Assembly: GCA_030280995.1 (NCBI GenBank)
Contig: JASXTE010000001.1
Location: 32,483,700 to 32,547,699, forward strand
DNA: 64,000 nucleotides
DNA from: Hemileia vastatrix
Taxonomy: Eukaryota > Basidiomycota > Pucciniomycetes > Pucciniales > Zaghouaniaceae
Direction: 5' to 3'
Shown here: one piece after another, positions 1-64,000 of the stretch
Position numbering within the stretch: the stretch's first letter is position 1
How the letters are laid out: every line of letters starts with the position of its first letter
Program-made: the position numbers and the translations under genes
The notes under the pieces: model-generated
The model's database searches: none
Told to the model about the DNA's origin: nothing
Seen by the model: the letters and a program-made list of their open reading frames with translations, nothing else

Positions 1-1030
1 AATCCTGTAGTAACAGGGATAATCCATCAAAATTAAAGAATAAGCAAAAAAGAGAGTATATGCGTATTATACATTAAAATAAAAGACTAAAAAGGGAAAA
101 TTAAGACTAATTATTACTTAAAAGTAAGGGCGATTAACAGTAGAAATTTCGGGGCTAATCATCACATTATACTATGTGAAATCCCCATTCAAAAATAACC
201 AAAATTGACTGAGAAACCACCAAAAAACCCAAAAAAGGGTGTGAGATGCAGGGTAACTACATGCAGTTCTTGGAAGGCGCTTTCATGAGTAAATCCTTGT
301 CTAATTTAGGAGAATTTAAGCGTGGTAATAAATTAAAGCACCAAGAATGAGGTTATTAATGAAATTAGTACATATAAAGAGGGTCAATGCATTTATAATT
401 AGGCTAGGACACTAAATAAGCACCTGTTGCCTATTTTAGTGTGTTTCCCCACAGTGGGCGTAGAATTTGGAGTAAATATAGTGTGAAAAAGATAAATTTG
501 CTAAAAATGAAGCTATTCATATGGGAAAAATGCAGGCAGTATGTGGCGAGTACACAGAAGCCATTTCTGGCATAAAAACACTAAATTTGAAAAGTGTTAT
601 TTTTATGCATTTTAGTAGCCAAATAAATAGCACTAATTAAAAAAATTGTTTTGTCAAAGCCCATTTTTAATATTATTAAATTTATAGCGCATATAATCAA
701 CTTTTAAGTGATTTAAAGCACATTTCTTGGTTTTTACATAAAAAAATGAAAACAACTGCTTTAAGTCTACTTAAAAATTATGTAGCCTTATATTTAAGGA
801 TCTTAAGATTACCCTAACATATTGCAACTTAATATTAAGTACATAATACTTATAAAAAGTGGATATATGCATGTATATAAGGTGTTATAATGGCATATTT
901 TGTATATTATCATAAATTTACTTATGTATACTATTTGTGTACTCTAATTTATTGCTCCCATGTATAGTCCATGTGTTTATCATAACTTATAAGTACCTTT
1001 TACTCAGTCCAGGGGATAACCAGGCTGACA
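1..1030 (-). repeat. LTR of G/F family, truncated by window edge
   Basis: Read on the minus strand, this LTR starts at 1030 with TGTCAGCCTGG. It runs leftward off the window and matches the opposite-strand copies at 61487-62520 (inverted here) and 37877-39042. It interrupts the RT of element A immediately to its right. For a minus-strand element the LTR at the right end is the 5' LTR, so either a full element lies to the left of the window or this is a solo LTR. The flanking GGAAA after 1030 may be the right target duplication; its partner is not visible. Confidence 0.8.
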
Positions 1031-1795
1031 GGAAAGGTAGCTGAAACATCTAAACATTGTGTTATCTCACCTATCCTAATTTCTTATGAGAAAGATAAAG
1101 CCAGGTTATGTGGTGATTAAAGAGCATTAAACACTTATACTGTTAATGATATCTATCCTTTACCCAAAATTAGCTCCAAAAATGCTACCTTACAAGGTGC
1201 TAAATATATCAGCTGTTTAGATGGTAATAAAGGATATCAACAGGTACCTGTTGAGGAGAATTCTCAGAATTTTCTGATGATTGCCACTCATAAGGGTATT
1301 TATAAGTATGTTTGGATGCCATTTGGCCCCAAAAATGCCCCTTAGGTTTTTCAAAAAGTTATGGAAAACACATTTCATCAGGAAATATTTACAGCATGGC
1401 TGATGGTTCACATTGATTATATCATCATATTCTCTAAAACATTTGAGGACCATCTTTACCACCTGTGTAAAGTGTTGCATAAGATGGATGATATAAATAT
1501 GACACTTGCCTTGAAAAAACACCAATTTGGTTTTCATTTCTTAAAAGTGCTTGGTCATGTTGTATCAGGTTTTCAGATATGTGTTGACCAAAACAAAGTG
1601 GCAGCCATACAACAGGTGAAAGCTCCTACCACAGTTTGAGATCTCCAGAGTTTTTTGGGAATGTGTGAATACTATAGAAATTATATTAAAAATTATTAGG
1701 TCATGACATTACCCATTACATAATTAACTAGGAAAGATTTTACTTTTGTCTGGAACAGTGAAAGACAAAGAGCTTTTGACACTATAAAACATTGT
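1031..1795 (+). pseudogene. Element A reverse transcriptase remnant
   Basis: The fragment begins in the N-terminal RT at CVISP and ISYEKDKARLCGD, then has a TAA where other copies encode the Tyr of GDYRALN. SCLDGNKGY and MPFGPKNAP follow. The catalytic YIDD box reads HIDY, so the second aspartate is lost, and a further stop lies just before VFQKVM. Downstream are the GHVVSG block and RT thumb, with more stops near 1637 and 1698. The enzyme cannot be active. Confidence 0.85.
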
Positions 1796-2239
1796 TTGAT
1801 GTCAGAACCTATTCTTACTTTGCCTGACTTTAATCGACCATTTGTTTTATACACTGATGCCAGTTTTATTGGTCTTGATGCTGCTCTCCATCAAAAACAA
1901 GTTATGAATGATGAAGTATCAGAAGTATTATTTTGTTATAATTCAAGACCCTTGAGATATAGTGAATTGAAATATGGTTCCACTCAACTGGAAAGTTTAG
2001 CAGAAGTGTGGGCTCTAGAGAAGCTACATTATTCTCTAGTCAACCAGAAATTTGAACTTTTCACTGACTTCAGTGCAGTTAAATACCTCTTCATCTTAAA
2101 AACACCTAACAAAAATATGTTCAGATGGCAGCTAGCTGTTCAAGAATACAGAGGGAGGATGACAATAATTCATAGGGCTGGTATTGTTCACTCAAATGTG
2201 GATATTTTATCAAGGTTAACTTTGCCAAATGATGAGTAA
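1796..2239 (+). pseudogene. Element A RNase H domain (open 147 codons)
   Basis: This Ty3-type RNase H would remove genomic RNA during reverse transcription. It opens with PILTLPDFNRPFVLYTDASF, where the YTDAS aspartate is the first catalytic residue. The ELKYGSTQLESLAEVWALEKL helix and FELFTDFSAVK follow, and it ends at HRAGIVHSNVDILSRL, the start of the connection to integrase. The stretch is open although its neighbours are not, but it belongs to a dead polyprotein. Confidence 0.8.
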
Positions 2240-3412
2240 ATCCTGCATATTTTCCTGAAGATGAGATAGTTCACATTCATGGGATATATGTGGTTGATAT
2301 GGAGAAACAGATATTACAGCATATTCTGGATTCATATGATAAGGACACTGACTTAACAAAGTAATGTAATATATTAAATGATCCAAAGAATGCTTCAATA
2401 CAAGCATTAATTAAAACCTCTCACCAAAGTACCAGAAGGCTTTGGAAAAAGGTCAATTTTCAATTGATGAAGGCTACCTATATTACAGAAGAAATTTGAG
2501 TAATTTTATTGTTATTCCTCCTTCTATGAAAGAGATCATCTTAAAAATTTGTCATGATGACATATTGGCTGGACATTTTGATCTTGAGAAAATAATGGTC
2601 AGAATTAAGAACACTGCTTGGTGGGTTAATATGTCTGAAGACACCAAACTATATGTTGAATCCTGTGATTCTTTCCAAAAATCAAAAAGATTGACTGGTA
2701 AAAGAGCAAGATTGATGCAACATATTGAAGCTACTGATGCACCATGTCAGATAATAAACATGGACTTTGTAATTGCATTACCCATTTCTGGGAAAGACAA
2801 TTATAAATCTTGCTGGGTTATTGTGGACAGATTCACAAGAATGTGTAAATTTATCCCTACTCACAAGGATGTTTCCACTAAATAATTAGCTTTCTTGTGG
2901 TGGTCTCATATGTTTAATACTTCTGGTTTTCCAAAGGCCATAATCTCTGAAAGAGACCCTAAATTTACTTCTGAATTCTGGATGTCTCTGATGGATGTTT
3001 GTGGTTGTGATCTGAAACTTTCTATTCAATTTACAAGGTAATAACAAATTAAAAGACCAATTTGGTGGTACATTTGTAGTCAGAAGAATGGTTGGTGATA
3101 ATACAGTTGAAGTTATCCTGTATTCTACATTTGACAGAAAAAATCCTGTTTTTTCATTATATCTTTTGAAACCTTACACATCCAAAAGTGATTTATTTCC
3201 CCAAAGGAGGTAAAGACCAAAGAAGACCCCTAATGTAATCGCTGAGACAGAAAAAATTGATAAGATTCAAAATAAAAGAATAGTTACTGCTGGAATGGGT
3301 ACTGAATGCTTATTGATATTGAAGAATAAATAATCTGAATATGATTCATGGATACCTCGAAAATAGATATCCAATCTTCCTACTCTGATAAAGAAATATA
3401 AAAAGAAAAAAT
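2240..3412 (+). pseudogene. Element A integrase and chromodomain remnant, internally deleted
   Basis: The zinc-binding N-terminus is present (CHDDILAGHFD to VESCDSFQKSK, with the second Cys of CDSC changed to Phe). The first catalytic Asp box reads INMDFVIALP. After DLKLS near 3020 the sequence jumps to the FNLQGN block. About 0.5 kb is deleted, including the catalytic Glu region and most of the C-terminal half. The GPY/F-like block and a chromodomain (from EKIDKIQNKR, about 3245-3412) remain, with two internal stops. Confidence 0.8.
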
Positions 3413-3448
3413 AATACAATTATTATTATTATTTATTTAGAGTGAGGG

Positions 3449-4627
3449 TGTCAGTTTGTGATAGTATCTAAGTATGATTTAATAGTAAATACTAATGGTC
3501 CTACTACTTATTGTTAAATTATTTAATGATTAAACCTCAGGGTAATACTATTAAAATAGGTATTCTCAATATAAACTCACAATATTTGGATTTTATGCGT
3601 GCTAGTGGTGGAAAATAGATCAATAAAATATAGTTATAGCTTATATAAAGATAATATCAATTTATAAATTCTTTATAATATATTTATATATGATAATAGT
3701 TGTTTTATAATTTTTATTTGAATTGTAGTAATTAAGTGATGTCCAATAACCCGTCAAATACTCCCTTACTTATACCAAAATCCACTGGAGTGCATAGACC
3801 TTCAATCCAGATGATGTCACTGCTATCCCCCGCAATTACAGCACTGTGAGGGCCTATAACCTCCCCATGGCATCCACTTTAAGAAGTTTCAACACCCACA
3901 ACTCCAGTAAGGACCCTCCATCACAATTAATGATACCAAAGACCCATACCATAAATAGAATAAACAGATAAAAGCGGATACCATAAAGAAACAGGTATAA
4001 TAACTCATCCAAAGAATATATAATGAGACCCAAAGCATATATAAGAACCAAATTAACTTTCCAAGCCCCCAATAACATCCCCAAGCAGCCATATTAACCC
4101 AGTAATAATATCCCAACCCATAAATCTTTGAAAATCCATCCAAGGAAGCAGATTAAGTTGTCCAAACTGGATATATGCGCCTGAAATAGGTTTATATGCT
4201 TGTGTAGGAGTTGTGAGTCCATTGAATACGTGCATATGACCTAAAATAAGCAGAAAAAAAAAGGCTATAGTCTATTAAGAGTTTAAAACACACTTATGGA
4301 CCTAAATATACATAATATAACTACATATTTGACTGAATATGAGGTTTATGTATACATATAAGCTTCTGTATGTCTATAATTACTTAATATCACTTAATAT
4401 AAGTATATTATAACCTCATTAACACCTTAATAAATATTATTAGGCTATGGGTAAGCTATTTAAACTACTATAAGTCATATAATAGTGTAATAATTATATA
4501 TATATATGTATTATAACCATATATATTAGTATTTTAACCTCATTTTTAAGTAATAAGCTTGATTTAATTAAGGTTATCTTATTTTAAACATAAGAATTAC
4601 TCAGTCCTGGAGATACCTAGGCTGACA
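3449..4627 (-). repeat. 3' LTR of element D (1179 bp)
   Basis: On the minus strand it begins TGTCAGCCTAGG at 4627 and ends CTGACA at 3449. It matches the truncated copy at 11121-12187 closely and the LTRs of element C more distantly. The polypurine tract of D (minus strand GGGTGTGGGAG, 4628-4638) sits directly upstream. Around 3880-4150 is a GC-richer block conserved in all four C/D LTRs. The open stretches there lack a shared ATG and I do not call them genes. Confidence 0.85.
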
Positions 4628-4689
4628 CTCCCACACCCAAAAAAAACAATAAAAAAGATGTTAAGACATTTTAATTAATTAGTAAGGAG

Positions 4690-6458
4690 TGAATAGAAAT
4701 TTTTTTTTTAAATTTCTATATTACATATACTGAATTTAAACAGTATTGTTTGGATTTAAATTTTTTCAAGAGAATTTCAAGATCAGAGATTTCATTTTCT
4801 GGAATCCACTGGTCATATTCACTTGATTTATTTTTAAACCTTAATAGATACTCAACTCCATTTTCTTAAGTAAGGTGTCTCTATTTAAGTATCTTTTTAA
4901 CTTCTTCCTTTTCAACTATTTCTTCAGGTTGCTGTTTATTCCTTCCTAATCGTCTTGGAAATAGAGGTGTATGATTAGAATGGTATGGTTTTATAAGAGA
5001 AATAGGAAATACTGGATGTTTTCTATCATATGGTGCATATAGAATAACTTCAACAGCATTGTTACAACCATCTTTTTTACTACAAATGTTCCAATGAATG
5101 GATCCTTTAATTTAACATTACCATTTAAATTAAAATGTAGTGTAGAAATAAGGACTTCATCACCCTCTTTGAACATTTTTTCTTTATGGGCTTTATCCCA
5201 TCTTTTCTTCTCATACTCAAATCCCTTATTTATACATTCCTGGGCATGCTTTCTGCATAATTCTTGCATCTGAAAAAAAGATTTTGTACCTGGATGGATA
5301 TCCAATCTAGGCAATTTTTTAAGATTTTTAGCAGGGGTATTAGGTACATAATCCAACCATAACTCAAATAGCTTTTTGCCAGTGACAGAATGTACTGTAC
5401 TATTGTATGCAAGTTCTAAACCTGGGATAAGGGTTACCCAATCATGTGTGAATTTGTCATTGTCTTTAAAGTCAAGACCAAAAGCACAATATCTTCTTAT
5501 CATATCTTCTAAAGTTTGTATCATTCTTTCTGCTAGCCCATCAGGTTGTGGATGGTGTGCTGTAGAAAGTTTTAATTGATACCCTGAAACATCCATAAGT
5601 GATATCCAGAACTAAGAAGTAAATTTAGGATCTCTGTCTAAGACTATTGCTTTGGGGAAACCTGCTATATTTAACATTTGTGTCCACCATAAAAAACTTA
5701 AGTCCTTTTCAGAAACCTCTTTATGGGTAGGAATAAACTTACACATTTTAGTAAATCTATCTACAATTACCCAGCAGGAGTTATAACTCTTATGCCCTGC
5801 TATTGGCAAACCTGTTACAAAGTGCATGTTAAATATTTCCCATGGAGCTTTTGGTTTCTCAAGTTGTGGTAATAAAACAGCTCTTTTGCCTTTTAATCTT
5901 TTAGATTTTTGACAAGAATCACATGTCTCAACATATTTTTGAACATCATCAGACATGTTAATCCACCAAGCTGTATTTTTTACTCTGGTTAATGTTTTAT
6001 GGAAGTCAAAATGAACTGCTAATATATCATCATGACATATGCTTAACATTAACTCCTTCAGTGTAGGGGGAATTACAGTTACATTGCTTAATTTATTTCT
6101 GTAATATATAAAACTATCCTCAATGGAAAATTTTCCTTTTATAATGCTTCTTTATACTTTTATGGTAATATTTTTATTAAAAACTCATTGAAGAATTTGA
6201 TGGATAATTTAATATTGTAGTAAGTTTATTCAAGTCAGTATCTGAAGCATAATTATTAAGAATTGATTGCATAAATTCATACTCAAGGTCTACAATATAA
6301 ATGCCATAAATGTTAATAATCTCTGTTTCAGGAACATAAGCAGGATTATCATCATTATTGGGTATAGGTACTCTAGATAACAGATCTAAATTAGAGTGCA
6401 AGGTTCCTGCTCTATGTGTAATAGTCATCTGTCCACTGTATTCTTGTACAGCTAATTT
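4690..6458 (-). pseudogene. Element D integrase and chromodomain
   Basis: Reading the minus strand, the tether HRAGTLHSNLDLLSR leads into the zinc domain (CHDDILAVHFD to CDSCQKSK). The catalytic core follows, then a GPY/F-like block. The first catalytic Asp box reads FNMHFVTGLP, so the Asp is replaced by His. The second Asp (VLDRDPKF) and the Glu (DGLAERMIQTLED) remain. A stop near 5613 splits the core. A chromodomain (ENGVEYLLRFKNK, 4730-4900 region) ends the polyprotein, with two stops. The domain is inactive as it stands. Confidence 0.85.
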
Positions 6459-7790
6459 TCATCTAAACATATGTATATTAGGAGTTATCATGTTTAAGAG
6501 TGACTTAACTGCACTAAAGTCAGTTATTAACTCAAATTTTTGGTCTTCCAGGTAAAAATGTAGCTTCTCAAGAGCCCATACTACTTCCAAACATTCAAGT
6601 TGAGTAGCACCATATTTCAATTCACTACTTCTTAGAGTATGTGAAATATAGCAAATTACTACTTCTGATATTTTTCCTTCAATAAGTTGTTTTTGATGCA
6701 AAGCAGCACCCAGACCAATAAAACTTGCATCTGTATACAATAAAAAAGGCAATTGGAAATCTGGTAATCCCAAGATTGGGGCTGTCATTAAACATTCTTT
6801 CAACTTATCAAAAGCCTCCTGTCTTTCATTATTCCAAATGAAAGCTTCTTATTTCTTTATCAGTGTGGTCAATGGTGAAGCAATATATTGGTAGTTATTT
6901 ATATATTGTCTATAATTACCACACATACCAAGAAAAGATTGTACATCCTTTACATTTTGAGGAATTCCAATATTCTTGATTGCAGCCACCTTATTTTGGT
7001 CTAAACATATTTTTAAGCTAGATACAATATGACCAAGCACTTTTAAAGACTCAAACCCAAATTTACATTTTTTCAATGCAAGCATCATTTTTATTTTATC
7101 CATTTTTTTTGAAATACCTTCTTTAAATGGATTAAGTGTTCATCATAAGTTTTAGAGAACACTATGATGTCATCAATGTATACCATTAACCATCCCTCAA
7201 TCATTTCATTATGGAATGTTATATCCATTAACTTCTGAAATACTGAAGGAGCATATTTTGGTCCAAATGGCATCCTGACATATTTATGAATTCCCATATG
7301 TGTTGTTGTCAACAAAAAGTTCTGTGAATTCTTTTCTACAGGAATCTGATGGTACCCTTTATTTCCATCTAGGCAACATATATATATTTAACACATTTAA
7401 GGGTAGCATGTATAGAGAAAATCCTTGGCAAGTGATAAATATCATCCACTGTGAAAGTTTTTAATGCTCTATAATCACCACACAGTCTTGCTTTATCTTT
7501 TTCATAAGAAATTAGCACTGGTGATATTACACAATTTTTGGTGTAGTTTCAACCTTTTCAATAATGTTCATTTTTATTAACTTCTTAATATTATCCTCTA
7601 TGTCTTTCCTCTTCATTGGTGAAGGAGGGTATAGTTTCTTTTTAAGACAAGCAGGAATATTATCCATATCACAGGTTAAACTAATTTTCATCTCATGATC
7701 TTTTAAAAGGCCAAGTTCATTGGTTCCATGTGCAAAATCCATTGGAAATTCTTTAATTAAGTCCAAAATATTTGTTTTTTCAAATTTACT
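6459..7790 (-). pseudogene. Element D reverse transcriptase and RNase H
   Basis: Fragments in order on the minus strand are: the N-terminal RT (KKLYPPSPMKRKDIEDN), MPFGPKYAPSVF, an intact YIDD box in MVYIDDIIVFSK, the GHIVSS block, and RNase H with LLYTDASFIGLG. The RT core is broken by small frameshifts and stops near 7316-7526 and 6850. RNase H ends at a TGA after NIHMFR, and the same TGA occurs in element C. Confidence 0.85.
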
Positions 7791-10613
7791 TATCTGAGTG
7801 CCAAATGATTCCTTTGAAATTTTTTGTTTCCAGAAGTTCCATCTAATTGGATTCTCTTCCTTTGCAAGGAATATTTATCACATGACTCAATGTGTAAGAC
7901 CGTTTTAAAAGAATTTCTTTTAAATTTCCTTTTACCATTCATTCCAATTGTAAAATTATTATTAACAGGGTTAAATTTCACACCAAAATTAGTCAGAATG
8001 TCATTTCCAATGATAAAACAGTTACTACAATCAGTATTTTTTATTACCACAAAGTCACAAGTTACTCTAACATAACCATGTTGATGTTTAAAGAAAATAG
8101 CAGCTTTTTATCTATCAATGGGATGTAGTACTGATCCAAAACCTCTCCAATTTTTACTTTGAAGGTGTTCAAGCTTTGACTTATGTTCAATATCAATTTT
8201 ATGTAATGTATTTGTTTAAACAACAGAACAAGCAGATCCTGTGTCCAATACTATATTTACATTTTCTGCAGAAATGATAGCTGGAACCTTGATAGGTGTC
8301 ATTTTCAAGTTATCAGCTTGTATATCCTTAATGATTTCAGCATCTTCAAATTTCATTATGGATTCATTTGAGTCCATATTTAATATTGGAGTTTCAGAGA
8401 TGGACAAGTCATCTTCCAACATACAGACTTCATTTTCATCACTGTATGAGATATTACTGTCATAATCACTTGAATCTTTACCTTTATCTGTTTCATCTTC
8501 ATAATCATGCTGATTCACACCAATATTTATATTCTTCTCACATTTTTGACCTTTAACCCAAGTTCTATTACACTTATAACAAGTATTAGTTTCATAATTT
8601 TTAGGTACTACAGGTCCAGTAGGTTGTTTCTTCTTCTCCTGAAGTATTTTTGAATTCTCATTTTTCACAGGTTCATTATTTTGTTTATAAGTGGTGTACC
8701 TTGCTTCATACTTATGGTTAAATAATATTTCATTTCAAATATTAATAAATTCAGAATATTCATTAACCATTATTTTTCTAGCTACAACAATGTCTCTGAC
8801 AGATATAGGTAATTTATATATTATCTTATCTTTCCATAAGTTAAAATCCATGTTTGGCTCAATGGCTTTTAATAATTTATTCAAATTCATTAAAAATACC
8901 ATAGGTTTGTCACCATTCAATTGATTATACCTAGTTTTCTCATACAGTCTCTGCTGAGTGAGCCTGAATTTAGAACCTCTAATTTGTTTTTCAATTAGTT
9001 GCTTCCATTCAGCCCAAGAGTAATCTTTACCCTCACTCAAAAAAGCTTCAAACCATAATAAAGCAACATCCTTAAATAAAGAAATTAATTTTGATGTTAT
9101 TTCTTCATCTGGTAACTTATATGAGAATTTCAAGTTGTCAAATCTTAGGATAAAATGTTGTTAATCAGAGCTGGCTTCCCCATCATAAGTTGGGTACTGA
9201 TCTATCTTACGTCAGTTTTTCTGATTGGATTTTGTTTCACTAATCCTAGTTAAATACAATAACTCATTTACTCTGGATAAATGGTCTTTTAGTTCCTCTT
9301 GCACAGATTTGTGACTTACATTTGTATTTTCAGACTTGAAACTACCACCAGATGGTTTTACTTGTGGTGGTATGGGGAATGATTGAGATTCATTTTTTCC
9401 AATGAAAGGATTATTATTATACTGAGTATACTTATGATTATACTGATTCATTAGCAGATTAGCAGTTTCAATCTCAACCTTAGTGAATCTTTGAAGTAGC
9501 TCAGAGACACTCTGATTTGTCTGGGCAAAAGATAACTTTGTTCTTGCTTCTGTTTTTAATAAATGTGCCTCATACAACTTTTCTAACTCAAAGAATTTGT
9601 TTGAAAGTTCACTATATTTATTACTCAAAGAATCATACTTAAGAGTTAGAGACAAGTGTTCATTCTCTAATTCTTTATTTCTTGTTGCCAGTTGAGAAAT
9701 GTTCAATGTCATGGACAAAATTGTATCATTTGTGAGCTTAACTGTCTGTTCCTCACAATCAGTCATTCTATTCCATAATGCTGAAACAATTCTATGGACA
9801 GTAGGGTTATTATTAAAATACTCCATGTCTTCCTTCTCAAATTTTTCACTGTTTTGTGAACTTCTCATCTAGCTAGTAAGTGGCGGAAACTGAGGATTAA
9901 CTGTATTATTATTATAAATAGTACTGTTGTTATTGACAAAAGATAAGTCAGATGTATCTAAACAAACTCTGATTTTCTCAAGTCCTCCTTGATTCTCTGT
10001 ACAGATTGTACATCAATAAAATTACCTATATTGTAATCATCAGTATTGTGTTCAATTTGAGAGGGTAATCTACTTACCAGTGGATTTGTGCAAGCCCTGA
10101 TTTTTGGTGCTTTTGCATTCCTTTGAAGGGGTGATCTGAGGAAGTCTGATGAGGGGGAGGATCCCTGTTTCAACTGTGACTGGACCATTGGTGGTGGAAC
10201 CAATCCCACTTCCATTTCTCTACCAGGATTTTTTCTTGGGAATGATGTGAACCTCCTTGGGATGGGGGTTGTTGGCTTGGCTGCCCTACCTTTAAATCCA
10301 CCAAGGCTTGATTCATTTGTTGGAAACCCACCTTGCAGTTGTTTTGCAACTGCTCTACTTCCTTTAGAATGAAAGACTTTGATTCCTCCAGTTTCAGAAC
10401 CTTCTTTTCCAGATGGGACAGTTGATCCTGAAGAGGAGGTGAAGTCCTTTTGATTGTTATCTTTTATAAGAGGGCGTATTTTCCTCTATGCTCATTGACT
10501 CAGGTTGTGGGTAGGATTGACCCTCCATGGCAATGTCCTGGAGCAATCTTTTTAGCTTTAGACCTGGTGTTATAAGCAGTTTTTTCACTTAAATTGTCCT
10601 GTGGAGCACCCAT
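7790..10613 (-). pseudogene. Element D gag and protease
   Basis: The gag-frame start is ATG at 10613 (MGAPQDN). That frame hits a stop after about 37 codons and reopens downstream. A coiled-coil Gag segment (9212-9868), the capsid-like domain (8735-9200 region) and a zinc knuckle reading CYKCNRTWVKGQKC follow; the knuckle His is changed to Gln. The protease motif is VLDTGSACSVV (DTG active site), with a TAA just after it at about 8216. Inactive as it stands. Confidence 0.8.
10170..10528 (-). pseudogene. Element D ORF-X (overlapping +1 frame), frameshifted
   Basis: This is the counterpart of ORF-X in element C. It starts at ATG 10528 (MEGQSYPQPES) in a strong context (GCCATGG). One base appears to be lost after SIEEN compared with C, breaking the frame. 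It then resumes with ITIKRTSPPLQDQLS, a coiled-coil-like stretch and WKWDWFHHQWSSHS. It ends in the same TGA as in C, with a HP-plus-basic tail visible beyond the stop to 10074. Confidence 0.55.
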
Positions 10614-11106
10614 TGTGTCTTTAAATAACAATTTTACACATCTAATAAAGGTAAAACCAATATGGTAATTAGTAGACAAAAAATATTAGCAATACAATTA
10701 CTAATAAAAGCACTGGAGCTTTACCCTGAATTTATATCTTTATTTATTTTAATAAAATATAAGAAAAATTTGAAAAAATCTGTTTAAAATAAAAAACAAG
10801 TTTAACTAGACCTTAGAAAGGGTAAATAAATAGCTTACCAGGCTTTAAACAAATACCAATTTAATTGGGTGTTATATTGGTGACCAAATACCAAGTGAAA
10901 TTGGGTTTATATTGGGTACAGTTACTACTGTAAATACCTAATTTTTATTATAAAAAATTAGTACAATTATTATAAGGGGTTCCCCAATCACTGAGTTATG
11001 ATGACCCACTTATATTCTACACACCCAAATATTTGGTTTGTTTTGAGATATACTAGAGTAAAAATCACGTCCTAAGGCTTATACTAAATAATAAGTAATA
11101 ATTAAG
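10614..11106 (-). other. Element D leader (untranslated region)
   Basis: This is AT-rich leader between the PBS and the first gag ATG. It contains a donor-like TGGTAAGCTA (GT at 10838, minus strand) at the position where element C has TGGTAAGCTAC. A possible branch site CTAAT and an acceptor-like TTTATTAG lie near 10642-10680. No ORF of note. Confidence 0.4.
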
Positions 11107-11118
11107 GAAAGACCCCAG
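11107..11118 (-). promoter_or_regulatory. Element D primer-binding site
   Basis: The minus strand reads TGGGGTCTTTCC two bases after the LTR end (CTGACA). The same block, TGGGG-x-CCTTTCC or close to it, follows the 5' LTR of every element here, pointing to a common tRNA primer. Confidence 0.65.
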
Positions 11119-11120
11119 AT

Positions 11121-12187
11121 TGTCAGATTGTGCTAGTATATAAGTATGATTTAATAGTAAATACTAATGGTCCTACTACTTATTGTTAAATTATTTAATG
11201 ATTAAGCCTCAGGGGAAGACTAATAAAATAGTTATTCTCAATATAAACTCACAATATTTGGATTTTATGCATGCTACTGGTGGAAAATAGATCAATAAAA
11301 TATAGTTATAGCTTATATAAAGATAATATCAATTTATAAATGCTTTATAATATATTTATATATGATAATAGTTGTTTTATAATGTTTATTTGAATTTTAG
11401 TAAGTAAGTGATGTCCAATAACCCGTCAAATACTCCCTTACTGATACCAAAATCCACTGGAGTGCATAGACCTTAAATCCAGATGATGTCACTACTATCC
11501 CCCGCAATTACAGCACTGTGAGGGCCTATAACCTCCCCATGGCATCCACTTTAAGAAGTTTCAACACCCACAACTCCAGTAAGGACCCTCCATCACAATT
11601 AATGATACCAAAGACCCATACCATAAATAGAATAAACAGATAAAAGCGGATACCATAAAGAAACAGGTATAATAACTCATCCAAAGAATATATAATGAGA
11701 CCCAAAGCATATATAGGAACCAAATTAACTGTCCAAGCCCCCAATAAAATCCCCAAGCAGCCATATTAACCCAGTGATAATATCCCGACCCATAAATCCA
11801 TGAAAATCCATCCAAGGAAGCAGATTAAGTTGTCCAAACTGGATAAATGCGTCTGAAATAGGTGTATATGCTTGAGTAGGCATTGTGAGTCCACTGAATA
11901 CGTGCATATTACCTAAAATAAGCAGAAAAATAAATTTTATAGGATATTAAGAGGTTAAAACACACTTATAGACCTAAATATACATAATATAACTACATAT
12001 TTAACTGAATATGAGGTTTATGTATACATATAAGCTTATGTTTGTCTATAATTTCTTAATATCACTTAATATAAGTATATTAAGAATCCATTAATACCTT
12101 AATAAGTACTATTAGGCTATGTGTAAGCTATTTAAAATACTATAAGTCATATAATAGTGTAATAATTATATATATATGTATTATAAC
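11121..12187 (-). repeat. 5' LTR of element D, outer end truncated
   Basis: It starts (+ reading) TGTCAGATTGTG at 11121 and matches 3449-4627 until TTATAAC at 12187, where an LTR of element B begins. The last stretch, about 110 bp including the TGTCAGCC terminus, is absent. Confidence 0.8.
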
Positions 12188-13001
12188 TGTTGGGTGGTCC
12201 TTCAAGTCTAGAAGAGTTTTCAAGGAGTTTCAAGGACGGCAACAGTAGATTTCAAAGGATTCAAAATGTGTACATATTTCACTTATCTTTTAAAGATTTT
12301 TTACTCAAATAATTTAAAGAGGTAAAGGGATAATTACTATTTTATTTAAAAGTTTAGAATTACAGCTTAATGTAAATACTAAAATAATAATAAATAGTCT
12401 TTTATGTAGTTGTAATAAAATAAGTAAGTAAGTAAAAATAAATAATGAATGTCCTGAAAAACACAAAAGTGAGGGCCTTTTATAGGCAAAACATGAGGGA
12501 AATAAAAACACGGAATTTATACCATCTACTGTAAGAATGTGAGAAAGAAGATGACTAAAAGGAGTATATATATGACATAAGAAAAAAAATTAATTGGTAC
12601 GTCAACAAGGACATCAATTTTATTAGTAATAAAGTATGAGTTCCTTGGACTGTCACAATAAATTACATCACAATTAAGTTAATTATATTAATTTCATGGA
12701 ATTCCAGATATCTCAATGAAGTAATATAATAATCTTAAGGTTTTTTTATTATAAATTTATTATTAATTTTTATTCCCAATCAACTGTACTATTGATCACG
12801 GTGTTAGGGAGTAAAAATGTATGGGACACTTACTTAAATTAATTATTTACACTACATAATATAATTAGCTTAGTTGGTTGTAAGTAATATATAAGTAAAT
12901 GTTAAATAATTAAATATTAATAAGTATTTTAAAAAGGCATGGCTTCACCTTAGTAAAATAATTAATTATTTTACCAGGTAAGTCTAGTAGCCCGGCTGAC
13001 A
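12188..13001 (-). repeat. 3' LTR of element B (814 bp)
   Basis: On the minus strand it begins TGTCAGCCGGGC at 13001 and ends near CCCAACA at 12188. It pairs with 19897-20693. A minus-strand TATA box (TATAAAAGG, 12476-12484) is the likely promoter and has an identical counterpart at 20183-20191. The polypurine tract is at 13002-13013. Confidence 0.85.
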
Positions 13002-13013
13002 CTCCCTCACTCT
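13002..13013 (-). promoter_or_regulatory. Element B polypurine tract
   Basis: AGAGTGAGGGAG on the minus strand lies directly before the 3' LTR start. It is identical to the tract of element E (57412-57423) and close to those of A and H. It would prime plus-strand DNA synthesis. Confidence 0.75.
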
Positions 13014-13032
13014 AAAAAAAAATAAAAAAAAT

Positions 13033-14680
13033 GCAATGATTTCTTCATTTTATACTTTTTTAGCAGAGTAGGAAGATTTGATATCTCCTTCCAAGGTATC
13101 CAAGAATAATATTCAGATGATATTCTTGAATATCAATAAGTATTCTGTACCTTTTTAGCAGTGACTATTCTGTCATTCAGAATTTTTTCAATTTCTGATG
13201 TTTCAGTGATTTTATTTGGGGTTTTCTTTGGTCTTCTCCTCCTTTTTGGAAATAAATCACTGTTGGATGTGTAAGGTTTCAGAAGAGATATTGGAAAAAC
13301 AGGGTGTTTTCTGTCATATGGAGAATACAAAATAACCTCAACTGCATTGTCTCCAATCATTCTTCTGACAACAAATGGACCAACAAATGGGTCTTTTAAT
13401 TTGTTATTTCCTTGTAAATTGAAGTGGACTGTAGAAATCAACACTTCATCACCCTTTTTAAAAGTGTATTCTTTATGGGATTTGTCCCATCTCTTCTTCT
13501 CATATTCAAATGATTTTTCAATACATTTTTGAGCATGATTTCTGAAAAGTTGTTGCATTTGAAGAAAAGATTTTACACCAGGATGTATATCCAATTTAGG
13601 TATTTTGTTATTGAGAATATGGGCATGAGTATTTGGAACATATCCAAGCCAGAGCTCAAAAGGCTTTCTTTGAGTAACAGAATGAATAGTGCTATTATAG
13701 GAAAATTCTAACCCAGGAAGTAAGGTAACCCAATCATGAGTGAATCTGTCATTATCTTTATACTCAAGGCCAAAGGCACAGTACCTTCTTATTATCTCCT
13801 CTAGAGTCTGAATCATTCTTTCAGCTAATCCATCAGTCTGAGGGTGATGGGCAGTAGATAGTTTCAGATCACAACCACAAACATCCATCAGAGACATCCA
13901 AAATTCAGAAGTAAATTTAAAGTCTCTGTCAGAGATTATGGCTTTAGGAAAACCAGCAGTATTAAACATACGAGACAACCATAAGAAAGTTAATTCTTTA
14001 GTGGAAAAATCCTTGTGAGTAGGGATAAATTTACACATTTTAGTGAATCTGTCCACAATAACCCAACAAGAGTTATAACTGTTTTTTCCAGCAATAGGTA
14101 ATCCTGTTACAAAATCCATGTCTATTATCTGCCATGGTGCATCAGGAGGCTCAATATGTTGCATTAATGCAGCTCTTTTACCAGTCAATCTTTTTGATTT
14201 TTGGCAAGAATCACAAGACTCAACATATAATATGGTGTCTTCAGACATATTAACCCACCAAGCAGTGTTTTTAATTCTGATCATTGTTTTTTCAAGATCA
14301 AAATTTCCAGCTAATATGTCATCATGACAAATTTTCAAGATGATTTCTTTTATAGAAGGAGGAATAACAATGACATTACTCAACTTTCTTCTATAATATA
14401 GATATCCTTCATCAATTAAAAATTTACCTTTTTCCAAAGCTTTTTGGTACTTTGGTGGAAGGGTTTTAATTAATGCTTGTATTGAAGCGTTCTTTAGATC
14501 ATTTAATATGGTGCATAACTTTTTTAAGTCAGTGTCCTTATCATATGAATCCAGAATAAGCTGTAATAGCTCTTCCTCCATATCAACCACATATATCCCA
14601 TGAATATGAATAATTTCATCCTCAGGATCATAAGCAGGATTAGATTCATCATTTGGTAAAGTAACCTTGATAACATATCC
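13033..14680 (-). pseudogene. Element B integrase and chromodomain (long open frame)
   Basis: Nearly the whole integrase is open from about 14680 down to 13133. It has the zinc domain (CHDDILAGNFD to CDSCQKSK), the catalytic residues Asp (IDMDFVTGLP), Asp (ISDRDFKF) and Glu (GLAERMIQTLEE), then the GPY/F-like block (PFVGPFVVRRM). The chromodomain starts at EIEKILNDRIVT but is interrupted by TAA at 13133, so its last part lies beyond a stop. A one-base deletion near 14666 separates it from RNase H. The catalytic triad is preserved even though the element as a whole is broken. Confidence 0.85.
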
Positions 14681-15399
14681 ACCTTTGAGTGAACAATACC
14701 AGCCATATGAATAATTGTCATTCTCCCTCTGTATTCTTGAACAGCTAACTGCCAACTGAACATATGTCTGTTAGATGTTTTCAAGTTTAAAAGGGATTTA
14801 ACTGCACTGCAGTCAGTGACAAGTTCAGATTTCTGGTCATCTAGGTAATAATGTAGCTTTTCTAGAGCCCACACTACAGCTAAACATTCGAATTGAGTAG
14901 AACCATATTTCAATTCACTATTTCTCAAGGTTCTTGAAATATAACAAATTACTACTTCTGATACTTTATCATTCATCACTTGTTTTTGATGGAGGGAAGC
15001 ACCCAGACCAATAAAACTGGCATCAGTATATAAAACAAATGGCTGATTAAAGTCAGGTAAAGCAAGAATAGGTGCTGACATCAAACAGTGTTTCATAGTG
15101 TCAAAGGCCCTTTGTCTTTCACTATTCCAGACAAAAGCAACATCCTTTCTAGTTTATTGTGTAAGGGGTAAAGCTATGACTTGGTAATTTTTAATATAAT
15201 GTCTATAGTATCCACACATTCCCAAAAAACTCTGCAGCTCTCTAACTGTATTTAGAGCCCTCACCTGTTGTATGGCTGCCACTTTCTTTTGGTCAACACA
15301 TATCTATAAGCCTGAAACAACATGACCAAGAACTTTTAAAGAATGGAAACCAAATTTACATTTCTTCAAAGCAAGTGTCATATTTATTTCATCTATTTT
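14681..15399 (-). pseudogene. Element B RNase H and RT thumb
   Basis: RNase H reads FVLYTDASFIGLGASL, ELKYGSTQFECLAVVWALEKL and ELVTDCSAVKSL, with catalytic aspartates kept. The RT thumb upstream (SFLGMCGYYRHYIKN) carries stops near 15154 and 15307. The frame is shared with gag and RT but is lost at the deletion near 14666. Confidence 0.8.
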
Positions 15400-16710
15400 C
15401 TAGAATACTTTACACAGGTGGTTAAGATGGTCCTCAAATGTTTTTGAGAATATAGTGATATCATCAATATAAACCATTAGCCATCCTTCAATTATCTCCT
15501 GATGGAATGTGTTATCCATGACTTTTTGAAAAACTGAAGGGGCATTTTTAGGGCCAAATGGCATCCTAACATACTTATAAATACCCATATGAGTATCAAT
15601 CATCAGATAATTGTGAGAATTTTTCTCAACAGGTACCTGGTGAAATCCCTTATTACCATCCAAACAGCTTATATATTCAGCACCCTGTAAGGTAGCATGT
15701 ATAGAGCTAATTCTATGCAAAGGGTAGATATCATAAACAGTATAAGTATTTAGTGCTCTATAATCACCACATAACCTGGCTTTATCTTTCTCGTAAGAAA
15801 TCGGAACAGGTGAGATAACACAATATTTAGGTGTTTCAACTACCTTTTCAATAATATTCATTTTTAAAAGGGTAGAAATATTTTCTTCAATATCTTTTCT
15901 CTTTGTGGGAGAAGCAGGATAAGGCTTCTTCTTAAAACTAGGTGGTATATCAGTTAATGGACAAGACAATGAGAGTTTCATTTCTTCTTTAACTAATCCT
16001 TGTTCATGTGACCCATGAGCAAAGGCCATAGGAAAAGACTTTATCAAGTTAATGATGGAATCTTTATCCTCACCAGAAAGTTGTTCTCCAAAAGAGGCAT
16101 TGTCAATTTCAGTCATAAGGGCATGCATTTCTTTTGTAGATCTTCCTTTATATTGAACCACAGAATTACATGTGTTCAATTCTGGTTTTAATAATTTTTT
16201 GGGGGAGGAAAACTTAAATTTTCTCTTCCCATTTATCCCCATTGTGAAGCATTGGTTTGAAGGATCTAATTTTATGCCATATTTGGTTAAAATGTCATTT
16301 CCTATGATAAACCAACTGCTTAAATTATCATTTTTCATGACAACAAAATCACAAATAGCTCTTACAAAACCATGGTTATATTTAAAAAATTCTATGGCCT
16401 TGTATTTACCAATGGGGGACAAAACAGAGCCATAAACTCTCCAATTTTCCGAAGTGATAGGCATCAGTTTTGATTTATAGTCTTGATCCACTGAAGAAAG
16501 TGATTTTTCAGATACCACACTTCCTCCAGCTCCAGAATCCAGAACACCTTCCATGCTGGTTCCATTGATCAAGACTGGTGCTTTGAGAGGGGTAATTACA
16601 ATTGAGTTATCCTCAATGTTCCTTATGATCTCAGCATCCTCAACTGTAGATAAATCATTATTATCAATATCAAAAGTATTTAAATAATGAATATCTTCTT
16701 GCAGCATCAA
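15400..16710 (-). pseudogene. Element B protease and reverse transcriptase
   Basis: This 436-codon open stretch contains the retroviral-type protease motif VLDSGAGGSVVS, its supporting domain, and the RT palm and fingers. The RT blocks are KKPYPASPTKRKDIEEN, CVISPVPISYEKDKARLCGDY (Tyr kept, unlike A and E), SCLDGNKGFHQVPV, MPFGPKNAPSVF and MVYIDDITIFSK. It ends at a TAG that replaces a Gln codon after LCKVF. The protein would process the polyprotein and copy RNA into DNA; it is truncated here. Confidence 0.85.
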
Positions 16711-19062
16711 GATTTCTTGTTGATATTCATATGAAATATTGCTGGCACAATCACTTGAAGTACCATCCAGTTCTATTGTTTCATCATCCGTCTACTCAGT
16801 TTGTTCAACAAGATTTATCCTCTTGTCACAAACACGGCCTTTCTTGCAAGGCTTTTTGCACTTGAAGCAAGTGTTTGTTGCATACTTTTTTGGTGCAAAA
16901 GGGGCAGAAGATTTACCAACCTTTTCCAGAGGTTTCTGTTGGTAAGTGGAGGATTTCTCCAAAGGGGTCCTAGGAATGAGTCTTCTGGCATCATACTTGT
17001 TGTTTAAAAGGATCTCATTGCAAGAATTAATGAAAAAAGAAGGTTCTCTGGAGAACTCAGTCCTAGCCACTATCAAGTCTCTCAGAGACATTAGTAATTT
17101 ATAAAGGATCCTGTTCTTCCATAACTCAAACTCCATATTTGGGTCCATTTCCCTCAAGATTTTTACAAGTTTCATTAAGAACTCAATAGTTTTATCAGTG
17201 GAAGAGCTATATCTAGTTTCCTCATACTGCCTTTGTTGAGCCATTCTGAACTTGGAGCCACCAAATTGTGCTTTAATCAATTTTTTCCAATCTTCCAATG
17301 AGTAGTCATTTCTGTCCAGGAGAACAGATTCATACTACATTAGGGAAACATTGGTAAACAAAGAAATAAACTTAGACTCAATTTCCTCATCTGGGAGTTT
17401 GTAAGAGTTTTTTAAGTTATCAATTCTGCAAATAAATTGCTGCCAATCAGAAGAAGAATCACCATCAAATGTTGGGTACTGGTAAAGTTTTGGCCAATTC
17501 TTTTGATTCAAAGGAGCCTCCTTAGTACCAGCTTGTTTCTGAGTAAGGAGCAGCTGTAACTTCTCTAGTTGTGCAGTAGTCTCATTGTTTAATCCCTCTG
17601 TTGAAGATCCTGGTGCATCATCAATTTTTGATGGAAACTCAGGGGTATCAACATGCATTTCTGGAACTAATTTTCCTTTAGATGAACTAGCCACAGGTAA
17701 CTTTGGAGCATCCTGTACTATATGTTCTTTTAAAGAAATCTCAGAATATTTTTGATCATTAAACAATGAGTTCAATTTCTCCTCAATGGTTGTTAGTCTG
17801 GTTTTCACTCTTGGAAGACTAGATAAACTCTCATTGATTGTTGCAAAAGATAACTGATTTTTATTTTGAAAAGATGAAAAATGGTCATTAAATCTTTTCA
17901 AATTCATCTTATCTATCTCCACCTCCTGGAAACAGGCAGATACAGTATCTTTCAGTTTAGACAAATCATTTTTGATATTTTGCTTTAAAGCAACTTTCTT
18001 TTCATGGGTTGCCTTGTAATGAAACAATTCATCAGAAACTCTTTGTGATTCACTCCTCAATGCTTGATAACCCTGTTCAGTTAACAAACTATCATATTTA
18101 TGAGTCAGTTGCATGTTGTTCATTGTATGATTTTGTTTAGCAATAATATCCCTTAAATATTCATCATTAATGTTAGCTACATCTGGAGTGTTTCTCAATA
18201 AGGAAACAGAGTAACTTTCCAGCATCTCATAAAACTCAGGTTCAAGTGTTTCATCAATAATAGCCATATCAGGATTTATCATTGAAGTAGCAATTAGAAC
18301 TAAAGGATTAGATACATTTGAAATTTAAGCAATTTGTCTACTGTTCTCAGCCTCTACAGGTCTCACAGTCTCATCTCCGCTTCCAGAATTACCTGAAGGA
18401 ACTGAATTAGTTACAAGAAATGGTACTTGAGAATCAATAGAGGGGCTTACCAAGGTTTTCTGGGCAAGATCATATTTTTTTTTCTTCTTCTTCCTCCTTG
18501 ATAGGGGTGAGGAGGTGTGGGGTTGACTTGGCTGGGTCTTGATGGACCTGCTAGGGGCAATTGAGTCTGCTGATTTTGAGACAGGTAATCCCACTGAGTG
18601 TTCAGCCAATCCCACTGCCACTTTGATACTTCCACGTTCTCTGGCTTCTGGGGAGCCAATTGATGAAGATCCCTGGGGGGAGGAGGTCTCCTCTTCTCTT
18701 GAAGAAAAGCATCTATCTTTCTTACCTTTTCCTCTAGAGCATCAACTCTTGACCTCAATCTCAAGTTTTCTGTCCTTAATTCTTTTATGTGTGCTGAAAT
18801 GTTCTTTACTTGTTGTGGTAGTGGCATCTTTTTTATTTTGAAGCCTTTTGGAAGTTTTTCTGGGGGATTTATTACAGGTCTCTGTTCCTGATTTGTTTCT
18901 ACCAGAATTTCCACTTCCTCCATTTCTACATCCTGATTGGGGAAATGATTGATTAATTTGAGATAATTTTCTAGTTAAATGAGAACTCACAGAAGTAGCC
19001 TCATCATAATCAATTAAATCCAATTCCTCTTCATGTGCAGCAGAGACACCTTGATCAGTCAT
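16711..19062 (-). pseudogene. Element B gag (gag frame, several stops)
   Basis: The frame starts at ATG 19062 (MTDQGVSAAHEEELDLIDYD), just after a strong acceptor-like site. It stops at 18742 and 18325, inside and after the overlap with ORF-X, and again at 17335 and 16792. It carries an acidic IDYD box, a basic SKRLQNKK box, long coiled coils (17700-18250) and the capsid domain (KLYQYPTFDGDSSSDWQ to about 16990). The degenerate zinc knuckle reads CFKCKKPCKKGRVC, with His replaced by Arg. All pieces are in one frame, so decay is by point stops. Confidence 0.8.
18447..18923 (-). CDS. ORF-X of element B: overlapping +1-frame protein, 158 aa, intact
   Basis: Unrecognised protein. Its frame is +1 relative to gag; ATG at 18923 has a favourable context (GAAATGG) and it ends in TAA at 18447. 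From N to C it has an acidic start (MEEVEILVE), a basic box (LPKGFKIKKMPLPQQ), a coiled-coil-like segment (HIKELRTENLRLRSRVDALE), a proline-rich linker, a Trp-rich box (WQWDWLNTQWDYL) and a tail with HPYQGGRRRKK ending PW. Element E encodes the same order of motifs with mostly conservative changes. The gag frame across it is broken at 18742, yet ORF-X is uninterrupted. Function unknown; RNA binding or assembly is only a guess from the basic and coiled-coil parts. Confidence 0.6.
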   Translation of the reverse strand: MEEVEILVETNQEQRPVINPPEKLPKGFKIKKMPLPQQVKNISAHIKELRTENLRLRSRVDALEEKVRKIDAFLQEKRRPPPPRDLHQLAPQKPENVEVSKWQWDWLNTQWDYLSQNQQTQLPLAGPSRPSQVNPTPPHPYQGGRRRKKNMILPRKPW

Positions 19063-19074
19063 TTCTAAATTTTA

Positions 19075-19606
19075 CTGAAATGAGGGAGGGAGACAATAAG
19101 ATGAATTAGTTTGTATTTTTACTTTTATTTAAAAGAAAAATAATAAAATAAAATTTTTCAGGATAAAATCAACTAAAATAATAATCAATTTATTAATTCA
19201 AAACAATTTAAAACCAGGATTATATAATAATCAACTGAAGAATTAAATTTAAATTTCTTATTAACAATTTTATGATAATTATTATAAGGATTTTAAATCA
19301 ACTGATAATTTAATAATTAACAGGACTTAATTTCTACTGAAATATTAAATATGAATTTTAAAAAATTTTATTGTCAGGACAATTTGTCAACTGGAACAAA
19401 TAAAATTTAAATATATCAGGACAAGATTCAACTGAAGATTATAATGAATAATAATTTTTTAAAATATAATTTATTACCTCTAGGACTAAGAAAACAATTG
19501 CTCTATCTTTTTCAACTATGAAAAATAAAATGAATAATCAAAAAAAAATTAATTCCAATTTACTAGACACCTCCCCCTGTTAAATGGGCAAATTAATGCC
19601 ACTTAC
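19075..19606 (-). other. Element B leader: candidate 5' UTR intron with internal repeats
   Basis: The minus strand has a donor CTCTGTAAGTGG (GT at 19606). At the other end is a very good acceptor: a CTAAT branch-like site, a long pyrimidine run and TTTCAG (AG at 19076-19075), 13 nt before the gag ATG at 19062. Between them lie about six diverged repeats of the CAACTGA / CAGGACT type (+ strand reading). Splicing is inferred from the site match and from similar donors in E, G and element I. Confidence 0.5.
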
Positions 19607-19880
19607 AGAGTGCTGAGTAAAAAGGAAATATGTAGAGAGTGAAGAGTGCAAAGTGACCCACAAATAGTAATTTCAATAATTACCACGAAATATAAGATTT
19701 TTAGTCAATATATGAACCTAAGTTTTGGAGGGCGGTTCAATTCCCGTTTGCAGCAAAAATTTTAGTCATGTTATATATGACGTTCTTCGTTTTCCTCTTT
19801 CACTCGTCCTTATAGATACCTCAAATGGCAATGGTCCCCACATTCTCTGGCCTCAAGTAATCGATGCGCCGTTGACGATT

Positions 19881-19896
19881 CGGAAAGGCCTCTAAC
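19881..19896 (-). promoter_or_regulatory. Element B primer-binding site
   Basis: The minus strand reads GTTAGAGGCCTTTCCG immediately after the 5' LTR end. This is a mutated form of the TTGGGG-x-CCTTTCC block seen in E, G, D and I. Confidence 0.55.
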
Positions 19897-20693
19897 TATC
19901 AGTGGTCCTTCAAGTCTAGAAGAGTTTTCAAGGAGTTTCAAGACGGCAACAGTGGATTTCAAAGGATTCAAAATGTGTACATATTTCTCTTATCTTTTAA
20001 AGATTTTTTACTCAAATAATTTTAAGAGGTAAAGGGATAATTACTATTTTATTTAAAAGTTTAGAAGTACGGCTTAATGTAAATACTAAAATAATAATAA
20101 ATAGTTTTTTATGTAGCTGTAATAAAATAAGTAAGTAAGTAAAAATAAATAATGAATGTTCTGAAAAACACAAAAGTGAGGGCCTTTTATAGGCAAGACA
20201 TGAGGGAAATAAAGACACAGAATTTACACCATCTACTGTAAGAATGAGAGAAAGAAGATAACTAAAAGGAGTATATATATGACAAAAGAAAATAAATTAA
20301 TTGGTAAGTCAACAAGGACATCAATTTTATTAGTAATAAATTATGAGTTCCTTGGAATGTCACAATTAAGTTAATTATATTAATTTCACGGATTTCCAGA
20401 TCTCTCAATGAAGTAATATAATAATCTTAAGGTTTTTTTATTATAAATTTATTATTAATTTTTATTCCCAATCAACTGTACTATTGAGCATGGTTTTAGG
20501 GAGTAAAAATGTATGGGACACTTACTTAAATTAATTATTTACACTACTTAATATAATTAGCTTAGTTGGTTGTAAGTAATATATAAGTAAATGTTAAATA
20601 ATTAAATATTAATAAGTATTTTAAAAAGGCATGGCTTCACCTTAATAAAATAATTAATTATTTTACCAGTTAAGTCTAGTAGCCCAGCTGACA
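19897..20693 (-). repeat. 5' LTR of element B (797 bp)
   Basis: It begins TGTCAGCTGGGC on the minus strand at 20693 and ends ACTGATA at 19897 (mutated from ACTGACA). It is highly similar to 12188-13001, including the TATAAAAGG box at 20183-20191. Confidence 0.85.
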
Positions 20694-21642
20694 ACATATG
20701 TAATTATCAGGACTTTTTAATCAACTGGAATAACTAAAATATATTGTTTTCCAGGACAAAAAATCAACTGAAATAATAATTAAAAATTTTATTAATTGAT
20801 TTAAGATAATTTTATAACTAGAACTTAAAATAAATTAACTGAAGTAATAAAATAATTTAATAATGAGTAATTTATATGTTGATAATTATTAGGACTAGAA
20901 GTCAACTGAAGAATTTAATTGCCAGGACTTAATTTCAACTGATAATAATTTAATTACCAGGACTTAATGTCAACTAAAATAATATAATTACCAAGACTTA
21001 ATGTCAACTGAAAATAATTTTTAATTACCAGGACTTAATATCAACTGAAATAATTAAATTATCAGGAATTTTTTTCCACTGAAATAATTTTAATATAATT
21101 AATTCAATAATTTTTTTTAAATATTACTAATTAGCTGTCAGGACTATTTTTCAACTGAAACAATAATATAAAATTTTAAATATCAGGACAGAGGTCAACT
21201 GAAATAATTAAAAAAATAATATAAAATAATTAATTTAAATTTTAATATTACTTCTAGGACTAAGAAAAATATAGCTCTATCTTGATCAACTAGGAAAAAA
21301 AAAATTTATTTACCAGGAACCTCCCCCTGTAAAATGAGCAAGTTAATGCCACTTACAGGGCTCTGAATAAAAAAGATATACGTGTACAGTTAAATGTGCA
21401 AAATGACCCACAATTAGTAATCAATATAATTACCACAATTATATATGACTATTGCCAATATATGAATCTAAATTTGGAGTGCAGTTTGATTCCTGGTCAC
21501 AGCAAAAAAATAAGTCACGTGGTCAATGACGTTCATCATTTTTTTTGTCTACGTATCCTACTGGTACCTTGTCCTTGATGGTCACTCAATTTCCAGCTTC
21601 AAGATATCAATGCGCCGTCAACAATTCTGAAAGGTCCCCAAG
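20694..21642 (-). other. Element I: leader of another B-family element with a tandem repeat
   Basis: No coding remains. It is homologous to the leader of B (19080-19896): PBS GGGGACCTTT at 21631-21640, donor-like CCCTGTAAGTGG (GT at 21356), the box TTAGTCCTAGA, then a repeat field. In the + reading, about a dozen units of CAGGACTTAATTTCAACTGA type occur between 20700 and 21290, spaced 30-60 bp apart. The leader is joined abruptly to the LTR of B at 20693. Confidence 0.65.
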
Positions 21643-22460
21643 TGTCAAAGGGCTCTGATGGTCTAGAAGATTTTTAATGGAGGTCCAATGGCAGTGATAG
21701 GTGGCTTTGAAGATCTCAAGGTCAAGGTACATATAAATTTATCTTTTTAGTTTAATTACTCAAATAAAAGAGGTAAAATTTTTATAATTATTAGTTTTAT
21801 TTATAATTTAGAACTACAATGTTGTAAGTACTTAAACAATAAATAATATTAATAATTATTTTAATTTAGTGATTTAATAAAATAAGTAAGTAAGTAAGAA
21901 TGACCAAAAACAAACAGAAAGAGAAGTCTTATATAGGCAAAGGAGAGACAAGTGACAGAATAAAAAATTATAAATACAAGTGTATGAGAGATGGAAGGAA
22001 TTTTCCAGAAGAAAGAACATTTCAAATTATAGAATTGTTTTATAAAGAATATTTTAGAACATTCTATTTACTGTATATGCCAAAATAAATGTATTTATTT
22101 AAAAATTACAGAACTTGTTATTGTTCAATAAGTAAATTGATTCTTTGTACATAATTATTTTTATTTTTAATTATATTACAAATATTAAAAAAACTTTTCT
22201 TATTTTAATATTATATTTTAATATTTTAATTTTTATTCCCATTAAACTGTCATTTGAGCAAGGTGTTACAATAATAAAAATAAAATATATAGGACAATTA
22301 ATATTAATTTTAAATTTCTACTAAATTTACTTCTTTGCAACTAGTAAGTTTATTACATGTAAACTTAAATAAAATAAAATAAAATAAATAATAAATAGAA
22401 AATAAAAAGGCGTGGCTTCATCCCAGGAAATAATTAATTACTTTAATGGGTGAGTCTAGC
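21643..22460 (-). repeat. 5' LTR of element I (B family)
   Basis: In + reading it starts TGTCAAAGGGCTC at 21643, next to the PBS. It ends at GAGTCTAGC (22460), about a dozen bases short of the expected terminus, where another LTR begins. It contains the TATATAGGC promoter-like box of this family near 21930. Confidence 0.75.
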
Positions 22461-23260
22461 TGTCAGTGGTCCCCTTGGTCTAGAAGATAAATTGGGAGGT
22501 CCTACAAGGTTTCAAGTGAATTTATTGCACTCAAAAGTATTACTGTACGTATTTTTTTTAATCTTTTGATTTCTTTACTCAATTAATAAGAGGTAGAGTT
22601 TTAATTATTATTATGATTAATGAGTTAGAACTATGTAATTGTAAGTACTAAAAACAATAATAAATAGTAATAAATATTTAAGTGTAGTAATTGTTTTAAT
22701 AATTTAAGTGATGAATGAAAAGTACAAAAAGAGAGGGCCTTTTATAGGAAAAGATGTGAGAAATAAAGACATGGAGTTAACACCACCTGATACAAGGTTG
22801 TGAGAAAAAATAAACTAAATAAAGAGTGTATGTGAAATAATATAAGATATACTAAATAGTGTGTAAATAAAAGGTATCATTTTATTTGAAATAAAAATTA
22901 GAATCCCTTGGTCCGTCACATTTAGTACAAAAAACATTTGTTTTAAAATGGAGATTCAACAAAATCTAAATAAAGGAGTTTGAAAAGTCTCTTCTTTTTA
23001 TATTTTTTTATATTTTTTAATACTATTTTTATTCCCTCTCATCTGTATTATTGAGCACGGTGTTAGGGAGTAAAAATGTGTGTGACAATTACTTATTTTT
23101 ATTAATTATTTACATTACTTATTGTACTTAGCTAGTTATTTGTAAGTAATACATAAGTAGTTAGTACATAATTAATTATTAATAACGATTAAAAGGCATG
23201 GCTTCATCTAAGTAAGATAATTAATTTTTTTACTGGGTAAGTCTAGTAGCCTGGATAACA
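22461..23260 (-). repeat. Solo LTR, B family
   Basis: This complete 800-bp LTR reads TGTCAGTGGTCC to GGATAACA in + orientation (minus-strand element). It contains a minus-strand TATAAAAGG box near 22741. It sits between two partial LTRs with no matching 5-bp repeats at its ends, so its arrival by simple insertion is not shown. Confidence 0.75.
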
Positions 23261-23659
23261 GTTGTTCTATAAAGAATGTGTTAAAAATGTGTATTCACTT
23301 TAAATGTCAGAAATAAATTGGCTTATTTAAAAATTACTATAATTGTCACTTTTAAATAAGTAATTTGAATTTCTTGTATATATTTATTTTTTTTAATATT
23401 AATTTTTATCTAAATATTAATTTTTATTTCTCTTAACCTGTCATTGTACACAGTGATAGGAATATAAATATTAGGGACATTTAATTTTAATTTTAAATAT
23501 TTACTAATTTTACTGTTTTGTAACTAGTTAATTTCTTAAAAGTAAATTTAGAGTAAATATATTATAATTAATAATAATATATAAGTATTAAAAAGGTATG
23601 TCTTCATCCCAGTAAATAATTAATTATTTTACTGGGTAAGTTTAGCAGCCTGGCTGACA
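23261..23659 (-). repeat. Partial LTR, B family
   Basis: This 5' portion (minus-strand sense) of a B-family LTR starts TGTCAGCCAGGC at 23659. It abuts the gag of element H directly, so an insertion or rearrangement removed the beginning of H. Confidence 0.7.
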
Positions 23660-24773
23660 GTTTACATCAAAAATTGATGATGTACCTTTTTCATCTACAC
23701 AAGGATTAAAAAATGAGATTACTTCCCGATTGGAGATGTTACAGCTTCTTCTCACTCAGAAATAAGCTTGTAATAAGGAGACTACTTCAAGTCAAAAATT
23801 TTTGTCAAAACTTGACCAATATCCAACCTTTGATGTTTATTCTTCCTCTGATTGGCAGCAATTTATTTGCAGGATTGATAATCTGAAAAATTCTTACAAA
23901 CTCCAAGATGAGGATAATGTGTCAAAATTTATTTTTTTATTCAGCAATGTATCCCTAATTTGGTATGAATCTGTCCTCTTAGATAAAAATGACTCTTATG
24001 GGAAGATTGGAAAAAATTAATTAAAGCACAATTTGGTAGTTGCAAGTTTAGATTAGCTCTAAAAAGGCAGTATGAAGAAGCTATATATATCTCTTCTTCT
24101 GCTGAAGAACCTATTGAATTCCTGATGAAGCTTGTGAAAATTCTGAGGGAAATGGACCCAGATATGGAGTTTGAATTATGGAAAGACAGGATTGTCAATA
24201 AATTGTCTATGTCTCTTAGAGACCTGTAAGTTTCTAGGACTGTGTTCTCAAGTGAACCTTCTTCTTTTATTAATACTTTTAATGAGATCCTTTTAAATAA
24301 AAAGTATGATTCTAAAAGATTCATTCCTAGAACTTGATTGGAGAAAACCTCTGGAAAAGGTTGGTAAACTTTCTGCCCCTTTTGCACCTAAAAAGTAAGC
24401 AACAAAAACTTGCTTCAATTTCAGCAAGCCTTGGCAGAAAGCCCATGTTTGTGACAAGATGATAAATCTTGTTGAACAGACAGAGGAACATGCTGATAAC
24501 GCAATAGCACTGAATGATACTTCAAGTGATTGTGCCAGAAATATTTCATATGAATCTCACCAGGAAATGTTAACGTTAGAAGAAGATAATCATTATTTAA
24601 ATAATATTGGCATTGGAAATAATGATTTATCTACATTAGAAGATGCTGAGATCATAAGAAATCTTGAGGAAAGCTCAATTATTATTTCCCCCCTCAAGGC
24701 ACCAGTCTTGATTATTGGAAATATTATTGAGGTTGTTTTAGATTCTGGAGCTGGAAGAAGTGTAGTATCTTAA
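23660..24773 (+). pseudogene. Element H gag remnant and protease
   Basis: It opens in the Gag coiled-coil/linker region. The capsid-like domain (KLDQYPTFDVYSSSDWQ, YKLQDEDNVSKF) follows, then a frameshift near 24000. The degenerate zinc knuckle reads CFNFSKPWQKAHVC (second Cys and Gly lost). The protease motif VLDSGAGRSVVS ends at a TAA at 24771. It is close to element B in sequence. Confidence 0.8.
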
Positions 24774-26206
24774 AAAGCACTTTCTTCAGTTGATCAAGAT
24801 TATAAATGAAAATTTATGCCTATCATTTCTGAAAATTGGAGAGGTTATGGATCTGTTTTGTCCCCCATCGGTAAATACAACACCAAAGTTTTTTTCAAAT
24901 ATAACCATGGTTTTGTAAGAGCTATGTGTGATTTTGTTGTCAAGAAAAATTTTAATTTGAGCAGTTGGTTCATTATGGGAAAAGAAAATTTAACCTAATA
25001 TGGAATAAAGTTGGATCCCTCAAACCAATGCTTCACAATGGGGATGAATGGAAAGAGAAAATTTAAGATTTCCTCCCCAAAAAAATTATTAACACCAGGT
25101 TTGAACACATGTCATTCTGTAGCTCAATATTAAGGAAGATTTATAAAAGAAATTCCTGCCCTTTTTATTGAAATTGAAACTGCTTATTTTGGATAACACC
25201 TTTCTGGTGAGGAAAAAGATTCCATCATTCAATTGATAAAATCTTTTCCTATGGCATTTTCTCATGGGTCACATGAATTAGGATTGGTAAAAGAAGAAAT
25301 GAAGCTTTCATTATCTTTCCCATTAACTTAAATGCCACCTAGTTTAAAGAAAAAGCCTTATCCTTCTTCTCCAAAAAAGAGAAAAGATATTGAAGACAAT
25401 ATATCTACCCTTTTAAAAATGAATATTATTGAGAAGGTAGTTGAGACACCTAAACATTGTGTTATCTCACCTGTACTAATTTCTTATGTAAAATATAAAG
25501 CCAGGTTATGTGGTTATTATACAGCATTAAACACTTATACTGTTGATGATATCTATTATTTACCTAGAATCAGCTCTATAAATGCTACCTTACAAGGTGC
25601 TATATATATTAGCTGTTTAGATGGTAATAAATGATAACACCAGGTACCTGTTGAGAAAAATTCTCAGAATTATCTGATGATTGCTACTCATATGGGTATT
25701 TATAAGTATGTTAGGATGCCATTTGGCCCCAAAAATGCCCCTTCAGTTTTTCAGAAAGTTATGGATAACACATTCCATCAGGAAATAATTGTAGGATGGC
25801 TCATAGTCTAAATTGATGATATCATCATATTCTATAAAACATTTGAGGACCATCTTAACCACCTGTGTAAAGTTTTTTTTATTATATGGATGAGATAAAT
25901 ATGAAACTTGTCTTGAAAAAATATAAATTTGTTTTTCATTCTTTGAAAGAGCTTGGTCATGTTGTCTCAGGTTTGCAGATATGTTTTGACCAAAACAAAG
26001 TGGCAGCCATACAACAGGTGAAAGCTCCTACCACAGTTAGAGAGCTACAGAATTTTTTGAGAATTTGTGGATACTATAAAAAGTATATTAAAAATCATCG
26101 GTTCATAGCATTCTCCCTTATTCAATTAACTAGGAAAGATTTTGCTTTTGTCTGGAACAGTGAAAGACAAAGATCGTTTGACACTATGAAGCATTGTTTG
26201 ATTTGA
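24774..26206 (+). pseudogene. Element H reverse transcriptase remnant
   Basis: RT blocks are KKPYPSSPKKRKDIEDN, CVISPVLISY, ARLCGYYTALN, SCLDGNK, MPFGPKNAPSVF and the catalytic box with Tyr replaced by a stop (TAA-IDD at about 25810). The GHVVSG block and thumb follow. Stops or frameshifts lie at 24996, 25330, 25632, 25810 and 25880. Confidence 0.8.
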
Positions 26207-27450
26207 GCACCTATTCTTGCTTTTCCTGACTTTAAAAAACCATTCTTTATACACTGATTCCAGTTTTATTGGTCTTCGTTCTGCTCTCCATCAAAAACAA
26301 TTTATCAATAGTAAAGTATCAGAAGTAGTAAATTGATATATTTCAAGAACCTTGAGAAATAGTGAATTGAAATATGGTGCCACTCAACGGGAGTTTTTGG
26401 CAGTAGTTTGTGCTCTAGAAAAGATACATTATTATCTGGATGACCAGAAATTTGAACTTTTCACTGACTGCAGTGCAGTTAAATCCCTCTTATACTTGAA
26501 AACAACTAACGGACATATGTTCAGATGGCAGTTAGCAGTTCAAGAATACAGAGGGAGGATGACAATAATTCATAGGGCTAGTATTGTTCACTCAAATTTA
26601 GATATTTTATCAAGGTTACCTTTGCCAAATGATTACTCAAAATCTTCATATGTTCCTGAAGATGAGATAGTTCACCTTCATGGGATATATGTTGTTGATA
26701 TGGAGGAAGAGCTATTACAGGTTATTCTGGATTCATATGATAAGGAAACTGACTTAAAGGGGTTATGTACTATATTAAATGATCCAAAGAATGCTTCAAT
26801 AAAAGCATTATTTAAAATCCTCCCACCAAAGTACCAGAAGGCTTTGGAAAAATGTAAATTTTCAATTGATGAAGTCTACCTATATTATAGAAGAAAGTTG
26901 AGTAATGTTATTGTTATTCCCTCTTCTATTAAAGAGATCATCTTGAAAATTTGTCATGATGACATATTGGCTGGAAATTTTGATCTTGAGAAAACAATGA
27001 TCAGAACTAAGAACACTGCTTGGTGGGTTAATATTTCTGAAGACACAAAACTATATGTTGAATCCTGTGATTCTTGCCAAAAATCAAAAAGATTGATTGG
27101 TAAAAGAGCTGGATTAATGCAAAATATTGAATCACCTGGTGCACTATGGTAAATAATAAAAATGGACTTTATAGCAGGATTACCCATTTCTGGGAAAGAC
27201 AGTTATAACTCTTTTGAGGTTATTGTGGACAGACTCACAAAAATGTGTAAATTTATCCCTACTCACAAGGATTTTTCCACTAAATAATTAGCTTTCTTGT
27301 GGTGGTCTCATATTTTTAATACTTCTGGTTTTCCTAAGGCCATAATCTCTGACAGGGACTTTGAATTCACTTCTGAATTTTGGATGTCTCTGATGGATGT
27401 TTGTAATTGTGATCTGAAACTTTCTACTGCCCTTCACCCACAGACTGATG
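26207..27450 (+). pseudogene. Element H RNase H and integrase, 5' part
   Basis: A small frameshift hits RNase H at its YTD box (about 26245). A 266-codon open stretch (26352-27152) then covers the RNase H end, tether and integrase zinc domain (CHDDILAGNFD, CDSCQKSK). The first catalytic Asp box reads IKMDFIAGLP after a stop, and the second is ISDRDFEF. It breaks at HPQTDV, where element C inserted. Confidence 0.8.
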
Positions 27451-27455
27451 TATTA
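27451..27455 (+). repeat. Target-site duplication, left of element C
   Basis: TATTA here pairs with GATTA at 36303-36307. Removing C with one copy restores the H integrase reading around the DG(L)AERM box, as in other copies. One base has changed in the left copy. Confidence 0.8.
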
Positions 27456-28632
27456 TGTCAGCCTAAATATCCTTAGGACTGAGTATTTCTTATGCTTAAA
27501 ATAAGATAACCTTAAGTAAATTAAGCTTATATCTTAAAAATAAGGTTAAAATAATAATATATATTATTATATTATATATATATATAATTATTATTCTATT
27601 ATACAACTTATAGTAGTTTAAATAGCTTATCCATAGCCTAATAATACTTATTAAGGTGTTAATGGAGTCATAATATACTTATCTTAAGTGATATGAAGTA
27701 ATTATTGACATACGTAAGCTTATATGTATACATAAATCTCATATTCAGTGAAATATGCAGTATATTATGTATATTTAGGTATATAAGTGGGTTTTAGCCC
27801 CTTAATAGCCTAAAAACTTTGTTTTTCTGCTTATTTAAGGTCATATGGACGAAATCAGTGGACTCACAATGCCTACAGAAGCATAGACACCTATATCAGG
27901 CACATACACCCAGTTTGGACAACTTAATTTACTTCCTTGGATGGTTATTCACGGATTTATGGGTTGGAAGGACATTTCTGGGGTAATGTGGATGCTTGGG
28001 GATGTTATTGGGGGCTTGGACATTTTATTTGTTTCCTTTATATGCTTTTGTTTTCATTAAATTTCTTTTTGACTGTTTATTTTACCTGTTTCTTTATGGT
28101 ATCTGCTTTTATCTGGATTATCTATTTATGGTATAGATCTGTGTTATTATTAATAGTGATGGAGGGTCCTTACTGGATGTCTGGGTGTTGAAACTGCTTG
28201 AAGTGGAAACCATGGGGAGGTGATGGGCCCTCACATTGCTGTAATTGCCGGGGATAGCAGTGACATCATCTGGATTGAAGGTCTGTGCACTCCAGTGGAT
28301 TTGGGTATAAGTAAGGAGGGATTTTGACGGTTATTTATCATCATTCAATTACTACAATCCAAAAAACCACTAAAATACAATTATTAGCATTCAAAAATAT
28401 ATTATAAAGCTATTATAAATTGATATTATCTTTATATAAGCTATAACTATATATTATACATCTATTTTCCACCACTAGCACGCATTTAAATCCAAGTATT
28501 GTGAGTTTTATTTGAGTATAACTATTTTATTAGTCTTCCCCTGAGGTTTAATCACTAAATCATTTATCAATAAGTAGTAGGACCATAAATAAACACTATT
28601 ATATCATACTTATATACTAGACTATACTGGCA
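27456..28632 (+). repeat. 5' LTR of element C (1177 bp)
   Basis: It runs from TGTCAGCCTAAATATCC to CTATACTGGCA and is the same length as the 3' LTR at 35126-36302, from which it differs by scattered substitutions. A TATA-like GGTATAAGTAAGG (28315-28327) lies in the 3' third. Confidence 0.9.
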
Positions 28633-28633
28633 A

Positions 28634-28647
28634 TTGAAGGTCTTTCC
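28634..28647 (+). promoter_or_regulatory. Element C primer-binding site
   Basis: TTGAAGGTCTTTCC follows the 5' LTR by one base. It is a diverged copy of the TTGGGG-x-CCTTTCC block common to the other elements. Confidence 0.55.
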
Positions 28648-29142
28648 TTATATTTTACTTAGTATTTAGTATAAGCCTTGGGACGTGATTTTTACTTAAG
28701 TACAGCTCAAAATAACCAAATATTTGGGTCTTCTGCATATTAGTGGGTCATCATAACTCAGTGATTGCGGAAAAGAACCCTTAAAATAATTTTACTAATT
28801 TTTTATCATAAAAATTAGGTATTTACAGTAGTAACTGTATCCAATATAAACACAATTTCACTTGGTATTTGGACACCAATATAACACCCAATTAAATTGG
28901 TATTTGGTTAAATCTTGGTAAGCTACTTATTCACCCTTATAAAGGTCTAGTTAAACTTATTATTATATTTTTAACAGACTTTTTCAAATTTTTCTTATAA
29001 TTTATTTAAATAAATAAAGATATAAATTCAGGGTAAGCTCCATTGCTTTTTTATTAGTAATATCATTGCTAATATCTTTTGTCTACTAGTTCCATAGAGT
29101 TTTTTCCTTCCGTAGACATAAAATATTGTCATTTTTAACAAT
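28648..29142 (+). other. Element C leader, possible short intron
   Basis: This is AT-rich leader. TGGTAAGCTAC at 28917 matches a donor and is conserved in element D. Downstream, TTGCTAATATC followed by TTTTGTCTACTAG (AG at 29088-29089) resembles a branch site and acceptor 54 nt before the gag ATG. No ORF of note otherwise. Confidence 0.4.
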
Positions 29143-31554
29143 ATGAGTGCTCCCCAGGACAGTGTAAGTGAAAAGCCTGCTTATAACACCAGGTCTAAAG
29201 CTAACAAAAACTTTCCAGGACATCACCATGGAGGGTCAACAATACCCCCAGGGAGAAAGCATGAGTATAGAAGAAAAGGACGCCCTCTTAAAAAATATAA
29301 CTATAAAAAAGACGTCTCCTCCTCTTCAGGATCAACTGTCCTACCTGGCCAAACAGGTTCTGAAGTTGGATGAATCCAAATCACTCATGTTCAAAAAGGT
29401 AGAGCAATTGAAAAACAATTGCAAGGTAGGGGTTCAGCAGATGAATCAGGCATTGGCAGAGTTAAAGGGAGGCCAGCCCAGTCAGTCAAATCAGCAACCC
29501 CCTACCCAAGGCGGGTCAACTCACTCCCAGGAGAAAATCCTGGTAGACAAATGGAAATGGGACTGGTTTCATCAACAGTGGACAAGCCACAGTTGAAACA
29601 GGGATCCTCCACCTCATCTGACTTCCTCAGCTCACCCTTACAAAGGAAAAAAGCGCCAAAAATTAGGACTGGCAACCATCCCATGGTAAGTAGATTACCC
29701 TTTCAGATTGAACATAATACTGATAATTACAATATAGGTAATTCTATTGATGTTAAATCTGTGCAAAAAATAGAGGAGGATTTAAGAAATTTAGGTTTTA
29801 GAGTAGATACACCTGACTTGTCTTTTGTCCACAATAACAGTACTATTTATAATGATAATACAGTTAACCCTCAGTTGCAACCACCTACTAGTGAGATGAG
29901 AAGTTCACAGGAGAGTGAGAGAATCGAAAAGGAAGACATGGAATATTTTAACAATAATCCAACTGTCCATAGAATTGTTTCAGAATTGTGGAATAGAATG
30001 ACTGATTTTGAGGAGCAGACAGTTAAGCTCACTAGTGATACAATTTCATCCTTTAAATTAAACATTTCTCAATTAGCAACACATAACAAAGAATTAGAGA
30101 AAGAACATTTGTCTCTAACTCTTAAATATGATTCATTGAGTAATAAATATAATGAACTTTCAAACAAATTCTGTGAGTTAGAGAAATTATATGAAACACA
30201 TTTATTAAAAACTGAATCAAGAACAAAGTTATCTTTTGCCCAGACAAATCAAAGTGTCTCTGAGTTGCTACAAAGATTAACTAAAGTTGAGATTGAAACT
30301 GCCAATCTATTAATGAACCAGGATAATCATAAGTATAATCAATATAATAATAATCCTTTCATTGGCAAAAGTGAATCTCATTCCTTCCCTATACCACCAC
30401 AATTAAAACCATCTGGTGGTAGTGTCAAATCTGAAAATGTAAGTCACAAATACGTGCAGGAGGAAATACAAGACCATTTATCAAAAGTGAATGAGTTGTT
30501 GAATTTACCTAAGATTAGTGAGATAAAATCCAATCAGAAAAACTGGCCTAAGATAGATCAGTACCCAACTTATGATGGGGAAGCCAGCTCTGATTGGCAA
30601 CATTTTATTCAAAGAATTGACAACTTGAAATTCTCATATAAGTTACCAGATGAAGAAATAACATCAAAATAAATTTCTTTATTTAAGGATGTTGCTTTAT
30701 TATGTTTTGAAGCTGTCTTGAGTAAGGGTAAAGATTACTCTTGGGCTGAATGGAAACAACTTATTGAAAAACCATTTGGAGGTTCTAAATTCAGGCTTAC
30801 TCAGCAGAGACTTTATGAGAAGACTAGGTATAATCCATTGAATGGTGACAAACCTATGGTATTTTTAATGAATTTAAATAAAATATTAAAAGCCATTGAG
30901 CCTCACATGGATTTTAACTTATGGAAAGATAAGATAATATATAAATTACCTATATCTGTCAGAGATATTTTTGTAGCTAGAACATTAAATGTTACTGAAT
31001 ATTCTGATTTTATTAATATTTGCAATGAAATATTATTAAACCATAAGTATGAATCAAGGTATTCCACTTATAAACAATATGTTGAACCTGTAAAAATTCA
31101 GAATTCAAAAAAACTTCAGGAGAAGCAGAAAAAACCTACTGCACCTGTAGTACCTAAAAAGCATAAAACAAATACTTGTTATAAGTGTAACAAACCTTGG
31201 GTAAAAGGTCACAAATGTGAGAAAAACATAAATATTGTTGAAAATCAACGTGAATCTGAAACTGAAACTGAAAAAAGTAAAGAATCAAGTGATTATGACA
31301 GCAATATCTCATATAGTGATGAAAATGAAGTCTGTATGTTGGAAGATGATTTGTCCATCTTTGAAAATCCAATATTAAATATGGACTCAAATGAATCTTT
31401 AATGAATTTTGAGGATGCTGAAATCATTAAGGATATACAAGCTTATAACTTTAGAATGACACCTATCATGGTTCCAGCTATCATTTCTGGTGAAAATGTT
31501 AATATAGTACTGGACACAGGAGCTGCTGGTTCTGTTATTTCCACTAATACATAA
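29143..31554 (+). pseudogene. Element C gag and protease
   Basis: The gag-frame ATG at 29143 opens MSAPQDSVSEKPAYNTRSK, with a basic YNTRSK box. A TGA at 29371 interrupts it inside the ORF-X overlap. The frame reopens for the coiled-coil segment (29880-30350) and the capsid-like domain (KIDQYPTYDGEASSDWQ), with TAA at 30670. The zinc knuckle CYKCNKPWVKGHKC is intact. The protease motif VLDTGAAGSVIS is followed by TAA at 31552. All pieces share frame 1. Confidence 0.85.
29228..29596 (+). CDS. ORF-X of element C: overlapping +1-frame protein, 122 aa
   Basis: Unrecognised protein in the +1 frame relative to gag. It is counted from the ATG at 29228, which has a strong context (CACCATGG); the frame is open further upstream. 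It has an N-terminal acidic stretch (MSIEEKDALL), IKKTSPPLQDQLS, a coiled-coil-like segment (about residues 35-75) and a Trp-rich end (WKWDWFHQQW). TGA at 29594 ends it, at the same place as in element D. Beyond the stop, the frame still shows the HPY-plus-basic tail and PW-TAA ending (to 29689) found in B and E. The ancestral protein may therefore have been longer. Confidence 0.55.
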   Translation: MEGQQYPQGESMSIEEKDALLKNITIKKTSPPLQDQLSYLAKQVLKLDESKSLMFKKVEQLKNNCKVGVQQMNQALAELKGGQPSQSNQQPPTQGGSTHSQEKILVDKWKWDWFHQQWTSHS

Positions 31555-33294
31555 CAGAAAATTGATAGTGAATATAAGTTTAAGCTTGAACCACTTCAAA
31601 ATAAAAATTGGAGAGGTTTTAGATCAGTGCTACACCCCATTGGTAAATACAAAGCTGTTGTTTTCTTTAAACATCAACATGGTTATGTGAGGGTAACTTG
31701 TGACTTTGTAGTAATGGATAATACTAACTGTAGTAATTGTTTTATCATTGGAAATGATATTCTGACTAAATTTGGTGTGAAATTAGACCCTGCTAATAAC
31801 AATTTTACAATTGGAATGAATGGTAAAAGGAGATTTAAAATAAATTCTTTTAACACAGTCTTACAAATTGAGTCAGTAACAAATTCCCCGTGTAAAGGAA
31901 GAGAATCCAATGAGATGGAACTTCTGGAAACAGAAATTTCAAAAGCATCATTTGGCACTCAGATAAGTAAAGCTGAGAAAAATAATATTTTGGAATTAAT
32001 TAAAGCATTTCCAATGGCTTTTGCACATGGTACCAATGAACTTGGCCTTGTAAAAGATCATGAAATGAAGATTATTTTAACCTGTGATATGGATAATATT
32101 CCTGCTAGTCTTAAAAAGAAACCATACCCTGCTTCACCAATGAAGAGGAAAGACATAGAGGATAATATTAAGATGTTATTAAAAATGTACATTCTTGAGA
32201 AGGTTGAAACTACACCAAAATATTGTGTAATATCACCAGTGCTAATTTCTTATGAGCAAGATAAAGCAAGACTGTGTGGTGATTATAGAGCATTAAATAC
32301 ATTTACAGTAGATGATATTTATCCCTTGCCAAGGATTGCCTCTATACATGCTACCCTTAAAGGTGCTAAATATATAAGTTGCCTAGATGGAAATAAAGGA
32401 TACCATCAAATTCCTGTTAAAAAGAATTCACAGAACTTTTTGTTGATAGCAACACACATGGGAATTTATAAGTATGTCCGAATGCCATTTGGACCAAAAA
32501 ATGCTCCATCAGTATTTCAGAAGTTAATGGATATAACATTCCATAATGAAATGATTGAGGGATGGTTAATGGTATACATTGATGACATCATAGTGTTCTC
32601 TAAAACTTATAATGAACACTTAATCCATTTAAGGAAAGTATTTCAAAAAATGAATGAAATAAAAATGACCCTTGCATTGAAAAAATTTAAATTTGGGTTT
32701 GAATCTTTAAAAGTGCTTGGTCATATTGTATCTGGCTTACAAATATGTGTAGACCAAAATAAAGAGGCTGCAATAAAGAATATTGGTATTCCTCAAAATG
32801 TAAAGGATGTACAATCTTTTCTTTGAATGTGTGGTTATTATAGACAATATATAAAAAACTACCAATCAATTGCTGCACCATTGACCACATTGATAAAGAA
32901 ATCAGAAGCTTTCATTTGGAATAATGAAAGACAACTGGCTTTTAATAAGTTGAAAGAATGTTTAATGACAGCTCCTATCTTGGGATTACCAGATTTCCAA
33001 TTACCTTTTGTATTATATACAGATGCAAGTTTTATTGGTCTGGGTGCTGCTTTACATCAAAAACAACTTATTGAAGGAAAAATGTCAGAAGTAGTAATCT
33101 GCTATATTTCACGTACTCTGAGAAGTAGTGAATTGAAATATGGTGCTACTCAACTTGAATGTTTGGAAGTAGTATGGGCTCTTGAGAAGCTACATTATTA
33201 CCTTGAAGACCAAAAATTTGAGTTAATAACTGACTGTAGTGCAGTTAAAACACTCTTAAACATGATAACTCCTAATATACATATGTTTAGATGA
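31555..33294 (+). pseudogene. Element C reverse transcriptase and RNase H
   Basis: One 399-codon open stretch (31627-32826) contains the protease C-terminal region and RT: CVISPVLISYEQDKARLCGDY, SCLDGNKGYHQIPV, MPFGPKNAPSVF, MVYIDDIIVFSK and GHIVSGL. A TGA at 32824 breaks the thumb. RNase H follows (VLYTDASFIGLGAAL, ELITDCSAVK) and ends at a TGA after NIHMFR, in place of the Trp seen in B and E. Catalytic residues are kept. Confidence 0.88.
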
Positions 33295-35006
33295 AAATTA
33301 GCTGTACAAGAATACAGTGGACAGATGACTATTACACATAGAGCAGGAACCTTGCACTCTAATTTAGATCTGTTATCTAGAGTAACTATACCCAATAATG
33401 ATGATAATCCTGCTTATGTTCCTGAGTCAGAGATTATTAACATTTATGGCATTTATATTGTAGACCTTGAGTATGAATTTATGCAATCAATTCTTGATAA
33501 TTATAATTCAGATCCTGACTTGAGTAAACTCACTACAATATTAAATGATCCATCTAATGCTTCAATGAATGTTTTAATAAAAACATTACCAAATATATAG
33601 AAAGAGGCATTAGTTAAAGGAAACTTTTCCATTGAGGATGGTTTTATATATTACAGGAAAAAATTAAGTAATGTAATTGTGATTTCCCCTTAAATAAAGG
33701 AGTTAATGTTAAGTATATGTCATGATGATATATTAGCAGGTCATTTTGACTACCATAAAACATTAACCAGAGTAAAAAACACAGCTTGGTGGATTAACAT
33801 GTCTGAGGATGTTCAGAAATATGTTGAAACATGTGATTCTTGTCAAAAATCTAAAAGATTAACAGGAAAAAGAGCTGGTTTATTACAACAAATTGAGAAA
33901 ACAAAAGCTCCATGGGAAATCATTAACATGGACTTTGTAACAGGTTTACCAATAGCAGGGCATAAGAGTTATAACTCCTGCTGGGTAATTGTAGATAGAT
34001 TTACAAAGATGTGTAAATTTATTCCTACCCAAAAAGAGGTTTCTGCAAAGGACTTAGCTTTTTTATGGTGGACACAAATGTTAAATATAGCAGGTTTCCC
34101 CAAAGCAATAGTTTCTGACAGAGATCCTAAATTTACTTCTGAGTTCTGGACATCACTTATGGATGTTTCAGGGTGTCAATTAAATCTTTCTACAGCACAC
34201 CATCCACAGACTGATGGGCTAGCAGAAAGAGTGATACAAACTTTAGAAGATATGATAAGAAGATATTGTGCTTTTGGTTTTAATTTTAAAGAGAATGACA
34301 AATTCACGCATCATTGGGTAACCCTTATCCCAGGTTTAGAATTTGCATACAATAGTACAGTACATTCTGTCACTGGAAAAAAGCCATTTGAGTTATGGTT
34401 AGGTTATGTACCTAATACCCCTTCTAAAACTCTTAATAAATTACCTAGATTGGATATCCATCCAGGTACTAAGTCTTTTCTTTAAATGCAAGAATTATGC
34501 AGAAAACATGCTCAAGAATGTATAAATAGGGCGTTTGAGTATGAAAAGAAAAGATGGGATAAAGCCCATAAAGAACAAATGTTCAAAGAGGGTGATGAAG
34601 TCCTTATTTCAACACTAAATTTCAATTTAAATGGTAATGTTAAATTGAAGGATCCATTCATTGGACCATTTGTAGTTAAAAAGATGGTTGGTAATAATGC
34701 TGTTGAGGTTATTCTATATGCACCATATGATAGAAAACATCCAGTATTTCCTATTTCTCTTATAAAACCATACCATTCTAATGATACTGCTCTATTTCCA
34801 ATAAGATCAGGAAGGCATAAACAGCAACCTGAAAAATAGTTGAACAGGCAGAAATTGAAAAGATACTTAAAAAGAGACACCTTACAAAAGAAAAGGGAGT
34901 TGAATATCTATTAAGATTTAAAAATAAATCAAGTGAATATGACCAGTGGATTACAGAAAATGAAATCTCTGATCTTAAAAATCTCTAGAAAAAATTTAAA
35001 TCTAAA
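33295..35006 (+). pseudogene. Element C integrase and chromodomain
   Basis: The tether and zinc domain (CHDDILAGHFD, CDSCQKSK) are followed by the catalytic residues Asp (INMDFVTGLP), Asp (VSDRDPKF) and Glu (GLAERVIQTLED). Stops lie at 33598, about 33691 and 34483. The GPY/F-like block (PFIGPFVVKKM) ends at TAG 34837, where one frameshift occurs. The chromodomain (EIEKILKKR, EYLLRFKNK) continues in the next frame to 35006, with one stop. Confidence 0.87.
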
Positions 35007-35113
35007 TAATACTGTTTATTCAGTATATGTATTATAAAAATTATATTTTATTTTTTATTTCACTCCTTAGTTTTAATTAAATTGTCTTAACATTTTTTTT
35101 ATTGTTTTTTTTT

Positions 35114-35125
35114 GGGGTGAGCGAG
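35114..35125 (+). promoter_or_regulatory. Element C polypurine tract
   Basis: GGGGTGAGCGAG immediately precedes the 3' LTR, the position expected for plus-strand priming. Confidence 0.65.
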
Positions 35126-36302
35126 TGTCAGCCTAAATATCCTTAGGACTGAGTATTTCTCATTCTTAAAATAAGATAACCTTAAGTAAATTAAGCTTAT
35201 ATCTTAAAAATAAGGTTAAAATAATAATATATATTATTATATTATATATATATATAATTATTATTCTATTATACAACTTATAGTAGTTTAAATAGCTTAT
35301 CCATAGCCTAATAATACTTATTAAGGTGTTAATGGAGTCATAATATACTTACCTTAAGTGATATGAAGTAATTATTGACATACATAAGCTTATATGTATA
35401 CATAAATTTCATATTCAGTGAAATATGCAGTATATTATGTATATTTAGGTATATAAGTGGGTTTTAGCCCCTTAATAGCCTATAAACTTTGTTTTTCTCC
35501 TTATTTTAGGTCATATGGACGAAATCAGTGGACTCACAATGCCTAAAGAAGCATAGACACCTATATCAGGCGCATACACCCAGTTTGGACAACTTAATTT
35601 ACTTCCTTGGATGGTTATTCACGGATTTATGGGTTGGAAGGACATTTCTGGGTTAATGTGGATGCTTGGGGATGTTATTGGGGGCTTGGACATTTTATTT
35701 GTTTCCTTTATATGCTTTTGGTTTCATTAAATCTCTTTTTAACTGTTTATTTTACCTGTTTCTTTATGGTATCTGCTTTTATCTGGATTTTCTTTTTATG
35801 GTATAGATCTGTGTTATTATTAATAGTGATGGAGGGTCCTTACTGGAGGTCTGGGTGTTGAAACTGCTTGAAGTGGACGCCATGGGGAGGTGATGGGCCC
35901 TAACAGTGCTGTAATTTCAGGGGATAGCAGTGACATCATCTGGATTGAAGGTCTGTGCACTCCAGTGTATTTGGGTATAAGTAAGGAGGGATTTTGACGG
36001 TTATTTATCATCATTCAATTACTACAATCCAAAAAACCACTACAATACAATTATTAGCATTCAAAAATATATTATAAAGCTATTATAAATTGATATTATC
36101 TTTATATAAGCTATAACTATATATTATACATCTATTTTCCACCACTAGCACGCATTTAAATCCAAGTATTGTGAGTTTTATTTGAGTATAACTATTTTAT
36201 TAGTCTTCCCCTGAGGTTTAATCACTAAATCATTTATCAATAAGTAGTAGGACCATAAATAAACACTATTATATCATACTCATATACTAGACTATACTGA
36301 CA
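35126..36302 (+). repeat. 3' LTR of element C (1177 bp)
   Basis: It runs from TGTCAGCCTAAATATCC to CTATACTGACA. The right target duplication GATTA (36303-36307) follows at once. Confidence 0.9.
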
Positions 36303-37104
36303 GATTAGCTGAAAGAATGATTCAAACCTTAGTTGACATGATAAGAAGGTATTGTGCCTTTAGCCTTGAGCACAAAGATAATGACAGATTCCCTCATGAT
36401 TGTGTTACTTTAATTCCTAGTTTGGAATTTGCTTAAAATAGCACTGTTCATTCTGTTACTCAGAAAAAGCAATTTGATCTCTGGCTTGGATATGCTCCAA
36501 ATACTCCTGCCCAAATTCTCAATAATAAAATACCTAAAATGGATTTACATCCTGGTTTGAAATCCTTTATTCAAATCCATCAACTTTGCAGAAGTCATGC
36601 TCAAAAATGTATTGAAAAATCATTTGAACATGAGAAGAAGAGGTGGGACGAATTCCATAAAGAATACACTTTTAAAAAGGGCTATGAAGTTCTGATTTCT
36701 ACTGTCTACTTCAATTTACAAGGTAATAACATATTAAAAGACCCATTTGTAGATACATTTGTAGTAACAATATTGGTTGGTGATAATGCAGTTGAGGTTA
36801 TCCTGTACTTTCCATATGACAGGAAACATCCTGTTTTTTCAAATATCTCTTCTGAAACCTTACACATCCAAAAGTGATTTATTTCCCAAAAGGAGGGGAA
36901 GGCCAAAGAAAAACCTTAATGAAATCACTGAAACAACAGAAATTGATAAGATTCTAAATAAAAGAATAATCACTTCTTCAAGAGGTACTGAATAATTATT
37001 GAGATTTAAGAATAAATTTTCTGAATATGATTCTTGGATATCTGGGAGAGAGATACCTTACCTTCCTACTTTACTAAAGAAATATAAAAAGAAAAAATCA
37101 TAGC
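36303..37104 (+). pseudogene. Element H integrase 3' part and chromodomain
   Basis: This is the continuation of the split integrase. The catalytic Glu box LAERMIQTLVDM is followed by the C-terminal half (stop at about 36434 in EFA-stop-NST) and a GPY/F-like block altered to PFVDTFVVT. The chromodomain (TEIDKILNKR) starts before a frameshift near 36840 and has a stop near 36990. Confidence 0.82.
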
Positions 37105-37123
37105 ATTTTTTTAATGTTTTTTT

Positions 37124-37135
37124 AGAGTTGGGGAG
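37124..37135 (+). promoter_or_regulatory. Element H polypurine tract
   Basis: AGAGTTGGGGAG directly precedes the 3' LTR, one of the same family of tracts as in B and E. Confidence 0.65.
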
Positions 37136-37876
37136 TGTTATCCAGGCTACTAGACTTACCTAGTAAATAAATAAATATTTACTAGGATGAAGAGGAGCCT
37201 TTAAATTCTTATTTTATTAGCTATATTATATTTACTTTATTAATTTACTTGTAATAAATTAACTACTTAAAATAAGTAAATTAAGTAAATACTTTAAAAT
37301 AAGTGTCCCCCATATTTTTATTTCCCAATACTGTCCTCATGACAGGTCAGGAATGAAATAAAAATATATTAATACAAGAATTCAAATTCAAATTATTGTA
37401 TTTTAAATTGAAATTTATAGAAAACTTTAAAATAAATAAAATAATTTGGTATATACAGTAAATACATTTTATTGACACTTTCTTTAATTAACATTCTTAA
37501 TATTTTCAATATCTTATTCTAGAGTTTTTCTTCTCTTATACTTCTGTATATAGAATTATGCTCAATGGTTTCTCTCCTTTTTGCCTATATAAGACATCCC
37601 TCTTTGGTTGTTTTTCATTTATTCTTTTTTACAAAACTTACAATTATTATATACCACTACTCATTTCCATTACTACTATTACTTCTTTATTATTTAAAAC
37701 TGCGTAATTTTAATCCTTCCAAGTAGTAATAATAATATATTTATATCTTTTATTTGAGTAATAATTCATAAAGATAAAACTTCACATACCTTTTATTTGA
37801 AATCCCTGAGTGTCCACCTTCCACCGCTGTTGGACCTCCGTTAAAAACTATTAGAGCAATAGGACCCCTTGAGACA
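37136..37876 (+). repeat. 3' LTR of element H (B family)
   Basis: It runs from TGTTATCCAGGCTAC to CCCCTTGAGACA. Its end matches the ends of the other B-family LTRs (TTTGACA in element I). It abuts the truncated outer end of the LTR of element F, which suggests H landed in that LTR. Confidence 0.75.
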
Positions 37877-39042
37877 ACCATTCCCCAATAAACTCCTTGA
37901 TTTACCAGTCCTATACACAGATAGTTATGCCTCATTCTAGCTAATAAACCTTTCCAACAACATAAGGAATGTCCTATAACATAATTAGAATGATAGTACT
38001 TGCCAAAATCCTGGAGTAATATGGATAATCCATCAAAAATAATGAAAAAACAAAAAAAAAAGAGTATATGCATGTAATATCATAAAATAAAAGAATAAAA
38101 AACAAAAGAATAAAACTAAATATTATAGAATATTAAGGGGGATCAACAGTAGAGATGATGGGGCTAATTATGACAATATAATATGTGAAATCACCATCCA
38201 AAAAAAAAACCAATATTGACAGAGAAACCATTGAAAACCCAAAAATGGGCGTGATATTTGGGGTAACTACATACAATCCTTGGCAACCACTTGCATGGGT
38301 AAATCCTTGACTAATTTAGGAAAATTTAAGCATGGTAGTGAATTAAACGGGCCAAGCTTGAGGTTATTAATGAAATTAGTGCATATAATAAGGTCAATGC
38401 ATCTATATTTAAATTAGGACACTAAATAAGTGTCTGTCTCCTATTTTAGTGTGTTTCCCTGAAGTGAGAATAGAATTTGGGGTAATTGTAGTTTGAAAAA
38501 GCTAAATTTTCTAAAAATGAATCTATTGACACAGAAAAAAAAGAAGGCAGTATGTGGCCAGTACACAGAAGCCATTTCTGGCATAAAAAACACCAAATTT
38601 GAAAAGTGTTATTTTTTCATTTGAGTAGCCAAATCAATAGTCTTAATTAAGAAAAATTGATCTGTCAAGGGGCATTTTTAATATTATTAAATTTATAGCA
38701 CATATATTGAACTTCAAAGTGATTTGAAGTGCATTTCTTGTTCTTCACATAAAACAATGAAAAAAATAGCTTTAAGTCTACTTAAAATTTATGTAGCCTT
38801 ATGTTTAAGGCTCTCAAGATTACACTAGCATATTAAAAATCTATATGAAGTACATAAGACTTATAAAAGGTGCATATATGAATGTATATAAGGTGTTATA
38901 ATGGCATATATTGTATTTTATCTAAATTTTCACTAATGTATACAACATGTGTACCTTTGTTTTTTGTTCCCATGTATAGTCCATATGTTTAAATTACTTT
39001 ATAAATACTTTCTACTAATTCATGGAAATATCCAGGCTGACA
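37877..39042 (-). repeat. 3' LTR of element F (G family), outer end truncated
   Basis: On the minus strand it begins TGTCAGCCTGGATATT at 39042. It matches the LTR of element G (61487 onward) until about 37877, just before the region holding the TATAAAAGG box in G. The remainder was removed where the LTR of H begins. Confidence 0.8.
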
Positions 39043-39194
39043 CTTGCCAACCAAAAAAAAAAAGAGAAGTTATACATTTTTTATATTTTATTTTTCAGGT
39101 ATTCAGGAAATTTGGTAGCATTAAAGATGAACTCTTTAAAGAAATAAAAATTAATAAAATATTATGAGTACTGGTTTTTAAACTCACAGCTAGT

Positions 39195-40584
39195 TGGAAG
39201 AAATTTATTTCTGTTTAAATTTTTTAAGAAGGGAGGATAGATTTGATATTTCTATTTCAGGTATCCATTTATCAAATTCAATTAGTTTTCCCTTATATCT
39301 TAATAAATAATCAGTTCCTTTTTCTTCATTAAGGATTCTTTTATTGAGTATTTATTCAATATCTTATTTTTCCACAATTTCTTCAGGCTTCTTTTTAGGT
39401 CTTCTTCTTTATTTTTGGAAATAAGTCAGGATCAGTTGCATGGTAAGGTTTTAATAATGAGATAGCGAAAACTATATGTTTCTTATCATAAGGAGCATAT
39501 AATATGATTTCCACAGCATTATTACCAACCATTTTGTTGACTAGAAAAGGTCCTACAAAGAGATCCTTTAATTTAACATAACCTTTTAAGCTAAAATGTA
39601 GTGTTAAAGTTAGTACTTCATCTCCTTTTTTCAATTCAAATTCTTTATGAGATTTATCTCACCTTTTCTTTTTATATTCAAATACTTTTTAAATGCCTTC
39701 CTCTGAATGCTTTCTACACATTTGTTGCATATGAATATTAGATTTAGTACCAGGGTTTACATGTAACCTTGATAATTTTTTTAAATAATTTACTGGGGTA
39801 CTTGGTACATATCCCAGCCAAAGTTCAAATGGTTTTTTCTCTGTTACAGAATGAGTTGTGCTATTATAAGCAAATTCAAGGCCAGTAATTAATGTTACCC
39901 AGTCAAGAGTTAATTTCTCATTGTATTTGTATTCTAATCCAAAGGCACAATATCTTCTGATCATATCTTCCAGAGTCTGTATCATTCTTTCAGCCAGCCC
40001 ATTGTTTGTGGATGGTGTGCTGTAGACAATTTCAATTGACAACTTGATACTTCCATAAAAGATATCCAGAACTCTGAAGTAACTTTAGAGTCTATGTCAG
40101 AGATTATGGCTTTGGGGAAGTTAGCAGTATTCATCATTAGAGTCCACCATATTAATTCCAAGTCTTTTTCAGATACCTCTTCATTGTTAGGGATAAATTT
40201 ACACATTTTTGTTAGTCTCTCCAAAATTACCCAGCAAAAATTAAAACTTTATTTTCCTACTAATGGAAAGCCAGTGAGAAATTCCATGTTTTTAATTTTA
40301 CATGGAGCCTTTGGCTGCTCTATTTGTTGTAACAACCCAGCTTTCTTCCCAGTCAATTTTTTAGATTTTTGACAAGAGTCACATGTGTCATTTTATTTTT
40401 GTACATCTTCTTTCATTTTAATCAAATAGGCTGTATTTTTAACTCTATTTAATGTTCTGTTAAACTCAAAATGACCAGCTAAGATTTCATCATGACAAGT
40501 ACTTAACATTACTTCTTTCTTAGAAGGTGGTATAACTATTACATTACTTAGCTTTTTTCTGTAATATATTTATTCATCTTCAAT
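39195..40584 (-). pseudogene. Element F integrase and chromodomain
   Basis: The zinc-domain region is degraded and has a stop. The first catalytic box reads KNMEFLTGFP, with Asp replaced by Glu. The second is ISDIDSKVTSEF. A small deletion alters the HPQT-DGLAERM region into two frames (39982-40224 and 39689-40042). GPY/F-like PFLVNKM is present. The chromodomain (KGTDYLLRYKGK) ends at about 39200. Confidence 0.8.
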
Positions 40585-41250
40585 TTATAGTTTATCTTTT
40601 TCCAATGCAGTTTTATATTTTGGAGGTAAGGTTTTAATTAATGCACTCATAGAGGCATTAATTGGATAATTTAAAATGGTAGATAATTTAGACAAATCTT
40701 TATCATATGAATAATTTTCTAACATAGTTTGCATAAATTCTTCCTCTATATCCACTATATAAATCACAAATATATGTATTACCTCATTTTCAGGCACATA
40801 ATCTGGGTTGTCAGTATCATTTGTCAAAACACTTCTGGATAATAAATCCACATTGGAATGAAATGTTCCTGCTCTATGAGTGATTGTCATTCTACATCTG
40901 TACTCTTTTACAGCTAGTTGAAATCTAAACATGAGCCAATTAGGTGTTATCATGTTTAGTAATGATTTCACTTCCTTGAAATCTGTGATTAACTCAAAGT
41001 TCTGGTCTCCCAGATAGTAGTTAAGTTCTTTCAGGGCCCACACAACGGCTAAACATTCCAGCTGGGAGGAACCATACCTTAATTTTGTGTTTCTTAAGTT
41101 TCTAGATATATAAAAGATAACTACTTCAGATAATTTACCATTTATCATCTGTTTTTTCTGTAAAGCAGCACCTAATCCTGTAAAGATTTCATCAGTATAC
41201 AAGATAAAAGGGAGGTTAAAATCTGGCAGTCCCAATATTGGAGCCAACAT
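40585..41250 (-). pseudogene. Element F RNase H and tether
   Basis: This open 221-codon stretch contains FILYTDEIFTGLGAAL (DAS changed to DEI), ELITDFKEVKSL, the HRAGTFHSNVDLLSR tether and the start of integrase. The first Asp is kept. Confidence 0.78.
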
Positions 41251-42290
41251 TAAACATTCCTTTAATTTGTCATAGGCATTTTTTCTTTCATAATTACAAT
41301 TGAAAGACTCATTTTTCCTGATTAATGTTGTTAAAGGATCTGCAATGGATTGGTAGTTTTTTATATACTGCCTCTAATATCCACACATACCTATAAAACC
41401 TTGAACATCTCTAACATTTATGGGTATATTAATGTTTTTATTTCTGCCACTTTATTCTGGTCAACACAAATTTTCAATCCAGATACAACATGTCTAAGTA
41501 CTTTCAAGGATTAAAGCCCAAAATTGTCACATTAATTTCATCCATTTTTTGAGATACTCTACTCAGGTGATTTAAATGCTCATCATATGTTTTTGGAAAC
41601 ACTATGATGTCATCAATATAAACTAAAATCAATCCTTTAACCATTCCCTGATGAAAAATACCATCTATCAATTTTTGGAAGACTGAAGGGGCATTCTTTG
41701 CGCCAAAAGGCATTCTCACATATTTATATATCCCCATGTGTGTGGTTATGAGTAAGAAATTCTAAGAATTCTTTTCAACAGGAATCTGGTGGTAGCCCTT
41801 CTTTCCATCCAGAAAGGAAATATAATTTGCACCTTGTAAGGTAGCATGGATAGAAGCTATCCTTGGTAGAGGGTAAATATCATCTACAGTGAATGTCGTC
41901 AGAGCTCTGTAATCACCACATAATCTTACCTTATCTTTTTCATAAGAGATTAAAACTGGTGATATAACACAATACTTAGGTGTTGTGTCTTCTTTTTTAC
42001 CAATATCCATTTCTAACAACATTTAAATGTTGTCTTCAATATCTTTCCTTTTTTTCAGGAGATTCTGGGTAAGGTTTCTTTTTCAAGCTGTCAGGAATAT
42101 TATCCAAATCACAACTTAAAGAGATTTTCATCTCATGGTCATTGAACAATACTAGTTCATTTGAACTATGAGAAAATGCCATAGGATAAGATTTTACCAA
42201 TCTCAATAATTTATTTTCTTTATTTTTTGAGAGTTGAGGACTGAGAGAGGCTTTATGTATTTTATTTTCCAATTCTACCACTTCAGAGGT
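41251..42290 (-). pseudogene. Element F reverse transcriptase
   Basis: Pieces on the minus strand are KKPYPESPEKK, CVISPVLISYEKDKVRLCGDY, SFLDGKKGYHQIPV, MPFGAKNAPSVF and LVYIDDIIVFPK. Frameshifts lie near 42030, 41760 and 41500. The catalytic aspartates remain. Confidence 0.8.
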
Positions 42291-44260
42291 GGCTCTTCAA
42301 GCTTGGAGTCACTCTTCTTTAGGAGAAATGGAATAAACTGAATTTTCAGAGCAAATCTTGAATTTTCTTTTCTCATTCACACCTATAGTGAAGCAACTAC
42401 TCTCAGGATCTAGTTTGATGCCAAATTTGGTCAATAATTCATTTCCAATAATAAACCAATCACTAAAATTATTATTATGAATTACTAAAAATTCACATAC
42501 TTCTCTTTCATATCCATTATTATATTCAAAGAATACAGCAGTTTTGTATTTTCCAATTGGATGTAATACTGAACCATACCCCTCCAGTTCTTTGTCTGTA
42601 CAGGTTCAAGTTTTTCTTTATACTTACTATCAATTTTCTTTTATGTATTAATTAAAACTACACTACCTGCAGCCCCAGTTTCAAGAGTGTCTTTCATTTC
42701 CTCTCCACATTAAATAACAGGTGCTCTATTAGGTGCGATTTTTTAAGTTTCATAAGTCACATCTTCAATTATTTCAGCTTTCTCAATGGATGTTAAAGAT
42801 GTATCTTTATGAGGTATTGCATCATTCAGAAACATAATATCCTGTTCTAATACATATATCTCATTTTCATCATCACTGTAAGAAATTTTACTTTTACAAT
42901 CCTCACTAGATTCCTCCTTTTAATTTTTATGATTACTTGGTTCAGAATATTGTGAGTTTTTAATAACATTTATTCTTTTCTTACAAGTATGACATTTAGA
43001 ACAAGGTTTATTAAATTTGTAGCAAGTGTTACTTTCTTGTCTCTTAGGGAAAAAGGGAGCTGAAGGTTTTTCTTTTCCACTGGTAACTTATTTGTAGTAG
43101 TTTTTACTACCTCAACATTTTTCAAGTATTTATTATACCTGGTTTCATATTTGTGGTTCAATAATATTTCATTGCAGATATATTAATAAATCCAGAAGTA
43201 TCTCTGATGGTTTCAGTTCTAGCTACAATAATGTCTCTGACTGATATAGGAAGTTCATATATTATTTTAACTTTCCACTTATCATAATCTATTTTTGGAT
43301 CAATGGATTTCATGATTTTTTTTAAATTCTTTAAAAATACCATTGTTTTATCACCAGCATTTGGATTTTTTGGCTTTCTCATACAATATTTTTTAAGTGA
43401 TTCTAAATTTTGGGCCACCCAATTGCCTTTCAATTAGTGCCTTCCATTCAATCTAGGAGTAGTTCCCTCACTTAATACAGATTCAATCCATGATAAGGAC
43501 ACATCTTTAAATCAAGATATCAATTTTTATGTTATTTCTTCATCAGGTAACTTGTGTGAAAATTTTAAGTTATCAATTCTCTGAATGAATTGTTTTCAAT
43601 CAGATTTTTAATCTCAATCAAAAGAAGGGTACTGATCTAGCTTAGGCTAATTCTTTTGATTAGTTTTTTCTTCCCTAATCTGAGGAATATTAAGTAATTA
43701 ACCAACTTTTGAAAGATGATCATAATCATCTTTTACTTCTTTTCTATTCTCAGAGCCCATGACACTATTTTCATGTTCAATTAATGAATTTTCATATGAA
43801 TTTTCCATATGAAGTGGTATTTTTCTCATATAAGAGATGTTGTCACTTATTTTTTCATTATTTTTAAAAATATTTGCTACTTCAATTTCAACTCTTTGTA
43901 ACCTATCCTATATTACAGGTATATTAGTTAAAGTATCATTAAAATTTGAAAAAGAAAGTTTTACATGTCCCTCAATGGTAGCTATAATATTCACCACAGA
44001 AAATCTGGGGGTGAACTGCTAGCAATCCCCTCTCTTTGAACTCCAGAGTGTCTCTTATTATTCCAGGGTTATTCTCACTTTATAATAATATACAAAATAG
44101 TATTGGAAGTACCTTTATTCTCAGATTGATTATAGACAGAATATCAACTGATTCCAAATTATGCACAAGTTGATCCTCCAGAACTTGATTTTGGTCCTCT
44201 GTTGAGCACAAATTGAGCACAAATTGATCTAACCTTAGCTTATGCATATATAATAATTCA
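42291..44260 (-). pseudogene. Element F gag and protease remnant
   Basis: The capsid-like domain (43158-43620) includes YELPISVRDIIVARTE. The degenerate zinc knuckle reads CYKFNKPCSKCHTC. The protease motif region (about 42680) is damaged. The N-terminal coiled-coil part has many stops and fades out near 44260. Confidence 0.7.
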
Positions 44261-44539
44261 GGATACTTGCTCTATTAAATTTGATAATAAAATAAAATAT
44301 TGATGAATTTATATAAAAAATAATTATTATGTAAGATATTAAATTATAAATTTAGGCATTATAGGAGGGCACTTAATAGAACTTAATTATACTATGTGAC
44401 TCCTTAATACAGTATCACACAGTTTGAAGCATTTAAAATAAAATGTGTCATGATAGGAAATTAAATTGCTTGGATAGACACTTTCAAAATTAATACTGAC
44501 CATAATACACAAATATAAAACATTGGCATCTATCCAATA
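44261..44539. other. Unassigned AT-rich segment
   Basis: This lies between the end of recognisable element F and the first satellite unit. I see no gene, LTR terminus or repeat. It may be remaining leader of F. Confidence 0.3.
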
Positions 44540-46588
44540 AAAGATTTTCCTTCTGATAAATGGATTTTTCTCAGTTACTCCCTGTTAAAGAGTGTCCTTG
44601 TGAGGTTTGTCTGACCTTCAAGGGGATAATTTGGCCACATCAAACTACTTCTATTTCCATGATTGACCAAAATTTCATCCTCATTCCCATCTAAAGAGTT
44701 GATCTCATCTGACTGTGGCTGATCAAAGGGGTCCACCACAAGTTTAGCCAAACTTTTGGTGAACACTTTTTTGATGGATAGTGACTAACTGGTGCTTTCC
44801 AAAATTGTCCACCTCAAGTTAGGATAAACTTCAGGAGGATAAATTTATTATGAATACCAAATTAACTGAAGAATACTTTTGCCCTAGCTACTCTGCATCA
44901 TAGAAGTGTCCAACTGAGGTTTAGCCATCATTCAGGTAGACTCTTTTGGAAAGGCACAGTCTGATGGGTTTAATATCTATATATGGCAATAAGTATGAGT
45001 TTTTTATCAACATGGAACTAGAATTAATTTAATATGGCCAAAGTGTCCACCTGAAGTTTGGCCAAAATACAGGTGGAAATTTTTATGAGGATTACTTGAT
45101 GAAATGAAGAAGACTTGAAATTACTTTCCATCATAAAATTTTCAAAATTAAGTTTATCAAAAATTGTGGTGACACTTTTGCCAGATCCAGTCATATGGGA
45201 TCAACTCTCTATATGGCAATAAGAATCAATTTTTAGTCAATCATGGCATTAGAAGTAATTTAATATGGACAAACTTTCCAGCTTATTTTTGGCCAAAAAT
45301 AAGTTGGAAATGTTTATGAGGAATACTAGATTAACTAAAGAAGACTTTCACTCTACTAATGTTCATCATAAAAGTTTCCACCAGAAGAATTCTCAAACTT
45401 GTGGTTGACACCTTTGGCCTGATACGTCCATTTGAGATAAATTCTGAATATGGAAATGAGGATGTAATTTGGTCAATCATGGTACTAGAAGTAAGTTGAT
45501 ATAGACAAAGTTTCCTACTAAATATTAGAAAAAAATCAGTTGAAAACTTCATTTAGTTTTTCAAAAAATCAAATTAAGTACAATTTTATTCCTGATGGTG
45601 CCCATTTTATCCAACACCTCTTCTGAGCCTTGAAAGTAGGCATTTAGCTTGAATTTTTAATTTCATATAAAATCCATTTTATTTAACCTATTTCTTTTTA
45701 TCCCGTTTTTTTCTTTTAGATATCAAGTAATTTTATGTAAAACAAATCATTTTCATAATTTTTTACCTGTTTTAATTAAATTATTAAAGGTTTAACATCA
45801 CTCTGTAAGAATTTGGAACATGTTTTTTTGCTATACTAATAAAAATAATAATATACTGGTGACAAAAAATTGATCAAATGATAAAATATTAATAAAACAG
45901 AAAGATCAAATATGAGTGGATATGTTTTTAAAAAATACCAGTTTCACTGAAGAAGACCTGCACCCTTGATACTAATCATCAAAAATGTGTCCAGCACAAG
46001 TTTGGACAAACTTGTGCTGGAAACTTTTGGTCAGGTGCAGTCGTATGAGATTAATTCTCTCTATGAAAATGTAAAAAATTATTTGATAAAAAACTTCACT
46101 AGAATTAGTTTTATATAGCCGAATTTTCCACCTAGAGTTCATCCAAACCACAGGTGCACAATTTTTTTACCTTTAAAAATAAGTAAATTTAGTGCAATTT
46201 ATCCCTGATGGCTCTCATTTGCTTCAACACCTCTAATGGCCTTTGATAGTAGGAATATTACTTGGATTTCTTTTTTCATATTTGATCCCTTTAACTTAAT
46301 TTTTTATTCCTCATATTGCTTTTGGATATCAATTAATAATTTTTAAAATAAATTATTCTCATATTTTTATACATTTATTTAATAATATTATAAATGGAGT
46401 AACATCACCTGGTATGCATTTGGCACATAATTTTTTTCAATACTTATAAAATTAATAATATAATGGCGACCAAAAATTAATAAAATGATATTTATGAGTG
46501 AGGCACAAAGATAAAATACCAGTAGACATGTTTGTAAGAAATACCAGATGAACTGAAGAAAAATTCTACTCCAGCTACTCTCCATCAT

Positions 46589-46634
46589 AAAAGTGTCCAG
46601 CACAAGTTTGGCCAAACTTGTGCTGGACACTTTT
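46589..46634. repeat. Perfect 46-bp palindrome in satellite unit
   Basis: Two 23-nt arms start AAAAGTGTCCAGCACAAG, with no spacer and the centre at 46611/46612. An identical palindrome is at 47194-47239. It can extrude as a cruciform or fold as a hairpin if transcribed. Confidence 0.95.
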
Positions 46635-49399
46635 GGTCAGGTGCAGTCAGATGGGAGCAATTCTCTCTTTGGAAATGAAGATAAATTTTTGATAAATAAT
46701 TTTACTAGAAGTAGTTTGATATGGCAAAATTGTCATCCTGAAGTTTTGATAAAGCTCAAGTGGATTTTTTTTCATTTTTACAAAAAAGAAAATTTAGTGC
46801 AAGTTTAGCCCTGATTGTGCTAATTTGATTCAACATCTCTTTTTTCTGTTTATGGCAGGAATTTAACTTGGATTTTAATTTTCATCTTTGATTTATTTTA
46901 TTTTACTTTATTCCCCTCATATTGCTTTTGAATAGAAGCTTATTTTTTGTAAAATAAATCATTTTCATATTTTCTTACCTTTATTTAATAATATTATAAA
47001 AGATGTAACATCATTCAGTATTAATTTGGCACACAATTTTTTGCTATACTGATAATATTAATAATATAATGGTGACAAAAAATTAATCAATTGATAAATA
47101 TGAGTGAGGCACAAATATTGAATAACAGTGGACATTTTTATAAGAAATTCCAGATGATTTAAAATGACTTGCACCCTGGCTACTCTCCCTGATAAAAGTG
47201 TCCAGCACAAGTTTGGCCAAACTTGTGCTGGACACTTTTGGTTGCATACCATCAGATGAAATCAATTCTTTTTATGGAAATGAGACTGAATGATCACTCC
47301 ATCATTGCACTAAAAGTTGTTTTATATGGAAAAATTGTCCCCCTGAAGTTTGTCCAAACCTAAGGTAGACAATTTTTTACTTTGGTAAAAAGTAAATTTA
47401 ATCCATGTTAATCCATGATGGTGCCCATTTTTTCTGAAGCCTCTACTGGCTCATAACAGTAAAAATTATACTTAATATCTTTATTTTATGTTTTATCTCT
47501 TTAATTTTAATTTTACCCTTTTATTTATCCTTTAGCTGTTAAATATTAATTTTATTTTGGTAAAACTGATAATTTTCACATTTTTTTTCATTTATTATAT
47601 AATATTATTAAAGTTGAAAAATCACCCTGTGTACATTCAGTACACATGTCTTTGCTGTACTAAAAACATTAATAATATAATGGTGACTAAAAATTAATAA
47701 AATAATAAATATGGATGAGAAAGAAAGATCAAATACCCATTGACATTTTTAAAAGGAACATAAGATTAACTGAAGAAGACTTGTACCCTAGCTACTCTGC
47801 ATCATAAAAGTGTGCAGCACAAGTTCAGCTGAGCTTGTGCTGGACACTTTTGGTTGCATGCAGTCAGATGGGATAAATTTACTCCATGGAAGTTAAAATG
47901 AATTTTTGCTCAATCATTGCACAAGAATTAGTTTTATACTGCTATACTATCCTCCTGTATTTTTGGAAAACCTCAGGTGGACACTTTTATTAATATTAAA
48001 ATAATGAAAATGTATTCCAAATCTAGAACTGGTGGTGCAAATTTTGTCTGAAAACTCAAATTATCTTTGATGGCAGAAATTTTATTTGAATGTTTAATTT
48101 CATATTTAATCACTTTTATTTTACTTCCTTATTCCTCTTTTTGCTTTCAAATATCAATTTATTTATTTTAAAACTAATTCTTTTCATATTTTTTTTACTT
48201 TTATTTAATAATATTATTAAAGATTTAGCATCTCCCAGTATGCATTTGGCTTAAAAGTTTTTTCAATACTAATAACATTAATAGTATAATGGTGAAAAAT
48301 AATGAATTAAATGATAAATATGAATGACACAGATAGATCATATACAAGTGAATTTGTTTATAAGGAATACCTGAAGAACTGAAGAAGACCTGAACCCTAG
48401 ATACTCACCATCATAAAATTTTCCAGCATAAGTTCGGTTAAACTTGTGCTGGAAACTTTTAGTTGCATGCAGTAAGATGGGATAAATTTACTATATGGAA
48501 ATGAAAATGACATTTTGCTCAATCATTGCACAATAAGTAGTTTGATATTACCAAAATTTCCTCCTGATGATTTTTCTAACCTCATCAGGACACTTTCTTT
48601 GGTTTAAAAAAAAAGAAAATATAGTCCAAGTTTAGCCCTGGTGGTGCACATTTGATCTAACACCTCTACTTGTTATTGATTGTGGGAATTTTCCTTAGAT
48701 TTTTTTTTCTTATTTGATCCCTTTTATTTTAATTTTTTATTGCTCATATTGCTTTGGATATCTATTTTTAATTTTTAAAATATATAATTTTCATACTCTT
48801 ATACCTTTATTTAATAATAATATTTAATTAAAGGTGGAACACCACATGGTATGCATTTTTCACACAATTTATTACTATAGTAATAATGTTAATAATATAA
48901 TGATGACAAAAAATTAATCAAATGGTAAATTTAAATAACACAGAAAGATCAAATACCAGTGGAAGTGTTTATAAGAAATCCTTTTTGAGTTTAAGAAGAT
49001 TTGCTGTATGCCTACTCTCAATTATAAAAGTGTCCAGCACAAGTTCGGCCAAACTTATTCTGGACACTTTTGGTTGCATGAAGTCATATGAGATAAATTC
49101 TCTCTATGGCAATGAAAATGATATTTCACTCAATTATTGAAGTAAAGAATGTTTAGTATTGTAAATTTGTCCCATGGAAGTCTGTCCAACCCTCAGGTCA
49201 AAATTTTTTAGCTATACATAAAAGTAAATTTAGAACAAGTCTTGACCTAGGCGTCCCCAACTGTCCCAACACCACTTCTGGCTCTTGATAGTAAAAATGT
49301 TACTTGTATTTTTTATTTGGTATTTGATCCCATTTATTTTCATTTTACTTTTCTATGACACTTTTTAGTTTTAAATATCAATTTATTTTTTCAAAAACT

Positions 49400-49404
49400 A
49401 AACT
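49400..49404 (+). repeat. Target-site duplication, left of element E
   Basis: AAACT here is repeated exactly at 61126-61130. Joining the flanks with one copy restores a continuous satellite unit. Confidence 0.92.
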
Positions 49405-50541
49405 TGTCAGCCAGGCTATTCCAGGAGTCCAGTAAATGATATATAAATTATAAAACCTTAAAGAGAGGGTAAGACTTGTATTTAATGAATATAACTTAAT
49501 ATTTTATTGCATAATAAAATTATATAAGAATTTTATTATATACAAGTGTTACATTAAATTTATTGGTTATATATATTTTTATATACAATTAAATTGAGCA
49601 TAATATAATATATTCTACAAATAATGGCGCATTTTTATGTATTTAATAATTATAAATTTATATTTAATTAATTAAAAAACATATATTATAATTACAAGTG
49701 TAAAATTGATTTATAATATATTTAAATTAATTATTTAAATTTATATATTAAATAACACCTCTCATATAAAACTAAACAATAATTAATGACGCTTCTTTTG
49801 ACCCTTAATTGTCTTAGAAAAAACAAATAAATTAATTTATACTAAATTGAGATTAATTACATGATTTGTTGCGTCAAAGTATTTTTTGTTTCACTTAAAA
49901 TATCCTTTAATCAGATTGTACCATCTGTTTGGAATTATTTTTCTCATAGTTCCTATGTTCCAATCTTGTTTAGTTATTCACTATTTTCACTTACTGATTT
50001 GGGAATTAATGACGGGAAAATTGGTTTCTTAATTGGGTTTTAATTAATTTTTTCATGATTTTCTCTATATTGTTATGTTTCATTTACTCTTTTGATATAA
50101 TTGTTTTATTCCATTCTAATCATTGTATTTACAAATATAGTAGCGCTTCAGAGGACCCATTGCCTATAAAAGGGCCTTGGATAATCCCCTGTAGCCTCAT
50201 CACTTATTATACACTCAACAAATTAAATAACCATTTTATTACGTTTATGTTTTTTTTATTAGTAATACAAATCTAATTTAAATTCTATACAACAAATCAA
50301 AGGTTGCTTTAAGTCTAATAGTAATTAAAAGTGTTTTCCGTGCAGAACCCTTACATTGAATAATATTATTATTAATAAATACTAAGCTTTTGTCATCTCT
50401 CAAAGTTGCTCGCCGTTGTTTTCCCTCTTAAATAAACTTAAAATACTATTACAAATTATACCTCTTATTTTCCCTTGTTATCCTCCTTCTCTCCTCCTTT
50501 TTCTCCTATTTTTCTTACCTCTTCTAGATGACTGACCGACA
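49405..50541 (+). repeat. 5' LTR of element E (1137 bp)
   Basis: It runs from TGTCAGCCAGGCTATTCC to GACTGACCGACA. A TATA box (CCTATAAAAGGG) lies at 50163-50174. It pairs with the 3' LTR, which is 57424-61125 after subtraction of the Harbinger insert (about 1143 bp). The two differ by scattered substitutions, so the insertion is not recent. Confidence 0.92.
50165..50172 (+). promoter_or_regulatory. TATA box in 5' LTR of element E
   Basis: TATAAAAG sits inside a conserved CATTGCCTATAAAA block that recurs in the 3' LTR at 60741-60755. It is the likely RNA polymerase II promoter of the element. Confidence 0.65.
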
Positions 50542-50543
50542 AC

Positions 50544-50556
50544 TGGGGGCCTTTCC
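50544..50556 (+). promoter_or_regulatory. Element E primer-binding site
   Basis: TGGGGGCCTTTCC lies two bases after the 5' LTR end. It would pair with a tRNA ending GGAAAGGCCCCCA; I cannot name the tRNA. Confidence 0.7.
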
Positions 50557-51223
50557 AAACGACGACGACGATCGAGCCTGGCGACGAACGACAAAACGCA
50601 CGGACCACCTAGCAAAACGAAACTTTTGCCGCGACTGTGTTTCGAACTTGGGTTCGACATCTTAGGTTTATATAATATTAATTTTTATATTATTTTGAAG
50701 TGATTTTTCGATCACTATAGTAAGTTCACCTTTGCGCCTCTCACTCTTATTACTATATTTTTATTGCAATAACAGTGATTGTGGCTTAATTGCTGATTCA
50801 CTGAGTGTAAGTGTTCAATTTTTAAAATTTTTTTTTTCCTAGTTGACCATTATAGAGTGTTAAATCCTCTTAGTCCTAGAAGAATTGACATTTTTTAATA
50901 CAAAATTGAATTATTAATTTAATTTTTTTTTATTAATTATTGTTAATTTTGGTTGACTTAAAAGTACATTGTGCTTAGTCTCAAATATATTGCCATATTT
51001 AATATTGATAATTAATTGGTTGAATTAACTTGATTGTTATTCCCAATTTAACCTTGCAATCCATTTTTTTAAAATTAATTTTTTTTTATTTATTACTTTA
51101 TATTGAAAATTATTTTTTCTATAATTTAATTAATAAAATTTTTTTTATTATTTGAAGCAATTATTGACTAACTTTTTTATTTTTTTATAAAATAAAAAGT
51201 AAATTATAAATCTTCCCACTATT
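50557..51223 (+). other. Element E leader with candidate intron 50807-51199
   Basis: The leader has a donor-like GAGTGTAAGTG (GT at 50807) and a TTGACTAAC branch-like site (51164-51172). A T-rich stretch and an AG at 51198-51199 follow, 25 nt before the gag ATG. The box TTAGTCCTAGA at 50868-50880 also occurs in the leaders of B and I. Splicing is inferred, not shown. Confidence 0.45.
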
Positions 51224-54200
51224 ATGTCCAACAATTTGGCAGAAAAAATGGATAACATGCAAGTGGATGAAATAGAAATCGACTATGATGCTGACACTGT
51301 AAGTTCTTCTAAAGTTGGTCATAAAAAATCTTATACTAACACAAAGAATTCACATACTGCAGGATGTGGAAATGACAGGAAATGCAAACAAACCAAACCC
51401 CCTTCCCCAAGTACCACAGAAGGAAGTAAAGCCTCTAGTGCCTCAAGAAGGTCTTCCAAAAGGCTTCAAAATAAAAAAGCTTCCTCTGCCACAACAAATC
51501 AGCAACCTATCCAGTCATATAAAAGAGTTGAAGACAGAAAATATGACGTACAAAGCAAAGGTAGACACATTGTGGGATCAGGTCCAAGAACTCAGGAACC
51601 AGATTCAGGCCCAGGACCCTCCTCAGTTGCCTCCCAATCAGCCTCAGTTTCAGGCTCAACCTTCACAGCCACCCAGCTCAACCATCCAAAATCCAAATAC
51701 TATGGAAGTAGAGCAATGGAAATGGGATTATCTAATGAGTCACTACCAACAGAATGTGCAACACCCTCCTCATCATCAGCCTGGCCCATCCAGAACACCC
51801 AATTTCCATCCACCTCCTCATCCCTACCAACAAGGCAGGAGAAAGAAGGCCCAAGCACAATCCCAAACCCAGTCCCAGGGGAAGTTTCCTCCTCTGCCAT
51901 GGTAAGTAATTTGGTTGATAGTCACTTGGGTATGTTTTCTAATAAATCTTCTTCTGCAGTTAATATTATTGAACATGGTGAAAGAACAGTTAAACCTGTT
52001 AAAAGACAGCTTCCTGTAACTAGTAGCCCTATTGATGGAATTAGCAAATTGTCATTTGATGAACCTTTACATTTAACTTCTACATCTTTAATTAATCCTT
52101 CTCTTGCAATTAAAAATGATTCTGTTCCCCCTGAAATCTATACCTTAATTGAAAAAACTTCTGAGGAAATATTGAAAGATACCCTTGATTTTAATATTGT
52201 AAAAGACAAACATGTGAGAGATGTGTTAATCCATGAAAATGATAGATTAAATAATTTACACTTGCAATGTAAAGTGAGTTCTTCTGTACAAGATACAGCT
52301 TATTTGAAAATCAAAGAAACCTTGAATATTGTTCTTAGTCAACAAAAACAAATAAGAAGTGACCATAGAGCTATCTCAGATAAAAATATCAGTCTACATA
52401 AGACCTTGAGTGAATTGAAACCCCTTATTGAGGAAAATTATTCATTCAAAAATGAAATAAAATCTCTGCAAAATGAGTTTAAGAAGCTAAAAAATGATTT
52501 CCATGCACTAAGTACCAAACACTCAGTTTCTGAGGACAGAAATGTTCTATCTCTTGCAAAAGTAAATGACCAGATGTCTGAAATTCCAAGAATAAGAAAC
52601 TATGTGTCTGACCTACAGGAAAAGTTCTCAACCTTAACCATCAATAATGAATTAAATGAGATTTCTGTAAATAAGCTGCATAAAAATAAAGGGAAAAAAC
52701 CTGAGCAAAGTTCATCCTTTCTTCCTCATATTTCAACCATTAAACAAACTGACAATGAGTCTGTAAAATCTTTTGCTACTAGCAAAAAATCTTGTGATGG
52801 TCATGCACCAGCTGTTTCTGTAAATAATGAAATTTCTGAACACCTGGCTAAACTTCAGGAATTATTAATAATAAATAATTCAAACAAAAAAGTGGACCAT
52901 CCCAGTAGTCAGATAAATTGGCCTAAGTTAGACCAATATCCTACCTTTGATGGTGATTCTTCCTCTGATTGGCAACACTTTATCCAGATAATTGATAATT
53001 TAAAGAGATCTTATAAACTACCTGATGAGAAAATTGTTTCTAAGCTAATTTCTTTATTTTCCAATGTAGCCTTGATGTGGTATGAATCTGTCCTCTTAGA
53101 TAACAATCATTATACATGGAATGATTGGAAATCCTTGATTGAGAATCAGTTTGGTGGTTCAAAATTCAGGTTAGCTCAGCAGAGACTGTATGAGAATACT
53201 AGATATGTATCCTCCTCTGTTGAAAAGCCCATTGTTTTTCTGATGAAAATAACTAAAATCCTTAGAGCAATTGATCCAAAGTTGGATTATGATATTTGGA
53301 GAGATAAAATCTTGTATAAATTACCAAATTCTCCTAGGGATTTGATTGTTGCTAGAACTGAGCATGTAAGGGAAAATTCTTCTTTCATTAATATCTGTAA
53401 TGAAGTACTACTCAACCATAGATATGAACCAAAGAATTACCTTAGTAAATCTTATAATGATCAGAATAAACCTTCTATAAAGCTCCCAGAAAAATCTGGT
53501 AAACCCTCTGCCCCAGTTGCACCTAAAAAATATGCAAAAAATACTTGTTATAAATGTAACAAACCGTGGCAGAAGGGTCATGTTTGTGACAAGAAAATTC
53601 ATCTTGTTGAACAAAATGAAGACACTGATGAAGTTGAACTTGATGTCAATAATTCTTCCAGTGACTGTGAAATTAATATCTCCTATGACAATGAATCTGT
53701 TAAAGATGTTTTAATGTTGGAACATGATGTCCATTATTTAAATAATATATCTGAGGATTGTGTATTGAATTTATCTTCAGTAGAAAATGCTGAGATAATT
53801 AAAGATATTACTAACAATTCTATTCCTATATCCCCTTTAAAGGCACCTGTTATCATTAATGGTAAAAATGTTGATGTAGTTCTTGATTCTGGTGCTGGAG
53901 GAAGTGTAGTATCTGAAAAAGCTTTGGCTTCAGTGGATAAGGAATATTTGAGTAAATTATTGCCTATAACTTCTGAAAAATGGAGAGGATATGGTTCTAC
54001 CTTATTTCCTATTGGCAAATACAAAACCTCTGTATTTTTCAAATATAATGGTGGTTTTGTCAGAGCTATTTGTGAGTTTGTTGTCATGAAAAATGATAAT
54101 TTGAGCAATTGGTTTATTATGGGAAATGATATTTTAACCATGTTTGGTGTGAAACTGGACCCAGCAAATAATTGCTTTACCTTAGGAATGAATGGGAAAA

Positions 54201-54661
54201 GAAAATTCAAAATTTCTTCTCCTAGACCTTCTGGGCATTTGTTGAAATCTTGTAACTCACTGACCCAATGTAAAGGTAGACCAACAACTGAAATGGATGA
54301 TTTATTACATGTAATAAATACTGCTTCTTTTGGTGATCAGTTGACTAGTGAGCAAAAAGATTCTATTGTTGCCTCTATTACCTCTTTCCCTATGGCTTTT
54401 GCTCATGGGTCTCATGTCTTGGGAATTTTTCAGGAAGAAATGAAGATTACCTTATCCTGTAATTTGAGTGATATTCCTCCTACCCTTAAGAAAAAACCAT
54501 ATCCTGCTTCTCCATCAAAAAGAAAAGATATTGAAGATAATATTGAAACATTATTGAAAATGAATATCATTGAAAAAGTGGATGTCACCCCCAAATATTG
54601 TGTCATCTCCCCAGTCTTAATTTCTTATGAAAAAGATAAAGCTAGATTATGTGGAGATTAA
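51224..54661 (+). CDS. Element E Gag-protease open frame (1145 aa)
   Basis: This is the part of the polyprotein that can still be translated from the first ATG. Gag would form the cytoplasmic particle that packages element RNA, and the aspartic protease would mature it. The capsid-like domain starts KLDQYPTFDGDSSSDWQ. The zinc knuckle spacing is CX2CX7HXC, a compact form often seen in chromovirus Gag proteins. The protease is VVLDSGAGGSVVS. The first 150 nt are coded only in this frame; from 51372 to 51905 it overlaps ORF-X. The frame ends at TAA in RT. Confidence 0.85.
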   Translation: MSNNLAEKMDNMQVDEIEIDYDADTVSSSKVGHKKSYTNTKNSHTAGCGNDRKCKQTKPPSPSTTEGSKASSASRRSSKRLQNKKASSATTNQQPIQSYKRVEDRKYDVQSKGRHIVGSGPRTQEPDSGPGPSSVASQSASVSGSTFTATQLNHPKSKYYGSRAMEMGLSNESLPTECATPSSSSAWPIQNTQFPSTSSSLPTRQEKEGPSTIPNPVPGEVSSSAMVSNLVDSHLGMFSNKSSSAVNIIEHGERTVKPVKRQLPVTSSPIDGISKLSFDEPLHLTSTSLINPSLAIKNDSVPPEIYTLIEKTSEEILKDTLDFNIVKDKHVRDVLIHENDRLNNLHLQCKVSSSVQDTAYLKIKETLNIVLSQQKQIRSDHRAISDKNISLHKTLSELKPLIEENYSFKNEIKSLQNEFKKLKNDFHALSTKHSVSEDRNVLSLAKVNDQMSEIPRIRNYVSDLQEKFSTLTINNELNEISVNKLHKNKGKKPEQSSSFLPHISTIKQTDNESVKSFATSKKSCDGHAPAVSVNNEISEHLAKLQELLIINNSNKKVDHPSSQINWPKLDQYPTFDGDSSSDWQHFIQIIDNLKRSYKLPDEKIVSKLISLFSNVALMWYESVLLDNNHYTWNDWKSLIENQFGGSKFRLAQQRLYENTRYVSSSVEKPIVFLMKITKILRAIDPKLDYDIWRDKILYKLPNSPRDLIVARTEHVRENSSFINICNEVLLNHRYEPKNYLSKSYNDQNKPSIKLPEKSGKPSAPVAPKKYAKNTCYKCNKPWQKGHVCDKKIHLVEQNEDTDEVELDVNNSSSDCEINISYDNESVKDVLMLEHDVHYLNNISEDCVLNLSSVENAEIIKDITNNSIPISPLKAPVIINGKNVDVVLDSGAGGSVVSEKALASVDKEYLSKLLPITSEKWRGYGSTLFPIGKYKTSVFFKYNGGFVRAICEFVVMKNDNLSNWFIMGNDILTMFGVKLDPANNCFTLGMNGKRKFKISSPRPSGHLLKSCNSLTQCKGRPTTEMDDLLHVINTASFGDQLTSEQKDSIVASITSFPMAFAHGSHVLGIFQEEMKITLSCNLSDIPPTLKKKPYPASPSKRKDIEDNIETLLKMNIIEKVDVTPKYCVISPVLISYEKDKARLCGD
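51372..51905 (+). CDS. ORF-X of element E: overlapping +1-frame protein, 177 aa
   Basis: Unrecognised protein read in the +1 frame within gag. The frame is open upstream; the first ATG is at 51372 (GAAATGA context). Layout: PQ-rich start, basic box PKGFKIKKLPLPQQ (29-42), coiled-coil-like ISNLSSHIKELKTEN to about residue 81, a Pro/Gln-rich linker, WKWDYL (116-121), HPYQQGRRKK (150-159) and the end PLPW. Element B has the same box order: over 29 residues after the KIKK box about 17 are identical in this frame, against about 7 of 28 in the gag frame. The stop TAA (51903) overlaps the gag-frame ATG at 51899 and a GGTAAGT. The product could be made by leaky scanning, reinitiation, frameshift or splicing. 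Function unknown. Confidence 0.65.
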   Translation: MTGNANKPNPLPQVPQKEVKPLVPQEGLPKGFKIKKLPLPQQISNLSSHIKELKTENMTYKAKVDTLWDQVQELRNQIQAQDPPQLPPNQPQFQAQPSQPPSSTIQNPNTMEVEQWKWDYLMSHYQQNVQHPPHHQPGPSRTPNFHPPPHPYQQGRRKKAQAQSQTQSQGKFPPLPW

Positions 54662-57391
54662 AGAGCTTTAAATACTTATACTGTTGATGATATTTATCCT
54701 TTACCCAGAATTAATTCAATACATGCTACCTTGCAAGGTGCAAAATTTATTAGTTTTCTGGATGGTAATAAAGGTTATCATCAGGTTCCAGTTGAGAAAA
54801 ATTCTCAAAATTTTTTGCTTATTGCTACTCATATGGGAATATATAAGTATGTTAGGATGCCATTTGGCCCTAAAAATGCTCCTTCAGTTTTCCAGAAGGT
54901 CATGGATAACACTTTCCATCAAGAAATTATTGAGGGTTGGCTCATGGTTTATATTGATGATATTATTGTTTTTTCTAAAACTTTTGATGAACATATAATT
55001 CACTTGAATAGAGTTTTCCAAAAAATGGATGAAATCAATATGACCTTATCTTTAAAAAAGTGTAAATTTGGTTTTCAATCTTTGAAAGTCCTTGGCCATG
55101 TTGTGTCAGGCTTACAAATTTGTGTAGACCATAATAAAGTTGCTGCCATTCAAAATGTGAAAGCACCAACTTCTGTAAGAGAAATCCAAAGTTTTTTTGG
55201 TATGTGTGGCTATTATAGACAATATATTAAAAATTATCAGGTCATAGCCTTGCCTCTTACAAAACTGACCAGAAAAGATGTTGCTTTTCTCTGGAATAAT
55301 GACTGTCAAAAAGCTTTTGATACATTAAAAATTTGCTTAATGAAAGCCCCTATATTGGCTCTTCCAGATTTTAACAAGCCATTTGTCCTTTATACAGATG
55401 CTAGCTTTATTGGTCTGGGTGCTGCCCTTCACCAAAAGCAAATTATTAATGATAAATCCTCAGAGGTTGTAATTTGTTATATTTCAAGAACCTTAAGAAA
55501 TAGTGAATTGAAATATGGTGCCACTCAATTGGAGTGCTTAGCAGTTGTTTGGGCTCTTGAGAAACTTCATTACTACTTGGATGACCAAAAATTTGAGTTG
55601 GTAACTGACTGTAGTGCTGTGAAATCTCTCTTAAACCTCAAAACACCTAACAGACATATGTTCAGGTGGCAACTTGCTGTTCAAGAATACAGAGGAAGGA
55701 TGGCTATTATCCATAGAGCTGGAAATGTTCATTCTAATGTTGATATGCTCTCCAGATTGCCTCTGCCAAATAATGACTCCAATCCTGCTTATGTACCTGA
55801 AGATGATACTGTTCATATACATGGTATATTTATAGTTTATATGGAAGAAGAGTTATTACAGTTAATACTGGATTCATATGATAAAGATTCTGACTTAAAT
55901 AAATTAGTTACTATTTTGAATGATCCTAAGAATGCTTCAATTCAAGCATTAATAAAAACTCTTCCTGCAAAGTACCAAAATGCTTTAAGTAAAGGAAAGT
56001 TTTCTATTGAAGATGGTTATATATATTATAGAAGGAAGCTTACCAATGTAATTGTTATTCCTCCTTCAATGAAAGAAACTATCCTCAAACTTTGTCATGA
56101 TGACATATTAGCTGGTCATTTTGATCTTGAAAAAACATTGATTAGAATCAAAAACACTGCATGGTGGGCTAATATGTCTGAAGACACAAAATTATATGTT
56201 GAATCTTGTGATTCCTGCCAAAAATCTAAAAGTTTAACTGGTAAGAGAGCAGGGTTATTACAACATATTGAAGCACCTAGTGCTCCCTGGCAAATCATTA
56301 ATATGGATTTTGTCACTGGTCTTCCTGTTGCAGGTAAAGACAGCTTTAACTATTGTTGGGTAATAGTGGATAGATTCACAAAAATTTGCAAATTTATTCC
56401 AACCCACAAAGATGTATCCACCAAAGAATTAGCTTTCTTATGGTGGTCTTACATGTTTAATATTATTGGTTTTCCAAAAGCCATTATCTCTGATAGGGAT
56501 CCAAAATTCACTTCTGAGTTTTGGACCTCTTTGATGGATATTTGTGGCTGTGAGTTAAAATTGTCTACAGCTCACCATCCTCAGACTGATGGTCTAGCTG
56601 AAAGAATGATTCAAACTCTGGAAGATATGATTAGAAGGTATTGTGCCTTTGGTTTAGAATATAAAGACAATGACAGATTTACTCATGATTGGGTCACTCT
56701 TTTTCCTGGTCTTGAATTTGCATATAATAGCACTGTTCATTCTGTCACTGAGAAAAAGCCTTTTGAGCTTTGGTTAGGTTATGTCCCAAACACTCCTGCT
56801 CATCTTCTCAATAATAAATTACCTAAGTTGGAACTACACCCTGGTGTAAAATCTTTTATGCAAATGCAACAGCTATGCAGAAAACATGCTCAGAGTTGTA
56901 TTGATAAAGCATTTGAATATGAAAAGAAAAGATGGGATAGATCCCGTAAAGAATACACATTTAACAAGGGTGATGAAGTGTTGATCTCTACTGTCCATTT
57001 CAATTTACAAGGTAACCACAAATTAAAAGATCCTTTTGTAGGACCATTTGTTGTTAAAAGAATGGTTGGTGATAATGCAGTAGAAGTTGTATTGTATTCT
57101 CCATATGATAGGAAACATCCTGTCTTTCCCATTTCTTTGCTTAAGCCTTATACTTTCAACAGTGACTTATTTCCAAAAAGAAGAGGAAGACCTAAGAAGA
57201 ACCCTCAGGAAGTCACAGAAACAGCAGAAATTGATAAAATTCTCAATGATAGAATTATCACTTCTGAAAGAGGTACTGAATATTTATTGAGATATAAGAA
57301 CAAATCATCTGAACATGATGCATGGATACCAGGCAAGGAGATTTCAAATCTCCCTACTCTGTTGAAAAAGTACAAAAAGAAAAAATCTTAG
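54662..57391 (+). pseudogene. Element E Pol downstream of the stop (RT-RNase H-integrase-chromodomain)
   Basis: This is a continuous open frame of about 909 codons after the TAA, in phase with gag. RT blocks are SFLDGNKGYHQVPV, MPFGPKNAPSVF, MVYIDDIIVFSK and GHVVSGL. RNase H is VLYTDASFIGLGAAL. Integrase has the zinc ligands CHDDILAGHFD and CDSCQKSK, then D,D35E. The chromodomain (EIDKILNDRI, EYLLRYKNKSSEHDAW) is the C-terminus and in this group of elements is thought to guide integration to chromatin. Without readthrough of the TAA it would not be made. Confidence 0.88.
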
Positions 57392-57411
57392 CATTTTTTT
57401 ATTGTTTTTTT

Positions 57412-57423
57412 AGAGTGAGGGAG
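57412..57423 (+). promoter_or_regulatory. Element E polypurine tract
   Basis: AGAGTGAGGGAG lies directly before the 3' LTR and 20 nt after the pol stop. It is identical to the tract of element B. Confidence 0.8.
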
Positions 57424-57715
57424 TGTCAGCCAGGCTATTCCAGGAGTCCAGTAAATGATATGTTATCTTATAAGACCTGAAAGAGGGCGTAAGAATTGTA
57501 TTTAATGTATATAAATTAATATTTTACTGCATAATAAAATTATATAAGTATCTTATTACATATAAGTGTTATATTAATTTTATTGTTTATATAAATTTTT
57601 TATACATATAAATTAAACATAATACATATTATATTCTACAAATAATGGCGCATTTTTATGTATTTAATAATTATAAATTTATATTTAATTAATTGAAAAA
57701 CATATATTATAATTA
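57424..57715 (+). repeat. 3' LTR of element E, left part
   Basis: It starts TGTCAGCCAGGC and follows the 5' LTR until AATTA (57715), where the Harbinger element interrupts it. The LTR resumes at 60272. Confidence 0.9.
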
Positions 57716-57746
57716 GGGGGTGTCAGTTCTGGCAAATCCGCACTTA
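57716..57746 (+). repeat. Left terminal inverted repeat of Harbinger element
   Basis: GGGGGTGTCAGTTCTGGC followed by AAATCCGCACTTA; the reverse complement is at 60239-60269. An imperfect internal second copy of the end (AAGGGTGTCAGTTATGACC) lies at 57827-57843. Confidence 0.92.
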
Positions 57747-58085
57747 AATTAAGTGCGGATTTCAAACCAAATCAGCACTTACAAATCAGCACTTAAATTT
57801 TGCAAAAAAGTCACTTATTTCAAAAAAGGGTGTCAGTTATGACCTCAAATCAGCACTTTTTTCCCGTTTTTTTTCACAACCACATTTTGGCCACAAAACA
57901 TCCCTTCATTTCTTACCCCATCCCTGTCACATGTGACACACTGACCTTCCTTGCTACCTACCCATCAATCCTCGGCACACACCCCTTCCTGACATTTTCA
58001 ATATTTTGACCAGGCATGTTTACATTCTTTTTTACTTATTTCTTCTACTTTTTAATCTTTTTTCTTGTTATGTGCCAGTTTCATA

Positions 58086-58172
58086 ATGCCTCCCAGACAT
58101 TCCAAATCTCAAAAGGTAACTCAAAAATCTGCTTCGTCACAAAAGTCTCCTCGTAAAGCAAGGATTACATAG
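58086..58172 (+). other. 28-codon basic ORF in Harbinger element
   Basis: MPPRHSKSQK followed by a Lys/Ser-rich stretch, read divergently from the transposase. Autonomous Harbinger elements usually carry a second gene for a Myb/trihelix-type DNA-binding protein. None is visible here, and this short ORF could be its leftover start. Weak support. Confidence 0.2.
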
Positions 58173-58255
58173 AAAAAAAATCAGTGACTTTTTCTATTAC
58201 TTACAACTGTTTTTACAGAATTGAAAACTATGTTTCAGCTAATATTTTATGGAAG

Positions 58256-58289
58256 TGAACTCTGTTCTTCGCCCGAAGAACAGAGTTCA
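58256..58289. repeat. 16-bp perfect inverted repeat with 2-nt loop
   Basis: The arms TGAACTCTGTTCTTCG and CGAAGAACAGAGTTCA are separated by CC. It lies in the non-coding half of the Harbinger element. Confidence 0.9.
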
Positions 58290-58702
58290 TCCTCCTATTT
58301 TCACACTCTGTTTGCACCAATCTCCATCCCTTTCAATTCTATCAACACATGCTTGTCTTCCCTCCCCATGCCTTTCGCTATCCTCCCAGCCCCATTGTAT
58401 GCCATCCTCTTTTGATCCCCATTTCACCCCTCTCAACCTCTCCCAGACCCTTTTCTTCATTTAAAATGCCTCGGAACCCTTAATCTTCCCTTCCAACTCT
58501 TTCCCAACCTTTGAGTGACTGAAAAAATATGCGTTTGCTGAAAATATGCGATTTCATGTTGAGTTGATGAAAGAAAACACAGAGAGAAAAAAAAATAAGA
58601 CTTTAACAGCAAATTCAAAAACCAAAAAAATATGCAAAAAAATTTACCATTCTCAGTGAATAATACATGCAAATTGATAATTTGAAGAGAAAGAGAAAAA
58701 AA

Positions 58703-59962
58703 TTAAAATTGCGTTGAAAAATGTTGGAGTGTTATTGGAAGGATTTTCGCCCTTATACTAGTTGATTGAGAAATAGAAGTGTTGGATATAGTCGGAGGTG
58801 AATCAACTTGTTCATCTTCATACAGCTCTAACCATTGATCTTTGAGGTCAGCAAGTAGGTTATGAAGTATAGTGCAACACAGAATCCAGTTGATCACCGC
58901 CTCCATTTCAGATTTATTTCTAAGAGGACTTCTTAATTCCCTTAAACTAGAAAAACGGCCTTTCAAGATTCCAATAGAATGTTCAATACGGACTCTTGAC
59001 TTTGCCAAATGATTGTTGAATTTGGCATTTTGACTGTCTTCTGAAGCTGCTCCCCGAAAAGCAGGAAGTACATACTTTCCATTCTCATAAGCAGAATCTG
59101 CAAGAAGATACTGATTTTCATCAAAGAATTTTTCAGGTTCATTTGAAATATGCATTCTTTGGAAGACGTAGGAGTCATGACATGAGCCAGGATAGCCAGC
59201 AAAGAATGATATAAATTTTTTGTTTACGTCACATATAAGCTGAACGTTAATTGAATATCTATAAAGAAGATATATTTGTTTGTGTTAGTTTCAAGGAGGA
59301 TGAAAGGAGTTAAAAATAATCTACCTCTTTTTACGGTCAAAGTAATTGTTTCCACCTTGAGCAGGTTTCTGGCTCAAAGGAATAGTAGTACCATCAACAA
59401 AACCAATACATCCTGGAAAGCCCTCTGCTTGCATAACCTGAGATGATTCAAGTCGCTCTTCTTTTGTTGGCCAGGTGAGAAGTTGAGATTCCAAGGAGTT
59501 GATGGCAGTGATACATCGTTTGGTATAAGTGTTAACTGAACCATACCCTAAATCAAAGACATTTTCTAAACGTTTCAAAGCGGCTCCATTACCATTTGAA
59601 CCCAAACAACATAGTGTGATGGCCAATTGAATTGAAGGATGTTGTTGTTCTTTTTGAGAATTATTGTGAAATATGGGATGATCCTGAATAAGCTCAAGCA
59701 ATTTAAGGAAACATTCCTGAGAAGTCCTGAACAGCCATCTAAAACTGGGTGTAGATAGTTTAAGAAGTGTTTGGATGGTGTACTTGGGGGTATGAAGTAC
59801 TTGAGGCTTTCTGGGAAGAAGGTAACGTTTCCTGGCCATTTTTGATAAAACGACAAAATCTTCTTCTAGATCAGAATCGGAATCAGAGTCCAAGAGCAGT
59901 TCAAGCGCCATGAAAGTCATTGCTTTATGTAATTTATCACGATTTGAAAGTGAGGAAGGCAT
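58703..59962 (-). CDS. HARBI1-like transposase (DDE_Tnp_4 type), two exons, 397 aa
   Basis: Exon 1 is 59962-59325 and exon 2 is 59258-58703. The 66-nt intron (59324-59259) has GTAGAT at its start, CTAAC as branch site and TTTATAG at its end. Joining keeps frame: DRKKR then YSINVQLICD. Catalytic residues are Asp190 (GFVDGTTIPL), Asp267 (LLADSAY) and Glu305 (RVRIEHSIGILKGRF), with SCHDS between the first two. The N-terminal half contains a helix-turn-helix-like region after the TPSFRWLFRTS segment. No stop interrupts it, so the protein may still be made. It would cut and paste the surrounding element at TTA targets. The start ATG at 59962 is the first in frame. Confidence 0.9.
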
Positions 59963-60238
59963 GACTCTTATATGATATGATATGAAGATGTAAATGATGT
60001 ATGATGTTTTGGGTTATGAAGTGTTATGCTGTGGAGTGCTGCGTATGAATGGGATGATGCTGACAAATCAGTGAAATGGGACTTGATGGTGAAATCAGCA
60101 CTTTTGGTTGAGAAAGTGCGGATTTGAGTGAAATAAGTGACTTATTTCATTTTGAAATCCACCAGTATTGGGGCTAGTGTGTTTTGGAAATCCGCACTTA
60201 TTTAAGTGCGGATTTGGTCAAATTTAAGTGCGGATTTG

Positions 60239-60269
60239 TAAGTGCGGATTTGCCAGAACTGACACCCCC
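60239..60269 (-). repeat. Right terminal inverted repeat of Harbinger element
   Basis: Exact reverse complement of 57716-57746. Inside it are further copies of the AAGTGCGGATTT 12-13-mer at about 60191-60240, candidate transposase binding sites. Confidence 0.92.
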
Positions 60270-60271
60270 TA

Positions 60272-61125
60272 TTATAAGTGTAAAATTGGCTTATAATATA
60301 ATTAAATTAATTATTTAAATTTATATATTAAATAACACCTTTCATATAATACTAAACAATAATTAATGACGCTTCTTTTGACCCTTAATTGTGTCAGTAA
60401 AAACAAATTAATTAATTTATACTAAATTGAGATTAATTACATGTTTTGTTGCGTCAAAGTATTTTTTGTTTCACTTAAAATATCCTTAAATCAGACTGTA
60501 CCATCTGTTTGGAATTATTTTTCTCATAGTTCCTATGTTCCAGTCTTGTTTAGTTATTCACTATTTTTACTTACTGATTTGGGAATTAATGGCGGAAAAA
60601 TTGGATTCTTAATTGGGGTTTTTAATTATTTGTTTCATATTTTTCTCTACATTGTTATGTTTCACTTATTCTTTTTAAATTCTTGTTTTATTCTATTATG
60701 TCTCTTGTATTTACAAATATAGTAGCGCTTCAGAGGGCCCATTGCCTATAAAAAGGCCTTGGTTAATCCCCTGTAGCCCCATCACTTATTATACACTCAA
60801 CAAATTAAATACAATTTTTATATTATGTTTATATTCTTTTTATTAGTAATAAAATTCTAATTAAAATTCTATATAACAATTTAAAGGTTGCTTTAAGTCT
60901 AATAGTAATTAAAAGTGTTTGCCGCGCAGAACCCTTACATTGAATAATATTATTATTAATAAATACTAAGCTTTTTTCATCTCTCAAAGTTGCTCGTCGT
61001 TGTTTTCCCTCTTAAATAAAATTAAAATACTATTACAAATTATACCTCTTATTTTCCCTTGTTATCCTCCTTCTCTCCTCCTTTTTCTCCTATTTTTCTT
61101 ACCTCTTCTAGATGACTGACCAACA
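60272..61125 (+). repeat. 3' LTR of element E, right part
   Basis: It resumes at TTATAAGTG and follows the 5' LTR to GACTGACCAACA. The TATA block recurs at 60741-60755. The TSD AAACT follows (61126-61130). Confidence 0.9.
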
Positions 61126-61130
61126 AAACT

Positions 61131-61486
61131 TATTCATATTTTTTTAACTTTATATAATAATATTATTAAAGGTGTAACATCACCAATTTTGCATTTGGCA
61201 TGCAGGTTTTGCTATACTAGTAACATTAATAATATATATGGTGACAAATAATTAAATATAAGATAAATATGAATGAAAAAATAATAAAAAACCAATAGAA
61301 ATGTGAAAAACTAAAAACTGATGTACTGAGGAACACTTCCACCCTAGCTACTCTCCATCATAAAAGTGTCCAGCAAAAGTTCAGCCGAGCCTGTGCTGGA
61401 CACTTTTGTTCAGGTGCAGTCAGATGGGATCAATTCTCTCTGTGGAAATGAAATTTAAAAAAATGCTAAATAATAACATTAGAAGT
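61131..61486 (+). repeat. Satellite array, continuation
   Basis: This is the same unit as 45900-49404, resuming exactly where E interrupted it, with the palindrome core centred near 61386 (one arm mutated). It is cut off at 61486 by the LTR of element G. Confidence 0.88.
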
Positions 61487-62987
61487 TGTCAGCCTGTATA
61501 TCTCCAGGACTGAGTAAAAAGTGATTATAAGTTATGTTAAACACATGAACTATACATGGGACTAATAAATAAGAGTACACAAATAGTATACATAAGTAAA
61601 ATTATGATAATACACAAAAAATGCCATTATAACACCTTATATACACGCATATATCCACCTTTTATAGGTCTTATGTACTTAATATTAAGTTGGAATATGT
61701 TAGGGTAATCTTAAGAGCCTTAAGTATAAGGCTGCATAACTTTTAAGTACACTTAAAGCTGTTATATTCATTGTTTTATGCAAAAAACAAGAAATGCGCT
61801 TTATTTCACTTAAAAGTTGACTATATGCGCTATAAAATTGAGAATATCAAAATTGCGCTTTGACAGATCAATTGGGCTCATTTAGAACTATTGATTTGGC
61901 TATTTAAATGCATAAAAATAACACTTTTCAAATTTGGTGTTTTTTATGCCAGAAATGGCTTCTGTGTACTGGCCACATACTGCCTGCTTTTTTCCCATGT
62001 GAATAGCTTCATTTTTAGCAAAGTTAGCTTTTTCACACTATAATTACCCCACATTCTACGCCCACTGTGGGGAAACACACTAAAATAGGCGACAGGCGCT
62101 TATTTAGTGTCCTAGCTTAATTAATAATGCATTGACCTTGTTTATATGCACTAATTTCATTAATAACCTCACTCTTGGCACTTTATTTCATCACCACGCT
62201 TAAATTCGCCTAATTTTAGTCAAGGATTTCCCCGTGCAAGCGCCTGCCAAGAACTGCATGTAGTTACCCCACATCTCACGCTCTTTTTTAAGTTTTTGGG
62301 TGGTTTCTCAGTCAATTTTGGTTATTTTTGAATGGGAATTTCACGTAGTATAATGTCAGGATTAGCCCCATTATTTCTACAGTAAATCCCCCTTATTATT
62401 AAGCTATTATTAACCTTAAAAAGTCTCCTTTAGTCTTTAATATTATTGTTTTATACGCATATACTCTCTTTTTGTCTTTTTCTTTAATTTTGATGGATTT
62501 CCCTTATTATTACAGGATTTTGGCGGGTGTTACTCTTCTAATTATGTCATGGGTTACTGGGAATGTTGATGGGCATGTCTATTAGTTGTTTAGAGGCGTC
62601 ATTAACTGTGTATTGGGTGATACATCAAGGGAATCATTGGGGAACTCAGTGTGTATAAAAGGAGGAGGTTTTTGGGTTGTATTTCTTCATTCTTTATCAT
62701 TACAATTTAACCAATATAACCAAACCAATTACAATACATATCAATTAGAACTTTTATAAGACTTTTGAATAGTATCTGAATTTATATAATCTATTTTTCT
62801 ACCAACTATAAAGATTGTAAGCCATATATAAGAATAGTGAGAATGATATTACTGAGACCTTTATATTTGATTATATTTTACAACTTAGTGGATTAAATCT
62901 ACAGTATTCATATAGGACCATCAAAATCTTCTAGACAACTGACTATTCAAGCTAGTTCACGTCCTTGTACTTGACCTTAGCCTGAAA
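61487..62987 (+). repeat. 5' LTR of element G (about 1.5 kb)
   Basis: It starts TGTCAGCCTGTATATC at 61487 and ends about CTGAAA at 62987, just before a PBS-like block. It matches the reverse complement of 1-1030 and 37877-39042. A TATA box (TATAAAAGG, 62654-62662) lies in the 3' third. Confidence 0.85.
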
Positions 62988-62988
62988 A

Positions 62989-63002
62989 TTGGGGACCTTT
63001 CC
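62989..63002 (+). promoter_or_regulatory. Element G primer-binding site
   Basis: TTGGGGACCTTTCC lies just after the LTR. Together with E, D and I it defines the shared block. Confidence 0.65.
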
Positions 63003-63655
63003 TCAAGAATTCTGTTATAATCCTGTAAGTGAAATTTTCAAAAGAAGGTGCACGTAAATAATATCCCTATAGAAATATTTGGATAATTACAACAGGTTGG
63101 GGTCACTTATATAGTGATTTCAGAAAAAGAAGCCCTGTTATATTATAAAATTGTGATATTGAATCAACAATTTTACCACTAATTTAACTTATAATTGTTA
63201 TTAGTGGGTCTGTCAATAGACCAATTAAATTTGAGATCTTTGCAGATAAAATTTTTACCACTAATTTAACATATAATTGTTCTTAGTGGGAGTCTGTCAA
63301 TAGACCAATTAAATTTGTGATCTTTGGAGATAATAAACCAATTAAACTGATTAATTGTTTTCTTTTAACAGGACTCTTAATCTTTTCTTTTATTGGTTTG
63401 TAAAATTCATTAAATATTGAGAAAGAATCATACTGACAGTTGTTTTCTTTTGAATATAAAAACACGGCTACATATTGTAGACCAGTTAAATCAAGTGACC
63501 ACATAAAAGCATATTTGACTTTTGGCACTTAAATATTCACTTCATACCAATAAGTAAGCAATAAAATTGTCTTCAGTGGTATTGATAAATACTGATAAAA
63601 CTCCTTTTTGAAGTTTTCATATCTAAACTTTCAATTCTTTAAATTCCACGTAAAA
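63003..63655 (+). other. Element G leader with tandem 82-bp repeat and candidate intron
   Basis: Donor-like CCTGTAAGTG (GT at 63025) and acceptor-like TTGTCTTCAG (AG at 63575-63576) could bound an intron ending 79 nt before the gag ATG. Inside are two diverged copies of an 82-bp unit (63171-63250 and 63252-63334) that share TTTACCACTAATTTAAC and CTGTCAATAGACCAATT. Confidence 0.45.
63171..63334 (+). repeat. Two-copy tandem repeat in element G leader
   Basis: The unit is about 82 bp. Both copies begin TTTTTACCACTAATTTAAC or TTTTACCACTAATTTAAC and end near GATCTTT-GAGATAA. Confidence 0.8.
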
Positions 63656-64000
63656 ATGTGTGACAACAATGACATTGTAAGTAATAAGGTAAAACCTTAT
63701 AACTTAAGACCTAGAGCTGAAAGACCTGTTACAGGACATTCAAATGGAGGGCCAGGACTCTCCCATAATCAACAACACTCCGTCAATGTCTCTGGAGGAA
63801 ATGGAAAAGCTTTTAAAGCAGGTTTCAATAAAGAAAACAAAAAATACTTTACAAGAACAAGTTCACTCCCTATCCACCCTACTGAACACCTTGACAATAA
63901 GAGTCAACAATATAGTGGACCAGATCAACAATCTGGAAAAGAGAGCAGCTCAAGGTTTCATAGAAGTCAACCAAGCTCTAGTGGACATAAAGACTCAACC
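63656..64000 (+). CDS. Element G gag, N-terminal 115 codons (partial)
   Basis: ATG at 63656 (AAAATGTG). The frame is open to the last base. It starts MCDNNDIVSNKVKPYNLRPR, whose basic YNLRPR box corresponds to YNTRSK in C and D and perhaps SKRLQNKK in B and E. A GHSNGG segment follows, and the rest is Ser/Gln/His-rich. No capsid domain is reached before the edge. The whole stretch from 63744 is shared with ORF-X in the +1 frame. Confidence 0.7.
   Translation, partial: MCDNNDIVSNKVKPYNLRPRAERPVTGHSNGGPGLSHNQQHSVNVSGGNGKAFKAGFNKENKKYFTRTSSLPIHPTEHLDNKSQQYSGPDQQSGKESSSRFHRSQPSSSGHKDST
63744..64000 (+). CDS. ORF-X of element G, N-terminal 85 codons (partial)
   Basis: ATG at 63744 in good context (CAAATGG), +1 relative to gag, open to the edge. 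It starts MEGQDSPIINN, then SMSLEEMEKLLKQVSIKKTK, LQEQVHSLSTLLN and a coiled-coil-like region ending VNQALVDIKTQ. Element C has MEGQQYPQ, SMSIEEKDALL, ITIKKTSPPLQDQLS and MNQALAELKG in the same order, so the frame is conserved as protein. Function unknown. Confidence 0.6.
   Translation, partial: MEGQDSPIINNTPSMSLEEMEKLLKQVSIKKTKNTLQEQVHSLSTLLNTLTIRVNNIVDQINNLEKRAAQGFIEVNQALVDIKTQ

What the first reader, a model, noticed from the sequence alone, without database searches (positions are those of the whole stretch)
51372..51905. ORF-X: a conserved +1-frame protein overlapping gag in diverged chromoviruses
Seen: E (51372-51905), B (18447-18923), C (29228-29596), D (10170-10528) and G (63744-64000) each have an open or nearly open frame in the +1 phase of gag at the same place, with the same order of motifs (KIKK basic box, coiled coil, WKWD-like box). 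Hand alignment of E and B after the KIKK box gives about 17 of 29 identities in this frame against about 7 of 28 in the gag frame, with conservative changes (I/V, K/R, L/M). Inference: this is a real second protein, an unusual overprinted gene at the start of a Ty3/gypsy gag. I know of no standard chromovirus product that matches.
Basis: partly seen in the sequence, partly recalled or inferred. Interest (0 to 1): 0.88.

Follow-up and report, generated by a model that had tools for sequence, protein, structure and literature searches.

The report
Spliced hidden gene inside retrotransposon gag
A family of mobile elements in a large, probably rust-fungus, genome hides a second, conserved protein inside the start of its gag gene, reached by cutting out a tiny intron that shifts the reading frame, and intron-free copies left in the genome show that this cut really happens.

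Summary
In detail: five chromovirus copies carry an open or nearly open +1 frame (ORF-X) over the start of gag, and it is the better conserved frame. Substitutions concentrate at X third positions in the overlap and at gag third positions just after it. Among 39 E-family sequences, shared variants are depleted of X-changing changes (29 of 57 against 108 of 133 singletons) but not of gag-changing ones. Gag is still kept open more than the X codons predict.

A 55-64-nt intron lies between the gag ATG and X, with length 1 modulo 3 in all ten non-duplicate loci that keep a GT donor, so splicing joins 7-25 gag codons to X. Intronless junctions occur at 18 (E), 7 (C) and 42 (B) genomic places, reversed controls 0. 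X is thus exon 2 of a frame-switching spliced transcript; unspliced RNA reads Gag-Pol.

Closest precedent: CERV of C. elegans Cer1, a spliced gag-overlapping protein needed for genomic RNA export. Two database searches found no relative of X. Translation and function of X are inferred, not shown.

The parts
51224..51298 (+). E exon 1: gag start codon and first 25 codons, shared by Gag and the spliced X product
   Evidence: translation; shared variants in 39 sequences 6 synonymous to 1 nonsynonymous against 4 to 12 for singletons, p 0.019
51299..51362 (+). E intron 1, 64 nt: donor GTAAGT, CTAAC branch-like site, acceptor CAG
   Evidence: absent in L068-L071, borders within 1 nt; intronless junction at 18 places
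51363..51905 (+). E exon 2 / ORF-X, +1 to gag, 180 codons plus TAA
51224..54661 (+). E gag frame, open through intron and ORF-X, to an in-frame stop probably inside RT
   Evidence: called gag by its place before RT in the same frame, as Pfam gave no match to it; unusually free of stops given X codons
54731..57391 (+). E pol: RT, RNase H, integrase, SH3_Tf2-1 and chromodomain
   Evidence: Pfam
49405..50542 (+). E 5' LTR (3' LTR 57424-61126 is split by an insertion)
18991..19062 (-). B exon 1, 24 codons
18933..18990 (-). B intron 1, 58 nt, GTGAGT...CAG
   Evidence: family junction at 42 places
18447..18932 (-). B exon 2 / ORF-X
29143..29163 (+). C exon 1, 7 codons
29164..29218 (+). C intron 1, 55 nt, GTAAGT...CAG
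   Evidence: removed in L072-L075; family junction at 7 places
29219..29596 (+). C ORF-X to its TGA (a homologous tail follows to 29689)
28918..28977 (+). C leader intron, 60 nt, GTAAGC...CAG
   Evidence: absent in L072 and L075 (border set by GT-AG within a 1-nt slide)
29033..29115 (+). C second leader intron, 83 nt in L072, 65 nt (to 29097) in L075
   Evidence: same 1-nt slide
10538..10592 (-). D intron 1, 55 nt, donor reads TTAAGT
10074..10537 (-). D ORF-X, broken (frameshift and TGA)
63656..63676 (+). G exon 1, 7 codons
63677..63734 (+). G intron 1, 58 nt, GTAAGT...CAG
63735..64000 (+). G ORF-X, cut by the window end, continues in L048

Best explanation
The element makes two mRNAs, presumably from one 5' LTR promoter. 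Unspliced RNA is read from the gag start codon straight through into Gag-Pol and is presumably the genomic RNA. When the spliceosome removes a 55-64-nt intron just after the first 7-25 gag codons, the frame shifts and the same start codon leads into ORF-X, ending at a conserved Pro-Trp-stop. X is a small protein with an acidic or short N-terminus, a KIKK basic box, a coiled coil, a WKWDW box and a basic tail. It is under purifying selection, while gag in the overlap is a loosely constrained linker that mainly has to stay open. Shown: the intron is spliced in vivo (genomic intronless copies) and the X frame is selected. Inferred: X is translated, and works as a nuclear or RNA-binding regulator that lets intron-containing RNA be exported or packaged, as CERV does for Cer1. 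I put about 0.35 on that function.
For: Intronless junctions: 18 places for E, 15 of them exact; 7 for C, each with 1-3 mismatches; 42 for B, 1 exact and the rest 1-3 mismatches; 0 for reversed controls in all three calls. L068-L071 (4 of the 18) run from LTR through leader and exon 1 into exon 2 and gag with intron 1 as the one large gap; L072-L075 (4 of the 7) lack the C intron, and two also lack leader introns with GT-AG borders. The four E copies fall in two places of a tree (support values not examined). Introns are 64/58/55/58 nt in E, B, C, G and 55 or 58 in 6 of 7 new loci, all 1 modulo 3. Chance of such an intron given the gag residues 0.016-0.024 in E, B, C, G. X selection: pNN/pSN 0.57-0.67 in 6 of 6 pairs; C-D 0.115 against 0.693; 39-sequence test p 4e-5, or 0.018 with variants in three or more copies only; phase pattern in 15 of 15 within-family pairs. 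Gag kept open: stops 0, 1, 1, 0 against 7.1, 6.6, 5.6, 3.8 expected in E, B, C, G.
Against: No RNA, ribosome or protein data. No relative of X in the protein database at E <= 1, so conservation is known only within one genome. The X ATG is itself conserved in most copies, which a purely internal codon need not be. D and N7 have no GT donor, and one E copy (L031) has a 63-nt intron, out of phase. A branch-like site was not found in G, N2, N6 or D with the stricter pattern. Exon 1 of the B family shows no clear third-position excess (B-N3 4/1/4, B-N5 4/2/6). By position alone, variants shared by three or more E copies fall 2/12/12 on X positions 1/2/3, which would also suit constraint on gag. 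Places are not events: some junction places lie about 8 kb apart on one contig or on small contigs, and the B places were not fetched. The export function rests on analogy; the AlphaFold model (mean pLDDT 61.5) shows two main helices and no recognisable fold.
Confidence: 0.86

Rival explanations
1. X is made from unspliced RNA by leaky scanning or internal initiation at its own conserved ATG (51372 in E), and splicing is incidental.
For: The ATG is present in E, B, C, D, G and in N1-N5; of the 40 aligned E sequences only L025 differs (CTG).
Against: X-frame conservation reaches upstream of the ATG to the acceptor (D-V/I-x-M in all five window copies); N6 has no ATG there; in E copies exon 1 is constrained while the intron read in gag is not; the intron is really spliced.
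Confidence: 0.07
2. X is reached by +1 ribosomal frameshifting.
For: X is +1 to gag and shares its upstream region.
Against: No common slippery site was seen by eye (no search was run); the X frame has stops inside the intron region in B and G; splicing already supplies the frame change.
Confidence: 0.02
3. Spliced RNA also serves as a Gag mRNA: after X, ribosomes reinitiate at a gag-frame ATG that overlaps the X stop (ATGGTAA), so both proteins can come from spliced RNA.
For: E and C have ATG overlapping the X stop. Intronless places are numerous, and the four E copies examined keep the gag phase open for 300 codons after X.
Against: B and D have no ATG there. Gag is held open through the overlap, which this model does not need.
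Confidence: 0.12
4. There is no X protein: the pattern reflects nucleotide or RNA-level constraint, and the intronless copies are deletion lineages.
For: X alone is not unusually open given gag; three of the four E intronless copies examined are near-identical.
Against: Phase-specific selection in four families; junctions in three diverged families at GT-AG borders, plus leader introns.
Confidence: 0.02

Closest known systems
CERV of Cer1 (C. elegans Ty3/gypsy-related LTR retrotransposon), PMC10309623; I read the abstract and three sections (Background, CERV results, export discussion)
   Same: Made from a spliced mRNA, shares gag-frame exons at its N-terminus, then uses a different frame; has a potential leucine zipper and a candidate basic nuclear localization sequence.
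   Different: CERV is 517 aa from five exons with three predicted structured domains and is required for genomic RNA export. X is about 132-205 aa with one small coding intron, a coiled coil plus disorder, and untested function; the element is a chromovirus, probably of a fungus.
Ty1/Copia short GAG isoform of Arabidopsis EVD (PMC8892269; passages read)
   Same: One retrotransposon uses splicing to make a second, shorter mRNA alongside unspliced Gag-Pol RNA.
   Different: That spliced mRNA is dedicated to GAG; here it makes a different protein.
Ty1 p22/p18 copy-number control factor (PMC8458377; search listing and start of abstract only)
   Same: A second small product encoded within gag that acts on Gag.
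   Different: [quoted passage not shown] that its frame is the gag frame is recalled.
L1 SpIREs, spliced integrated retrotransposed elements (PMC5860796; search listing and start of abstract only)
   Same: Genomic copies of a retrotransposon RNA that lost an internal stretch by splicing.
   Different: Non-LTR element; recalled, not read here, as an evolutionary dead end. Here the spliced form encodes a selected frame.

Membership tests
Ty3/gypsy chromovirus | RT, RNase H and integrase domains in Ty3 order | tested here: met
   Pfam on E pol
Ty3/gypsy chromovirus | C-terminal chromodomain | tested here: met
   PF00385, residues 833-884, E 1.9e-07
Ty3/gypsy chromovirus | Flanking LTRs | tested here: met
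   E, C, B, D
Ty3/gypsy chromovirus | Recognisable Gag domain | tested here: inconclusive
   no Pfam family matched the 1145-aa E frame
CERV-like spliced gag-overlap protein | Product of a spliced element mRNA | tested here: met
   splicing shown by intronless copies; the protein itself not shown
CERV-like spliced gag-overlap protein | Shares gag N-terminus, then switches frame | tested here: met
CERV-like spliced gag-overlap protein | H, M and G structured domains | tested here: not met
   X model has two main helices, mean pLDDT 61.5; not filed as a CERV family member
CERV-like spliced gag-overlap protein | Sequence homology to CERV | not tested
   no direct comparison made; database searches with X found nothing
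CERV-like spliced gag-overlap protein | Nuclear protein required for genomic RNA export | not testable with these tools
   needs laboratory work
Overlapping (overprinted) gene pair | Both frames maintained | tested here: met
   X amino acids conserved; gag kept open but no constraint on its residues detected in the overlap (position counts are more even)

The most novel reading that the evidence does not exclude
A clade of fungal chromoviruses has split its life cycle between two RNA forms by a frame-switching intron, and this has bred an ecology of copies. Normal copies make both forms. Donor-dead copies (TTAAGT in D, L011 and N7) make only genomic RNA and borrow X. Intronless copies make only X-type mRNA and are still copied. 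X would be a Rev/CERV-like regulator in a fungal retroelement, the first as far as my ten paper searches show, held in trans as a shared good.
Probability: 0.2. Interest if true: 0.9.

Novelty: new variant of a known kind. Interest (0 to 1): 0.76.

Why it matters
Fungal chromoviruses are usually drawn as a plain gag-pol (recalled). A conserved overprinted accessory gene, switched on by splicing, would mean that at least one common lineage uses a retrovirus-like two-RNA strategy, with the known parallel in a nematode element. The genomic intronless copies make it testable from sequence alone, and the place of the gene in another frame of gag explains how annotation could miss it. It also raises the question of how the host exports intron-containing element RNA.

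Tried and rejected
Protein database searches with E X and with a four-sequence profile gave nothing at E <= 1; they reach only proteins of 0.55-1.75 times the query length that share short words. PDB and PHROGs searches gave only weak matches, read as unspecific coiled coils; the bZIP_1 and TSC22 Pfam matches are below the curated cut-offs. A viral-contig scan with pol found no relative. A second intron was considered because the X stop lies in TGG-TAA-G with a possible 52-58-nt intron after it; by eye, removing it would end X at once and restore no gag frame, and L068-L071 keep that stretch, so I rejected it as a general intron. I first thought the C/D TGA a true family-specific X end, because X constraint weakens after it in C-D (p 0.02); N1, N4, L073 and L075 read on to PW*, so it is not general. 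Faster change at X-synonymous sites in C-D (0.69 per site against 0.40 for gag-synonymous sites downstream) could hint at diversifying selection on gag, but the overlap is GC-rich; left open. L046 was dropped from the 40 aligned sequences because its gag-start and donor region did not align. The G junction and the numbers of intron-containing copies did not complete. In the scripts my end coordinates made some open-frame tallies zero; the tallies used here are those with the right ends.

Full report
What is there. The window holds several Ty3/gypsy elements. E has LTRs, a long frame (51224-54661) and pol domains ending in a chromodomain, so it is a chromovirus. The long frame is called gag from its place before RT; no Pfam family matched it. 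Its pol is closest, among named database proteins, to Puccinia striiformis and Austropuccinia psidii: the five best-scoring named hits have 41-48% identity. The genome is 747.6 Mb with contigs of tens of Mb. I infer a rust fungus; the species is not known to me.

The +1 frame is real. X has the same order of parts: D-V/I-x-M, KIKK box, coiled coil, WKWDW-like box, HPY-G and basic tail, Pro-Trp-stop (in C and D a TGA precedes the tail). G, cut by the window, completes in the next stretch with the same end. A profile finds no sixth copy in the window at E <= 0.001. In 200 kb of other DNA from the same genome, taken without regard to X (20 stretches on three contigs, half of them next to the window), it finds seven further loci, N1-N7, so the gene is common.

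Which frame is selected. In the overlap E and B differ at 66/53/94 X positions 1/2/3 over 158 codons. C and D differ at 17/9/55, and just after the overlap at 14/16/44 gag positions 1/2/3: the phase of selection switches where X ends. Classed by effect in both frames, X-nonsynonymous change is rarer than X-synonymous change in 6 of 6 pairs (ratio 0.57-0.67), while gag-nonsynonymous change is not rarer than gag-synonymous (1.07-1.88). Within families, X position 3 is highest in 15 of 15 pairs; two of these pairs (N3-N5, G-N2) are too alike to be significant, and the pairs share members.

Genomic copies as a control. Forty E sequences (the window's and 39 fetched) were aligned and one (L046) dropped. 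Variants found in one sequence are mostly decay after insertion; variants shared by two or more are mostly inherited from active elements. X-changing variants are 108 of 133 singletons but 29 of 57 shared (p 4e-5; 15 of 26, p 0.018, for variants in three or more). Gag-changing variants are 98 of 133 and 44 of 57 (p 0.72). Counted by position only, variants in three or more fall 2/12/12 on X positions 1/2/3 against 48/45/42 for singletons; that X position 2, the gag wobble, is as high as position 3 would also suit constraint on gag. X is open in 27 of 39, gag in the overlap in 22 of 39, both in 17.

Gag is not free either. With the X codons held fixed and synonymous codons shuffled, the gag frame should contain 7.1, 6.6, 5.6 and 3.8 stops in E, B, C, G; it contains 0, 1, 1, 0 (P from under 0.0002 to 0.007). 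The reverse test, X given gag, is weak (synonymous-shuffle P 0.013 to 1.0) and does not by itself support X. So gag is kept open, mainly as a linker, while X keeps its residues.

How X is reached. Between the gag ATG and X lies GTRAGT...CAG|GAY. Lengths are 64, 58, 55, 58 in E, B, C, G, all 1 modulo 3, so removal puts the gag start codon in frame with X. Six of seven new loci show the same with 55 or 58 nt (N6 with GTAAGA; N4 has no gag ATG upstream); N7 (59 nt) and D (55 nt) have TTAAGT instead. In 39 E sequences the donor is GTAAGT in 13, GTGAGT in 25 and TTAAGT in 1; the length is 64 in 38 and 63 in one (L031); CAG is kept in 38 although the neighbouring gag residues change. Given the gag residues, the chance of such a signal is 0.016-0.024 in E, B, C and G; D does not have it.

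Direct evidence of splicing. If spliced RNA is ever reverse-transcribed, the genome should hold intronless junctions. It does: E 18 places, 15 without mismatch and with both forms of a base that separates two sub-families; C 7 places with 1-3 mismatches; B 42 places with 0-3 mismatches; reversed control patterns gave 0 in all three. These are places, not events: some lie about 8 kb apart on one contig and may be duplicates, and the B places were not fetched. Of the E places four were examined: L068-L071 run from LTR through leader and exon 1 into exon 2 and gag with 51299-51362 as the one large gap; smaller leader differences exist. Of the C places four were examined: L072-L075 lack 29164-29218, and L072 and L075 also lack a 60-nt and a second 83- or 65-nt leader stretch with GT-AG borders, so the leader is spliced too, with alternative acceptors. 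X is open to PW* in L073 and L075 and broken in L072 and L074. In a tree the four E copies fall in two places among intron-containing copies (support not examined). Three of them are near-identical and may have multiplied after one event.

What it probably does. The product would have about 132-205 residues. The E exon 2 model has a confident helix at residues 42-84, a weaker one at 118-133 and otherwise low confidence. A coiled coil with basic clusters, made only from spliced RNA by an element whose Gag-Pol needs unspliced RNA, suits a regulator of splicing, export or packaging. CERV of Cer1 is the precedent: spliced, sharing the gag N-terminus, partly in another frame, and required for genomic RNA export (PMC10309623). 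This step is analogy. A Gag partner or copy-number controller is an alternative.

Novelty. Ten paper searches were answered. The papers they listed, which are only the top of longer result sets, showed no title or abstract start describing a spliced or overprinted accessory gene in a fungal chromovirus, and in the paper 'LTR Retrotransposons in Fungi' a word search found none of: additional ORF, overlapping, intron, pucci, splic. The library lacks most subscription papers, so this is not proof of absence.

Noticed in passing
10587-10592 (minus strand), L011, and N7 in the C26 stretch (L048-L057): The three copies that have lost the GT donor (one each in the C, E and B families) all read TTAAGT there.
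   Followed up: partly
28918-28977 and 29033-29115: The leader of the C family also holds introns; fossil copies L072 and L075 use different acceptors for the second one.
   Followed up: partly
19200-19560 (minus strand) and 50840-51010: The leaders of B and E carry several YAGTTGA...CCT-like units tens of bases apart, seen by eye; function unknown.
   Followed up: no
45884-49226: Tandem repeat with units of about 606 nt (six copies), with related pieces at 44824-44992 and 61284-61452.
   Followed up: no
57716-60270: The E 3' LTR is split by an insertion of about 2.5 kb.
   Followed up: no
51900-51908 and equivalents in B, C, D: In E, B, C and D the X-frame end lies inside TGG-TAA-G, a donor-like GTAAG; in E and C an ATG in the gag frame overlaps it.
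   Followed up: partly
29219-29594 against D: X-synonymous sites in C-D differ at 0.69 per site, more than gag-synonymous sites just downstream (0.40).
   Followed up: partly
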